Assembly (NCBI GenBank): GCA_010094025.1 | Contig: ML991825.1 | Span: 150,258 to 214,257 of the forward strand | Direction of reading: 5' to 3' | Length of the DNA stretch: 64,000 nucleotides | Origin: Viridothelium virens | Lineage: Eukaryota > Ascomycota > Dothideomycetes > Trypetheliales > Trypetheliaceae | Shown: positions 1-64,000 of the stretch, one piece after another | How the letters are laid out: the number at the start of each line of letters is the position of its first letter | How positions within the stretch are numbered: the stretch's first letter is position 1 | The notes under the pieces: model-generated | Databases searched by the model: none | The model's input: the letters and a program-made list of their open reading frames with translations, nothing else | Told to the model about the DNA's origin: nothing | Position numbers and translations under genes: made by a program

Positions 1-186
1 GAGTTTCTGTTGTAGGGTTTGGAGGCAAATCGATCTTGTGGATAGAAGGATATACTTGGTAACCTTTTGTGTGCGACACTAATACTACCGGTACGTATTC
101 GGAGTCTTGTCATCACGCACCCGTTGTATGAAAGCTCGCGCGGATTCTGTACGCTGTCAGTGATAATGATAGAGAAGTGATTTGGA
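1..186. other. Left edge of window, no gene seen
   Basis: This stretch lies just downstream of the AAA+ ATPase stop codon, which is on the minus strand. I see no coding signal in it; it is probably the 3' flank of that gene. Confidence 0.4.
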
Positions 187-3100
187 TCACAAACCATCCG
201 CTCCCTGGTGAGTTGATGTAATGTAGCTCTTGAAAGCTCGCGACATTTTAACAACTTGTTCCAGATGTTTCGACGTGATAGTAGGAGTCTCGTTCTCTTT
301 GCTTTGGTAAAGGGCAAGGGCAACTGCTGTTTGAAAGGCTGCTCTTTATTAGCCTCAAGGCTGCCGCGTACAAGTGCAGATCGACGTTACCGTTGCGGAT
401 TTCTCGTCCGTTCCATTCCAGTTTTCGCAGCATCTCCGACTCCTCGACGTATTCTTTGGCGCTCTGGGCAACCTTGATCGCCTTGCCACGAGTCGAGGCA
501 TTATCGGCTAGCATATCGAAATTATTCGTCCAGATTACCTGCCGTGCTGGCTCTTCAAGCTTGTCATATCCGATTTGCACATGGATACGGGACATGAATG
601 CATCGTCAAACAAGCCAACTCGATTAGTAGTCAAGAAGAGAATGCCTTTGAAATAATCCAAAGCTCGAAGGAAGACTATTGGTGCTCTATCAGCCCCTTG
701 AGACCAGTTGGGGACTCACTCTGCTGCACTTACTAGATACAACGGAATTTCTCATCAGGTCATCGATACTTCTGCGCTCCATGTATACATCGGCCTCATC
801 AAGTAACACGATCGCTCCCCAGTCGTTGGCATCTCTAAAGAAAGTGAGTAAATTGCGCTCCAGCTGAATGGGATCATCCCCCAAATCAGCAGTGGTAATG
901 CTTAATAGAGGTCGTTTCGTAAATTCTGCAACCGATTCTGATCGACCTTTAGTAAATTTCTGGCAATTCAGCGCAGCACCCACCGGCAGTAAGCGTCTTT
1001 CCAGTACCCGGTGGCCCGTGGAGCAAAAAAACCTGGCCCTCGCCTTTTCCCTGGATGTAATCGGTGAAGTATGGCTTGCCGCCATGCTCTTGCGATGTAT
1101 ACGCGGCGCAGATTGCCTTGATCAGATCCTTGTTGCTCTCCGTCTTCATCACAAGCTTATCGATGGCATGAGCATCAATCTCAGCTTCCTCGATTCTGTT
1201 GACGTCGAGAAGATCTAACGTGCGCAAATCAGCATAGTCATCCTCGAAAATTTGGTCTCGAAGGTGCAAGGTCACGAACCCCATATTCTGTCCTTGAGCA
1301 TGAATGCATGCAAGCGCGAATCGCAGAGAAAGTACTTATGATCATCAAATGCGTGATCATCCCTCGGATTGAGGTCATCATATGAGCCAAATGTTAAGGG
1401 AGCATAGATCTGACGCTCAGAATTGTGTCTCTGACAGTTTTCACATTTACACTCAGGCATTCTTGCTCTGGACCCAATCTTAGGATCATCCCCGGGTATT
1501 CTATCCCTTCCGGGGAAAGGAAAAGCGAAGGGGTCATTGATCTCGTAGGGATCGAACTCCAATATTCCTTTGGAACTGTGGGATGTGGCGATCTTATTTC
1601 TCTTGTAATCGACTACTGCTCGTGCCCGATCGTACTGATAGAACGGTCAGACTGGGGATCCCGAGCCATGTTGGTTAAAGACTTACATCCTTGGTCCCAG
1701 ATTGCAGACCCTGACCGGAGTATGCCATATACGATGGACCACGTGCTAACGACACGTATTTTTTGCCTCGCTCGACTAGTTCCTGCCGCAGCGATTGCTG
1801 ATCTTCAGATCTTTTAGGGTGAAATCTCTCCGGATACAATGGTAAACTTGTTATTTCGCGCTCTCCGTCGAATACTGGTATGAGGATGGTTTTGGTCTGT
1901 CGCGAAATCGCTCTACCATTAAATACGAGGTTCCAAACCTCGATTGCATAGCATCTGGTCTGATGCTTCTTAGAAAACTGTTCTCTGGTCAATTCTATGA
2001 CGTATGCGTTGTGAAGACCGTACTCCTTCACATAGACATCAGTTCCGGGTTTCATCAGAAGCCAAAGCGAGCCAAATGTCGTCGTCGGAACTGTCTTTTC
2101 CCATCTTTCCTCCGCCTGTTTGAGCCGTATCTCATCCTGAAGATAGAGATAGTCAATAAGCGCATTGATGTGGCGATCACATGCGTTATTGTATTCTTCA
2201 CTGTGCCTTTCACGCGAGGGGTGCTGCTTTTGATATCTTCTCAGATCGTCCTTGTGGAGATATAGATCTCTATAGGGATACTGAAATTCCCCCTTCTCGA
2301 AGATGTCACTATTGCTTTCGTCGACGTCGTTGGTCTCGTCTGCCTCATGAGAGGTGTAGCAAACCACAGCTCTCAGTGCATTGAGTAATAGAGGAGAATT
2401 GATGATCAGATGACGCGTCAAAACTCTATCTTGCGGACCCAGAGCCGTTGGATCAACTTTTCCGTCTTCGTCAGATTCGTCTTTGGCCTTTCCGTTCAAT
2501 GTTTCGCTGGTGCTATCGTCTGAGTTCCGTCTTCGCAATCTCCGGCGGGGGGCATTCTCGGGATGAACGATTTTGATGATCTCTTGGATCACTGGCAGCC
2601 TTTTGGGTCTCGTGTCCTTCTTCTGAAGCAAGGGCTTAGTCTCGAACTCTTGTTCGTAGTCGAAATGATATTGGAATGGTCCAAACAAATCACTGATCAC
2701 AAACCTCAGCATGTACGAAACTTTGTCTTCATAGATAGTCTCCTTCAACTCTTTGTCTGCGTTTTTGACGGAGTCGTCTTTCTCATTGTCTGTTACCCCC
2801 TTAAGTTTCTCTGCTTCAAAAGGCTGCGTTTCGCTGCAAAATTGGAAGGTGATTTCCCATCCAGGTTCGACAAGCTCGTTCCATGCGCTCGAATGTATAA
2901 GACTGCCATCAGGAGCTCGAATCTCGAAGTTGTAGGTCTCAATTTCCCAGAGACTAGTGGCACTCTGACCATATATTGCTTTCAAGAAGCCATGAAAGTC
3001 CTAGAGGTTCAATTAATGGAAGAGCGGACTCTGGAAGAACACAGTATACACACTTTCCATGTTTTGACTTGACTATATGCAAAGATCCATGGGTCATATA

Positions 3101-3344
3101 GATTTCCTTTGCGATCGCGCCTTCTCAGCTTTATTGATGATTTGCTGGAGACGTGATTAAGGGACTGCTCGGTTACCATAACAACATTGTCAGACTCTGC
3201 TGAGTGAGTCGGTCCATCGGTCTTCGAGTCTCCTTCTCCGAGATCTTCAGGTCCATGCTCTGTCGTATGCAATACTTGCTCGGACTCGATGGGATTTGCG
3301 GCCAGGACCGCTGCGCCCTCGCCGTCCTCCATTGCCTTTGACAC
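187..3344 (-). CDS. AAA+ ATPase with fungal N-terminal region (DUF7025-like)
   Basis: A seven-exon gene encoding about 943 aa. I place introns at 3053-3001, 1686-1635, 1279-1215, 983-938, 733-676 and 390-339, all GT-AG and 46-65 nt; the exons sum to 2832 nt, an exact frame. The N-terminal half (exons 1-3) resembles the fungal DUF7025-type region seen in front of AAA modules, with a segment ending HAFMLKDRIW. The C-terminal AAA module has Walker A GPPGTGKT, Walker B VLLDEAD, sensor-1 LFLTTNRV and a lid with NGREIRN. It is an ATP-driven remodeller of unknown substrate. Without splicing, the Walker A and Walker B parts appear in different frames, which looks like a broken gene, but the intron at 983-938 restores a typical TAESVAEFT junction. 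Start is the first Met of the frame (MSKAMEDGEG). Next gene is divergent. Confidence 0.88.
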
Positions 3345-4152
3345 TCGTGTGATGTTTTAGGCAAAGAGCTGCTGATTACCACTAATAGCCTACACACCGC
3401 ACATTAATGAGTACGACAGGACTGACACAAAGGTGAGTTTGACTGATTGCTCGCTCATTGAACAATCTGGGCACATCAGGACGTTGCCGTCCACAAATGG
3501 AGTTCTGCTTGCTGCTTGCTTCGGGAAGATTGCTGCGTTGCAGATTCAGGGTTCCGGGTGATAGATAGCAGGTTTGCGGCATCTAAGATACAAGCTGGGA
3601 CTCTTCACGCAAGCTCATTGTTGAGATTGATGAAGGTCAAAAATGAGTGACGCACATGAGAAGCACGTAGAGAGGCACCGTTCTTCTCAGCCCAAGGGGC
3701 GAGCCAGGTTAGTGAAACGAAAAGAAAGATCCTCCATGCAATGCAGGGGGGGCAGCTTCAGCCGCATGACGGAAATTATACCAAGTATGGAATAGACCAT
3801 CCATCAATCATCTGATCGAGATGGATCACCACTCACTTTATTACTTGTGGCCTAGTATCAATAATGGCGGACTTAGTTCTTGTCCACTGTACTAATAAGC
3901 GTTGAGGTAGAGTACTGTCGGCATGTTGGGGGCTGAAACGACTTGGCGTGGGACGGAAGGAGGGCGAGGGGCGAGGCGGGCTCCAAGGATCCGCTCAGGC
4001 GCCTAGTATTTCTAATAAGACGGTACTTGATGGCTGCTGTGTCTCTCCGCACAGAATGCCCAAAGTGCCATAAGGACCCAGTGAGTGATCGCACATAGAA
4101 TCTGTTATGCAGGGCCCTTGTGCTCGATCTTTCGCTTTGTAGAAAGAGGCAA
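3345..4152. other. Divergent intergenic region
   Basis: About 0.8 kb between the AAA+ ATPase (-) and the STAND-like gene (+), so it should hold both promoters. Only short unsupported open frames are present; I see no RNA gene or repeat. Confidence 0.4.
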
Positions 4153-6334
4153 ATGTCAGAGACTCGAGCTGAACGCGAAGGCTATGCTGTCGCTCGGCGA
4201 TTTGCAGATGAACTGGACGAAACCTCCGATCTATCGCGCGAAACCAGGTTAGCAAGTATACGAGAAATCATAGAGAAGAATGAAAAAGATACAGCCGACT
4301 TAGAGCAGGATTATGGTACACTCCGTGGAAATCCAAGGTGATAATTCAAGTCTTGTCTTAAAGCAACGTCCGTGTTGACCCTCCGTTTCCTGCGGAACAG
4401 AAATTTTGATGCTGCTCAAGTTGCACGGGACGAATTGCGCAAATGCTGTGAACATTTTGTGGCTTCTCAGAAAGAGTCGAAATGGATCTTGAAACGCAAA
4501 TCAGCTAAGATCCGCGCAAATGAGCGACTCCAAGAGTACATTGATCAAGATATTGATGAGGTGAAGCTCATGGTGTATGGATTGGACACAAATTGGAAAG
4601 AGAATCATCAAGGGGTACGTTTTACTGGACTCGATTGGACAACAAATTTGCCGCTTGTTTAATACTACGGGAATATAACGTCAATTATCACTCCCAAAGT
4701 TTCCTTGCTAAGATTTCTCCGTAATAGCAGCTGACCTCGATAGGCATATAAAAATTTCTCCCAGATTTGCGACGTGCTAGCGTCTCATAAGGATGTATTC
4801 GCAATTTTTCCAAGTCAAAACATATACACTTCAGTCCTTTGTGGTAGCATCTCTATGCTCGTGCAGGTGAATACCAAGAACGCAATTATTTGAGCCCTCT
4901 CAAAACTCATTCGAAACATTAGGCTGCCGTCAATCACGAGCAAATCGCGGATACGATCTCTACGACATTAGCTGAGATCTCCGATCGCGCCATCCAATGC
5001 AAGAAGTACTTGCATAGTGCTCGGACTTCAGAGATGGAGCGACGTCTCAGCTCGATCTATAGTAAAGTGTTTGCTTACTATCGCGAGATCATGTCGTGGT
5101 ATCTTGCTCCAAAGGTCGAAAGGTTCTTCAAGAGCTTCAATGATAAAGTCAACGACCAATTTGGAAAGATGTCTCAGGCAATTAAAACCGATATCGAATT
5201 GTTGAAGAATGAAGCCGACGCCGCCCACATGGCCATGACAAGATCGAGCCTGATGGCTCACAAGTATACCATGGAAGGTCTCCAAGTCGTAGATGATAAA
5301 ATTGATCGAATAGGGGAAACGCTCCGTCAGCAACGACGAGACTCTTATCGAGATTTCCAGAAAGGATACGAGACAGGCCAAGCAATGTTCCAGACTTTTC
5401 TAGCGACTTTCGAGAAGGTAACTCTTACTGGCCCAAATGGCGAGGTAACCTTAAGTAAGCTCTTGTTATGTACACGAGAACGACTGTATCACTGATTGAT
5501 AAAGGCAAACCCGGGGAGCAGCTTTTACGGGCGGCCACACCAGAAATGCTTGCTCCGGCCAGTCAAAGTAGCACGGAAATATCTCGTGATCAAGCTCTGC
5601 TGGCTGCGCGACATCTCAAAGAGTTCATTGTTGGAGATAGTGGCGTATCATATTTAGCCCACAGTCAGACAAGACTCATCGACGGTGCAATCACTTTTCA
5701 GCTCAAGCAATGGCTTGAACTTCCAAACAAATCCCAGTCGCTGTGGATGTATGGGCGTATAGAGTCTCAATTCGATTCCACTATGCGAGATGCGAGCCTG
5801 GCTATGATTAGCACTGCTTTCCAAGCAAAGGCACCTTTTATCTCACACGTCTGCGAGCGACCTCATCAAACGGACCTTGGAACCGGGCAAACAGCAGATA
5901 AAGCCGGCTTGTTAGGACTAGTGTACAGCCTGATTCACCAATTGCTAGAGTTCGATATCCAGAATCAAAAACTCCCGTTGAGCGCCGACCGTCTTGAGAA
6001 ACTCGATGGTTCCAGTTCTTGTTGGAACGAAAGCCTTAATCTGCTTCAAACTTTATTGGATGCAACGCCTCATCTAAGATATTGCATTATACATGGTCTC
6101 AATATATTCGAATGGTCAGACGGGGCAGATTGGTGCGTTCAGCTAGTCGATGTTTTACTTCGACATCAGGAACAGCAGGACGTGACTTTCAGCATTCTTT
6201 TCACGACCGCGGGACAGAGCAGAATTCTAACGATGATTCCCTTTGAGAACCGGTACGAATCGACACGCAGCGTGAAGGATACTTCGATCAGGGGTGAGCG
6301 TTTAGAAGCATCACCAGCACATCGCAGAGCGTGA
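4153..6334 (+). CDS. STAND-like protein with degenerate nucleotide-binding region
   Basis: Five exons assemble cleanly: 4153-4315, 4364-4614, 4744-4866, 4923-5454 and 5505-6334, giving 632 aa. The N-terminal third is helical and charged. The middle (exon 3 and start of exon 4, AYKNFSQICDVLASH then AAVNHEQIAD) matches the style of fungal STAND/NLR N-terminal regions. The C-terminal third has the layout of a STAND NTPase (LWMYGRIESQF where a P-loop would be, CIIHGLNIFE where Walker B would be, SILFTTAGQSRIL as sensor), but the GKT/S and acidic residues are absent, so nucleotide hydrolysis is unlikely. No ankyrin, WD40 or TPR repeats follow. The 3' end is uncertain: splicing 6294-6346 would end the protein at 6357. 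It may be an NLR relative or an adaptor; its partner is unknown. Confidence 0.68.
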
Positions 6335-7308
6335 CCAAGAAAATAGAAAGGCTTTGAGTGCTGAATGAAACCAATATCGCACCGGGATCCATCATTTGCT
6401 ACACTCATAAAGTGTAGAAACACAAAATCGACCACACAGCCGGGGATCAAAAGCTCAGAAAGAATTAATTCATCAATTCTCGCCTTCATTGCATCTTGTG
6501 TAAAATGCAATAGTGCTGCCCTAAAGCTTCATACGATGTCGAAGGATGGTCGAACCAACTTTGGAAGATAGTGGACTTTGATGGGAGTTTCCACTGGTGG
6601 CAAAAGCTTTTGCCATTGCAGATTACCTGGTTCACCGTCTAGGCACACTTTTGAGCGCTCACAAACTCCCCTTTAGGAATCTGCACACCTCAGAGGCTGC
6701 ATGAATGCTGAAATAGAAATGCTACAAGCATATGCTACTGCACAGCAATACCCAGCAAGCCGAGCCAGAAGCTGCTGAGCGCCGAAGCGCTCGACATCAG
6801 TTCATTTGGGCCGCTTCAGAAATAGCTCTATAGCCCGAGTCGATATTGCAGGATAACAATTTACTTTCAGCGAATTCCGGTTCGGTGGAAATAGACGGAC
6901 AATCTATTTCTTTGCTTCGACGAATCGCTGAAGAAGCACTCACAAAAAGTAAGGCCACCCAGCCCCGCCTTCCGTCTTTCCAAGTCCAATACTCCGTACT
7001 GTTGGTGCCATACGAACATGACGCTTGCCGGTCTGTTGTTCGCTCTATGCGCAGGGAATTCATTGCAGGCGTAGACGCATCCTGATCACGCTCTGGCAAT
7101 TGCGCAAGCAAAGAGGGGATGGTGTTGGTGATAAGCATTCACGTGGCATCGCCAAAGTGAAGCTTACTCAGCAAAGCTGCACTGTCCCTCGCTGTAGTCC
7201 CTGCTACAGATTTGTCAGCGAAATACACCGGCTGAGGCATGCTTGTTTATTTGCCCCTCCCCGGCTCGCTTAACAATAATTTGGTCACTAAAAAGCGATT
7301 TTGCCAGA
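6335..7308. other. Intergenic region with one exon-like segment
   Basis: About 1 kb lying between two plus-strand genes. At 6512-6634 an open stretch preceded by a possible acceptor (AATAG) reads tryptophan-rich protein (GWSNQLWKIVDFDG, then SFHWWQKLLPL) and ends in a stop. It could be a last exon of the upstream STAND-like gene or a relic. The rest holds only short open frames without recognisable content. Confidence 0.3.
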
Positions 7309-8007
7309 ATGGCCGACAAAAATGCCAGTCAAAAGGATCATGTCGTCATAAATGCGGACTTCTTTGACTCGATGGGGGCCGATTATGAGAAGGCTTTCGG
7401 ACATGACGTCGGCCTACACAATTTCATCAAAAGAGCTGTCACCTTTTTCCCTCCGGCCGCTACAGTCTTGGATATTGGGTGTGGTACTGGTACTCCTGTC
7501 GCCAGTACTATAGCAGCACATGGACACCGAATCATCGGCATCGATTCTTCTCAATCCATGGTAGATCTAAGTCGGAAAGCAGTGCCAAGCGGCACGTTCG
7601 AAGTCGTGGATATGAAAGAGTATAGCCCTAAAGAGAAAATCGATGTGGTTTTGAGCATACTTTCTCTCTTCCAGCTTTCAAGAGAGCAAATAGAATTTAT
7701 GAGCGGGAGATGGGCGGACTGGTTGGCGCCAGGTGGAATCCTCTGCATTGGAACAATGGATCCGGCTGAGTTGGACCTGAAAGATGCAATATATGATGAG
7801 GATAAGATGTGTGTGAGAGGAATCTCTCACTTATTCATGGGAGAGCCAGGTCATTTGATCTTGATGACGCGAGAAGGTTGGGGGAATATGCTGAGAACAG
7901 CAGGATTTGAGGTGATTGAAACCGAGAAGGATACATTTGAGCCCCCGCCAGAGGCAAAGTGCGATCCAGAACCGCACTATTTCGTCATTGCCAGAAAAAT
8001 CTCATGA
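7309..8007 (+). CDS. Class I SAM-dependent methyltransferase
   Basis: An intronless gene of 232 aa. Motif I is VLDIGCGTGTP at about residues 50-60, followed by an acidic strand end (IIGIDSS) that would hold the SAM ribose. Later strands include VDMKEYSP and a PGGILCIGTMD motif, as in Methyltransf_25-type small-molecule methyltransferases. The frame stays open upstream to 7243, but the ATG at 7309 (MADKNASQKD) gives the normal family length. Its position beside SDR, monooxygenase and NRPS genes suggests O- or N-methylation of a secondary metabolite; the substrate cannot be read from sequence. It could also be an unrelated neighbour at the cluster edge. Confidence 0.88.
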   Translation: MADKNASQKDHVVINADFFDSMGADYEKAFGHDVGLHNFIKRAVTFFPPAATVLDIGCGTGTPVASTIAAHGHRIIGIDSSQSMVDLSRKAVPSGTFEVVDMKEYSPKEKIDVVLSILSLFQLSREQIEFMSGRWADWLAPGGILCIGTMDPAELDLKDAIYDEDKMCVRGISHLFMGEPGHLILMTREGWGNMLRTAGFEVIETEKDTFEPPPEAKCDPEPHYFVIARKIS

Positions 8008-8957
8008 ATTTAATGAGAAGGGCTGAGGTCCTAAGAAAGCCAGAAACTGGTTGATCAAAACGGAAGATAAACATGGGATCTTAGCCTGAACATGGGATCT
8101 ACAACCCAGTTCGATTATTAATCAAATCAACAAAAGAATTCCTTTCTCATAACTCTCAGGGATACACTAATTTCAATGAAGATTATATATGCAGCATACC
8201 ATGACATCTCTCGATGATTTTGGAACCACGATGAGCGCCCGGTTACTAGCATTGCCACTTCTTGAACAGCTGATATCCTCCAATACTGGACTAGCTTAAG
8301 AACGGTAACGTCTAGAAATTAATAGCACGAATCCGGTCCTGATTCAAATGTCAAAGGTCTAAGATATAAGACTCCATAATCCTGAGTAGCTTCGTAGGGT
8401 CTTTCCAGACAACTCATTGGAAAAACTGCGGAGGAGTAAATACATCTAGCCAAATTCTTGAAGCTATTGGATAATGTAACGTGTGTCTATACTCCTCTAC
8501 GTATAATTCAAGAGCGTTAAGGACCTGTATGGATGGGGCGGCGTAAGTGCTCTGTAAATACTGGTCTATATGGGGTAGGGTGCTCTTCTCGTCCTGAAAC
8601 CATTAAGGGATACGGATGGAACCTATTTGTAGCTTCTTGAGTGGATAGATCAAAAAGCCACGGTGAACCAAATAGCATTTCTTAAAATCTAGTCCTGGTG
8701 CTGAGGCCGGAAGATCTTTTTAGAAAATATTAGCCTAGGTATTGCTACGGACATAATGGATGGGCTGTTTACCGCAAAACTCCCAGAATAGAGGCATTAG
8801 GAGACTTCTGAATTCTATTTTACTGACGAGAGGTCAAATTTTTGACCTACAAGCTGTTCACTCAACTCCCAAAGCTTTGTAGCAACCTGAAGACTACGGG
8901 CGTGAGGTGCTGGGTCAGCGATCTTGCATTCGTCGAAATATATGTCTGAAGGATTGC
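8008..8957. other. AT-rich gene-free stretch between convergent genes
   Basis: Nearly 1 kb between the methyltransferase (+) and the SDR (-), both of whose 3' ends point into it. It is AT-rich, with many stops in all frames and no coding signal. A short direct repeat, CATGGGATCT, occurs twice near 8072 and 8091. It may be decayed, possibly RIP-affected, sequence, but I cannot identify a parent element. Confidence 0.35.
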
Positions 8958-9971
8958 CTATGTTCGAATCAATAATGCTTGTCCTGGGAGCGCTCTTCGC
9001 CGGTAAAAATCCACTGGAGACGTACTATTGTTCAAGCTGGGGTCGAAAGCTGCAACGACCATGGGTGCTGCGCCTTGGTCTTGGTTTTTCGAGAAATCTC
9101 CCGTTCGCGCGATAAAGTCCCTTTGCTCGTCATCGAGTGACCGAGACAAGTTCGTCCAAATAGCTTCATCATATCAGTAGTCATTCTTCAGTGGAACAGA
9201 TTCAAGATATTGTGGATGCATACACCCTGGATGTACAGCAAAAGATAAGATACCACTACCATGTAGATGCTCACGTAGAAATATTGAAAATAGAATGTTC
9301 CCCGTCTTAGACTGTCCATATGCAAGGAACGGATTGTAAGCTCCTTCAGAGGTCCTTGTGAGTGATTCGGGCAAGTTTACAGGCGGCCTCTCGTCCAGAG
9401 GTACCTCCTTCCCTTCAAAATTGTAATCGTGGAATCGAATTGGGGACAGCCTGTGCCCAGTGCTCGAGACGTTCACTATGCGCGTACTTCCATGGCTTGT
9501 GACCTTGGCAGCATTGCGTAACTCAGGGAGCAGTAGGTTGGTGAGGAGGAATGGCCCGATATGGTTTGATCCAAACTGCATTTCGATTCTCTCTGGCGTA
9601 AATTCGTGCGTTCCGGGGTTCGTCGCCGCATTGTTGATGAGAATGTTAATTTTTTGCGTTACTTCCCTGATTTGATCTGCTGCCTGTCGGATTGAGACCT
9701 GTGAGGAAAGATTGAGAAGGATCAATTTCACGTTGGTTGATGGACTTCCAGTTGCAACCTGTTTAGCTACTTCTCTGAGCTTTGCATCGGTCCGCGAGGC
9801 CAATATGAGCAATCCAGGATTTTGTGATGCTATGGCAAGAGCGAGAGTTTCACCGAGACTGTTGGGACTAACGCCTACAATCACAACTGTTTTCCCTGAT
9901 ATGGTCGATGCGAATGCACTTGCTGCTTCTCTCGCTGTCGTTTGTGGATTAAATTCGGGATGAGTTAGCAT
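8958..9971 (-). CDS. Short-chain dehydrogenase/reductase (SDR)
   Basis: Two exons, 9971-9224 and 9163-8958, with a 60-nt intron carrying an ACTGAT branch site, give 317 aa. The Rossmann start is VVIVGVSPNSLGE, which replaces the usual TGxxxGxG glycines (VSPNSLG) and so departs from the classical pattern. The NNA motif is present (ILINNAA), as is the active-site Tyr-Lys in AYGQSKTGN with an upstream NVSSTGH serine. The C-terminal exon completes VHPGSIWTNLSR, as in retinol dehydrogenase/WWOX-like fungal SDRs. NAD(P)-dependent oxidation or reduction of a small molecule is expected. The frame is open to 10064, but the ATG at 9971 (MLTHPEFNPQ) is the likelier start. It is divergent from the FAD monooxygenase and may share its promoter. 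Confidence 0.85.
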
Positions 9972-10523
9972 CTTCGGCCTTCGCAATCCTGAGTGAGGGA
10001 GTCTTAATTCGGGATTCTTTATTTTATTATCTTTTTTTTCCTTCTCTATTTCTCTATATTCCAAAAAGAGAGAATGAAGATTACGGTGCGCTTTGAGATT
10101 AGTGAATATGAAATTTCTTTGATCCTTCGCAACGAGATTTGGCAGTACAGTAGAGTACCAACCTTCGCGTTTGGAAAATGGCTACGGTTTATCAACTACC
10201 AACAAGCCAAAATCCCTTTACAAAGGAATAGCACGGTACCAAAAAAGCGGACCCCGTGCATACGTACTAAAGTTTGTCGGCAGTTTCTACCTCACGGAAC
10301 TGCCTTGTTACCCCGCATGGATGGATAAGTTGTGCTGCGACTTGAAGTCAAAAGGGCTCAAGTCCGGAAGCTACTGCTAGCTTCGGCAATCGAGAGGCAT
10401 TAAGTAGCCGATCCAGTTGCACCTATGGATGTATATCTACACGAAAGGTGGCATCTCAGAAAGTGTATCAGACTCTGCGCTTGAAGAATCAAATGCGTGT
10501 TGATACAGACACGGGTAATCTAA
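9972..10523. promoter_or_regulatory. Shared divergent promoter, SDR / FAD monooxygenase
   Basis: About 550 bp between two head-to-head oxidoreductase genes. A polypyrimidine/AT tract lies near 10015-10060 next to the SDR start. A 7-bp inverted repeat, GAAGCTA-CTGC-TAGCTTC, lies at 10367-10384 and is bordered by CCG (10364-10366) and CGG (10384-10386), the triplets contacted by Zn2Cys6 factors. That it is an operator is inference. Confidence 0.35.
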
Positions 10524-12273
10524 ATGGATGGACGTTCATCACACGAGGCTCCTGCGTCGAGGTCCGGTATTAAGGTCATAATCGTGGGCGCTGGTAACTC
10601 AAAATGCCACAACTATCTCTGGATTGCCCCTGCAAGTGCTAATAACGCTTCTAGGCTTCGGTGGTCTTACTGCAGCCATTGAGTGCCACCGCCAGGGCCA
10701 TGACGTCGAAGTTTACGAGGCGTTTCCTGAGCTCAAAATCTTAGGCGATATCATCTCGTTTGGACCCAATGTGCGCTTGGCTCCTACCTTTTGAAGTTAC
10801 ATCTATCGTAACCTTGATGCTTACACCCCGAATAGGCCGGACGGATCTTCCGACGCTGGTCCGATGGCAAAATTGCCGATCGGATGCGAGCGCTCAGTAT
10901 AGACCTCACCAATCATGGTTTTCATATCCACAAGTGGACCGGCGAATTGATTACAGTCCAAAAAACTCCACCGCGAGATCCCGAGGCCCCGGTCTTCAAT
11001 GGCCATCGTGGCGAACTGCATGAGGTGGTGTTTCGTTATGCAAGGGACGAGCTTGGGATTCCAATTCACCTTGGAAGGAGAGTGAAGGGGTATTTTGAGG
11101 AGGAGGAAGCAGGTGAGGCAGGCGTGTTGTTTGAGGATGGAGGAAGGGCGGTGGGAGATGTGGTAGTGGGATCAGATGGAGTAAGATCAAGAGCGAGGGA
11201 GTTGGTACTCGGTAGGGAGACCTGAACACCCCTTCTGTCCACAGTTGTTGGAAACCGGAGCTAACGATGCGATGGCCAGGATATGACGACAAACCAAAGA
11301 GTTCGGGATATGCCGTTTTCCGTGCTTGGTGTAGGTTTCCGTTATGTAATATTCTTCAGATCATGAGCAGCGATTTGCTGACTTCAAGGAGTTCCGAATA
11401 CGGATATGTTGAAAGATCCGAGGACGAAGCATTTCTGTGATCATGGTGTAAGTTACGGACTGCTACCGAAGAGACAACGACTTGCTGCTCAAGCAAGATA
11501 TTAGGATACTTTCCAAGGATGGATTGGCCCAGACGTCCACTTCCTCTTCAGCACCATCAAAAATGGTACCGATTGCTGTTGGGTTCTTACCCACAAAGAT
11601 GAAGCAGATATTGAAGAGTCGTGGTCTTTTCCCGGGAAACTCGAAGAAGTCTTCAAAGTGATCGACGGGTACGATCCAATCTGCAGAGCGATCGTAGAGA
11701 AAACGCCGCCCGAGAGATTGGTTGATTGGAAATTAGTATATCGAGATCCCTTACCTCGGTGGGTAAGTGAGAAAGGAAGGATTGTGTTGTTAGGCGATAG
11801 CGCGCATCCATTTTTACCGACGAGCGCGCAAGGAGCTACACAATCTATGGAAGATGGTGTGGTTCTGGCAGTTTGCTTGAGGCGAGGTGGAAAGAATAAT
11901 GTCGCAACTGCAACACGAAGTTATGAAGAAATGCGGTATGCTACCACAGAGACGCTCCTTGCCCTCATTCTGACCAGAATCCAGGTACGATCGTGTAAAA
12001 GCAGTCCAAAAGACTGGCGAGACAACAAGGTCATGTGTCTACTCGGGGGTAAGTTCAGACTAATTTGCTAACATTTTACAGAGATATGTGGCACAAAGCC
12101 GATTGGGATAAAGTCAAGGAGGATCCAGAGAGTATGCATATGCCACGAGAAGGTAATAACCTGTCAATACCGGGTCCTTTCGTGGCTGACTTAAAGCAGA
12201 CTGGATATTCAAGTTTGATGCGGAGCGAAATGCGGAGGAAATGTATGGCCAGACGGTGAGGTCTCATATCTAG
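10524..12273 (+). CDS. FAD-dependent monooxygenase (group A, salicylate hydroxylase-like)
   Basis: Nine exons assemble to 429 aa with introns 10594-10654, 10771-10835, 11212-11279, 11331-11391, 11448-11504, 11936-11984, 12030-12081 and 12153-12199 (47-68 nt). All hallmark motifs are present: the GxGxxG dinucleotide fold (IIVGAGFGGLTAA), the DG motif (GSDGVRSRAREL), and the GD motif that binds FAD ribityl (GRIVLLGDSAHPFLP). It should use NAD(P)H and O2 to hydroxylate or epoxidise a small aromatic or peptide-derived substrate. The many introns make the raw sequence look frameshifted, but every junction restores family sequence, ending PREDWIFKFDAE. It is soluble, with no signal peptide. It is divergent from the SDR and convergent with the MFS gene. 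A tailoring role in the NRPS cluster is inferred from position. Confidence 0.88.
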
Positions 12274-12671
12274 GGACACTCCGAAAGTAATACTCGACAA
12301 CCTTGGGCGCTCTCGGCGCCTTGTCTCCGATTAAAGTCAGTAATGTAAAGCCCGGTGCTCAAGTATCTACTTATACATCGCCCGCAATAGAAAGATCTTC
12401 AGAAATTCGTAGCCGCAAAATAAGCAAGAGTACTGGGATACAATCTGAACATGAAGTTGGATCGAAGAAGCTTTCCACGCAGGAGATGGAGTTTCGTCTA
12501 GTGGGTGTTCAGGCAATAGAAACAGTCGTTTCGGCGACAACCTTTGGATCCGAGAAGACAATGTTTGTCGCGTCGATTTCAGTCACAGTACTTCTGCCTA
12601 CGCATTTGTAGGTGCGGAATTTCCTAGCTGGTAGGCGTTTCTCGAACTATCATCATACATTAGCATATCTC
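12274..12671. other. Intergenic region between convergent 3' ends
   Basis: About 400 bp separating the monooxygenase stop from the MFS transporter stop. A 102-codon plus-strand frame at 12303-12611 has no recognisable domain and its start is not ATG, so I do not call it a gene. Confidence 0.35.
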
Positions 12672-14530
12672 CTAGAGAGTCCAACAAAGCAATTTTACCA
12701 TCTCATCGATTTCCTCAAGGGTTCTATCCTTGACCTCAGGCATGAACAGTATTACAAAGATCTGATCGTGATTAGCAGTATAGTTGAAGAGCTCGTTGAG
12801 ACCTTACCATAGCGACCATGCATGATGGGAACCAGATGAATCCGTACTTTGGACCTAAGCATCATTAGTACCTAAACTCGGCCAAATCAGAATGATCATA
12901 ATTTACCCCAATTTAAGGCGTCAGGGTTGATAAAATACGGAGCTGTGAAGGTAGCAAGCCAGGCGCCCAGGAAGCCGACTGCTGCAGCAAGACCGAAAGT
13001 ATAGGAGCGAAGTCGTTGTGAAGGCAGTTCGCCTCCCAACACCCATGCGTAGGTCGAAATCAAGCCGTTGTAACCACCAATGTATACGACGGATATGCCT
13101 ACAATCGCCTTCGAAGTGGACTCTGCTGCAGGCCGAGCCTGGTAGAGGAGGGCAATGATCAGCTGCGTAACTCCGCACAAGGCCAATCCACTGATAAGCA
13201 TTGGACGGCGACGACCAATGCGTGTGATGACGGAGCTGTTGATAATGATGGCGACGACGCCAACGGCAACGAGAATGCATGAGTTGGCGAATGGGGAGCC
13301 AACATGAGCCTTGTCAAGTCAGAACAAAGTTGAGCATCGTGCCAAATCAACTTACCATCTCGAAGAAATATGTGCCGTAAGCGATCATGAACATGGCTCC
13401 GGATGCTGCTTGCAGGCTGACTGCTGCGACCGACAACAAAGTTCGCCGGCGGTCCACCGGGTTCCGAAAAAGGTCGAGCCATGACACGCCCTTGATAAGA
13501 TTCTTCTCCGAATTAAGTGCTGTTTCAATGCCGTCAAGCTCGTCTTGAACTGTATCTGGGTAAGGTCTGAGCCACAACAAAGCTGATCGCGCTTTATCGG
13601 CATGGCCATGAGTAAGCAGCCATCTTGGACTCTCAGGTATCTAAAGCAAGAGTGAGAGGAGCAACAGTTATCGCAGTGTCGCTTGAACTCACGAAGAGGA
13701 TGCCGACGCCAACGATTGTAGGAACAATGAATACCAGACCCAAGGGAACCAAGTATGAGTTCTTGCCCATAATTGGGGCTGTAAAGTTGTCAACGATGGT
13801 ACCAATTAGGGTACCGGTGGATGTCCAGAACTGAAAGCATGCAATCAACAGACCGCGATACTTGGCAGGTGAGCATTCTTGCAAATAAAGCTGGCTGAAT
13901 GTCATACTGCAGAGAGGTAAACATGTGAACAGCGAATGGATAACCAAGCAACAACTCACAAACAACCATTGCCTAGCCCAAGGATCAATCGGCCAGCGTA
14001 GAGGCCTCCAAGGCTGGTTGTAGCCATCATGAGTATTGTTCCCAGCGTTATCAAAACACCTCCGAGCCAGATGCCGGATTTGCGGCCGAACACCGTTGCG
14101 ATGGGTCCTGCCAGCTTCAGCATTGTTTAATGTTCCAAATGAAGACAGACACACCAACGGCGCAAGAGGCAAGGAAAGCTCCGAGAGTCATGAGACTGCT
14201 GATGAGCTGTTGACGGCCGGGGGAGATATTGTATCCCTGCGAGTGTCAGATATTTCGGCATAGCCTCAGATTCCTCAAATTAAAAAAGAAAAGCCACTTA
14301 CAATCGGACTTGCTGGATCAGGGTTCCCAAAGACCTAGAGAGAAATCCACAATTTGTACTTGTCCTGTGCTTGACATTGATCTTCATACCTTAAGGAAAC
14401 CAACCATGGCCTGCAGGCCGCCGATGAGTCCGAAGTCAATGCCATATTGAAAGGGGCACATTGAAACAAGTGTGCAAGCCAGAAGGCACTTCCAGTTTGC
14501 CTTCAGGCCATCTGGTCGATTGTCTGCCAT
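12672..14530 (-). CDS. MFS transporter, sugar-transporter subfamily
   Basis: A multi-exon gene with about eight short introns, about 500 aa. It starts MADNRPDGLKANWK at 14530 and ends in RTLEEIDEM followed by a short tail. Sugar-porter signatures are present: PESPRWLL after the sixth helix (near 13610-13630), the GRKSG-type loop between helices 2 and 3, repeated GGLYAGR-type and RIGRRRPM loops, and the C-terminal PEVKDRTLEEID. About twelve membrane helices are expected (for example GVTQLIIALLYQ and AAAVGFLGAWLATF). It is a proton-coupled or facilitative carrier in the plasma membrane. The subfamily usually imports sugars or quinate-like acids rather than exporting drugs, so a role as peptide exporter is not supported by sequence. 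It shares a divergent promoter with the P450. Confidence 0.85.
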
Positions 14531-15645
14531 CCTGATTTACGAATTGATGATTGTTCTTAGCTCGAGTTCTCCGACAATGTCCACAAGACCTTGGGCGAGC
14601 GAATTGAAGATTAACCATCGCCAGCAATGCCGAGACTAAGTATTATACAGACATATAGAGAGTTACCTCCGCATTAGCTCATCCTGACCGATCCTCAAAT
14701 CATCCTGGGCACGAGCTACGCGTTCTGGAACAGTTTCCACAGACCTTGATCTCTGCCTAGCGCGTGGCAGCCCCATGGGGTTCTTTGCCGACGCTCCTTC
14801 GGCTCGGCAACGCTTTGCCTCATGAAGACGATCTGCTTTTGTAGGTCTCGGGAAAGGCTTTCTTCGGCAAACACTAGGAACAGTGGGAAAGTTGGCGAAG
14901 CATAGTGATCGCCTCTCCAGGGAAGGAAAAACCGTCCGATGTTGACACAGACCACCTGCCCTTATCTTCTGCCCTATCTCCTCTCACCTCTCATTATTTT
15001 CATGTTTTTGCTGCCTGAAATGCCCAGGGAGATTATTTTCCGATATTAATAGAGCAGAAAGTCAAACATTTACTGTCAAATTCCAAAACATATGACTTGG
15101 GAGGTGTTTGTTGTTGTGTGGGTGGTTGGTGGCAATTTCGGTCGGTTTTCCCATCCCTGGAGAGATCGCGTCTGGGGTCTTTTAACCGGCGAGACTAAAG
15201 CTTCCGGGGAGAAGATACCGAAGTTCTGCCGGCCGCCAGATGCATGTTTACCCCGCCCGCGCTCATCTGGCGACGCGAACCACTGGGGTCAGGTACCTGC
15301 ACGCGACGTTGGTGAGCCTGTGGAACGGCAGATACTCTTCCGGAATTCTGACGGAACTGGTGACCCTCTGATCCATGTTGAAATGGGTGTTATTTCGAGA
15401 GCGAACGTGAGCAGTTCAAAGCAGACGAGGTATTGTTTGTTCTCCCGCTCATTCTGCACTCGATACCATGTTTACACAGCGCTCGACAGAGATAGACTTC
15501 GGAAACTTGCTGGCACGATTGCAGCTGCTCGTCAAGCGATTTGAGTTCACGACCCTCGTAGTATGGATCGCTCTTCTGATGAGCGGGTGGCTGGTGGTGG
15601 ATTATGTACGAATGCTATGGCTTAGAGCAAGAATGGTAACCAGTG
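14531..15645. promoter_or_regulatory. Divergent intergenic region, MFS transporter / P450
   Basis: About 1.1 kb between head-to-head genes, so it should contain both promoters. The last part (15468-15656, plus strand) encodes a hydrophobic stretch (TTLVVWIALLMSGWLVV) that looks like the missing membrane anchor of the P450; see the P450 entry. No repeats or RNA genes seen. Confidence 0.35.
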
Positions 15646-17379
15646 ATGCCACTTGATTCATCAGCCATCTTCTCGACCGCGCTGATTTCGAGGAAGCCAC
15701 CAGGCCCCTTCCCTCTTCCTGTCGTCGGTAATACCCATCTGCTCCCCGACAAGAAGCCGTGAGTCTCTCAAATCTTCAGACTCTAGCCCCTCAATACTCA
15801 GTGCAAATAGATGGATCTACTTCGAGACCCTTTCTAAAACCTACAATTCGCCCCTCATCACCTTCTGGGTTGGTCGCCGCCCGACTATCTGGCTTAACGA
15901 TGCCTGGACCGCGTCCGCCCTCCTCGATAAACGTGCTGCTATCTACTCCTCTCGACCGCGCATGGTCGTCTTCGCCGAGTTGGGCGCCGGCCAATCCAAT
16001 CTCGTCAACATGTACTACGGTGACCGATGGAGGCTACATCGCAAACTCACCCACCTCGGTGTTGGGCTACAGCAGGTACGGAAGTATCGCGGTTTTCAGA
16101 ACGACGAGTCGAAGATTGTGGCTTGGAAGATTTTGGAGCAGCCTGAGAAGTATGCAGAGCATTTTGAGCGATATGCTACCTCGGTCGTGAGCATTATTGG
16201 GTTTGGGAGACGAGTCGCATCAGAGGACGATCCAATCGTGACAGAGGTTATCAAGGTCATGCAACGGGCGGCGGAGCTGAACGTTCCAGGCAAAAGATTC
16301 CCCATGCTGATGGAGACGCTTCCCTTCTTGGCTCGCTTTCCAACGGCAATCGCCCCATGGAAGCATGGACTGGGCCGTAAACGTGGCATCAACTTTTTCT
16401 ATGCCCTTGCTGAGGAAGCGAACGAGACTGAAGGACATGAAGACTCCTACATCAAAGCGATTTTCCGGGAAGGGCCCAAGTATGACCTTTCCATCGATGA
16501 AATCGCCTCCTTGTCAGGCAACTTGTTCGGTGCAGGAAGCGACACATCCAGCTCGACATTGATTACCTTTGTGCTTGCTTGTTGTGCGTTTCCTGAGACG
16601 CTACTGCATGCATGGGAGGAGCTCGACAAGGCCGTCGGCCCTTCGCACAGTCCGAATTGGGACGACCTCGAGCAACTGCCCTATGTCAAAGCATTCGTAA
16701 AGGAAGTCTTGAGGTGGAGGAGTGTTGCCATCATTGGCGGGCAACCACACGCACCCATCAATGACGACACTTACAACGGCTATCACATTCCGAAAGGTCA
16801 GCGAGAGCTCTCCTGTCCTAGCGATTTGATTGATCGCATACACTGACTTTATTCCAGGTACATGGGTCCAAGGCAACGTGTGGGCAATCCATCACCATGA
16901 ACGCGAATTTCCCGATCCCGATCGCTTCAAACCTGAGCGGTTTCTGGGAGACGATTCGTGGACGAGGCCATTTCCGAATGAAAAGGGATACATGACTTTC
17001 GGCTGGGGGCGTCGCGCATGTTCTGGTCAAGGTCTCGCTGAACAAGGAACTCTGATTACTGTTGCACGATTGCTCTGGGCGTTCCGCATCGAAAAAGCGC
17101 TAGATAAGACAGGTCAAGAGATTCCGGTTGATATCTTTGCGTACACGTGCGTATATCACGTCAGCGCTTGATCCATGCGGTAGCTAACACTTCCGTAGTG
17201 ATGGACTCAACATGCGCCCACAGCCCTTTAAGGCACGATTCACGCCAAGAAGCGAGGAGATTCGAGCGACCATTGAGAGAGAAGGTAGACAAGCGCTGCA
17301 AGATTTGGCGGAATACGAAGGGGAGACTAATTATCGGATGAGTACATTTTACCAGAATCCTACCCGGTCGAAGAAATGA
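15646..17379 (+). CDS. Cytochrome P450 monooxygenase
   Basis: Exons 15646-15758, 15811-16796, 16858-17146 and 17199-17379 encode 522 aa in one frame. The proline hinge KPPGPFPLPVVGN lies at the N-terminus. The I-helix oxygen-binding motif is AGSDTSSST, the ExxR motif is EVLR in KEVLRWRS, the PERF-type motif is PDRFKPERF, and the heme loop is FGWGRRACSG with Cys about residue 421. This is a complete class II fungal P450 core. The ATG at 15646 leaves no membrane anchor. An upstream frame starting at 15468 codes for a transmembrane helix but is one base out of phase, and I find no convincing 30+ nt intron that joins it except 5' GT near 15588 to AG near 15690. The enzyme probably oxidises the cluster product at the ER face. 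Confidence 0.9.
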
Positions 17380-17693
17380 CCCTACCAGATTGGCTTTCAG
17401 TATGTTAGACAGTCCAGAGGCAGTCTGTATGACGAAACTGTCTGGAAAAGTTCCCAGATAACCTTCATATTTGCACAAGCCTCATGGGAGATCGTGCCAG
17501 GGCCATAGATGTCAGGGGGGCCTCCCTCCATTGATCAGCTATATAACGGGCCAGAGCCTGTCGCTTCGACGCTTAGTGCTTAAGGCTTGAGTCGTCCGTA
17601 TCCGGCGGTCTTTGAGAAGACATGGGCTTCTAGGTACATAAGAATTTTGACAGAACGAGTTCCCACCTTGGACAATGCCCTGCATGAACCTTT
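17380..17693. other. Intergenic region between convergent P450 and dioxygenase
   Basis: About 310 bp of 3' flank for both genes. I see no gene in it. Confidence 0.35.
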
Positions 17694-18796
17694 TCAAGCA
17701 TATCTTCCCTGAATCCTCATGTGCTGAAACTCGCCTGCAGTTACAAACTCCGAGGACACCTTTGCTCCGAGACCCGAGCCGTCCAGCAGAGGGCGCAGAA
17801 CGGCTGTCCGATCAGGCTTTGCAAAATAAGCTATTGAAAAGCGCTCTTCAACGACATCCCCCTTTCTTGCTTGTTCGTTACCTTGTGGTAATTCAGGTAG
17901 ATGAACACGATGTCGTGCGCTACAGAGACCAGTCCATTTCTGCAGGCAATCTCCCGCATTCAGGATGCACTCGTACGGGCCTCCGCTCGCGATGCCGACG
18001 AAGCTCCCACTCCCGGGCGGTGATTCGACCTCAAGACCTCCTACGCGGTCTTGGAACAGGAGCGTGATGCTCCCAAAGTCGGTGTGCGCTGCAATCCGCG
18101 TCGAGGTAGAGAATGCCTCTTGCGGTACGGCTGGGTAGTGGGTTAAGCGTAGCTCATTGTGCTGAGCTGCGTGGAGCTGGCTTAGTGTCTGTGTTGGAAG
18201 GCCCAGCCCTATGGAAATAGCCTCGAGAATGAGCAGTTGTGTGCGGTAACATACTTCGAAGAATTCGACGAAGGTGGGCTCAAAAGTGTCACAGACCCCA
18301 GTAGGTGGCCAGATGTTGCTGTAGAGCTCGTCTCGTTCAGACCCAATGTCATATGACTCCTATCCGAAGAGTTTGGTAGCTGTGTCAGAGACCAGAAGTG
18401 GGGTTTGTAGCAGACCTTCATGTCTTTCAGAAGAGGAAGTTGGGATGACTTGTCCTCACGCCCATAGTTCGAGATGGTGGAGACATTCTCTAAACCTACC
18501 GCGCTGAAGCCTCGGTGTGGGTTTGCTGTAGGAGGATGAGGAGACTTTAATTTCTGGTTTAATGGTAGTTGGAAGAAATGCCGACTCTGGTCGATTCATT
18601 AGCGAATAGCACCTTTCGTCGGTTCACTTCGACTTACCGTTGCAAATGCCTTGTCAATTGTCGAAGGCTCGATGCCGTGATTTACGAGTCTCACGAAGCC
18701 GCGTTGTCTGAGGCCTGACACGAGTTTGCGGCAAAATTGATCACGCTTTGCTACATTGCCGCTTTGATAATTCGCAAAGTCAAGTCGCTCAAACAT
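17694..18796 (-). CDS. 2-oxoglutarate/Fe(II)-dependent dioxygenase (IPNS-like)
   Basis: Three exons (18796-18638, 18586-18416, 18359-17694) encode 331 aa. The N-terminal DIOX_N region contains GFVRLVNHGIEP. The double-stranded beta-helix core has the Fe(II) ligands HTD (AAHTDFGSITLLFQD) and His in SARHRVHLP, and the 2OG-binding Arg-x-Ser in ERFSIAYFAKPDR. The catalytic set is complete. I chose the ATG at 18796 (MFERLDFANY), which matches how this family begins; the frame is open a little further upstream without an ATG. Family members catalyse hydroxylation, desaturation or ring closure on amino acids and peptides. Lying 0.6 kb downstream of the NRPS on the same strand, it is the best candidate for direct modification of the peptide. 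Confidence 0.88.
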
Positions 18797-19413
18797 CCCT
18801 TGAAAAATCGTCAAAATGCCGCGAAGCGCTCCCAAAGTCCAGGAAGTCAGACTCTCCACACCGAGATGCCATCATAAGTTCGGCGTGACTGCTCGTCTTA
18901 TAGTCTCCTTCCTTCGTATCGGGATCCTCACCAATCTTGTCTCACTAAGGCAGGGGCCGTCTCGGTGATCCTTCAAAAAATTTTGGACTCTATCGCACGG
19001 TGCACTTTGCCAAGGGTCTTCGTTCCGTGGCTCTAAGTCCTACTCAGCGAGGCGGTGAAGCTCGGATGTCAGCCGGTGAGGCCAGTGCCTAAGCGTTCTC
19101 TTTGATATAATAAAAGTAGTTCTTGCGAGTCGGAGGCACGATCGGAATAGTAATCCATATCGTACTTGACCAGACTCGCGGTGGAATGACTGCCACTCAA
19201 TGGCCCTCCAAGCGACTCACATTTTATTCTGAATACAAATCATCTCGCGAGCTCGCCATGAGCTTTGCGATGCTCGGCTCACGAAATTACGTTACAAAAG
19301 TGCCAGGCTGGGTACAAAGAAATTTGTCCTCAGAATTTCTCTTTTTAGTGCGGACAAGTGCCAGGTCAGATCATGGCAGCACTAGACTACCCCCAGCAAG
19401 CTTCTACGTATTA
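18797..19413. promoter_or_regulatory. Promoter region of the dioxygenase, downstream of the NRPS
   Basis: About 620 bp between the NRPS stop and the dioxygenase start, both on the minus strand. It should contain the NRPS terminator and the dioxygenase promoter. A 27-codon frame starting ATG at 18870 ends before the dioxygenase ATG and could be an upstream ORF. No other structure recognised. Confidence 0.3.
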
Positions 19414-22400
19414 CTAGTGCTCACACAAAATTGTTCGCAGTCGAAGTAAAAACTCTCGCACTGTCCCCTCGTCAATAAGTTTCCTGTTGCCTTCAAATTC
19501 TAGCTCCAGCTTCCCACTTCGCGGTGTAGCGTAAATCTCTGGGCGATTGCGCGGAAGTAGGTCTCTTTCATAGACGGATACATTGCTCTGCCATCCCGCA
19601 AACGTGAACTCTGTATCCTCTTCTTGCTGATAAGCAGTACGCCACCCAAAGTCTTGCACTTCCTTCGGCCACTCAGTGCAACTTTTGATGATTTCAACCA
19701 TTCCCATGGCTTCATGAACCGAGTCTTGTATAAACTGGGGCTGTAACTGCATTGCGATGTCACTCATCGAATCACCCGCTTCTATGCGCAGTCTGACAGG
19801 GACTTCCGTTAGACAAGGGCCGACGACTTTTTGAAGCCGGGTTGGAAGCATTGAACGGCCCGTAACCAAGCGACCAAATACTACCTCATCTCGTTGAAAT
19901 TGTTGCGACAGGGCCAGAGCACAAGCAGCATGGAAAACTGTCGCAGGAGAGACTCCATCGAACCATCGTACACTGGGCATTTCAATGGTTTCCTTCATTG
20001 TCAAGCGATCTCCTGTGTTATAAGCTTGACCTGTCGGGTCGCCGGTACTCGACTCCGGAAATGGGCAGCCGTTCAGCCTTGAAGCCCAATACTGCATGCT
20101 GTCATTTTTCTTGGTCTCATTGAAAGCGATCACCTCACCAAAAGCAGGTGGTATTGGTAGACTCTCTTCACTGTAAATAGACGACAAACTTTTTAGGACG
20201 AGTCCAAAGCTGAACCCATCAAATTGAGCGTGAGATAGCCTGAAAATGAGCCTGTGCTTTCCGGAGTGATGCTTGATAGCCATGAAACGAATGAATGAAT
20301 GGCCCAATTTTCGATCCCTTTTGAGATCTTCCTCGCAGATAGTATTCGTGAAGGAGGACGCGGTTCCGTCATCGACTTCGAAAAGGTCAAAGGTCGGCTT
20401 AAAATCCGCTATCAGTACTTGCAAAAAGCCGTAATCTGCTGGTATGAAGACTGTATGAAGGATGTCGAAGTATTTCACTAGTTCTTCACATGCCCGCTTA
20501 AGCCTCGCGAAGTCTATATCGCTAGACAGGTCAAGGATCCAGTGCGGAAATCTGTTAGGCGGATCTTGTAGCGCATCTAGGATCGCGCGTTCCTGGAAAT
20601 CCGTCGTCGGAAAAACATTCTTGATACTTCCCACGTCTTGATCAAGAAAAGGTTGCACAGATTCCTGCAGAAATATTTCTACATCACTCACTTTGAGTAA
20701 CGAGAAAGGCGGCAATGCCTGTGAAGACTCCTTCTCTCCAGTGACTTCCGTCACTAGCTGTGCCAACTGAGAGAGACGAGGCGCTTTGAAGATATCAGCG
20801 ACGGTTAGCAATAGCTGTTGGTCCCGTGCGGCTGCCACCAAACGCATAGCTGCAATAGACTCTCCTCCAATCCTCAGAAAGCTACTATCAGCACTAATGC
20901 TCGAAGCCTCGATCCCGAGGACCGCGGACCACAAGATTTGTAACCGCTTCTCCATCATCGTGGATGGTGCGCGGCGCTCTTTACCTCGTGGTTGCAGTTC
21001 AGCAAGACGCTCCAGTGTCTTTGAACCTCCCAACTCTCGCAAGGCTCGTCTGTCTGTTTTGTTGGTCGTCGTCATAGGAATTTTATCAATAGGAATGTAT
21101 GCGCCTGGGACCATATACTGCGGTAAATGCTCCGAGAGGCTCTCCTCAAGGTCCTCCACAAGTCGCCCAAGCCTGGACCGGATATCTGAATTTGACCGAT
21201 TTCCATTTCTCGCGAGACTTAAGAACACGGCAAGGATAGGGTGCTCGCTATTTTGTGGCATGATAATCTCTGCAGCCACGCCATCGCAATAGCTGGACTC
21301 CCTCAGACTTGCTCGGACATGGTGTTCAACTTCTTCCAATTCTATTCGCTGCCCTCGTAGCTTGATCAATGTGTCTTTGCGGCCGATGAATTGCAAGGAC
21401 CCGTCTGTGTTGTATTTCAGGAGATCCCCTGTCTTGTAAAGCCTGCCATGCCGGCCTGGATGTCCTTCCAAGCCACGGGTGAGCCATGGCGGGTCATGCA
21501 TGAATGCTGCTGCTGTTTTGGCCTCGTCGTCAAAATAACCCTGACTAACAGTTGGTCCTTCAATTAAGAGCTCTCCAATGGCGCCAATGGCAGCCAGATG
21601 ATTTGGACGATCAGGCTGGACAAGCCATGTCAGAGCACCAAATGAATGGCCAACATGGTTGTTGGGTGTCCTGGGGCCAAGAGGGACTATTGAAAGAGCT
21701 TGCGCGCATTCTGCTGGGCCATAGATCCCAATGATTGTCTCTGCTTGTGCCCAGCGTGCGACCTCGGCACTTTGGATCGGCTCGCCTCCCATCGCCAATG
21801 TTCTAATACCCGGCATGGCAGATGGGTCCAATGACCGAGCAACTGAGGGTGTGAAGTACACGTAATCGGCGTTCATACGGTTGAGGGAACTAGGAATGTC
21901 ATTTTTGCGCTCCCATTCCGATGGTATGCAAAGGCATCCGCCGCATATCAAAGTATTTAAGGTGTTGGACCAGGAAACGTCAAAATTGTATGAGACGAAG
22001 TCGAAAACGCGAGTTCCCCGTTTGACATGTAGGGCTTTTGCCTGATGCATTGCTGCGGATGAGAAGTTTTCATGCGTCGTTACAACACCCTTAGGAGTGC
22101 CCGTCGATCCAGAGGTGAAGACGATATACAAGATATCTAATGGCGAAACTTTGGGTAACTGAATCTTGATCGGGCTTTGGCAAGGTTGCAACGGGAGAGT
22201 TGTCTTATCGGCCACGACGACATAGGAATTGGATATCCGTGTTGCTAGTGTTTCGTTGGCGACAGAAGAGATAATTAGCCTTGGATTGACTTGTTTGACT
22301 ATAGAACGTAGGCGTGCTTCTGGCTGGGTTGAGTCCATTGCTAGACAAGCCGCACCCGATTTCATTGTTGCTAATGCAGCTACTGGCATCCACAGTGACT

Positions 22401-25400
22401 TTTCGAAGCACAAGGGGATAACAGTCCCGGGGCCGGCACCAAGAGTAGCCAGTTGAGAAGCTAAGCGGTCAGAAAGATCATCCAGTTCTGCATATGATAG
22501 ATTTCCGTCCCACGAGCATATGGCTGGCGCCTGAGGTTGTTGCAATACGGTGTCCCTGATCGAATCGTGCACGCATGCTTGGTTAGGTCTCGGAACAGAA
22601 GAATTCCAGCCCCAAAGTTCTGTAATGTCCTGCGTGCTAACCGTCTCAATGTCTTCAACCAAGTGAGTCGAAGACGTACATACTTGACGGAGAACTTGTT
22701 CAAACTGGGAGGCAATGCGTTCCATTTGCACTACATCAACAACCTTCGAATCAAAGCTTATCTCTATTGATAGATCACTTGTATGTCTGAGCTGGCACAT
22801 TATCATTACAGCGTGGGGATTGAAGGTATCGAGTCCATCGGTGGAAACTTTTAGTTCGGAATGGGTCCGGAATGGTCCACCGCTGTGATTCACGTGCGCA
22901 CCATCTCCGGCTGGCTGAACGACAAGAAGAGTATTGAAATGACCGCTTGTTTTGGTATTCGTATCGGTGCGGCAAGCATCAAGCAATACCGTGTGCTCAT
23001 AAGGGATCATGTCAATGGACTGTTTCTGTAAGTTCTCCAGAAGGTCGTTGACGGTCATTTTTGGGTTGAACTTTACTCGCACGGGAAGTGCACTTATGAG
23101 AGGCGCGATCATGCGCTCAATGCCCGCTATTGGCGCCTGCCGTCCCGTTACCAGCGCCCCGAAGACTAAATCTTTGGAATCGGTATAGCATGCGGACAAG
23201 ATCGACCAAGCTGTTCTTATTACGGTTGACGCTGTGACGTCTCGATCGGGCCATCGCATATCATTTATATTGCGCTTCACCGTACTGTCGGCCTTTGGTT
23301 GATAATCCTGATAAGGTAGCATCGGAAAAGGAACAGCCTCAGAGTCTGAGAATTGATGGCGCCAGAACTCTCTGGCATTTTCCTTATCAGTTCTTACGGT
23401 GTGCTTCAAAAAGGCCTGGAAAGGTGCCACGGGGTATTTATTGATCTCGCCCATGTAGGAATTCGAGACTTCTTCAAGAAGCAAATCTAAAGAATGCCCA
23501 TCATATATTGCGTGATGTTGAGTAAGAACACAGTAGCGTCGTCCAGTTTCTGATTGTTCAACAATCGCTAGTCGAGTAAGACGGGAGGAGAGACCCATTG
23601 GTCTTCTTTGATCGTATTCGAGATACGCCTGCAGGCTTGGGCTGGTTTGCCATTCTAATTGTTCGCCCAGCTGTACCTGTATCAACCCTTCGATGGGAAT
23701 ATCAACTATCCTAGAGCGAAGAATCGGCGCAGTCGATCGGCTGACGTCTTCCCATGCTTGCTTCAGGCGATCAATGTCGAGATCGTCTCGTAGCTCCAAG
23801 AGAAGTCTTGCAATATAATCCCCAGGCCGTTTCGCTGTCACTGAAAGAAGTGATTTTTGGACATCAGTACAAGGGAATGCGTCTTCAATGTCTGATGCCT
23901 GTGTACCGCATAGCCTAGATATATGTGCAATACTCTTGTCCTTCATATTTGCCATCCGTAATAACGAGAACGGCTCCACCGTTTCTTCCTCCACCAAAGT
24001 GTCGGAGGGTCGAGATCGGGATGTGATTGCTTTTGCCATTTCGGAAAGTCGCGGCGAACGCAGAATATGTTGAACTGTTAGGTCAATACTTTGACTACGA
24101 GCTAGAGCAGCTAACCGCATGGCAGCGATGGAATCACCACCCAAGCGTAGAAAACCGCTGTTGGCGCCGATGGTTTCGATAGGAAGACCTAGCACTACTG
24201 CCCATAACTGTCGCAGGCAGTGTTCTGCATCTGTGGACACTGGCACCTCTGCCGCAGCTTCAGTTGCACCAGCCAGTTGTTCAATTGTCAGATCTGCGCC
24301 TATTTGCCGTAGGTGTCTTCTGTCGATTTTTCCACTCGCGGTTAATGGGACAGCTTCAATCGGTATATAAGCACTCGGCACCATGGATAAAGGAAGTCTT
24401 TCTGGCAAGGCAATTTGAAGATGGTTCACAAGCTCGTCCAACTGAGTAGTCGACTGTGACTCATGCTGTATAAAGACAACAAGGGTATCCTTCTCCGTCG
24501 CTTTTGGGACAACAATGTCGGCGATCATAGTTGGCACTGAGTGCGTACGTCCTAGGCATTGTTGAACATGGTGCTCTACTTCGGAAAGTTCGACCCTCTG
24601 CCCTCGAAGCTTGGTCTGTCTGTCTTTTCTTCCGAGGAAGAGCAATGTGCCATCGGCCGGATTGTATTTTACGAGGTCGCCCGTCCTGTACACACGGCCG
24701 CCCCTTCCAGGAAGTGCACCATCAGGAGAACCTTCCATCAGCCAGGTTGGGTTCTCTAGGAAAGCTGACTCTGTCTTTTCTTCGTCATGTAGATACCCTG
24801 CACCCACAAGCGGTCCCTCTAAACAAAGCTCTCCGATGGTACCTATAGGGCATAATCGCGTATTTGACAGTGGGTCTATTACCCAAGTTAAGACTCCTAC
24901 TCCAGTGCCTATGGACAGCTGACGGGGTAATGTGCTTGGAACGCTCCAATACGTCGCCATTGCGGAGCACTCCGTTGGCCCGTATACTACAGCGACATTG
25001 GCAGATGAGACCCAGGGAGCAAGGTCATCTGTTTTCACTTCTTCACCACCAAGGTAGACACTCTGAAGCGTTGGTATTCTGGTAGGGTCAATGAGTCGCG
25101 CAGTAGCGGGCGTCAGAAAAATGCTGGTGGTCCGAAATCTTCGAATGCTGTCAGTTAAGTTATTTTTCCGCTCTTCTTCACTGGGAATGCACAAGGTCCC
25201 GCCGGCACAAAGAACATGTAAAGCACTCCAGTGGGCTGCATCAAACGCGTAAGATGAGAAGTCGTACATGCGCGAACTTCTATCCAATTGGAGAACGTCG
25301 CGCTGATGTGATACGGCACTGCTGAAGTTCCGATGTTGTAACAAGCAGCCCTTAGGGGATCCTGTGCTTCCAGAAGTGAAAATAGCGAACAAGAGATCGG

Positions 25401-28400
25401 CAGATCCGACATTGGGTAGGGGGTCTTCACGCTTGTCAGTAACTGCAGCGTTGCAACTACGCAAGAGGTCCGTCTCTGCACCTAACAGCAAGACATTTGC
25501 GACCAGTCTTGAGGACAATCGTTTATTGGAGGGAGAAGATAGGATAATTCGGGGCTCGACTTGGTCCAATGTGGCCTCAAGACGGGATATCGGAAGAGTC
25601 GGATCCAGAAAGAGCCCGGCGCCACCAGCTTTCATTACGCTCAGAAAAGCGACAGGCATCCAGAGTGATTTTTCGAAACATAACGGAACGATCATGTTCC
25701 GATCAACACCATATCCGATCAACCGATGAGCAATGGCACTTGAAAGTTCATCTAGTTGGCTGTAAGTGAGTTCACCATCCCAGGCAGAGATCGCCACTGC
25801 ATCGGGATGAGCTTGAGCAATATTGGTGATCATGTCATGCGCACAAACTTCAATACTTTTAGGCAATCTGGCATTCCACTTCCACACTTGATCGAGGTCC
25901 TGGTGTGTCATCATGCTGACGTCGCGAAGGCATACTGTGTCAAGGTCCCGAGAACAGAGGTTCCTCAACAGCTGCTCGAAATGCTGCACCAATTTCTGTA
26001 TGGTAGCTTGGCCGATCACCTTAGAGTCGAAGCTAAGCTCTAACTTCAATTGCCCCGCTTGAACTGTGCACACAGCCAGCAGCGCATATGTGTTAAAGGC
26101 ATGAAAGCGGTGTTCTTCCTTGTGGCGCTTACTTGGGCCAACCTCAGAAACAAATAATCCACTGTCCATCATGTCTGGTTGCTCCGGCTGCACGACCAAC
26201 ATTGTCTGGAACTGGCACGCAGTTTTCGCTTCCTCACTGCATCGACTTATCTTCGACAGCCCTGTTTGCTCGTATGATATCATCTTGGTCGCCTGGTCCT
26301 GTAGAGCTTGTAGAAACTGGACGATGTTTCTTCCATTGTCAATATTGACTCGGATTGGCAGAGCAGATATAGTCGGACCAGCAATTCGTTCGATCCCTAC
26401 AGTGGGAGCCTTACGGCCCGAGACAATTGTTCCAAATACTGTATCCGAGAGATTTGTGTACCGTGAACATAGTATGGCCCAGGCCCCCCGAACTACTGTT
26501 GAGGGTGTAGAGTCGTCCGTTCGCCACGTTATCCCGTCTACCATATGAGTATAGGACGAGTCTGCTTTCGGTTTGAACGAGCTAGAGGGCAAAGCTGGGA
26601 ATTGAGTTGTTTCCAAGCCATCGAACTGAGCTTTCCAAAATTCGCCTTCTGCATCCCAATGTTGACTGCTGACATATTCAATGAATGATCGGAAAGGGAA
26701 GAGGCGGAGAGGTGTTTCACCATTGTAATAACGTTCCAGCACCTCAAATATAATGGGTGTAGTAAGTCCATCGTATATCGAATGATGCAGCGTCAATGCA
26801 AAAACATGGGAGCGTTCGCCTCCAGGTCCACTTTCGGGGTCTAGGAAAAGGCCGCACCTCATGAGAGGAGACCCAAGTACCATCGGAAGCTCCTCTTGTT
26901 TGCTCAGATAATCTTCAATACTTTCAGCTTCCATCCAACATGAGATGTGTCGAATGACTGCTTGGACTAGGCCTTGAGCAGGTAGGTCAATGATGCGGGT
27001 TCGCAGGATTGGGATGACCGAAACAACTTTTTCCCAAGCCTCTTTCAGTCGTCTAACGTCCACGGTGGAAGCCAGTTTTAGCATGTTGTGACCGACATAA
27101 TCGTCCTTCCGCATCCCAGTCAAGGCCAATAGGCCCTCTTGTAGCGGTGTACAAGGATATAGGTCTTCGATAGTATCCTTCTCGACGTTGCAAAGGGATG
27201 CTGCATGCTGACGTGCTTGATCGACGTTGACTTTCGGATTGAGGAGTAAGAAAGATTTAGACGACTCCTCATCTACCTCATCTTGATTCCTTAGTAATTT
27301 CGCCATATTCTTGAGTTTTGGGAATTGAAAAATATCGGCCACCTTCAGCGACAGGCCTTGCTGCCGAGCTGCGCCCACCAAACGCATGGCCTGAATTGAG
27401 TCACCCAGTCGAAGAAAGCTATCACTCGTTGAGATTTTCTCGGCGTCCACTCGAAGGATACAAGACCACAGTTCCCGTAATGTTCTCTCAGCCGTAGTCG
27501 CAGGCTCTCGTTTCCCGTCGGTCCCCTGTTGCTGCGGTTGAAATGAAGCTCCAATCTCTCGGAGGCGGATTCGGTCCTTCTTGCCTGTCGAGGTCATCGG
27601 AATGCTGGCAACTGGTATGTAGTAGGAAGGAATAGCAAATGCAGGTAAAGACGCCTTGAGTCCCTCATTCATCCCAGCTGTCAGACTTTCGAACTCATCT
27701 TGTGACGCCGTTTCCGCCTCGGCAAAACTAATGAAAGCCACGAGACATGCGTTGTTGCCATCCTTGGGGACTATGAGTTCAGCCACCACATCAATGTTCG
27801 CTCTTCTCGAGAGGCGCCGTACATGAAACTCCACTTCCTCAGGCGCAACAAGCTGGCCTCGAACCTTGAATAATGCGTCTTTCCTCCCCAAGAAGATGAG
27901 TCTGCCACTTGAATCGTATCTGGCTAGGTCGCCGGTGCGATAAATCTGGCCGTGCCTGCCGGGAGATCCTTCGCGTCGTCCGCACAAGAGAAAATCCGGA
28001 TCTTTGCAGAAAGAGCGATTGCTTAATTCTGGATTGCCTTGATATTTTTCAGCGCATGCCGGCCCTTCGAGTGCGATTTCGCCTATCGCACCAAATGGAA
28101 CAAGTTTGTTATGGTTTTTAGGATTGACAAGCCAGCAAAAAGTTGACGGACTGGAGTTAGATCGTCCAATCATACCGTTGTGCCACCCTTCTTCGTCAGC
28201 AGCGCAGAATGCCGCTGCAGAACATTCACACGGACCATACCAGTTGAGGATGCGACTTCTGCCTCTCCACCGGTCGACTTCCTCTTGCACGAGGTTCTCT
28301 CCACCCAAAAAAAGCGTGGACAGGCTAGGAACTTCCTGAGGGCTGAGAAGTTTTGCAGTTGACGGGGTAAGACATGCAAGATTGCAGTCAAAACGGTTGA

Positions 28401-31400
28401 TGGCAGCCGTCACTCCGTCGAACCTCTCAGACTCGGACGGAATACACAGACAAGCGCTGTTTGCAAGTGTAGACATCGTCTCAATAGTACAGGCATCGAA
28501 GTCATGTGATGTAAACTGGAAGGTCCTTGATGATGTACTCAGCGCAGCAACTTCTTTGTGCGCGTTCATATTAGCTGCAAGAGTTCTATGAGTCCATAAA
28601 ATCCTTTTCGGTTCGCCTGTGCTACCAGATGAGACCAATATCGCGGCTGGGTCATTTATAGACATTTCTGGTAGGCTCGTGCGAATGCTATCCTCAATCG
28701 GCCTTTCCATGAGCCGACTTATCGTGAAGCAACGAATGTATTTGGTCACAATCTTCGAACGCATCTCTGAGGCTACTGCGAGGTGAGGACCAACGCTGCT
28801 GAAGATGCTACTCATTCGGCGCTCTGGCATATGCACTGACTGTAATAAGCATACGCCTCCTGCTTTGAGCACCGCCAGCTGTGCAATGGGGGTCCATTTT
28901 GACTTTTCCAGGCACAAAGCGATGATCGAACCTCGCGTCACACCCAGGCTAATCAGATTCTGACAGAAGATATCAGAAAGCTCGTCAACCTCTCGATACG
29001 AGAATTTCCCGTCCCATGCATCCACTGCTATCGATTCCGGAGTTTTCCTGGCTGCAGAGGCAACTTGGTCATGCGCACACATCTGAGGAGCCCGATAAGG
29101 CTCTGCATTCTCGCTCCAGAAAAAGCTGAGGTCAATGTCGCTGGCAGTGCAAATATCGCCAAGCTTCCTGCTCTCAGCATCTGCTATGCACATCTGATGA
29201 AGAACAGTCTCGAATTGGTGCGCTATTCGTTGAATCTGCCCACTTTGGACAAGCCTGTTGTCAAAACTGATGTGCAGCTGCAGGCCTGAAGTCTTTAGCT
29301 CACATATCAGCATCAAAGCATACGTGTTGAAAGGATCAGTGCCTCGCGTATCAATATTCGAGGAGAAACTTCGGGCCTTGAATAGTAAGCTATCCTCTTG
29401 TAAGCTTTTGCCTTGAGCCACTGGTTGTACGACGAGTAACGTCTGGAAAAGGCCACTTCCCGGGTCTCCGATAGCACGTTGAATATTCGACAAACCGTAG
29501 TGTTCATATGACATCATGCTCACCGATTGATGCTGAATACGTTTCTGAAAATTTCTAATTGTCTCGTCCCAATCGATTGAGACGGCCACGGGCACCGTAG
29601 ATATGGTAGGACCGACGCAGTCCTCGATACCTTTCATGTCTGCTTGACGCCCGCTGACAGTGGCACCGAATATAACATCGCCGGAATCTGTGTATTGAGC
29701 AGAAAGAACGGCCCAAGTGGAGCGTATGATTGTCGACGGTGTCATCCCCGAAGACGGCCAATCTAATGATATACCGTGCGACAGATCTTCATTCGCTTGT
29801 GGATCATAAGTTGGAGAGGGAACGACTGGAAACTGCCTAAATTCCAAGTTTGGAATTTGTTGCTTCCAGAACTTTGATGCCGCTTCCGGGTCAACATTCG
29901 TTGAATACTGAATAAAATTCTGGAAAGGCGTGACATTCATGCCTCCTTGTTCGAGGTACTTCGACTCCAACTCATCCAACATCATCCTCAACAAGCTTCC
30001 GTCGTAAATGCAGTGATGAATTGTCAGGATGAACCTATTGTCGATAATAGCAGCACGGCAAAGATCCGTACCTAGTCCCATCTCCTCGCGCTCATCCTCT
30101 TTCAAATACGCGTCTACGTTGTCGCCAGTCCGCCATGAAACATTGACGAGAATGACCTGGAACAATCCCCGACCAGGGTAGTCAATGATTCGAGTTCTCA
30201 GGATGGTCAGTTTCTCGGTCGTAGCTCGCCATGCCTTTTCTAGCCGTTCAGGATCCACACCAGTCTGAAGCTCGAGGACACTTCGTGATACATATTGGCC
30301 CGGCCTCCTCACAGTCATTGCGAGGAGACCTTCTTGAAGAGCCGTGCAAGGATACATGTCGATAACGTGAGAATGTGGAACCTGGCAAACTTCGGCTGCA
30401 TACAATCGAGCTTCAGTATGAGCAATGTTCAGGTCGAGAAGTGTGAAAGGAGGCACTCCTTGCTGGGGAGAGTTGACGTCTTGCTTAACTACTTCAGCCA
30501 ATTTATCTAGTTGTGGGGTCTGGAATACTTGCGCCACGGTCAGCGAAAGCCCTTGGGCATAGGCTGACGCAACAAGACGCATCGCGCTGATTGAGTCGCC
30601 TCCTAGGCGCAGGAAGTTGTCGCCAGCATGTATAGTATCTCTCTCGATCCCGATTATTTCTGCCCAAAGGTTTTGTAATACTTTCTCCATGTAAGTGGAG
30701 GGTTTTCTCAGCTCACGACGAGATGGTTGTATCTTTGCCAGCTGGTCAAGCGTCAGCGAGCTTCCAATCTGCCGTAGGCGCTGCCTGTCAATTTTTCCGG
30801 TGTAACCTGTTGGGATTTTTAGAATCGGAATATAGAGCTTGGGAATCATGTACGGTGGTAAGACATCGGAAAGGCTTCTTTCAAGATCGTCCACCGGGAA
30901 TATTCGTTTCATAAAGTGATCAAGTTCCTTTGCAGAGCCAGCTAAAACAGCAGGGGGGCTGACGAAGAGAGTTAAAACTTCATTTTCGCTTTTCTGCGGC
31001 CGGAAGATCTCTGCTACTATTGTTGTATCGGTTGTCTTCGATAAGAAGCATTGAACTTGGTGCTCAATTTCGCTCAGTTCGACTCTCTGCCCACGTAATT
31101 TTCTTTGGAAGTCATCACTACGTCCAATGAAAATTATGCTACCTTTAGAATCGTACTTCACAAGATCCCCAGTTTTATATATTGGCCTATTTCGTCCTGA
31201 TATCACATCGCGACCGTGATGAAGCCAGCGTGGGAAGATGAAAGGGTTTTCCGGTGATGTCTGGCTGTCGCCACCAATATAACCATTTGCAAGAATTGGA
31301 CCCTCAATGCAGAGTTCTGCAATCGTACCAATAGGGGCCAGAAAGTTGTGATCTTTCGGATCAACGAGCCAACTCGAGCCGTATATGCTGCGACCAATCA

Positions 31401-34400
31401 TCCCTGGCTTCCAAGTCTCGTCTTCGACTGTGCACACGGTCGCACAAGATGCTTCTGCTGGTCCGTACCAATTGTACAAATGGTGGAGAGTGCTTGTCCA
31501 TCTGGTTGCAGGATCTTGTAGTAGCTTTTCGCCTGTGAATACCAGAGTTTTCAATGAGGGGACATCTTTGGGAAGGATCGTGTTGGCAACTGACGGTGTA
31601 AGACAAATCCAATTGGCCTGCATCTCATGAATGGCTTCAGCTAGGTGGTCAGACCTGTGATCCTCTGATGGAACGCACAAGCAGCCACCAGCGACTAGCG
31701 TCGCAAGGGCCTCCAAGCTGCTCACATCAAAATCATATGCTGAGAACTGGAACACTCTACTACCAGTAGTGATCTTGAAAGCCGATACAGCTGCATGGAC
31801 ATTGCTTGATAAACTTGCGTGACTCCAGGAAATGCTTTTCGGAGTACCAGTCGACCCAGAAGTGAAAATAATTATAGCAGGGTCGGCCGAAACTGGCTGG
31901 GCTAACCGGGTCTTCTCGGTGCCATCTACTCTATCTGGTTCGACAAGTTCAGAGATGTGGAAGACTGGTACGAACCCATAAAATGCGGACGACTCGGGTA
32001 TGCTTGATGTTATGACTAGCTTAGGTCCTAGGGCATGGAGAACCTTATGAGCACGATGAATAGAAGCGGATACAGACATCGGCAGTGCTGTGGCCCCGGC
32101 TTTGAGGATCGCTAGTATTGAGACTGTCATCCAGGCTGACTTTTCAAAGACCAATGGAATGATGCTCCCAGTGCCAACACCTTTGTCTCGCATCTTAGCC
32201 GCGAGAGATGTTGATAAGCGTCCCAATTGGTAATAGGTAATTTTCATATCCCAAGCCGAGACGGCAAGAACGTCTGGTTGAGCGAGCGATTTGGTGTCGA
32301 TCCAGTCGATGACAGGATTCAAGGTCGGTCGAGGAATATGTCTATTCCACTCCGAAATCTCTACAAGGTCTTGCTCACTGAGAGCTGAAACATGACACAA
32401 TTTCATATTTCTGCCTTCTTCAGTACAAAACTGCCTCAGTAAAAGCTCCAGCTGGTGAGCAATACGTCGAACCTGTATGTCTTGAATTGCTCCGGAATCG
32501 AAATTTATTCTAAGCTTGAGACCTGATTCTTCCAATTCGCAGATAATCATCATTGCATAGGAGTTGAACATGCCCATACTTTTTGTCTGCTCGAGTATAA
32601 GGTCATCTCCCGAATCTGTACAACGCCGAGAGAAAAGGCCTCCTTGCTGTTGGCTGGATCCCTGTACAGCAGGCTGAACAACGAGTAAGAGCTGAAACTG
32701 ACTGGCTTCCTGGGTATCTTGAGTGATGTGCTGGATTCTTTGTAGGCCAAATTGCTCGAAGTCTGTCATTTCTAATGCTTGGCTTTGTATTTGTTCGTGT
32801 AAATCTTCTACGGTCTGGTCCCATCCGAATTTAATTCGTACTGGTACTGTCGCGATGGTGGGCCCCGCCATTCGCTCTATACCAGTGACAGACGCTTGTC
32901 TACCGCTTATAGTTGTCCCAAATTTGACATCGTCCGAATTGGTGTACAATGCTAATAGCATTGCAGTTGCTGATCTTATAATTGATGAGGCAGTAATGTT
33001 CGTGGATGGCCATTGTAGTCCGGAAATTGGGTGATAGAAATCCATGTTAATTCCACCATTGGAACTTGGAGATGGGAAGACTGTTGCCCGTAACCCTGAC
33101 AATTGCCTTTCCCAGAATTCTGTAGCTTTGGGCACATCTATGGCCATTGAATATCTAATGAACGATTGGAAGGATACAAGAGGCCAAAACGTTGTCTGTT
33201 CAGCACGATAAGCTTGCGCAATAGTATCCAGGATGAGCATCGTACACCAGCCGTCATGGATAGCATGATGCATTTCCAAATAGAATAGACGTCGATCACC
33301 ATTGAGAAGACCTGCTCGACATAGCGGTGTTCCGAGGCCCATTCCTCCTCTTTGACTCAGTGAAGCGCCATCAGGAAAGTGTGCATGTAATGTTACTGGA
33401 GAGCTCAGAACCACGTTCACAAGACCATTTCGCGAGAGTTCAATGATGCGAGTACGAAGGATGGATATCTGCTTGACCGTGGCTTCCCAAGCCTTTTGGA
33501 ACTTTCCAACATCAAGTTCATGAGGCAACCGGAAGACTACCTTTGATATGTAGTCTCCTGCCCTTCTGGAAGTCATTGCAAGCATTCCTTGCTGAAGCGG
33601 AGTGCAGGGATATACGTCCTCGATCTCAGTGATTTCAACGCCGCAAAGCCTTGCAGCTTCTTGGCATACTGCGAGCTTCTCTTTCTTTCCATTCAACAGG
33701 GAAAATGGCGCAGGAGCTTCGTCATGCTGTGATTTAGCCTGAGCTCTAGTGATATTGGCCAGGTCGCTCAGCTGTGGTGTTCTGAAGATATCTGCCGCCG
33801 TAAGCATTAGGCTCTTCTCGCGCGCTGCTGCAACCAAACATACAGCAGCTACTGAGTCGCCTCCTAACCGGAAGAAACTATCTGTTGTGCTGATACGAGC
33901 GGGACTCAAATCCAATACTCGTGCCCAGAGCTGCCGAAGATGATGTTCGATCTCGTTGGAGGGTTTGCGATACTCGGCACTGGTCATGATCGACGACTGT
34001 AAGCTGTTCAGATCTTCCCGAGAAAGACCATTCCCAATCTCTCGAAGTCGCCGTCGATCTACCTTACCAGTGGCAGCAAGCGGGATCTCTTCGACAGGAA
34101 GGTAAAAACTAGGGACCATGAAGCTCGGTAACACTTTAGAAAGCTTCTGCGAAAGACCGTCTATTAGCGGCTTGGCTCGTTCCCTCTCGTGTTCTTTTAC
34201 GTTTACGAACAGCACGAGCGAGGGGCTTCCATTGCCGGCAGGATGGACGACATCTGCGATAATCGGGAGCTCATCATCCAAGCAGGCGCGCGCATGATAT
34301 TCGACATCACCGATCTCGACTCGTTGACCCCTGATCTTGAGTTGCGACGCATCTTTCCGGCCAATGAAAAGGAGCTTCCCATCTGTTTTATACTTTACAA

Positions 34401-35676
34401 GGTCCCTAGTCTTGTAAAGTCTGCCTCGCCTACCAGCGAACTTACTGCTGCCGGTCAATAGCCAAGGAGGATCGTGGATAAATGCTGTGGATGTCTGTTC
34501 TGGATTGGATAAGTAACCTTGGCCAACAAGTGGCCCTTCTAGATACAGCTCCCCTACAGCTCCCCTCGAAACGAGTTTGTCGGTATCGTGTGGATGAACG
34601 ATCCAGGTACCAAAGCCAACTCCTACACCGATATCCGGGCGCTCGTCTTTTGTAGAAGGAAGTAGTGAGAAAGCACATTTAAAAGTGCATTCAGTCGGTC
34701 CATAAGTATTCAGAAGCCTCACATGCCTAGCCCAGATCAAGTTTTCGCGGTAAGGCATTTCACCGCTCAGGAGCACTGTGCGAAGAGTGGACGGGATCGG
34801 ACTGATAGTCCGTAGAACTGTTGGGGTGACGTTGATCAAGGACGCGTTGAATACCTGTATTGTTGAAGAAAGATCGTTCATCATGTCTTGTTCTGATGCG
34901 ATACAGATACAGCCACCGGCGCATATGGTGTGCAAGAAGTTACTCCACGCTACGTCAAAGGAGTATGGTGCAAAGTCCAAGACGCGCGACTCGCAGCAAA
35001 AGCCGAGCTTCTTTCCTTGGTATTCAACAGCGCTCCTTACATTGGCATGGCTGATGCAGGCTCCTTTGGGCAGGCCCGTGGTGCCAGATGTGAAGGAAAT
35101 ATAAGCCGTGTCTAAAGGCGAGACCACAGGGAGTCGGGATGAGTGCTCTGGGAGATGAAGCAATGTTTCGTCAAGTTTGAATACTGGCACGTCCGCCAGA
35201 AGCGAAGCCCTCTCGTAATTAGCGGTGGATGAGATGATTACTCCCGGCTGCGCCTGCTGAACAACGGATCGTAGCCTAGCATCTGGTTGAGCAGGATCGA
35301 GGGCAATGGCAGCACATCCTGACTTTATGACGCCTAGCATTGCAACAGGAGTCCATCTCGTCTTCTCAAAACAGATGGGGACGTTCGACTTCGGAGTAAT
35401 GCCCAGATCAATAAGTTGCTGAGCGACCCGATTCGCTAGAGCATCTAGCTCAAGATAGGTCAATTGGCCATCCCAGGCATCTACTGCCAGCGCTGAAGGC
35501 TGAATTCCAGCTATCTCTGCGATCAAGCTGTGGACACAACCATGGACTGGGTCCGGTACAGAAGAATTCCAGTTCCATATTAGGTCGAGATCCTCCTGAC
35601 TAGCATTGACAGAGACGGTGGGCTCCTCTGAAGAGAATTCGGCTGTATTAGCTAGGAGGTCATTGAGTAGGTGCAT
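19414..35676 (-). CDS. Five-module nonribosomal peptide synthetase, A-T-(C-A-T)4-CT
   Basis: One intronless frame of 5420 aa. Domain order with rough residues: A1 45-560, T1 570-640, C1 690-1120, A2 1150-1650, T2 1660-1725, C2 1765-2190, A3 2225-2715, T3 2725-2790, C3 2835-3270, A4 3305-3800, T4 3810-3880, C4 3930-4360, A5 4395-4895, T5 4905-4970, terminal C (CT) 5015-5420. Phosphopantetheine serines are at 608, 1695, 2760, 3849 and 4940. Internal C domains carry intact HHxxxDG (HHAIHDG, HHCIYDG, HHSIYDG, HHAIYDG). CT carries SHAQFDG, the fungal cyclising type. All A domains keep the Asp235 equivalent and the A10 lysine. There is no starter C, E, MT, TE or R domain. Expected product: a pentapeptide released by macrocyclisation. 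T3 reads LRLGDS, lacking one glycine of LGGDS; T5 reads GGES. Neighbouring tailoring genes support a biosynthetic cluster. Confidence 0.97.
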   Translation of the reverse strand: MHLLNDLLANTAEFSSEEPTVSVNASQEDLDLIWNWNSSVPDPVHGCVHSLIAEIAGIQPSALAVDAWDGQLTYLELDALANRVAQQLIDLGITPKSNVPICFEKTRWTPVAMLGVIKSGCAAIALDPAQPDARLRSVVQQAQPGVIISSTANYERASLLADVPVFKLDETLLHLPEHSSRLPVVSPLDTAYISFTSGTTGLPKGACISHANVRSAVEYQGKKLGFCCESRVLDFAPYSFDVAWSNFLHTICAGGCICIASEQDMMNDLSSTIQVFNASLINVTPTVLRTISPIPSTLRTVLLSGEMPYRENLIWARHVRLLNTYGPTECTFKCAFSLLPSTKDERPDIGVGVGFGTWIVHPHDTDKLVSRGAVGELYLEGPLVGQGYLSNPEQTSTAFIHDPPWLLTGSSKFAGRRGRLYKTRDLVKYKTDGKLLFIGRKDASQLKIRGQRVEIGDVEYHARACLDDELPIIADVVHPAGNGSPSLVLFVNVKEHERERAKPLIDGLSQKLSKVLPSFMVPSFYLPVEEIPLAATGKVDRRRLREIGNGLSREDLNSLQSSIMTSAEYRKPSNEIEHHLRQLWARVLDLSPARISTTDSFFRLGGDSVAAVCLVAAAREKSLMLTAADIFRTPQLSDLANITRAQAKSQHDEAPAPFSLLNGKKEKLAVCQEAARLCGVEITEIEDVYPCTPLQQGMLAMTSRRAGDYISKVVFRLPHELDVGKFQKAWEATVKQISILRTRIIELSRNGLVNVVLSSPVTLHAHFPDGASLSQRGGMGLGTPLCRAGLLNGDRRLFYLEMHHAIHDGWCTMLILDTIAQAYRAEQTTFWPLVSFQSFIRYSMAIDVPKATEFWERQLSGLRATVFPSPSSNGGINMDFYHPISGLQWPSTNITASSIIRSATAMLLALYTNSDDVKFGTTISGRQASVTGIERMAGPTIATVPVRIKFGWDQTVEDLHEQIQSQALEMTDFEQFGLQRIQHITQDTQEASQFQLLLVVQPAVQGSSQQQGGLFSRRCTDSGDDLILEQTKSMGMFNSYAMMIICELEESGLKLRINFDSGAIQDIQVRRIAHQLELLLRQFCTEEGRNMKLCHVSALSEQDLVEISEWNRHIPRPTLNPVIDWIDTKSLAQPDVLAVSAWDMKITYYQLGRLSTSLAAKMRDKGVGTGSIIPLVFEKSAWMTVSILAILKAGATALPMSVSASIHRAHKVLHALGPKLVITSSIPESSAFYGFVPVFHISELVEPDRVDGTEKTRLAQPVSADPAIIIFTSGSTGTPKSISWSHASLSSNVHAAVSAFKITTGSRVFQFSAYDFDVSSLEALATLVAGGCLCVPSEDHRSDHLAEAIHEMQANWICLTPSVANTILPKDVPSLKTLVFTGEKLLQDPATRWTSTLHHLYNWYGPAEASCATVCTVEDETWKPGMIGRSIYGSSWLVDPKDHNFLAPIGTIAELCIEGPILANGYIGGDSQTSPENPFIFPRWLHHGRDVISGRNRPIYKTGDLVKYDSKGSIIFIGRSDDFQRKLRGQRVELSEIEHQVQCFLSKTTDTTIVAEIFRPQKSENEVLTLFVSPPAVLAGSAKELDHFMKRIFPVDDLERSLSDVLPPYMIPKLYIPILKIPTGYTGKIDRQRLRQIGSSLTLDQLAKIQPSRRELRKPSTYMEKVLQNLWAEIIGIERDTIHAGDNFLRLGGDSISAMRLVASAYAQGLSLTVAQVFQTPQLDKLAEVVKQDVNSPQQGVPPFTLLDLNIAHTEARLYAAEVCQVPHSHVIDMYPCTALQEGLLAMTVRRPGQYVSRSVLELQTGVDPERLEKAWRATTEKLTILRTRIIDYPGRGLFQVILVNVSWRTGDNVDAYLKEDEREEMGLGTDLCRAAIIDNRFILTIHHCIYDGSLLRMMLDELESKYLEQGGMNVTPFQNFIQYSTNVDPEAASKFWKQQIPNLEFRQFPVVPSPTYDPQANEDLSHGISLDWPSSGMTPSTIIRSTWAVLSAQYTDSGDVIFGATVSGRQADMKGIEDCVGPTISTVPVAVSIDWDETIRNFQKRIQHQSVSMMSYEHYGLSNIQRAIGDPGSGLFQTLLVVQPVAQGKSLQEDSLLFKARSFSSNIDTRGTDPFNTYALMLICELKTSGLQLHISFDNRLVQSGQIQRIAHQFETVLHQMCIADAESRKLGDICTASDIDLSFFWSENAEPYRAPQMCAHDQVASAARKTPESIAVDAWDGKFSYREVDELSDIFCQNLISLGVTRGSIIALCLEKSKWTPIAQLAVLKAGGVCLLQSVHMPERRMSSIFSSVGPHLAVASEMRSKIVTKYIRCFTISRLMERPIEDSIRTSLPEMSINDPAAILVSSGSTGEPKRILWTHRTLAANMNAHKEVAALSTSSRTFQFTSHDFDACTIETMSTLANSACLCIPSESERFDGVTAAINRFDCNLACLTPSTAKLLSPQEVPSLSTLFLGGENLVQEEVDRWRGRSRILNWYGPCECSAAAFCAADEEGWHNGMIGRSNSSPSTFCWLVNPKNHNKLVPFGAIGEIALEGPACAEKYQGNPELSNRSFCKDPDFLLCGRREGSPGRHGQIYRTGDLARYDSSGRLIFLGRKDALFKVRGQLVAPEEVEFHVRRLSRRANIDVVAELIVPKDGNNACLVAFISFAEAETASQDEFESLTAGMNEGLKASLPAFAIPSYYIPVASIPMTSTGKKDRIRLREIGASFQPQQQGTDGKREPATTAERTLRELWSCILRVDAEKISTSDSFLRLGDSIQAMRLVGAARQQGLSLKVADIFQFPKLKNMAKLLRNQDEVDEESSKSFLLLNPKVNVDQARQHAASLCNVEKDTIEDLYPCTPLQEGLLALTGMRKDDYVGHNMLKLASTVDVRRLKEAWEKVVSVIPILRTRIIDLPAQGLVQAVIRHISCWMEAESIEDYLSKQEELPMVLGSPLMRCGLFLDPESGPGGERSHVFALTLHHSIYDGLTTPIIFEVLERYYNGETPLRLFPFRSFIEYVSSQHWDAEGEFWKAQFDGLETTQFPALPSSSFKPKADSSYTHMVDGITWRTDDSTPSTVVRGAWAILCSRYTNLSDTVFGTIVSGRKAPTVGIERIAGPTISALPIRVNIDNGRNIVQFLQALQDQATKMISYEQTGLSKISRCSEEAKTACQFQTMLVVQPEQPDMMDSGLFVSEVGPSKRHKEEHRFHAFNTYALLAVCTVQAGQLKLELSFDSKVIGQATIQKLVQHFEQLLRNLCSRDLDTVCLRDVSMMTHQDLDQVWKWNARLPKSIEVCAHDMITNIAQAHPDAVAISAWDGELTYSQLDELSSAIAHRLIGYGVDRNMIVPLCFEKSLWMPVAFLSVMKAGGAGLFLDPTLPISRLEATLDQVEPRIILSSPSNKRLSSRLVANVLLLGAETDLLRSCNAAVTDKREDPLPNVGSADLLFAIFTSGSTGSPKGCLLQHRNFSSAVSHQRDVLQLDRSSRMYDFSSYAFDAAHWSALHVLCAGGTLCIPSEEERKNNLTDSIRRFRTTSIFLTPATARLIDPTRIPTLQSVYLGGEEVKTDDLAPWVSSANVAVVYGPTECSAMATYWSVPSTLPRQLSIGTGVGVLTWVIDPLSNTRLCPIGTIGELCLEGPLVGAGYLHDEEKTESAFLENPTWLMEGSPDGALPGRGGRVYRTGDLVKYNPADGTLLFLGRKDRQTKLRGQRVELSEVEHHVQQCLGRTHSVPTMIADIVVPKATEKDTLVVFIQHESQSTTQLDELVNHLQIALPERLPLSMVPSAYIPIEAVPLTASGKIDRRHLRQIGADLTIEQLAGATEAAAEVPVSTDAEHCLRQLWAVVLGLPIETIGANSGFLRLGGDSIAAMRLAALARSQSIDLTVQHILRSPRLSEMAKAITSRSRPSDTLVEEETVEPFSLLRMANMKDKSIAHISRLCGTQASDIEDAFPCTDVQKSLLSVTAKRPGDYIARLLLELRDDLDIDRLKQAWEDVSRSTAPILRSRIVDIPIEGLIQVQLGEQLEWQTSPSLQAYLEYDQRRPMGLSSRLTRLAIVEQSETGRRYCVLTQHHAIYDGHSLDLLLEEVSNSYMGEINKYPVAPFQAFLKHTVRTDKENAREFWRHQFSDSEAVPFPMLPYQDYQPKADSTVKRNINDMRWPDRDVTASTVIRTAWSILSACYTDSKDLVFGALVTGRQAPIAGIERMIAPLISALPVRVKFNPKMTVNDLLENLQKQSIDMIPYEHTVLLDACRTDTNTKTSGHFNTLLVVQPAGDGAHVNHSGGPFRTHSELKVSTDGLDTFNPHAVMIMCQLRHTSDLSIEISFDSKVVDVVQMERIASQFEQVLRQVCTSSTHLVEDIETVSTQDITELWGWNSSVPRPNQACVHDSIRDTVLQQPQAPAICSWDGNLSYAELDDLSDRLASQLATLGAGPGTVIPLCFEKSLWMPVAALATMKSGAACLAMDSTQPEARLRSIVKQVNPRLIISSVANETLATRISNSYVVVADKTTLPLQPCQSPIKIQLPKVSPLDILYIVFTSGSTGTPKGVVTTHENFSSAAMHQAKALHVKRGTRVFDFVSYNFDVSWSNTLNTLICGGCLCIPSEWERKNDIPSSLNRMNADYVYFTPSVARSLDPSAMPGIRTLAMGGEPIQSAEVARWAQAETIIGIYGPAECAQALSIVPLGPRTPNNHVGHSFGALTWLVQPDRPNHLAAIGAIGELLIEGPTVSQGYFDDEAKTAAAFMHDPPWLTRGLEGHPGRHGRLYKTGDLLKYNTDGSLQFIGRKDTLIKLRGQRIELEEVEHHVRASLRESSYCDGVAAEIIMPQNSEHPILAVFLSLARNGNRSNSDIRSRLGRLVEDLEESLSEHLPQYMVPGAYIPIDKIPMTTTNKTDRRALRELGGSKTLERLAELQPRGKERRAPSTMMEKRLQILWSAVLGIEASSISADSSFLRIGGESIAAMRLVAAARDQQLLLTVADIFKAPRLSQLAQLVTEVTGEKESSQALPPFSLLKVSDVEIFLQESVQPFLDQDVGSIKNVFPTTDFQERAILDALQDPPNRFPHWILDLSSDIDFARLKRACEELVKYFDILHTVFIPADYGFLQVLIADFKPTFDLFEVDDGTASSFTNTICEEDLKRDRKLGHSFIRFMAIKHHSGKHRLIFRLSHAQFDGFSFGLVLKSLSSIYSEESLPIPPAFGEVIAFNETKKNDSMQYWASRLNGCPFPESSTGDPTGQAYNTGDRLTMKETIEMPSVRWFDGVSPATVFHAACALALSQQFQRDEVVFGRLVTGRSMLPTRLQKVVGPCLTEVPVRLRIEAGDSMSDIAMQLQPQFIQDSVHEAMGMVEIIKSCTEWPKEVQDFGWRTAYQQEEDTEFTFAGWQSNVSVYERDLLPRNRPEIYATPRSGKLELEFEGNRKLIDEGTVREFLLRLRTILCEH

Positions 35677-36458
35677 CTTACTCTGAGAGGCGGGGCGTTA
35701 CTCACGGCGAACGTCTGGCTAGAAATGGACTGCGAAACATGCGGAAGATTTTTCAAGGCGGACAGGGGTATTGCAGCTGCACCCGTATTTCTTCGCTTAC
35801 ACCGGAGGGTGGGAGAGCGTTCCTGACATGAACCAGCGGATCCATCGCGTGTTCATAGAGACCGCTAGGATGTAGGGCGGCGTGGGCGGCTTGGCGGTGG
35901 CTGGTGCTGGAGAACGAAGCAGACGGAGACACGGTGAGACGGTGAGACGGTGCTGGTGCTCATCTCCTGCTTAGTCATTGAAGTCGGAAGATTGGGCGCG
36001 GGATCGTTGCGTCAGCGCCCCGATACTCTACTGTACTGTCTCACCAGCCAATTGCTGCGTCCTCTGCATCAACCTTAGCAAAACGAACATATTTCTCTTA
36101 CATCCATACACCATGCAACTCAGGTAGCATTCATCTCGCCCGCGTTATCCGCACTATCCAAGGTTTCACTATCTATGGCTTTACCTGCGGTATCAGTGGT
36201 TTATTGATCATCGAAAGGCAATTCTCTGAATGGATGAAGGAACTCAAGGTTGGGTGAATTACCTTGAGCACTGACCTGCAAGTTATCCTGGTCTAGGTCT
36301 GTGTCAATGATCCATCTCCGTCGCAAGTCTTGCAAACCACATCGTTCTTTAGTCGTCGAACTCTATCTAGCTCATGTGAAGGATTGATAGAACCTCATTT
36401 TCTGATCAGACCTTGTCGACTGCAAAGATATAGTTCGAACACATTGGTCCGATATCCC
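35677..36458. promoter_or_regulatory. Divergent promoter region, NRPS / ankyrin gene
   Basis: About 780 bp between head-to-head starts. It includes a short GC-rich tandem repeat (CGGTGAGA units at 35932-35952) about 260 bp upstream of the NRPS ATG. The ankyrin frame is open from 36330, but its likely ATG is at 36459, so 36330-36458 is probably 5' UTR. No other recognisable element. Confidence 0.35.
35924..35955. repeat. Short tandem repeat, unit CGGTGAGA, about 2.6 copies
   Basis: Direct reading shows GGAGACACGGTGAGACGGTG followed by another AGACGGTG. Each unit carries a CGG triplet spaced 8 bp apart. It lies about 260 bp upstream of the NRPS start. It could be a binding site array or simple slippage; nothing in sequence decides. 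Confidence 0.4.
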
Positions 36459-38990
36459 ATGGATCCGGTGACTGCGATCGGCTTGGCAACCAACGTTGCT
36501 CAACTAGTGGAAATCTCGTGGAAAATCGTGTCAAAGAGCCATGAAATCTATAGACACGGCGCTCTGCCAGAGCATCGGGAAACTAAAGCGGTGACCACAG
36601 ACCTGCAAAATGTGAATAATAAGCTACTCGAATTTTGGTACAGAGCTGAAAAGGATAAAACCACGACTGACGACGATGAGTCTCTCCGTCGGCTATGCGA
36701 GTCTTCAAATCAGATCGCGAACGTGCTGATCAAACGACTCAGAACTCTTGAGCCTGGTGATGAGTACCGTAGCTGGAAGAGCCTACGGCAGGCACTCAAG
36801 TCAGTGTGGCTTAAAAGCGAGATTGACGAAACCGCCGCCCGATTGCAGGCTTATCGTACACAGTTGAACACGCGCATCTTAATGTCATTGAATGACAAGA
36901 TCGACCGCCTTGATGGAAATTCCAAGGGCATCATGACCAACCTCGCCGAGAATCGAGCTCTTCTAAACGTCAATCAAGAGATTCACACCCAATACCTCAC
37001 AAAGTTAATCACCGCTCAACGTGATAAGACACGGGGCATACTTGCTGATCTGGCCAAGGTCAACCGAGCTCCCAGGTCTTTAGTACCTCACCCAATGGAG
37101 GCGATTTCGCAGCCTAAGGACTATGACCCGCGCCTTGTAGTACTTGAGGCGGCGAGTGAGCGGAATATTGCGACGCTACGGCGCGCTTTGCGGGAAGATC
37201 CCTCAGCTATCTTTGCTTCCACTGATTCTGGTCAGACCGCACTTCACTTTGCAGCCAGTGTCGGCGATGCGGACTTGGTAGCGTATCTGATCCGCAACGG
37301 TGCAAGAATCAATCCTGATGATGACGAGGGCAGGATCCCTCTCCATTGCGGTGTGGAATCCGGATCAGATACCGTTGTACGGGCGTTAATTGCAAAAGGG
37401 GCCGACGTGTCGGCCAAAGACGCTCAAGGGCACACTCCTCGGGATCTATGCAGTCCTTCGACTCTTCTGGAGTGGACCGTCACTCATGGTGCTCATATCG
37501 AAACAAAGGATAATGAAGGATGCTCGGCGCTCTTTCACTTCACCGAGCAAGGCGATGTCGAAGCTGTCTGCACGCTGCTAGACCAGGATGCTGATAAGGA
37601 AACCATTGGCAGATTGAATCGAACCCCGCTATTAGAAGCAGCCAGACAAGGTCACGTAGAGATCGCCCAGCTCCTCCTCGCACGAGGCGCAGATGTGCAT
37701 CAAGTTGACCACATCAACGAAACCGCGCTAGTGATCGCTGGCTGGCAGGGTCACACGCGAGTGGGCGAGCTACTCCTCGACCATGGTGCTGACATCGAGG
37801 CAACTACCATACACGGCGATACAGCTCTAGCTGGATGCTGCAACAATGGCCACGTCGGGATGGGGCTAATGCTCCTACGACGCGGGGCTCAGATAGAGCG
37901 ACACAACTTGGCCGGTTATGCTCCACTCCATCAGGCCGCCAAGCATGGTCACCCGTCCCTAGTCGAAGACATTCTTGATCGGGGTGGCAATGTAAACGTC
38001 CTCAATAGCCGCATCCATTGGACACCACTGGCTGAAGCATGCGAGCACGGATATGTCAGCGTTGTTGAGTTGCTGCTTGCCCGTGGCGCTGCGACTGGGA
38101 CACGAACTGGAGAAGACGGCAAAACCGCTCTCATGCGGGCGGCTGAGAGGGGCTATATACGGGTCATACAATGCTTAATGGATCATGACGACGCATTCAA
38201 CATTGAGGACTCAGACCAGGAAGGGAGAACAGCTCTTTTCTGGGCAGTTATTGCCAATCGCATCGACACCGTCCAGGAATTACTCCATTTGGGTGCAAAT
38301 ATCGAGGTTCAGGATCTTTGGCGTGCGACATCGCTCTGTCGGGCCTGCCAATATGCTCATTATGAGATTGCTGAGCTCCTCGTCCATGCAGGTGCTAACG
38401 TGAATGCCTTCAATTCGCATGCGTGGCATCCGCTACATGAAGTCAGCGCGCGTGGCAATGCCACAATGGCTAAGCTCTTATTGGATTGTGGTGCAGATCC
38501 CAATTGCCGCAATGATCGACTTTATACACCTCTGAACCTCGCGGCACAAGGACGCCACCCAGCTGTTGTGCGTGTTCTCCTAGAAAGTGATCGTACTGAA
38601 GTCAATGCCGCAAACAAGGATGGTTGGACTGCATTAGCAGAGGCTGGCCATCATCGGCAAACTGAAATAACGCGCCATCTGCTTGAACACGGTGCTGACG
38701 CTAATTCTCGTGACTCCCACGACTACACGCCCCTCTTGCGGGCCGCTCAAAGCGGCCACCTCCCAGCTGTCATACTTCTTCTGGATCAAGGGAAGGCCAC
38801 CGTTGATGTTGTGAATACAGATGGATGGACAGCGCTCGCAGAAGCCAGCTGGCATGGCCATTCCGATATGGTGAAAGCGTTGCTTGCCAGGGGAGCAAGC
38901 CAGGACATACGCAACAACAAGCGCCAGTCACCTCGAGACCTTGCTCAAATAAAACGCCACTCACAAGTCATTACTCTACTGGATGGTTAG
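36459..38990 (+). CDS. Ankyrin-repeat protein with STAND-type N-terminal domain
   Basis: An intronless gene of 843 aa from the ATG at 36459 (MDPVTAIGLATNVAQ). Residues 1-200 match in style the fungal N-terminal domain of STAND proteins (start MDPxxAxGLAxNxxQ, then a helical bundle with a conserved-looking WKSLRQALKSVW segment). From about residue 220 to the end there are roughly 16-18 ankyrin repeats, recognisable by TALHFAASVGD, TPLLEAARQGH, TALMRAAERGY and TPLLRAAQSGH with A/G-rich hairpins. No NACHT or NB-ARC domain lies between the two parts, unlike full NLR receptors. It is probably a soluble scaffold that binds other proteins. It shares a promoter region with the NRPS, but a functional link is not shown. 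Confidence 0.9.
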   Translation: MDPVTAIGLATNVAQLVEISWKIVSKSHEIYRHGALPEHRETKAVTTDLQNVNNKLLEFWYRAEKDKTTTDDDESLRRLCESSNQIANVLIKRLRTLEPGDEYRSWKSLRQALKSVWLKSEIDETAARLQAYRTQLNTRILMSLNDKIDRLDGNSKGIMTNLAENRALLNVNQEIHTQYLTKLITAQRDKTRGILADLAKVNRAPRSLVPHPMEAISQPKDYDPRLVVLEAASERNIATLRRALREDPSAIFASTDSGQTALHFAASVGDADLVAYLIRNGARINPDDDEGRIPLHCGVESGSDTVVRALIAKGADVSAKDAQGHTPRDLCSPSTLLEWTVTHGAHIETKDNEGCSALFHFTEQGDVEAVCTLLDQDADKETIGRLNRTPLLEAARQGHVEIAQLLLARGADVHQVDHINETALVIAGWQGHTRVGELLLDHGADIEATTIHGDTALAGCCNNGHVGMGLMLLRRGAQIERHNLAGYAPLHQAAKHGHPSLVEDILDRGGNVNVLNSRIHWTPLAEACEHGYVSVVELLLARGAATGTRTGEDGKTALMRAAERGYIRVIQCLMDHDDAFNIEDSDQEGRTALFWAVIANRIDTVQELLHLGANIEVQDLWRATSLCRACQYAHYEIAELLVHAGANVNAFNSHAWHPLHEVSARGNATMAKLLLDCGADPNCRNDRLYTPLNLAAQGRHPAVVRVLLESDRTEVNAANKDGWTALAEAGHHRQTEITRHLLEHGADANSRDSHDYTPLLRAAQSGHLPAVILLLDQGKATVDVVNTDGWTALAEASWHGHSDMVKALLARGASQDIRNNKRQSPRDLAQIKRHSQVITLLDG

Positions 38991-39625
38991 AAAGATATTT
39001 CTCGTGCGTATAGGAATCAGTCTCCGTTAGTCTCGCCATGGAAGAAAAGATTTCATGGGTTCTTGAGGTGCATTCGCCTGAGAACTGCAGTCACTCGAGT
39101 TACTACTATACCATCATCAGCATAACGCGGGTTCCCGTACGCAAGGTACAGTACAGCGAGATCTTGTAACTAAGATCTCGATTAGCGGGACGTCTTGTAA
39201 GAATTACCTTTGTCCTCATGCCTTGACCCTTCATAGATGCAGCCGACCTTTCAGAGAAGCCCCCGCCCCAAGACGAACCGGCTACACTTGCAAATGAAAG
39301 ACCGCTCCCGAGCCTATTGAACGATCTAGTCTTTCCTACAAGTCACGGGGTTTTCCTCTGAAGCACTAAATGAAGACTCAAGGACAAAACGTCTTGTCTT
39401 TTTCGGGGGGGAAGACGTGCTTTTGCATTTTCACAACGAAAATATCGAAGATATATGAATTTGAAGATCAACATATGACGTTGCAGATCAACCACCTCCT
39501 CAAGATTGAGACACGCGCTGGATTCTTCAACATGATATGCCAAGAATGTCAAATTCAAGAACCAGAAGAATGAGCATTGTGCAGTGGAATCGAGGCAACG
39601 GTTGGTTTCAAAAGCAGAGAGTCTT
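38991..39625. other. Intergenic region between convergent genes
   Basis: About 630 bp between the ankyrin gene (+) and the peroxidase gene (-), so both 3' ends face it. It holds only short overlapping frames on both strands with no domain. No repeat or RNA gene recognised. Confidence 0.35.
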
Positions 39626-41278
39626 CTATTTCGTGACAGGAATAGGACATCCAAGATTGGTAAAAGCCTCGCCACCGATAGCCGTAAGCGCAGCTTGGAG
39701 CGCTTGCACGCTGGGCTCGACAAAGCCGTTCAGGCTAGACGGGATTGGTCCTGCAACGAACTGGTAGAGCAAACAAGCAAGGTCAGATGGCTTTGCTGCC
39801 GTCAGATTACCACCTTGAACGTAAGGCGGGAAATCAATACCGACGAAAGTGCCATTGACACTTCCGCCAATTCCGACTGGGTACATGCTATACATCTCGA
39901 ATATTTGTGTGGCAACATCCAAGAGAGTGTATGGTGTGGCGCGCGATGTCCAATTATCAGGAATGCGCTCAGGAATGTGTACCCAAGTTCCATCAGGGCT
40001 CTGCTCGGCTCCAAAACTACAAGCCGTGTAAGAAGCAGAGTGCTTTGCGGGAAACTTCAGGATGCAACAACTTACAAAGTGGCTGTGTTGTTGAGGTTGG
40101 GCGCATAACCTTCCGTGCCAGAAGGGAAGAGCTCGTAGACGAAAGATGCAGCGCCATGCGTGAAGAGTCCAAGGGGACCGAAAAACCTGTTCGCCGGTGA
40201 GACCCTCAATTTCTGATGGATACTACTTAATGATGCTTACAACTGTGGATTATCACGTCTGCTCTGTTGGTAGCGTTGAAATCGGAACAACGCAAGACCG
40301 TCTAGGTCAAAAACACCGTTTGTCGTATTCGCCATCATACCAAACAATGTACCGTTGAAATCGAAATTATCTCCATCGCCGAGGAAGTAATCGTCTCGCG
40401 TTAAGGAGGTATCAGCTTCAAACTTATTATGACCATCAAGGCCAGGTTCGCTACCAGTCAAGGTAGGGCTGACTGATGTGCGAGTTGTTGCGTCACATCC
40501 GATGGAAAGCTTCGTCGTGGTCCAATCGCCGTCAGCGATATAAATCGAAAAGACTGCCAAAAAGTTTGCCAGGTCGTATCCCATATTGTAGACATTCTGC
40601 ACCGCATCAACTACCTCCGTATAGTTGGTGATGCCATCGCGAGAAAGAAACCCATCTGTCCATGGCCGTTAGCTTTGACAGTCACTACAGCCCGGCTCAG
40701 TGAGTTCTTACGATTAGCGGCAGCATTCAAACCTGGACAAGGACCTCTAATATCCTCATCGGTGGGCGCAATGAATTGGTGCGCGTCGTCGCCGGGAGCT
40801 GGAACTTGATAGCCTCCGACTCCCTTTCCTGGGACGCCTCCCTTTGCTCCATTGTAAGGGCTATATTCCCAGAAAGTCAAAAAATAAGTCAAAGCCCGTG
40901 AATCCCGGTTCGCTGACAGAAATCGTCTTTTGAAGGGAAAACATCAAAACTGCGAGGAGATTTCGCAGAAAAATTTTACTACAGTAGCGAAACACAGGAA
41001 AGCAAGATTGGAGTACTCACAAGGTGTCAGTTATGGGCGCTGCGCCCTCGTGGTTTGTATTGAAGGGGCAAGTTTCGGGTCCTCCAGGCTGGCCACCTCC
41101 GCTCTAATAATAAAGTCAGGCAAAAGGATCTTATCAGTTTCATTCAATGAAATAAAGAGCTAGAACCAACCTGCTGACGAGCAAGGAGATGATGGTTTTT
41201 GAGTCCAGGCTGATTGGCAACCCACGGAAACGGGGTTACGAGGCTTGCAAAGGAAACAAGAGTCAGAACAACCTTCAT
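39626..41278 (-). CDS. Secreted heme-thiolate peroxidase (chloroperoxidase/peroxygenase family)
   Basis: Six exons (41278-41171, 41103-41021, 40860-40712, 40655-40241, 40186-40076, 40016-39626) encode 418 aa. The N-terminus MKVVLTLVSFASLVTPFPW is a short signal peptide. The family heme-ligand motif PCP is present in DIRGPCPGLNAAAN, its Cys being the axial thiolate. The following distal motif reads FEADTSLTRDDYF, that is E-A-D in place of the E-H-D or E-G-D of characterised peroxygenases. The C-terminal domain has FGPLGLFTHGAASFVYELFPSG. The enzyme should use H2O2 outside the cell to oxygenate or halogenate substrates. It is divergent from a secreted GMC oxidoreductase. The intron at 41020-40861 (160 nt) is the longest and least certain. 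Confidence 0.87.
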
Positions 41279-42097
41279 TTTTTTATTCTTTGTAGATTAC
41301 TTTGACAAGAAGGGTATTGGTTGACAAAAATCAGAGTGTCAGGCAGTGGAGACTTACCGTACCTTACATCCATGATTTTGCTACTGGATAAGAATAATAA
41401 CAACAAGCTTCAAGTACCATCTGCCGAACAAGGAAATTTCTGCTACCGAGGCAAGCCTTCACATGTTAAGTTCTCGGCAGGTGCCGGTGTCAGGGTTAAC
41501 CGGAAATGTTACCCCAGAACAACTAGGGTTTTCCCAAAAAGTAAATTCCTTGTCAAACAGGGAGATGATCGTCCGTGCAAGAAACAAGTCACCAAAATTC
41601 GATGCGGACGCTTAACTTTCCCATCTGCCAAAGCCCAACGGCAACGGTATCTCTGCGATGCCCAAGTCCACATGCTTTTTTCCATCCGACCGATATGGGA
41701 TCTAAAGAACGCCATGTGACTTCTTTCCGATGTATCCAGTTGGTTGAGTACCTGAAGTACAAGCGCGGCAAAGATCGTTGACTGCCGGTACGTACAGCAC
41801 TATAGGCTATTATGGAGGTAGATCCCCCTATCTCACCCTAATCAAACTTTGAACCAACTTATTCCTTCCACATGTGAACCTCTGGCCAAGCGACCAAGCC
41901 TGTCAAGGTAAGCACGGCAAACAAGTCTAACGGTCTCATGCTATTACTTAATGCGGACACAGAACAACCTCTCCCTCGCGAGAGGGCAGCACCGTCTGTT
42001 GAATACGACGGTGAGGGGATATTCCGAGCCCCTGGATAATAATTACAATGAAGTTACCGCAGGTCGGTCGCCTTTCAATTCTTGCTTACGCAAAGTC
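41279..42097. promoter_or_regulatory. Divergent promoter region, peroxidase / GMC oxidoreductase
   Basis: About 820 bp between two head-to-head secreted oxidoreductase genes, giving the chance of joint control. The GMC frame is open from 41951, but 41951-42097 is more likely 5' UTR because the signal peptide begins at 42098. Short frames on both strands (for example 41321-41719) are not supported. Confidence 0.4.
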
Positions 42098-44029
42098 ATG
42101 CTGATGTTGCGCCAGCTTTTCGTAGCATTCGCCCTAGCGGCGTTGGGGCAGCTTGCAATTGCAGCTCCGACTGCCACGACGAACGAAACAGACTTGCAAT
42201 ATGAGTACATTATCGTTGGTAGCGGTGCTGGAGGTGGCCCGCTGGCATGTAGGTTGGCCATGGCCAATCATAGTGTTCTCCTAATCGAAGCTGGCAATGA
42301 TCAAAACGGAAACATCAACATATCCGTGCCCGGATATCAAGCTGTCGTTACTCAAGATCCCAAGCTCCGGTGGGATATGTTCGTCAATCACTACCAGGAT
42401 CAGGAACGGGCCATGAGAGACCCAAAGTACACCTATGAGATCGGTCCATATGAGTATCATGTGGGACCAGATCCTCCGGCCGACGCAACTCCCCTAGGGA
42501 TTCTATATCCTCGAGCCCAGGCTCTAGGAGGATGCATTTCGCACAATGCTCTCATCTGGATCACTCCACATGCAAGCGATTGGAACAACATCGCTCAAAT
42601 CACTGGCGACAACTCTTGGGTAGCGACAAATATGGATCAGTATCTTGATAAGGTTTACGAATGGCTGCCGACTGAACCCACAGACCCTACAATCTTGCTC
42701 AATGATACAATGTTGACACAACACTTGGCTGGCGGTGCTGCCGTCATGGGTGTCGGACCAGATCCCCTCAACGCCGTCACTGGCCTGGCTAACACACTCT
42801 TGAACGATCCAAATAACCGCGCAAACCCAGCACGCGACTCTACTCAAGGCTTTTACCAAATCCCGTTGATCATGAACGCCGGAACACGGACCGCAGTCCG
42901 CGAACACATTCAGTCTACGGTCGCACAAGGTTATCCTCTTACGGTTCGCCAGAATTCCTTTGTCACAAAGATTAACTTTGACACGTCTGGATCCACTCCA
43001 GCGGCAACGGGAGTCGAGTTTCTCGATGGAGAGTATCTGTATCGCGCAAGTCCTCTCAGCGGTGGGACCGGGACGCCAGGGTCGGCCACAGCCTCCAAAG
43101 AAGTTATCATCTCTGGCGGTACTTACAATACAGTTCAACTTCTCAAGCTAAGCGGTATCGGGCCCGCCGATGAACTGCAAAGCTTCAACATCTCGACCGT
43201 CAGCAATCTTCCCGGAGTGGGCACGAATATGCAAGATCGCTATGAGATCCCGGTGAATGTGCAACACGGCAATGACTTCAACATACTCAACGGATGCACA
43301 TTTGATGGGAAAGCGCATGACGGCTGTCTACCCAAATGGGAGAACAATCCATATGTGCTAGCCCAGAGAGGAGCGTATGCAACGAACGGGCTCGCCGCGA
43401 CAATGGGAGTCAACTCGAAATTCGCCGCGGATTCGGACATCGATCTCTACATTTTCGGGGGCCCGGTCGACTTCACCGGCTATTTCCCGCAGTGGGGAGA
43501 TGCAGCTGTGGCGGATCACAGTCACTTCTCTTGGTACACGCTCAAAGCGCATACACGCAACAAGGCCGGGACGGTCCAGCTCCGATCGGCTGACCCTCTG
43601 GATACGCCGTTGATCAACTTCAACTATTTCGATACCGGGACCACGGAAGGCGGAGCTGACAATCTGGACTTGCAAGCCATGGTGCAAGCCATCAATATGT
43701 CGCGGGAAGCTCTTTCGCAGTACTACGATTATTCGATTCTGTTGGGTGATAGCTTTACTGAGCAGGAACCGGGTCCGGCCGTGCAGTCTGATGACGACAT
43801 CGGACAATACATCAAGGATCGTGCCTGGGGGCATCATGCGTCTTGTTCCTGTCCGATAGGGGCTGACGACGATCCGAACGCTGTGCTTGATTCGCAATTC
43901 CGGGTACGCGGAGTTCAAAATCTGCGCGTGGTAGACGCCAGCGTTTTCCCAGCTATTCCGGGTATCTTCATTCAGGCGCCTATCCTCATGGTCAGCGAGA
44001 AGGCCGCTGACGTGATATTGAATGGCTAA
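42098..44029 (+). CDS. Secreted GMC oxidoreductase 1
   Basis: An intronless gene of 643 aa from the ATG at 42098. The start MLMLRQLFVAFALAALGQLA is a signal peptide with a likely cut near AIAAPT. The FAD-binding GxGxxGG motif is IIVGSGAGGGPLACRLA, ending in LLIEAGND. The second GMC signature lies around ISGGTYNTVQLLKLSGIGP. The catalytic histidine is in AWGHHASCSCPIG near the C-terminus, before VVDASVFPAIPG; the usual second His/Asn region reads IPGIFIQAPI. Such flavoenzymes oxidise alcohols or sugars, commonly passing electrons to O2 to form H2O2. I chose this start over the upstream in-frame Met at 41951 because only this one gives a signal peptide. It is divergent from the peroxidase and convergent with a second GMC gene. 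Confidence 0.9.
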   Translation: MLMLRQLFVAFALAALGQLAIAAPTATTNETDLQYEYIIVGSGAGGGPLACRLAMANHSVLLIEAGNDQNGNINISVPGYQAVVTQDPKLRWDMFVNHYQDQERAMRDPKYTYEIGPYEYHVGPDPPADATPLGILYPRAQALGGCISHNALIWITPHASDWNNIAQITGDNSWVATNMDQYLDKVYEWLPTEPTDPTILLNDTMLTQHLAGGAAVMGVGPDPLNAVTGLANTLLNDPNNRANPARDSTQGFYQIPLIMNAGTRTAVREHIQSTVAQGYPLTVRQNSFVTKINFDTSGSTPAATGVEFLDGEYLYRASPLSGGTGTPGSATASKEVIISGGTYNTVQLLKLSGIGPADELQSFNISTVSNLPGVGTNMQDRYEIPVNVQHGNDFNILNGCTFDGKAHDGCLPKWENNPYVLAQRGAYATNGLAATMGVNSKFAADSDIDLYIFGGPVDFTGYFPQWGDAAVADHSHFSWYTLKAHTRNKAGTVQLRSADPLDTPLINFNYFDTGTTEGGADNLDLQAMVQAINMSREALSQYYDYSILLGDSFTEQEPGPAVQSDDDIGQYIKDRAWGHHASCSCPIGADDDPNAVLDSQFRVRGVQNLRVVDASVFPAIPGIFIQAPILMVSEKAADVILNG

Positions 44030-44646
44030 ATATCAGCGTTCACTTGCTATGAGATGTCTTGATGTATCATCTGGATAAGTTGTTCAGATGGAGATTTTTT
44101 TTCATGTCTTCCTGACTTGTCAATAGTGTACAGAGTACTCCGTAGATAGAGTTTCAATTTGTAAATCGATGGTCCACATTGAAGCTGATACCTTCTACGG
44201 CGTTCAAAGACGAGCTCTCTACAAGGCGGGCTAGAGTTTCTGAAGATATTGCAGTTCTTACGAGAGACAACCCTTGCAACTGCGCCAGGGAGTTTCTAAT
44301 AACGGGGCCTTTTGTTGGAAGCACCACTGTCATCATGCACGTGATCGCACTGCCTCATCTGAGGTAGGTACTCCGTAGATAAGGTAAGATAGAACCCGTC
44401 ACCTCCTATCTTTAGGATGCAGACATTCATGCACCATTATCCTGTTCATTTGGTGACGCGAACACTTTCGACATCCGGTTTATGACAAAGTCTAGGAGCA
44501 AAAATGATCCCAATTGAGCTTAGACCAGTGCTCCATGTATGAGCGTCCCATAATTATTTAGCACATTCAAAGGCTGAGGCATTTACTCTGAAAGGATTTT
44601 CCGTTGTTTCCAACCTGATACAGCGCGCTGCAGATTCTGTGAGTCA
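44030..44646. other. Intergenic region between two convergent GMC genes
   Basis: About 620 bp of shared 3' flank. The motif GTACTCCGTAGATA occurs twice (near 44132 and 44369), a short direct repeat about 235 bp apart. No gene recognised. Confidence 0.4.
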
Positions 44647-46721
44647 TCACTGACCGTTCTTGATATCATCAGCAATCTTCTCCGCCAGCATGTATATGGT
44701 ACTCTGCGGATGCCCAGGCGGCAATAATGCAAAGGCACTTGCATCGACTACCCTCACTCCTTGAACGCCGATCACCCTTGCTTTACTATCTACAACTGCA
44801 TTCGGATCATCAACGGATCCCATGCGACAGGTAACACTGGCATGCCAAACTGTCTGCACGGTATTTGCGATGGTGTTGAGGATATCTGCGTCCGACTGAA
44901 CTGCTTTACCTGGGAAATACTCGTCTCCGATCACAATTTGCTGCATGAATTTAGACGCAAAGGCGGCGCGGACCCTCTTGTAGGCAGCTATAGCGACAGC
45001 CTGATCAGTGGGGTCCGTGAGCCAGTTCGGATCGATGAGAGGCAAATCAGCGGCTGACGTTGATGATAGAGTGACTGTTCCGCGCGATAGGGGAGCTACG
45101 AGAGTGCCCAGGATTGTGGCATATTGTCGCCCGTCTTTGGGTTGATCCATGAAAAGGTCGCCGAAGTCTCCAACATATCCCGAAGCCGAGATATACTCAA
45201 TTTCTGGCCAATCTGCGGGAAATTGGGCAAGAGCTGCCTGAGTCTGGGCGCTGAAATTCGATCGCATCGACTGAGGAACCTTTTCCCAACCGAGGAAATC
45301 AGCAACCGGATTAGTGAAAGGACCTTCCTGGAAAGTTGTGAAATTTGTCAACTGGGCAGCAGTATATACGTCATCCTGTGGTAAGTTAGAAGGAAGCTAT
45401 TCACGCGTTGGGAAAAATCCCCTACATTGGCAAGTTTGGTCAAAGTATCAACCTGAACGGGGTAGCTCGGTCCGAAAAAGACGTGATCTGTCAAATTCTC
45501 CCCAACTCCCGGACGATCAGCAACCACGGGAATTCCAAGACTTTGAAGCTGAGCAGCAGGTCCGACACCTGACAGCATAAGTACTTGCGGGCTTTGAAAT
45601 GCACCGGCGGAGACGATGACTTCTTTGTTGGCCGACAGAATAAAGGGGACACCCGCGCTTGACGCCCGGACTCCAGTAGCAGTTTTGTTTCCATCGAAAA
45701 GAATTTTCTCGCCTACACTAGCTGTGTACACTTTGAGATTACTATACGCGGATGCTGCGTCAAGGAAGGAAGTTTGTGAGGAATCTCGATTCTCATTGGA
45801 CGGATTAATAGTCGAGGAGCAATACTGGGCACCCAAAAGACTTCCACTGTTGAAATCCTCCACAGTGGGGATCCCGATTTCACTGAAAGAACCTTGGATG
45901 TAAGAGCTGAATGGCTGAGCGTAGTTGGCGTATGAAACAGACAAGGGCCCGGCCGTTGGACTAAAAGCCGACGGATTGTATTGTGCGGACGCATTTGAGG
46001 CTCGCTTTGCGGTATTTGGTGGTGTAAAGGCGACAGATTTCTTGAAATACTGCTGAAGATTGTCCCAGGTATAGCTCTGGTCTCCCACTTGGTCCGCCCA
46101 CTTCTGGTAGGAATCAACGGTCCCTCGCTGGTAGATCATAAAATTCCTGGCCGAGCTGGCTCACGCCGTTAGTATCAGCTGCTGAATCATCTGAGGCTGT
46201 CTACCTTCCACCGAGACACTTTCCTCGGGCATAATGTGTCGTCCTACCATTGCCGCCTTTTTGCGGCTGCGTAAAAAAGCTCCAATCAATAAGAGGATTG
46301 TTGTCCTGAGCGTCGCTCCCGCAAAATAGGACGTCTCCTCCTGGAGTGGAAGCGATCAAAGGACTGGTGACCTCATACAATGATCCTGCCTCATGGTTGG
46401 TATCTGACTGAAAGATATTCGAAGCAGTTTCAGTGACCGGTACGTACCCGCTTCAATGACGGCAACTGTTGTCTGAGGGTCTTCGGCAAGACGTTTCGCT
46501 ATAGCTAGACCTCCCGTCCCTCCACCGACCACAACATAGTCTAGAAGAAAGTAAGTCTTAAGGAAAAGTGAAAGAGCGTCATTTTTACCGAAGCTAGCAT
46601 TTTGGCCAACAGCACCTTGCAAGCCTGCCAAAATTCCGCTCAACTGCCTTTTGCTGTATGGGTGCGGGGCACTAAATGCCACCGCAGCAAAGACAACACT
46701 CAGAAGGGTCCAAGTGAGCAT
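44647..46721 (-). CDS. Secreted GMC oxidoreductase 2
   Basis: Five exons (46721-46589, 46540-46448, 46385-46205, 46146-45426, 45375-44647) encode 618 aa. The signal peptide is [20 protein letters not shown], followed by a KR site (YSKRQL) that may be cut by a Kex2-type protease. The FAD motif is [18 protein letters not shown], the second signature is [19 protein letters not shown], and the catalytic His is in [11 protein letters not shown], with a second His in GHPQSTIY. Aryl-alcohol or glucose/choline oxidase-like activity is typical. The gene differs strongly from GMC 1 and is cut by introns that GMC 1 lacks, so the two are not a recent tandem copy. Several N-glycosylation sites (NAS, NRT-type) fit secretion. 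Confidence 0.9.
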
Positions 46722-48911
46722 GTTGAGAAGTTCCTGAAGGCAAATGCTCTAAATGTTGGTGGATAAAGGCATTTACATGATCTAAAATTAAAAGATCTGG
46801 CCACGTTCAGATACGTCAACTGTCCATGTGCTCTCCGAGGACGCATGTATCGCTTTAATGCAAGATGTAGGAAAGACGCACGTGAGAATCATGCCAATGA
46901 TCCCCTATTCCGATGAATTTTGTTTGGAATGACGCCAAACCTCATGGGGCTCAAATGCTGTCCACGCTAGACCAGGACTCCTAGTCATGCACTGCTCAGG
47001 TATCGTATGTACGGAGTACATACAAGTACTTTGCCGAAGATAATGGTGTTCTGGAGCGTCCGGCACACATTCCGAGCGCGTTTTCTGATCCCGAGCAGCC
47101 TAAAAACTGAAGGATGGTTTGATCGTTCGATGAGTTTCATGATGTCCGAGGCGTATTGAGGCGTTGTGGGGTTTCCGAGCATATCACAACACAATAAGGT
47201 TTTTTAGCTCGCATACAGAACTTGTATTATTGCAAAGCTCTGCCTCGATTTGCCCTGCCCAGGGGATGGGTTAGGCCTGAATGGGATGATCGGCAGGGTC
47301 CGCCGAGGAATGAGGTCGGTATCAACAGAAAACATGAAAACAGCATGTGAGTTCGAAGCGCAAAACCTTGAAAGCCATATTTGCCGTATCTCTACTGCGG
47401 GGTGTGGTGTGCACCGTTCCGCACTTTTTTTTGCCTCTGGACGAGAGTTGTACAGGAGGTCTTGTGCATGCAGAATTTAGGGGAGGCATTTTCGTGCGGC
47501 TGCGTTTCCCCTGGTCACGCGTTTCCAGACTTAGAACAGCCTACCGACGACCGGGGCTCACATTGCTCGCGAAAAGGATCCACTCCACTCTGCAAAAGGT
47601 GTCTGGATATTGTACGCGTTTCGGAACAGTGTACGCATAATAGCAGTCACGAAAAGGGTGGTAGGCGTTCCGAAAGTGGATACACGCGTGGACGACGCGG
47701 AAGCAAAGGATCAGCTCCTTCTCGCCAACACGCGGCCGAGAAGTGCAGCCTCTGTAGAGCACCTTTGGAAAGGGTCAGGCCTTCTTCTAATATTGCCATT
47801 CGAGATAAGGGATTCTTCGTGTCGGATACCAGATCTTAACAGTAAGCTCCCTTGGAACATATCAGCCCGAAAACACCATCGTAGGTTGAAGAGCTACAGC
47901 ATGTAGTATCCTTGGGACTGCCGTGCGACCAGGAGATTCAAAGCTACTTGAAGCGGCAGTAAGTGCCACCTACAGATCATGAAGACACTGTATTCAATGC
48001 GCTCAAACGCTAGCCATCATGTTGATTGATCAGCTCCGCTTGCGGACCATGAGTTTTCAGTCCTGAACATCTAATTACACCATTTCTGCCACTTCTCGAC
48101 CCCCACAAGTGACGATTCAATTATGCGAAGATCTTCCATATTTCGTACTTCAAAGTAGCCCAGCTCTAAGCAAACTCGCCATATCCAGAGCCAATCCGTG
48201 ACCAGAAACCCCTAATCGAGCCCGATCTGTTTGGGGGCCTCCTTGGACTAGAAGGGCTGCTCTGAAAGGATCTGAAGAAGCGTGTCCCAGACTGGATACC
48301 TCGCAATCGGGGTTGCACTTGGGGATGAAAATATAGAATTTAGTCCGACTCCGTCTTAGCTATCTCGAAAGAGTTTTACTGAGTCCGAACTCTAGGTTCT
48401 TAAAGCTTTAGAATGGATTGAGAAGCCTCCAGCAATGTCTCTTTCCCATCAAAGTCACATCTTGTAGCATTCTTAGCCAACGTGATTGGATCATCTTTCC
48501 GGGCCAGATATCATCCACTTCATGGATGATAGCGATCCATCGTGAAGAACAATTAGTCGGCATTCTTGCTCGATATGGTCCATAAGTACCAAAATCGTCC
48601 CCTGCTTGAACTCGTGCGGAGGATGCTCGAGCCGCAACAAGGTTTCAGGATTTTGAACCTGCAGGACAGCACCAAGGACTCTAGGAAAGGAACCTCAAAT
48701 CCAGACTCAGGGAGCATTGCCGACTACAGTGCATGCCAATTTTTCTGCAAAGCTGGTGGGTGGGAATGCCTAGTGAAATAGACCTTATCCTTCAAAGCCT
48801 CCTCAGTAGTCAAGTGTCGGTAATCTGCGATTTTATGAATCGGCGTTCCAGTTATCAAGTTCATGGGCACTGGGAAACTGCCATCGTCAACAATGTGGCC
48901 CTCGAGACTAT
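46722..48911. other. Gene-poor stretch upstream of GMC 2
   Basis: About 2.2 kb with overlapping short frames on both strands (47250-47910) but no recognisable protein. The first few hundred bases are the GMC 2 promoter. The part next to 48911 borders a truncated transposase and may be decayed transposon DNA. No RNA gene recognised. Confidence 0.35.
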
Positions 48912-49478
48912 TTATGCACCACCACTAGCATCCTGGTTATTCGCGTGGGCAACAACACTGGAGTTCTTAACAGCCAACACAGTACCCCGCTCATCCATGT
49001 TATAGACGTCTTCAGCTCGGATATTGAGGCGTATTCGTGTCGCCTCAAAGAGATTAAGAAACGCCTGCACCTGCTCAAGTGAAGCATATTCTGATTTCTT
49101 CTCATCAATTCTTCGCCCAATCTTGGTGGCAATGTCAGGGTTCCTTCGTATAAAGTTATTTACCCAAAGCTTGCCAAGGGGTGCTTGATCGCCAGAGATA
49201 TAGAGGACGCGTGCAGCCATTTCGCGAAGCCGGGTGTGGCTAGGAGGAAATCCGCGTCCATCTTCTTCGAGTATCCAATTCTTCAAAAACACCTCTTGTT
49301 CAGGGCTCAACCTCTGTTGATGTTCATGAGCGGAACGCGCAGATTGACTACCGCGTAGTCGTGCAGCGAAGGTGCTCCTAGGGATACCGTACGCATCAGT
49401 GCATTTGGCCATGGACGAGAGAACACCTACGCGATAATCTGCGATAGCTTTTTCGATAGTAAGCTCACGTTCATCCAT
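48912..49478 (-). mobile_element. Truncated pogo/Tigger-type transposase
   Basis: A frame of 188 aa starting MDERELTIEKAIADYR. Residues 1-50 look like a Psq-type helix-turn-helix (AYGIPRSTFAARLRG), residues 60-130 like a CENP-B/Tc5-type DNA-binding domain (EQEVFLKNWILEEDGRGFPPSH), and the DDE domain begins with YNMDERG, which carries the first catalytic Asp. The frame then stops at ASGGA. Downstream sequence (below 48912) shows no remaining DDE segment, so the last two catalytic acids are missing and the copy cannot be active alone. It marks a cut-and-paste element of class II. Terminal repeats were not found. Confidence 0.8.
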
Positions 49479-49831
49479 TCTGCGGCAATGGTGGAGGAAT
49501 CAGACGAAAGTTAAGGTTTTGGGAAGTAAACGCGGTGAGTGGACGAACACCCTGAATGGGCGAACTCTCTACTATTGGCTAATTTACGGCAGTGGTCCAA
49601 GCTCATGGTATACAGCACCGTACGTACGGGCCTTTATAGAAATTTGCTCGACACTTCTTACGCCGCCTGGTGGACCGCGGTGAATGCAGGCTATCCATAT
49701 ATCCAAGAGAATTGTTCCTAGCTTACTTCTTAGATGGCCACCCTCGCACGCAGCCAGACCTTAGCTTACACAGCCATCACTAGCACATGAGTCCAGGTAC
49801 TCTAGGCAGCGACTTCTCTCATACCATGTAG
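49479..49831. other. Divergent stretch between transposase remnant and macro-domain gene
   Basis: About 350 bp. The part next to 49479 is probably the 5' flank of the transposon. No gene recognised; a 60-codon frame at 49539-49721 has no known content. Confidence 0.3.
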
Positions 49832-50629
49832 ATGAATGTACTCCATGCATTCAAAGGTCTCATCTCAGTGCCGTTCATGATGTCTACTTCTTCAGATCAA
49901 TCATCAGTCATCCCACATATACACTTACTATGCATGAAGGAGGAATACACAGAAGCTTTCAGGACCGTCGTCTCGAAGCTTGAGCTACCCTCAAGCGTGC
50001 ATATTACGCATCACAACGATCGTCTCGGGGGCCTCGAGTCAAGCATCAAATTCGACTGCGTAGTCTCGCCTGCAAACTCGTACGGTCTCCTCGACGGCGG
50101 TTTCGACGACGCCATTTCACGCGCCTTTTCTCCGATTGACAACTACTACGCGCTAACTCGCCATGTTCAAACGGAGCTCTACAAGCAACATCGAGGCTTC
50201 GCGCCGCCTGGCACATGCACACTCGTTTCAATTCCAAAAGAGTACGCTGACCAGTCAAGGACTGGCGACCGCTGGGGCTGCCGATGGCTTGCGCTATGCC
50301 CGACAATGAGAGTTCCGGAGAATGCGGGCTGGAATCGTGAGGTTGTGTATGAGTGTGTTTGGAGCCTACTCTGCGCCATTGACCGACACAACAGGAGTGC
50401 GAAGGCCTCCGGTAACGCGGGACCAGGCGAGTCGGGGATTAGTTCTGTATTGATGACACCTCTCGCTACGGGCGTAGGCCGTATCAGCGCGAAGAAGTGG
50501 GCTAATCAGGCTGTGCTCGCGATCAAACATTTTATCTACGCGGTTGACAATGCTGCAGAATGCAGTGCACTTGACTGGGCTCAGGTTACAAAATTTAGCG
50601 AAGAGGTGGCCAAAACTCATAAAATGTGA
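49832..50629 (+). CDS. Macro-domain-like protein
   Basis: An intronless gene of 265 aa, or 249 aa if the ATG at 49880 (MSTSSDQSSV) is used. The signature VVSPANSYGLLDGGFDDAI matches the ADP-ribose-binding loop of macro domains (the usual NAAN is NSYG here), and a later loop SSVLMTPLATGVGRI matches the second, phosphate-contacting loop. Macro domains bind or remove ADP-ribose. The glycine-rich second loop is kept (TGVGRI), so ligand binding is plausible. No partner ADP-ribosyltransferase is seen nearby. It is flanked by a transposase remnant and a Ysc84-type gene, neither of which suggests a pathway. Confidence 0.82.
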   Translation: MNVLHAFKGLISVPFMMSTSSDQSSVIPHIHLLCMKEEYTEAFRTVVSKLELPSSVHITHHNDRLGGLESSIKFDCVVSPANSYGLLDGGFDDAISRAFSPIDNYYALTRHVQTELYKQHRGFAPPGTCTLVSIPKEYADQSRTGDRWGCRWLALCPTMRVPENAGWNREVVYECVWSLLCAIDRHNRSAKASGNAGPGESGISSVLMTPLATGVGRISAKKWANQAVLAIKHFIYAVDNAAECSALDWAQVTKFSEEVAKTHKM

Positions 50630-51167
50630 CGAGTGGCTCTGGATCCACAAGACTCAAGCTTTAAAAACAAAGGTGTATTGTTGCGATCGGTTCAACGATA
50701 GAAAAGAATACTTTTAACATAGAGCGACATTTGCCTGTTGAGTCTGGACTTGTTCCTCGGCGTGTATCGCAATAACCCTGCAGCCATTACTTTATGCGAT
50801 AGAATTGCTGGATAGAGAACGTGGCAAAACACTAGCGAGTACGACCAAAGAGAAGCCGTACAGTCGGCCTTAGGAAAGACTTTCCAATAATTTAGAAGGT
50901 TTCTCGAAAAGGTCCTTGGGCTAATCGAGGGGTAGCCACCGTTGGAAATCCAAAATCCTGTTTCCTACTAATTGCCCCACCCTGCGAAACTCGGATGTGA
51001 CGCAAGCCAATCGCATGGCCTCGTGATAGAATGGAATCACCAAGGTCTAAAGGGCAATTGAGAACGCCAACAATTGCTCGACTCTATGACTTTTCAATTC
51101 TGCGATACTATTGAGGCTGTTCACCTGCTTCATTGATAGCTCATAGTGAATTGCCCTTCGACTCGGC
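50630..51167. other. Intergenic region
   Basis: About 540 bp between two plus-strand genes, expected to hold the promoter of the Ysc84-type gene. No gene or repeat recognised. Confidence 0.35.
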
Positions 51168-52182
51168 ATGGCATCACAACAATCATCCAAAGCCTCTGCT
51201 TGGGCAAAAACCAAGGCAAGCAGCAAGTCCTGGTTCGACAAGATTGGTGTTCCGGTCAACAAAATCTCAAACAAACTCGGCGCTGAGGCTTTCTGGCCGA
51301 CCTCTCTTGACAAGGAATCCGACAAAGCAGCACGTATTCTCCGTAGCTTTTGCATCGATGGCTTCATGGCTGAGCAGGGCGGTGGAAAACATGGCAACGA
51401 CAAGAAGCACAAGTCGCTCGATCGTATTCCTCCAGAAGTAAGTTGTTGGTACCTGAAGATATACCAGCGCCCGCAAATGTATGATATTACGGCCTGCGAG
51501 GCTAATCTAGAGCTAGGTCATTCGGAACTGCAAGGGTCTCGCCATCTTCACGGTCATGCGAGCAGGCCTGCACTGGTCCGGCGCTGGCGGCAGCGGTATC
51601 ATCGTCGCGAAGACAGCAAATGGTCAATGGTCGCCACCATCAGGAATCTTGATACATACAGTGGGTTGGGGTTTGATGGCAGGCGCAGACATCTACGATT
51701 GTGTATGCGTCATCAATAATGACAACGGAATGGAAGGCTTTACTCGGGTCCGCGGTACAATAGGTGGAGAGATTTCAGCAGCGGTTGGTCCACTTGGTGG
51801 TGGCAGCACCGTGGACTCCGAGGTCTTCAAGCGACAGGCGCCCGTGTGGACATATACGAAGAGCAAGGGACTATATGTCGGCGTACAGGTTGATGGGACT
51901 GTCATCGTGGAGCGGACAAGCGAGAACGAGAGATTCTATGGAGTGGAGAAGATCAGAAATAAACAAATCCTGGCCGGCGAGGTGCAGCCGCCAATGGGAA
52001 GCGTGGTGCAGCTATGGGAGATGCTACAGGCTGCGGAAGGTAGGGACCATGATCAGAATAAGATACCCCCTCCAAATGAGAAGAGTCCTGGGGATCATGA
52101 GCTGGAGAAGCCAAGGGAGACAAGCAACCATGAGTACGATGAGTTTGCGGATACGAGTGAGCGAATGGATGTGAAATCTTAG
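51168..52182 (+). CDS. Ysc84/SH3YL1-type (DUF500) lipid- and actin-binding protein
   Basis: Two exons, 51168-51437 and 51517-52182, with a 79-nt intron, encode 311 aa. The SYLF/Ysc84 domain spans about residues 50-270: it starts with KAARILRSFCIDG, continues through NCKGLAIFTVMRAGLHWSG and PVGWGLMAGADIYD-like sequence, and ends at YVGVQVDGTVIVERTSENERFYG. Proteins of this family bind phosphoinositides and actin patches and act in endocytosis. Yeast Ysc84 adds a C-terminal SH3 domain; here the C-terminus is an acidic, proline-containing tail (NKIPPPNEKSPG) without SH3. It is probably cytosolic or at the plasma membrane, and a housekeeping gene rather than part of the cluster. Confidence 0.88.
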
Positions 52183-53298
52183 ATCGCTACTACCGGAGCA
52201 GCCAAAAGAAATACCGCTCGCGCATGCAGACTAACACCTTAGAATCAAGTCGGTAGGTCACTCAGCAAAATTGTAGCTATCGAGCTCGCGATTGGGAAGC
52301 AATTCGACCAGGCTATGCTCTTGTTTTACAGCCACATGGACCAACATATTTCTTCCGACATACATAGCGCTACCTTTCTTTCATACGATATCATACTACA
52401 GAGCAATGTCTGAACTGAAGAGAACGGCTTCGAGGCTTTCAAAGAGTATGTGCTACCGAAATCTTCAGTGAAGAATCGCAAGACCTGTACGACGAGTAAT
52501 CCTGCATGATTCAGGGACTTCGATAGAACGGAGAAACACTATAACTGCATGTAAAGGCCAGCATACTATATAAAGCTACAGGAATCAGGCACTGAAGTGC
52601 TCAGACTTTATGCAGCGTGCTATAGGGAACTTCTACATTGTGAGATGAGGTCGGTTCTTGAGCATACTCCTTGTTACATATCCAACAGACCTTTATCGAT
52701 CAGGAAATACTGTATACTTCCTTCGTATTGACATGACGCATTTCGATAGCATTCATAGATTACCCTCGTACTTTTGCAATTGTTTCCGAGAAAAGAATAG
52801 GATAGCGAGTGGCAGTGATGTCGGAGATTTCGCCCTTCTCCATTGTCGGTGGCAATTGGAACCGAGCGGCGCTTCAGTTAAAATCTTTCGCTCCACGACT
52901 GTTTGGTTGACCCAGGATCGTATCGAGATTTAGGGCGTGTCGCTAATCTGATCTCTTCAATTTGTTAAATCTGCAGTACATGTTTGGGGCCTTCCCAAAA
53001 GAGAGCGGAAAGTCTATTGCATCTCACGACCGCCGTGCGGAGAAGACGGGACAGCGACAGAATCCTACATCTACACCTTTCCCATAGTTTTTAGCCAACG
53101 GCTAAAACGGAATGGCCCACAGGAGACAGCATCCACAAAATCACGGCCTTCATCAAGGTAAAGAAAGGTCCATTCCCCGCCAGACGGAAATGTCGTCATA
53201 CGACATAACCGACAAACTGGTCAAACATAAAACGCTCAATTGTAGGTGTACGTAGGTAAGGCACGTTCGTCTGCTACTGTTTGTCTCTACATTCCAAT
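52183..53298. other. Intergenic region, GH3 promoter
   Basis: About 1.1 kb. The right part is the promoter of the GH3 gene and contains the palindrome annotated separately at 53089-53107. A 91-codon frame at 52658-52933 has no recognisable domain. Confidence 0.4.
53089..53107. promoter_or_regulatory. Inverted GGCTAA pair, candidate XlnR/Xyr1 site
   Basis: TTTTAGCC-AAC-GGCTAAAA is a perfect 8-bp inverted repeat with a 3-bp spacer, centred about 200 bp upstream of the GH3 ATG at 53299. GGCTAA/GGCTAAA is the known core bound by the fungal (hemi)cellulase activators XlnR and Xyr1, for which inverted pairs are reported. Function here is inferred from motif and position. Known inverted pairs usually have a longer spacer, so binding by two monomers needs checking. 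Confidence 0.5.
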
Positions 53299-55903
53299 AT
53301 GATCTTCTTCGTTGTCTCCGTTTTCCTTCTGATCGCGGTTGCGAATGCCCAGAATGGTACCGGAGAGACGTATAACAACCCAATCAGTTCGGGCTTTGGC
53401 AACTGGTCACAAGCTTACGAGAAGGCGAGAGCATTTGTCTGCCAATTGACCTTGACAGAGAAGGTCAATCTTACTACACAGACAGGAACTGGAGCAACCT
53501 ATGGTTACGAGCTCGGCATCATCCCGCGGCTGGGCTTTCGTGGTCTTGCGCTCGACGACTCTCCAACTGGAGTACGGGGCACTGACTATTCTTCCGCTTA
53601 TGCAGCTGGATTGAACTTGGCTATGTCCTGGGATCGGGACCTCATGTTTCTTCAATCCTATGGCAATGGAGCTGAGCATAAAGCCAAGGGGAATAATGCG
53701 GCGTACGCACCTGTCGTGGGACCGCTTGGCCGAGCACCAGAGGGTGGCCGAATCTGGGAAAGTTATTCTCCTGATCCGTATCTGTCCGGCGTTGCTTTTG
53801 GCCAATCAATCGCTGGCATGCAGGCTGGAGGTACGATCGCCATTGGCAAGCATTTTGTATTGTACGAACAGGAACACTTCCGACAAGTCAGGGAATGGAA
53901 CGATTACGGAATACTATCGTTCAATATCACGCAGCCATATTCTGCCAATTGCGATGATAGAACGCTGCACGAACTGTACTTGTGGCCCTGGTACGATGGC
54001 GTATACAACGGAATGGGAGGAGTAATGTGCTCCTATAACCAGGTCAACAACACGCAGTCTTGCCAGAATACTCGCCTGCTAAATGACATCCTCAAAGGCG
54101 AAATGGGGTTCCAGGGTTTTATAGTAAGCGACGACGGAAGTCAGCACAGTGGCGTCTTATCTGCAATCGCAGGTATGGACATGACCATCCTGGGCGAAAC
54201 GTCGCCAAACGGGATCGTAAGTTGAATGGGTCCAAGCAAAATCTCGATGTGCTAATAGTGTGCAGGACGGGCTAGGAATCTCCTTTTGGGGCCCGAACCT
54301 GACAACTTCCGTCCTGAATGGTAGCGTTCCTGAGTGGCGGCTGGACGATATGGCAACTCGCATCATGGCCTCATTTTTCTACCTCGGGCAAGACGAAAAC
54401 TTTCCAGAGCTAAATTTTGCCCAAGGCTATCTTCCCACTTTCGGGTACGAATACCCTACAGCCAAGGTAGACTACACTCAGGTCAACGAACACGTAGATG
54501 TCCGAGATGCGCATGCTCAAACAATTCGAGCTGTCGGGTCAAACTCCATCGTACTATTGAAGAATGTCAACGAAACGTTGCCCCTATCGGCACCAAGACA
54601 AATGGCAGTCATTGGCGAGGATGCAGGTCCAAGTATGTACGGACCCAATGGCTGCTCAGACCGGGGCTGCGACAATGGAACTCTCGCCATGGGATGGGGC
54701 AGCGGCTCTACCAACTTCCCATATCTTGTCGACCCCTTGTCTGCAATACAAGCCCGTGCTTTACAGGATAGAACGGTTGTGCAATATGTGCTCAACAACT
54801 ACGCGAGTGCCACCATCGCTTCCGTAGTCCAGCAAGCCAGCGTCTGTCTTGTCTTCGCCAACGCAGACAGCGGAGAGGGATATATCGAAGTGGGCGGAAA
54901 CTATGGAGATAGAAACAATCTGACCCTTTGGCTTGGTGGAGACACTCTCATCCAGGAAGTCGCGGCCAACTGCAGCAACACCGTCGTTGTCATTCATGCC
55001 CCCGGTCCCATTCTTATGGAAGACTGGATTGACAATCCCAATGTCACTGCCGTGTTGTTTGCTGGTCTACCAGGTCAAGAAAGTGGCAACTCCCTTGTGG
55101 ACGTGCTATACGGAGCTGTCAGTCCTTCAGGCAAGCTTCCTTGGACCATTGCAAAGAACCGCAGTGACTACGGAACGGATGTGCTCTACCAGCCGAACGC
55201 ACCTGTTCCGCAGCTGAACTTCACAGAAGGCCTCTTCATCGATTATCGGCACTTCGACGATGCGGGGATCGAGCCTCGCTTCGAATTCGGATTCGGGCTC
55301 AGCTATACAAGCTTTCAGTATCAAAACTTGCAGATTTTGGCCTTATCTAACAATAAAACGACACTTGCCATGCCAACAACAACTGTCAATCCATCCATAT
55401 GCCCAAGTCAGAGTCTCAATCCGTCAGACTACACCTTTCCAGCCACTATTAGCTCGATAACAGACTATATTTATCCTTACATTGAAGCCAATACCAGTAT
55501 TTATACACCGCAAGCCACACCTACGCCGACGATCAACGCTGTCGCGGCTGGTGCACAGGGAGGTGATCCAGCCCTCTGGGATGTCCTTTATCGGGTACAG
55601 TTGCAATTAAATAACACTGGGTCAAAAGCCGGACAAGAAGTTTCCCAGTTGTATCTCGAACTCGGGAACGATACGCCACCTCGTCAACTCCGCGGCTTCA
55701 ATAAGACGATGGTACAGCCAGGGGAAGCGCAAACGGTCACCTTTGATTTGCGCAGAAGGGACGTGAGCATCTGGGACATAGTCTCGCAGAGCTGGGTTGA
55801 GGTGACGAGTCTGGGAACAGACATTGGCGTTTTAGTAGGCGCAAGCTCTAGGAACCTACCGCTGCGAGGCGTGATACCGGCTCAAGGGGCACCGTACGTG
55901 TAG
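53299..55903 (+). CDS. Secreted GH3 beta-glucosidase
   Basis: Two exons (53299-54216, 54266-55903) encode 851 aa. The signal peptide is MIFFVVSVFLLIAVANAQ. The N-terminal GH3 TIM-barrel spans to about residue 310 and includes LDDSPTGVRG, GRAPEGGRIWESY-like sequence and GKHFVLYEQE. The nucleophile region reads IVSDDGSQHSG; the Asp after Ser is the expected nucleophile, but the usual next Trp (SDW) is Asp. The C-terminal GH3 domain contains ADSGEGYIEVGGN, GDRNNLTLW and GKLPWTIAK. The last domain is fibronectin III-like. Many N-x-S/T sites fit secretion. It should release glucose from cello-oligosaccharides or aryl glucosides. The upstream GGCTAA palindrome suggests control with plant-wall enzymes. 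Confidence 0.93.
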
Positions 55904-56299
55904 TGGCAAGTAATATACGACCTATTCATCAGACATCTAGTCCACGCCTACTTTGTCCGGGAGAGGGGGGCCAGTCCAGCGCGTTGAGCAGATCCGCCAT
56001 TGTTGCCGGGTTTGCTGCGTGGTGAATCTCTAATGGACAGTTAGAAACGGACCGGAATATTAGAGATCGATTTCCTTTCGATCTGTGACGCTAGCCGTTG
56101 TAGCGCAGGTCTCATGGGCCCAAGTAAACACACTGTGGCCTGCCGTAGGACTGGCCTTTCGTAGTATGAATCTTAAATTCTGTACTCATTAGCCTCGATA
56201 TCTACGAGTTACACAACAAATCATCAGTGTCATATTCCTGCAGCACATTAAGCTCTTTGCATCTACCCAGACCCGTGAATTCTCACGATCCACCATCCA
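55904..56299. other. Intergenic region between convergent genes
   Basis: About 400 bp of 3' flank for the GH3 gene (+) and the small secreted protein (-). No gene recognised. Confidence 0.35.
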
Positions 56300-56973
56300 T
56301 CATGGCAGTGCACACGTCCAATCCTGAGTTGCCGGCAGATTTCCCGAGAATGGAATGTTTGAGCTTTCTCTAAACTCTGCAATCTGCCGTTCCCCACCGA
56401 CATCCTCTACCACCACAAACACAGCATCGGTAAACCAAAGGTCAGTCCCAAGCAAAGTCGTACCGCCTTCCCATCCAGTCGCGTACACAAATCCTCCTTT
56501 ATCTCCACAAGAATTCGGTACGCTGACAGTAGTAAGGAAGCCGTGATCGAACTCTTTGAAGCTGGCGCCAATGCTAGCATTGAAGCTCTTGTAAAGGGTC
56601 TTGAATCCGTCGAAGTCGAAGCGTGACTGGTTGAATGAGGCGAGGAGGGTTTTAGAGAACACCGCCTCGTAGGCAACGTCCCAGGCTCCGTTTGCTGGAT
56701 AGGGAAAGAACTCTGATTACAGTTCATTAGTAATGTTTCATATTTGTGAGTATGGTACACTGACTATTGACCTGGCATTCGAGCCAGTTGCCGAGCTCTA
56801 CAGAGGCATTCGCAGCAGTGGCCGTGCATGGGTCTTGTTGACGAGGAAGGATCGGCGAGGACGCGCTGGCGAAGGAACAGAGAGTGGCTATGACTGCTGC
56901 AATGATGAACGTCAACAATGAGGGCTCGTAATGCTTCAGGGACGGGCTTACCGGTTAAATAGAGGACACGCAT
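56300..56973 (-). CDS. Small secreted protein of unknown function
   Basis: I assemble three exons (56973-56952, 56896-56772, 56710-56300) into 185 aa. The first exon codes only seven residues; splicing over 56951-56897 yields MRVLYLTAVIATLCSFASAS, a clear signal peptide, which supports the structure. The mature part starts SSPILPRQQDPC, has a possible Kex2-like or dibasic-free processing point, four cysteines, N-glycosylation sites (NAS, NQS) and no known domain. Its size and secretion resemble effector-like or cell-wall proteins, but there is no evidence for either role. It lies next to the GH3 gene, tail to tail. Confidence 0.7.
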
Positions 56974-59260
56974 TTTGAATTGGAACGAAGGTTGGGCCTC
57001 GTGCTGGTGATGGAGGCAGTGAAGAGAGGTAAGGCGTAACTGATGACTCGCACAGAATATTGTCTAGGGGAATCCAAGAAGTTTCACTCAAGAGAGAGAA
57101 CACTCAAACGAATCGTATGCACACTGGTAGTGTGTATATATTGACATGACGTGCATGGGCCATTCAGTCATGGCAATCCGGGTCGGTGTGGCACTTCCCT
57201 TTGCGGCGGTCGCTCCTGCCAGCAGGGCCTCTTGTCACCGTCGGAGATGCTGGAATTGTCCATTGCGTGTGTGCATGCATGCCTCGACCACCTGCGGCGC
57301 GTTATGGCGAGGGGCACTCAGGTGTTTTGGTGAGTGACGAACGAGGACTAGAGTGGATGAGGAAAACGGTCAACGGAGTCGGCTCCAGATTCAGCGCCAA
57401 GTATCCAGAGCGGCTGAAGACCCTTCCAGGTTTGCCACGCTGCCCTCTCAATGCAGTCCGCTCACAGGCAGGCCGATTTATTGTTGAAGATTTTTTCATC
57501 AGTGTCTCGCACGAAGAAACCTGCTTGAATGTTGTCGGGTGCTCGGCGAGACAGTCATGCTGACGTGCCCTTGAATACACTATGGTTTGTTTGTAGGCAG
57601 CAACTCAACATCATGGAGCATGATCGAAGCACAGGAAGGCTACCTCCCCACACAGCACAGCATTTGAGGAGGTGACTCCTAATAATGTATGATACCGATT
57701 TCGGCGTGAAGCTCTGCTGAAGCACTTTCAATAGACTGTGTATCGATATCCAAGCTTTCTGAGAGGATTTCCACGATCCTTTCCGCGACTGAGCAAGGCG
57801 TTTGGCCTGAGATGCGGCGCGAACCAACGACATCATACGGAGCACTTAGCCCCGGACTCAGCAGATGTTCAAGCTTTAATCAGTGCTTAGTCTGCTCTAG
57901 TGGTGCCAGTGCTCTCATCTCTCCGATGACGCCATGCCTATCCATCCGGTCCTGTCCATGTTGTGGCCCCTTTTCTCAATTCACATCGGCTCCACTCAGG
58001 GACCTGCACTTCGCTCGTACGTTTTATGCGCGGCCGGTGTAGGGAAGGAAGGACTTCGATTTTCATTGCCACGATAACTTGTGATCCTAGGTCTTATTTC
58101 TATCTGGTATCCAATCCAGGGGGGATCCGTCAACAAAATAGAACGATTCCGAATCCAGTCACATCATTGCGCCTCACAGAGGTCACGATCAGTCTTTTGG
58201 CTATTGGATTTCGTAGACTATGAGGCAACGCTACTTTGAGCAAAGATTAGAGCTAGTAAGGACCGCAGGAAATGATCCGCAAAAGAGTGTTAAAAGAAAA
58301 CAGAGGCAGTTGAACACGGAGCCGCTCGATGATTATCAGGTCAATGCATGTTAGTATACATCAGTTGGCTCATAGTATTGCAATCTTGCCTAATAGACCT
58401 TTCGCGTTTTGAGAGAGCAGAGAATGTCAATGCGAGTCATTGCGAGCCAAGCAGTGCGAGGTATTAGGCTGCAAGGCATCCTCAGAACATAGCAGGATCC
58501 TTCTCCAACAGAAAAGAATCAGCACGTCTCGAACGCTCTTGCCGAACGCTTCACGCCAAGCCAAGAACTGGTGCACCAGGGGATACACTAGGAATCGTCG
58601 GCAGGGCATACAAGACCTCAAATGGCTATCTCTGGCTTGAACTTTTCACCATATATAAGGGCACTCCTATGTTGTACAGAATTGGAATAAAATATTGGGG
58701 AGATCTTTTTCGATATCTTACTGAGAGGTTTCTCCAGCGTTACAAACAGATGTTACTGCGAGACCTCCCAAACTTATAGATCTCAAAACTTCGGCTACAT
58801 CAATACTCTAGTACCGACATTCTTTGTTTGAGCAGCGTCGCTCGAAGTAAGGCATTTCTAGGAGTGCAGGCAGAAGGATGAAGTTAAGCCACATTCCCCA
58901 CGCTATCCATAGAGCACAAGCCCCTCGATGGTCGGAAGAAGACACGGAAGACTAACAGAAACGTGCGACGATCCAAGCCTCATTCTTCTTATCACGAGGC
59001 CGATCGCATCGCACCGCCTTCCGTAAATGACTATTTTCATTATGCTTTTTTAAGTCAGCCTTGCCGTTCAATAGGATAGCCTGAGCTCAGCCCCGTCATT
59101 CGCTCACTACAAAGAAATTTAAATGGGTAATCGCGACACATCACAGACTTAAAAACAACGTCCTCAACTTTCATAAAGGTTAATATAACAGCACCATTTC
59201 TCCACTTTCACAATCGCTACCTCTACCCTCATACTTCGGACTTCACTTTAATACATTGCA
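56974..59260. other. Long gene-poor stretch
   Basis: About 2.3 kb between divergent genes. Short frames at 57146-57563, 57555-57845 and 57812-58223 overlap each other on both strands and encode nothing recognisable. The last few hundred bases are the promoter of the SPFH gene, with a TTTAA/AT-rich tract and pyrimidine-rich leader near 59190-59260. No RNA gene recognised. Confidence 0.35.
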
Positions 59261-61000
59261 ATGTCGGGAAAACAACCCGTCTCAGCGGAGCCATCGCTCG
59301 CCCGCACACTGGTTCCCAAGGAAGACTTAAATTCAGCGGACGACGATTCTGATGCATTTGATGGCACCGATGACTGGACCATTCCCGATCGTGTAGCCAA
59401 GCAGGATTATTTTGTATTCATCGACCATCGGCAGATCCATTCACTTCTTGATGCATTCTTACGACTGGATCATAATATGCAGCGCGGCAAGATTGGACAC
59501 CTCATCTCCCGCAAAAGGTCGCATGCCTGGGGAGGAAGGGAGATAAATGTGGGACAGCTAGGTATACTCTCATATAAAGGACGGCCCATTGTCGTGACAA
59601 AGCCTGGCAACTACTGGAACTGGAGCTGGACGCATTCTTGGTTGGGGCCCAATCTTGACCTGACGGCCGTGAATGAGGTCAACGGTCTTACATTTGCACA
59701 AGTCGGCCAGTCGGAAGCTATGGTTTGTCTCGATCCTCAGAATCAAGTCTTCATCGTCCGCAACGGAGGATTTGCAGCGTATGGGTCAAATGGTACCTAC
59801 AAAGTCGTCGAGATTGTGGACACCCTCAATCTGGGCGAAGAGTACGCAATCAGAGAATCGGACACCGACAATGACGGATCAACTCGCGTTCTGGGCTACA
59901 AGAAGGAAATCAGGCACAGAGTATCTGTCGGTAGTAACCAGAAACACGTTACCATTGCTACCTTCTTCAATGTTCCAGCACAGAATACCGTCGTCATACA
60001 GAATGCTGGTCACCTGAAGGCCTTCGGCGCTGGACAACACGTCATTACCAACCCCCGATGTACGTTCCGCGGCTTCTTCACATTTGGAGAGCGCCAAAAA
60101 GCATTCCGCACCCAGCCCGCCTACACGCTCGAAGGCGTTCCCGTAGTCCTGCACGTCAATCTCCGCTACCGCGTGGTCAACGCCATCGAACTCACGAAAT
60201 CCTACGAATCCGCCTTCCAAGCGCTGAAGAACCCCGCGCAATCCGCCGTCAACGCCGTCGTCTCGCGCCTCTCGTACCAGCAATTCATGCGGGCGAAGAA
60301 CATCGGCGGCGACATCCCAGACGTCGAGCACATGAGCTGGCTCGAAGCGTTCAAGTCGGAATGCCTGCGGTCGCTGGCAGAGCACGCGCTGGAATACGGG
60401 GTGCAGGTACTGGCATTCGACGTGCTAGATCGGCGACTCGAGGGCAAGCTCGGCGACGACCTCGAAGATCAGGCGGAGTCGGTGCTCAAGAACCAGATGC
60501 AGGCGACGCAGATCTCGCTACAGAACAAGATCAAGACGGAGACGGAGCGCGGGCGTCTCGAGGTCGCGAATGTGCGCGCGCAGCAGGTCGAGGTCGATGC
60601 CAATGCCGATTACTTCCGGACGTCCAAGGAGGCGGATGCGAAGTATTATCAGCAGCTCAAGGAGGCGGATGCGGAGGCGGAGAAGTTGAGGAGGATCGCG
60701 CAGGCGCAGGCGGATTCGAATAAGATTGAGACGGAGCAGAAGGTGCGCGCTACGGAGCAGCTGGCGGAGGCGGAGCAGAAGCGGATTATGCTCGAGGGTC
60801 AGGGATATGCGTCGGTGACGTCGCCGCATGGGCAGCGGATGCAGCTCGAGAAGGTGGAGAAAGAGAAGTTTGGGAGTCTGCCGGAGAAAGCGACCGTGTT
60901 TGTTGGTCAAGGGCAAGGCGATGCGGGAGTAACGGATGGGTATAAGTTTGCTAAAGGGATGTCGATGGGAGGCGTAGCTGCAAGAGAAAGCCGATCATAG
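59261..61000 (+). CDS. SPFH/Band 7 domain protein (flotillin-like)
   Basis: An intronless gene of 579 aa. The central SPFH/Band 7 domain spans about residues 245-440 (TIATFFNVPAQNTVVIQN, then LHVNLRYRVVNAIELTKS). A long charged coiled coil follows (KEADAKYYQQLKEADAEAEK and AEQLAEAEQKR), as in flotillins. No signal peptide or clear membrane helix is seen, so membrane association would be through the SPFH head. SPFH proteins oligomerise and organise membrane microdomains. Codon use changes inside the gene: from about 60050 on, third positions become strongly G/C, which opens long false frames on the other strand and in another phase. The 3' end is convergent with the dihydroxyacetone synthase gene. 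Confidence 0.85.
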   Translation: MSGKQPVSAEPSLARTLVPKEDLNSADDDSDAFDGTDDWTIPDRVAKQDYFVFIDHRQIHSLLDAFLRLDHNMQRGKIGHLISRKRSHAWGGREINVGQLGILSYKGRPIVVTKPGNYWNWSWTHSWLGPNLDLTAVNEVNGLTFAQVGQSEAMVCLDPQNQVFIVRNGGFAAYGSNGTYKVVEIVDTLNLGEEYAIRESDTDNDGSTRVLGYKKEIRHRVSVGSNQKHVTIATFFNVPAQNTVVIQNAGHLKAFGAGQHVITNPRCTFRGFFTFGERQKAFRTQPAYTLEGVPVVLHVNLRYRVVNAIELTKSYESAFQALKNPAQSAVNAVVSRLSYQQFMRAKNIGGDIPDVEHMSWLEAFKSECLRSLAEHALEYGVQVLAFDVLDRRLEGKLGDDLEDQAESVLKNQMQATQISLQNKIKTETERGRLEVANVRAQQVEVDANADYFRTSKEADAKYYQQLKEADAEAEKLRRIAQAQADSNKIETEQKVRATEQLAEAEQKRIMLEGQGYASVTSPHGQRMQLEKVEKEKFGSLPEKATVFVGQGQGDAGVTDGYKFAKGMSMGGVAARESRS

Positions 61001-61200
61001 CTTTCGTCTGGTGAGAGTATCGTTGCCGTGTTGGAGTTAGTAACTTACTTTCTGCAGGGCTTGTTTGATAGCACAGGATCCTCATGTACCAAGTATTAGC
61101 AAATTTTATTTTATTCCCATCGCCTTCGTAAGAGCAGATTGAAAGATGACAGAGCCAAAGTGAGCTGCAAGGTACAAAATGTGAAGAATCTAATAGTATA

Positions 61201-63507
61201 TTACAGATCCACAAATTCGCCCGGGATCGCCTCCTTATTCCTCCAACTCTCGAGGTACTTAAGAACCTTCTTCGACATCGTCTCCGTGTCATACCCAAAG
61301 TGCTTATAAATGTACTTTCCCGGAAGACTGTGACCAAACGTCTTCATGCAAATGCCAGCATCCGCATACCTCTCCCAACTCGTGGGCGTGTACGGCTCGA
61401 TCACAACCGCCGGAACGCCCTCATGCCTTCTCAGCACATTGCGGCGGTACTCACGTGGCTGGGCCTCGAAGAGACGCTGACAAGGGAAGCTGACAACGCG
61501 AGCTCGAATGCCGTAATCCTCAGACAGATACGAAGCAACGTTCAGAGCAAGAGAGAGCTCCGCGCCCACGCCAATGAGCGTGACCTGCGGATCCGACACG
61601 TCGCGGACGATGTACGCGCCCTTGCCCACTTTGGAACGGCGGGTGACGCCCGTCTGAGGGACGGCATGTCGGCTTGTGGAGATGATCGATGGTGTTCTCT
61701 TCGCTTTGATGGCCTCGATCCAGGCGCCGGCGACTTCCTCGCTGTCGGCTGGCCGGATGTACAGCATATTGGGCATTGCTCGGAATAAGGCGGCAAGTTC
61801 GATCGGTTGGTGTGTCGGACCGTCTTCTCCTGCGCCGATGCTGTCGTGCGTGGCAACGTGGATGACCTGGAGATGCTGTAGGGCGCCCATCCGCACACCT
61901 GGCGCGGCGTATATGTAGAACATGAAGAATGAACTGGTGACAGGGAGGATTGTCCGTGGGGCGTACGCAGCGAGGCCGTTGGAAATGGATGCCATCACGT
62001 GCTCACGGATACCGTAATGGATATATCGTCCCGTGTAATCGCCATCTGGTCCCGAAGTCGTCTTCAGAGAAGGCGGCTGGAAATCTATTTTTGACGGATA
62101 TCCCATGTTGACCGACGGACTCAGATCTGCAGTACCCACCATAAATGATTTGATCTTATCGATGATGGGACCAAATACAAGATTGTTGGATTTGCGAGTT
62201 GGTGTGGGTGAATCTGGAAAGCTCTGTGGAATTAATTCTTCAAAGTTCTCCGGAATTTGGCCCTCGATCCTCGCTTTGAAATCTGTTGCCACATTTGGAT
62301 GTTTACTAGAGAACTCATCCAGCACATGGTTCCACTCTTGCACCCACCTGTCACCCCGCGTAGGGATATCTTGGTAGAATTGTTTGACTTTTTCTGGAAT
62401 GACGAAATGCTTTTCTTGGTCCCAACCGTACGCTTTCTTCATGTCTGCAACACTTTTCGTACCAAATGGGACACCGTGCGCGACTGCTTGGCCAGCCACC
62501 GCACTCCCTACGCCAATGATAGTTCGAACGTTAATGAATAAGGGCCTCTCCCGTGACGGATCTTTTCCCTTTGCTAGCGCCGCAACAATGGCCTCGACAT
62601 CGTTGACACCATCTTCAATATCGACCACATCCCAGCCGCAGGCCCGCATCTTAGCGTTGACGTCCTCAGTATTGGTCATGTCGACACTGCCATCACATGT
62701 CACCTGGTTATTGTCATAGATAACAGTCAGGTTATTCAGCCTTAGGTGTCCTGCGTAGGAAAATGCTTCGCAACCGACCCCTTCTTGGAGGCACGCATCG
62801 CCTACCATGCACCAGGTGTGATTGGAGACCACCTCATACCCCGGCCGATTGTAGGTTGCCGCAAGGTGCTTTGTCGCCATTGCGAGGCCGACAGCATTTG
62901 CAATTCCTTGACCAAGCGGCCCTGTTGTAAGCTCAATGCCGTCGTGTTCGATCTCTGGGTGGCCAGGGCATAGGCTGTCCGGTCGTTCTGAATGATAAGA
63001 TTTGAGCTGCTCCCATGTCATTGCCTTGTATCCAGTAAGGTATAAGTTGCAGTATTGAAAAAGGCAGGCATGACCTTGAGATTTGTTAGCTTGCTGTGTT
63101 CGGTGTTGAAGGCCTTTGGGCTACTTGCTGACCATTGGAAAGCACAAATCGATCTCGGTTGAACCAAGACGGATCGTTTGGAGCATACCGCATAGCATAC
63201 TTCCAAAGAGCCACTCCGATTGCTGCCATGCCGATGGCTCCCCTGAAACTCATCTCAGCTTGGTCGTAGCAACTGTTCTGTCGACTACCAACCCTGGATG
63301 GCCCATGTTGAACTGCTCGCAGAGATCTGCAATGAGCAATCGAAAAGACTGCAATACTAATTGGATATCTTCACGACTATACTTTGCCGGTGCCGAAGGC
63401 GTAGACTCTGCTTGTAGGAGGCCATCGACCGTAGCCTTGCCATATGACGTAGAGCCGTTCGTGGTCCCATTCGGGGTCAAGCCATTCATGCTCAAAGTTT
63501 GAGCCAT
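61201..63507 (-). CDS. Dihydroxyacetone synthase / transketolase family
   Basis: Three exons (63507-63293, 63242-63133, 63074-61201) encode 732 aa. Thiamine-diphosphate motifs are intact: the GHPG start of the TPP fold (FNMGHPG), TTGPLGQGIANAVG, and GDACLQEGVGCEAFSYA followed by IYDNNQVTCDG. The middle and C-terminal transketolase domains follow (IREHVMASISNGLA, THDSIGAGEDGPTHQP). Length and sequence style fit the dihydroxyacetone-synthase branch, which transfers a two-carbon unit from xylulose-5-phosphate to formaldehyde, rather than ordinary transketolase. The C-terminus reads EFVDL, not a PTS1 (SKL/NKL-type), so unlike the methylotrophic-yeast enzyme it is not obviously peroxisomal. Start is the Met of MAQTLSMNGL; an upstream in-frame Met is at 63522. 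Confidence 0.9.
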
Positions 63508-63594
63508 CGTGTAGGAAAACAATAAAAGAAATTGATGAGAGCAAGGGAAAAGTAAAGGAGAGAGAGAATTGAGAGAACAGAAAAGCTTTAAGAG

Positions 63595-63966
63595 TTAAAG
63601 GACCGAAATTGCGGAGATTCCTACATCGTGCATTGATAAACACCGATTGACTTCGTGGTATGCTTTACAATCGTTTGGACCAGCTTGTGCTTGGTCCCTC
63701 GTCATCTGGAGACATAGCGTCATCCGGATTACTGCGATGAGGCAAGAGTCAACTGTGCCTGGGATGGTTTTGGGGTGGGGTTGCGGGGTGTGAACATATG
63801 GCGGAAAGTTTGCCGGGCGGTTCGGCATGCTTCTTTTGCTTGTGCTGAATGCCACGGCTGAGCTTCTTCTAAGAGAAGTATCGATTGGCAGTGTCTTCAA
63901 TCTGATGTTGTTCATGAAGTAGATCCAATCAACATAGCCTCGGAGGTGGTGTTTACCACATCTCAC
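63595..63966 (-). CDS. Possible small protein with CX9C motif
   Basis: An open frame of 123 codons; the Met at 63828 (MPNRPANFPP) gives a 77-residue protein. It contains a Cys-x9-Cys pair (C-LIAVIRMTL-C) and, 19 residues later, a Cys-x8-Cys pair (C-KAYHEVNR-C). Twin CX9C proteins of the mitochondrial intermembrane space look like this, but the second spacing is off by one and the window edge hides any 5' exon. It lies upstream of dihydroxyacetone synthase on the same strand. It may be real or a chance frame. Confidence 0.35.
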   Translation of the reverse strand: MRCGKHHLRGYVDWIYFMNNIRLKTLPIDTSLRRSSAVAFSTSKRSMPNRPANFPPYVHTPQPHPKTIPGTVDSCLIAVIRMTLCLQMTRDQAQAGPNDCKAYHEVNRCLSMHDVGISAISVL

Positions 63967-64000
63967 GCGCGCTCGGATCCCTTCATGTAGATCCTTACGC

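What the first reader, a model, noticed from the sequence alone, without database searches (positions are those of the whole stretch)
19414..35676. Uncharacterised five-module NRPS with cyclising terminal C domain
Seen: five A, five T, four internal C and one terminal C-like domain in one intronless 5420-residue frame, with no starter C, E, MT, TE or R domain. Known: fungal NRPSs that end in a CT domain with a conserved histidine release products by macrocyclisation. Inference: the product is a cyclic pentapeptide of L-amino acids or achiral residues, unless an external epimerase acts. I do not recognise a described synthetase with this order and these neighbours.
Basis: partly seen in the sequence, partly recalled or inferred. 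Interest (0 to 1): 0.85.

Follow-up and report, generated by a model that had tools for sequence, protein, structure and literature searches.

The report
Orphan five-module cyclic peptide synthetase
A lichen fungus carries an intact five-step peptide-building enzyme that probably makes a small ring-shaped peptide; dozens of other fungi carry the same uncharacterised enzyme, often beside the same oxygen-adding enzyme, so it belongs to a widespread unsolved family and is not a one-off.

Summary
In detail: window 19414-35676 (-) is one open 5420-residue NRPS, (A-T-C)x5, with four canonical C domains, a terminal SHAQFDG C domain closest to the TqaA cyclising domain among solved structures, and no E, MT, TE, R or starter C domain. 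A CT-released cyclic pentapeptide is the best reading; no product is shown. The implied uniqueness is wrong: 60 listed homologues of 5150-5850 aa align at 50-59% identity, and the architecture is already in print without a product. The organism is almost certainly the lichen fungus Trypethelium eluteriae. Found here: (i) the adjacent Fe(II)/2-oxoglutarate dioxygenase has an orthologue on a same-length contig for 24 of 87 NRPS rows, with neighbouring locus tags in four genomes, while the next gene, a P450, shows no such link; (ii) substrate codes of modules 1, 2 and 5, contiguous in a ring, are nearly fixed, and those of 3 and 4 vary; (iii) carrier domain 3 lacks one glycine of GGDS family-wide. 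Codes differ from cycloaspeptide synthetase, the one characterised synthetase of this architecture that I could compare. Verdict: a new member of a known kind, from an orphan family worth solving.

The parts
19414..35676 (-). Five-module NRPS, 5420 aa, (A-T-C)x5
34042..35502 (-). A1 (residues 59-545), code DVSNLSTFKK
33757..33954 (-). T1 (residues 575-640), FFRLGGDSVAAV
32422..33621 (-). C1, HHAIHDG
30772..32280 (-). A2 (residues 1133-1635), code DVLCVTWCAK
30496..30693 (-). T2 (residues 1662-1727), FLRLGGDSISAM
29191..30363 (-). C2, HHCIYDG
27559..29043 (-). A3 (residues 2212-2706), code DAICFGWAAK
27301..27495 (-). T3 (residues 2728-2792), FLRLG-DSI: one glycine of GGDS missing, a family-wide feature
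25951..27168 (-). C3, HHSIYDG
24307..25809 (-). A4 (residues 3290-3790), code DAWFYGVAMK
24034..24231 (-). T4 (residues 3816-3881), FLRLGGDSIAAM
22624..23886 (-). C4, HHAIYDG
21037..22539 (-). A5 (residues 4380-4880), code DVSYAGIQAK
20761..20958 (-). T5 (residues 4907-4972), FLRIGGESIAAM
19426..20541 (-). Terminal C domain (CT), SHAQFDGFSF; Pfam-matched span
17694..18796 (-). Fe(II)/2-oxoglutarate dioxygenase, 331 aa; exons 18638-18796, 18416-18586, 17694-18359; orthologues accompany the NRPS in other fungi
15468..17379 (+). Cytochrome P450, 5 exons, 561 aa; considered and not counted as a partner

Best explanation
This is the Trypethelium eluteriae member of a broad, uncharacterised Pezizomycotina family of five-module NRPSs. 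Module 1 (A-T, no starter C) loads the first residue; modules 2-5 each add one residue through canonical condensation domains without epimerisation; the terminal condensation-like (CT) domain, using the retained second histidine of SHxxxDG, joins the free N-terminus to the T5 thioester and releases a cyclic pentapeptide. The tandem downstream Fe(II)/2OG dioxygenase hydroxylates (or otherwise oxidises) either a free amino-acid precursor or the peptide. Residues 5, 1 and 2, contiguous in the ring, form a near-constant face; residues 3 and 4 vary between fungi. Shown: architecture, conservation of catalytic residues, CT resemblance, partner-gene linkage, pattern of code conservation. Inferred: collinearity, ring closure, action of the dioxygenase on this pathway. 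Speculative: that A1, with lysine at code position 331 in every complete code, prefers an acidic substrate.
Against: No product, expression or transcript evidence. The A1 core motif A7 reads YKTRDL in the window, where 61 of 61 other rows keep the glycine, so A1 of this assembly could be weakened or a base wrong. T3 lacks a glycine of GGDS. The CT serine is alanine in three Aspergillus rows and proline in Bogoriella, and P0004 has a gap there. 63 of the 87 NRPS rows share no contig length with a listed dioxygenase; the clustered database and the 120-row cut can hide partners, but absence in some species is not excluded. 18 of the 24 shared contigs are longer than 400 kb, where a shared length shows the same contig and not adjacency. 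The codes were found in none of the held papers, so residue identities are unknown.
Confidence: 0.7

Rival explanations
1. It is a cycloaspeptide-type synthetase: five modules plus a trans N-methyltransferase that methylates free amino acids; the methyltransferase would be the SAM-methyltransferase gene at 7243-8004 (+).
For: Same architecture, no MT domains, SHAQxDG terminal motif, and a methyltransferase in the window.
Against: The ten-residue codes agree in 16 of 50 positions with PscyB in register (12-15 in the other four rotations), module 1 lacks the anthranilate-type Gly235, and the PscyB paper found no homologous clusters in public genomes whereas this family has dozens of members. The methyltransferase lies more than 11 kb from the NRPS, beyond SDR, FAD-monooxygenase, transporter, P450 and dioxygenase genes. 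I had no search left to test its linkage in other fungi.
Confidence: 0.08
2. Module 3 is skipped because its carrier lacks a glycine at the phosphopantetheine site, so the product is a cyclic tetrapeptide or a shunt product.
For: T3 has FLxxG(D/N)S instead of FLxxGGDS in 61 of 62 family rows, and the A3 code is the most variable.
Against: T3 is not decaying: mean pairwise identity 0.65, above T1 (0.58), T2 (0.63) and T4 (0.62) and below T5 (0.72); its serine and the A3 and C3 catalytic residues are kept. Two six-module relatives also carry single-G carriers in T3 and T5, so the variant looks tolerated.
Confidence: 0.1
3. Release is hydrolytic, or the ring is a depsipeptide closed through a side-chain hydroxyl that the dioxygenase may supply.
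For: CT domains can use other nucleophiles (recalled); a dioxygenase is linked to the family.
Against: The CT keeps the second His and the Asp and is closest to TqaA CT, which forms an amide (recalled). Nothing in the sequence indicates an ester.
Confidence: 0.1
4. The gene is silent or the enzyme is crippled in this lichen, for example by the A7 glycine-to-arginine change in A1.
For: YKTRDL occurs in the window and in none of 61 other rows.
Against: The 5420-codon frame is intact and the other catalytic residues counted are present, which is not expected after long disuse.
Confidence: 0.08

Closest known systems
(A-T-C)x5 orphan NRPS family, e.g. Trichoderma virens TRIVIDRAFT_52861 (P0008) and Aspergillus hancockii BBP40_001323 (P0027)
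   Same: Full-length homology (57% and 55%), A1 and A5 codes identical, printed architecture A-T-C x5 for A. hancockii (PMC5381763, passages), dioxygenase gene at the next locus tag in A. hancockii.
   Different: A2, A3 and A4 codes differ; I found no product for any member.
Cycloaspeptide synthetase PscyB (Penicillium soppii)
   Same: Five modules, no MT domain, terminal SHAQYDG C domain (PMC5941284, text parts 1-2 of 4).
TqaA terminal C domain (5dlk)
   Same: Best solved match of the terminal C domain.
   Different: TqaA is a smaller synthetase with a different product (recalled).
Neurospora crassa thymine 7-hydroxylase (5c3r) and UcsF (9ktp), relatives of the partner dioxygenase
   Different: 33% identity is too low to transfer a substrate; the window's orthologue group is linked to the NRPS.
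Cyclochlorotine / astin synthetases (CctN, AstN)
   Same: Fungal synthetases of cyclic pentapeptides (recalled; CctN is named in a reference title seen in PMC8949500).
   Different: No Talaromyces islandicus or Cyanodermella protein among the 120 listed hits; sequences not held, so not tested directly.

Membership tests
(A-T-C)x5 orphan NRPS family represented by TRIVIDRAFT_52861 | Full-length homology with the same module order | tested here: met
   60 listed rows of 5150-5850 aa at 50-59% identity, plus Bogoriella at 45%
(A-T-C)x5 orphan NRPS family represented by TRIVIDRAFT_52861 | A1 code DVSNLST(F/W)KK and Gln at code position 330 of A5 | tested here: met
   Window codes DVSNLSTFKK and DVSYAGIQAK; both A1 forms cover 59 of 59 complete codes, A5 Gln330 in 61 of 61 rows
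(A-T-C)x5 orphan NRPS family represented by TRIVIDRAFT_52861 | 2OG dioxygenase orthologue beside the NRPS | tested here: met
   Tandem at 17694-18796 in the window; shared contig length for 24 of 87 NRPS rows, neighbouring tags in four genomes; not shown for the other 63 rows
Fungal CT-terminated cyclic peptide synthetases | Terminal condensation-like domain with (S)HxxxDG | tested here: met
   SHAQFDG; best PDB match TqaA CT (control)
Fungal CT-terminated cyclic peptide synthetases | Releases a macrocycle | not testable with these tools
   Needs enzyme assay or product
Cycloaspeptide synthetases | Anthranilate-type A1 (Gly at 235) and the Ala/Phe/Leu/Tyr codes | tested here: not met
   Asp at 235; 16 of 50 code residues agree
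Cycloaspeptide synthetases | Adjacent trans N-methyltransferase | tested here: inconclusive
   A methyltransferase ORF lies at 7243-8004, not adjacent; not compared with PscyA
Cyclochlorotine/astin synthetases | Full-length homology to CctN/AstN | not tested
   Sequences not held; absence from the 120 listed hits is weak evidence
Thymine 7-hydroxylase (for the dioxygenase) | Fold and iron/2OG residues | tested here: met
Thymine 7-hydroxylase (for the dioxygenase) | Thymine as substrate | not testable with these tools
   33% identity; linkage to an NRPS argues against it

The most novel reading that the evidence does not exclude
The family makes an undiscovered, anciently inherited class of hydroxylated cyclic pentapeptides with a fixed tripeptide face (residues 5-1-2, one residue possibly acidic) and a variable dipeptide face (3-4), present from Eurotiomycetes and Sordariomycetes to lichen formers; the broad retention with a dedicated dioxygenase would point to one conserved target or role, and the one-glycine-short carrier of module 3 would be a tolerated, so far undescribed carrier-site variant.
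Probability: 0.35. Interest if true: 0.65.

Novelty: new member of a known kind. Interest (0 to 1): 0.43.

Why it matters
Many fungal NRPSs are limited to a species or genus (recalled); a five-module synthetase seen in five ascomycete classes, linked to a dioxygenase in four of them by shared contigs and with near-fixed codes at three of five positions, suggests a product under common selection. I found no product for any member, and a genetically tractable host, Trichoderma virens, carries one, so the product is directly testable.

Tried and rejected
Full-text search for five nine-residue code strings and TRIVIDRAFT_52861 found one paper, which holds the locus tag only. Searches for '52861' with Trichoderma virens and NRPS, cyclic pentapeptide with terminal condensation, cyclopentapeptide synthetases, five-module NRPS and orphan, UcsF/EcdK, the domain string, astin/cyclochlorotine and Trypethelium eluteriae showed no product for this family in the listings; the library lacks most subscription papers. 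The P450 was considered as a tailoring enzyme and set aside: its listed hits are about 64-76% identical in many fungi absent from the NRPS listing, with 83% over 77% of its length in Bathelium mastoideum of the same family, and 1 of 119 contig lengths is shared with an NRPS row. The ankyrin-repeat, GMC, GH3, band-7 and transketolase-like genes on the other side of the NRPS look unrelated; I had no protein search left to test them, nor the SDR, FAD-monooxygenase, transporter and methyltransferase genes. A regex for the dioxygenase motifs matched 22 of 34 full-length rows; the pattern was too strict, since the alignment shows the five residues in 39 of 39. That alignment took 39 of the 120 listed hits. 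In one search the row labelled SerT3 is residue 2759, the Asp/Asn before the serine; the serine is read. A first contig count had left out nine NRPS rows of 50-57% identity; one search takes all 87 listed rows at 45% or more and leaves the shared number at 24. Horizontal transfer was considered: a Trypethelium-Bogoriella clade is rejected (p-AU 1.4e-50) and the window row joins four to eight Lecanoromycetes/metagenome rows (support 95 and 99), but the clade was named after the first tree was seen, one search warned of long branches at Bogoriella, and paralogy with loss is not excluded. Gene order in other fungi was inferred from locus tags and contig lengths only, because no fungal contigs are held.

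Full report
What is there. Window 19414-35676 on the minus strand is a single 5420-residue open frame. By composition such a frame has log10 probability about -117. It reads A-T-C five times: five A domains, five carriers and five condensation-family domains, the first four with HHxxxDG and the last with SHAQFDG. Pfam shows no methyltransferase, thioesterase or reductase domain, and the order of the Condensation matches leaves no room for an epimerase or starter C domain.

Is the frame complete and unspliced? Aligned with 60 homologues of 5150-5850 aa and Bogoriella, the window protein has no private insertion of five residues or more and lacks 17 well-filled columns. A database gene call from the same contig covers residues 113-4114 only and looks truncated. 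No transcript was available.

Organism. The window is the end of a 214 kb contig of a 30.7 Mb assembly. The neighbouring dioxygenase is 100% identical, and the P450 99% identical over 91% of its length, to proteins of a Trypethelium eluteriae metagenome-assembled genome; that species is a Dothideomycete in Trypetheliaceae.

The family. A database search gave 928 significant hits among 954 scored, 120 listed. Sixty listed proteins of 5150-5850 aa align at 50-59% identity. Named sources include Trichoderma, Cladobotryum, Clonostachys, Apiospora, Pyricularia and Seiridium, Penicillium, Aspergillus and Talaromyces, Xylogone and Bisporella, and the lichens Letrouitia, Teloschistes and Ikaeria; others are unnamed metagenomes. 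Classes were looked up for Trichoderma (Sordariomycetes), Penicillium (Eurotiomycetes), Xylogone (Leotiomycetes), Letrouitia (Lecanoromycetes) and Massarina, Bogoriella and Trypethelium (Dothideomycetes); other class labels are recalled. Source names such as GRA1, HC-toxin synthetase or NRPS 13 look like automatic labels, which I could not verify. The 46-row tree follows classes roughly, with exceptions such as Talaromyces marneffei beside two Leotiomycetes. Bogoriella and Massarina are at the base, whereas Trypethelium groups with Lecanoromycetes; a Trypethelium-Bogoriella clade is rejected (p-AU 1.4e-50, 20 rows), with the caveats given under Tried and rejected.

Release. The terminal C domain finds TqaA CT as its best solved relative (E 1.6e-20), while internal C1 finds bacitracin synthase best (3.3e-24) and TqaA at 1.9e-11. 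Across 61 rows the CT histidine and aspartate are present in 60, with one gap; the first motif position is serine in 57, alanine in 3 and a gap in 1. Ring closure by CT domains is established for fungal synthetases (Gao et al. 2012, not read here; cited in passages of PMC4205913 and PMC8949500). Cyclisation here is inferred, not shown.

Substrate codes. Positions were set from conserved A-domain motifs by the GrsA numbering (recalled). Over 61 rows the A1 code has 2 forms among 59 complete, A5 7 of 59, A2 15 of 61, A4 22 of 58 and A3 36 of 60; mean entropy 0.085, 0.357, 0.37, 1.07 and 1.52 bits per position. Whole A1 and A5 domains are also the most conserved A domains (0.65 mean pairwise identity, against 0.53-0.57 for A2-A4, every seventh pair sampled). 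In a ring, residues 5, 1 and 2 are neighbours, so the family may make a constant face with a variable 3-4 side. Every complete A1 code has lysine at position 331, which may mean an acidic substrate; that is inference. D235 is present in the five window A domains, consistent with alpha-amino acids.

Carrier 3. T3 reads FLxxG(D/N)S, one glycine short, in 61 of 62 rows; the remaining row, Talaromyces proteolyticus, reads GSS, and the outgroup P0101 has GGDS there. T3 is as well conserved as the other carriers (0.65; others 0.58-0.72), and two six-module relatives carry the same variant in T3 and T5. It is a maintained variant of unknown effect.

Known or new. The architecture is in print without a product: A. 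hancockii NRPS 11, closest to TRIVIDRAFT_52861 (PMC5381763, passages); P. nodorum SNOG_01105 has the same order (PMC4205913, passages), though I did not test whether it belongs here. Cycloaspeptide synthetase has the same architecture and a proven product, but its codes agree in 16 of 50 places and its paper reports no homologous clusters in public genomes (PMC5941284, text parts 1 and 2 of 4). So this is a new member of a known kind, from an orphan family whose breadth, partner gene and code pattern I did not find described in ten searches of the held library.

Weak points. No product, no transcript; A7 of A1 is YKTRDL in the window, with glycine in 61 of 61 other rows; 63 of 87 NRPS rows have no visible dioxygenase partner in the clustered, capped listing; gene order elsewhere rests on tags and contig lengths.

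Noticed in passing
window 34399-34416 (A1 core motif A7, residues 421-426): YKTRDL where 61 of 61 other aligned family rows have glycine in place of the arginine; possible loss of A1 activity or an assembly error.
   Followed up: partly
window 27397-27423 (T3): One-glycine-short carrier motif kept in 61 of 62 family rows and, in T3 and T5, in six-module relatives P0055 and P0067.
   Followed up: partly
window 19414-35676: The NRPS groups with Lecanoromycetes lichens and not with Bogoriella of its own family; possible transfer or ancient paralogy.
   Followed up: partly
window 48915-49499 (-): ORF with a Tc5-type transposase DNA-binding domain, likely part of a mobile element.
   Followed up: no
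window 7243-14187: SAM methyltransferase, SDR, FAD monooxygenase and sugar-transporter-like genes, possibly another small metabolic cluster; linkage to the NRPS untested.
   Followed up: no
window 15468-17379 (+): P450 of a group listed at about 64-76% identity in many ascomycetes and some basidiomycetes, 83% in Bathelium; looks like a widespread conserved P450.
   Followed up: partly
G000 contigs C90, C21, C22, C4: Other NRPS genes in the same genome, including a 6574-residue open frame on C90.
   Followed up: no
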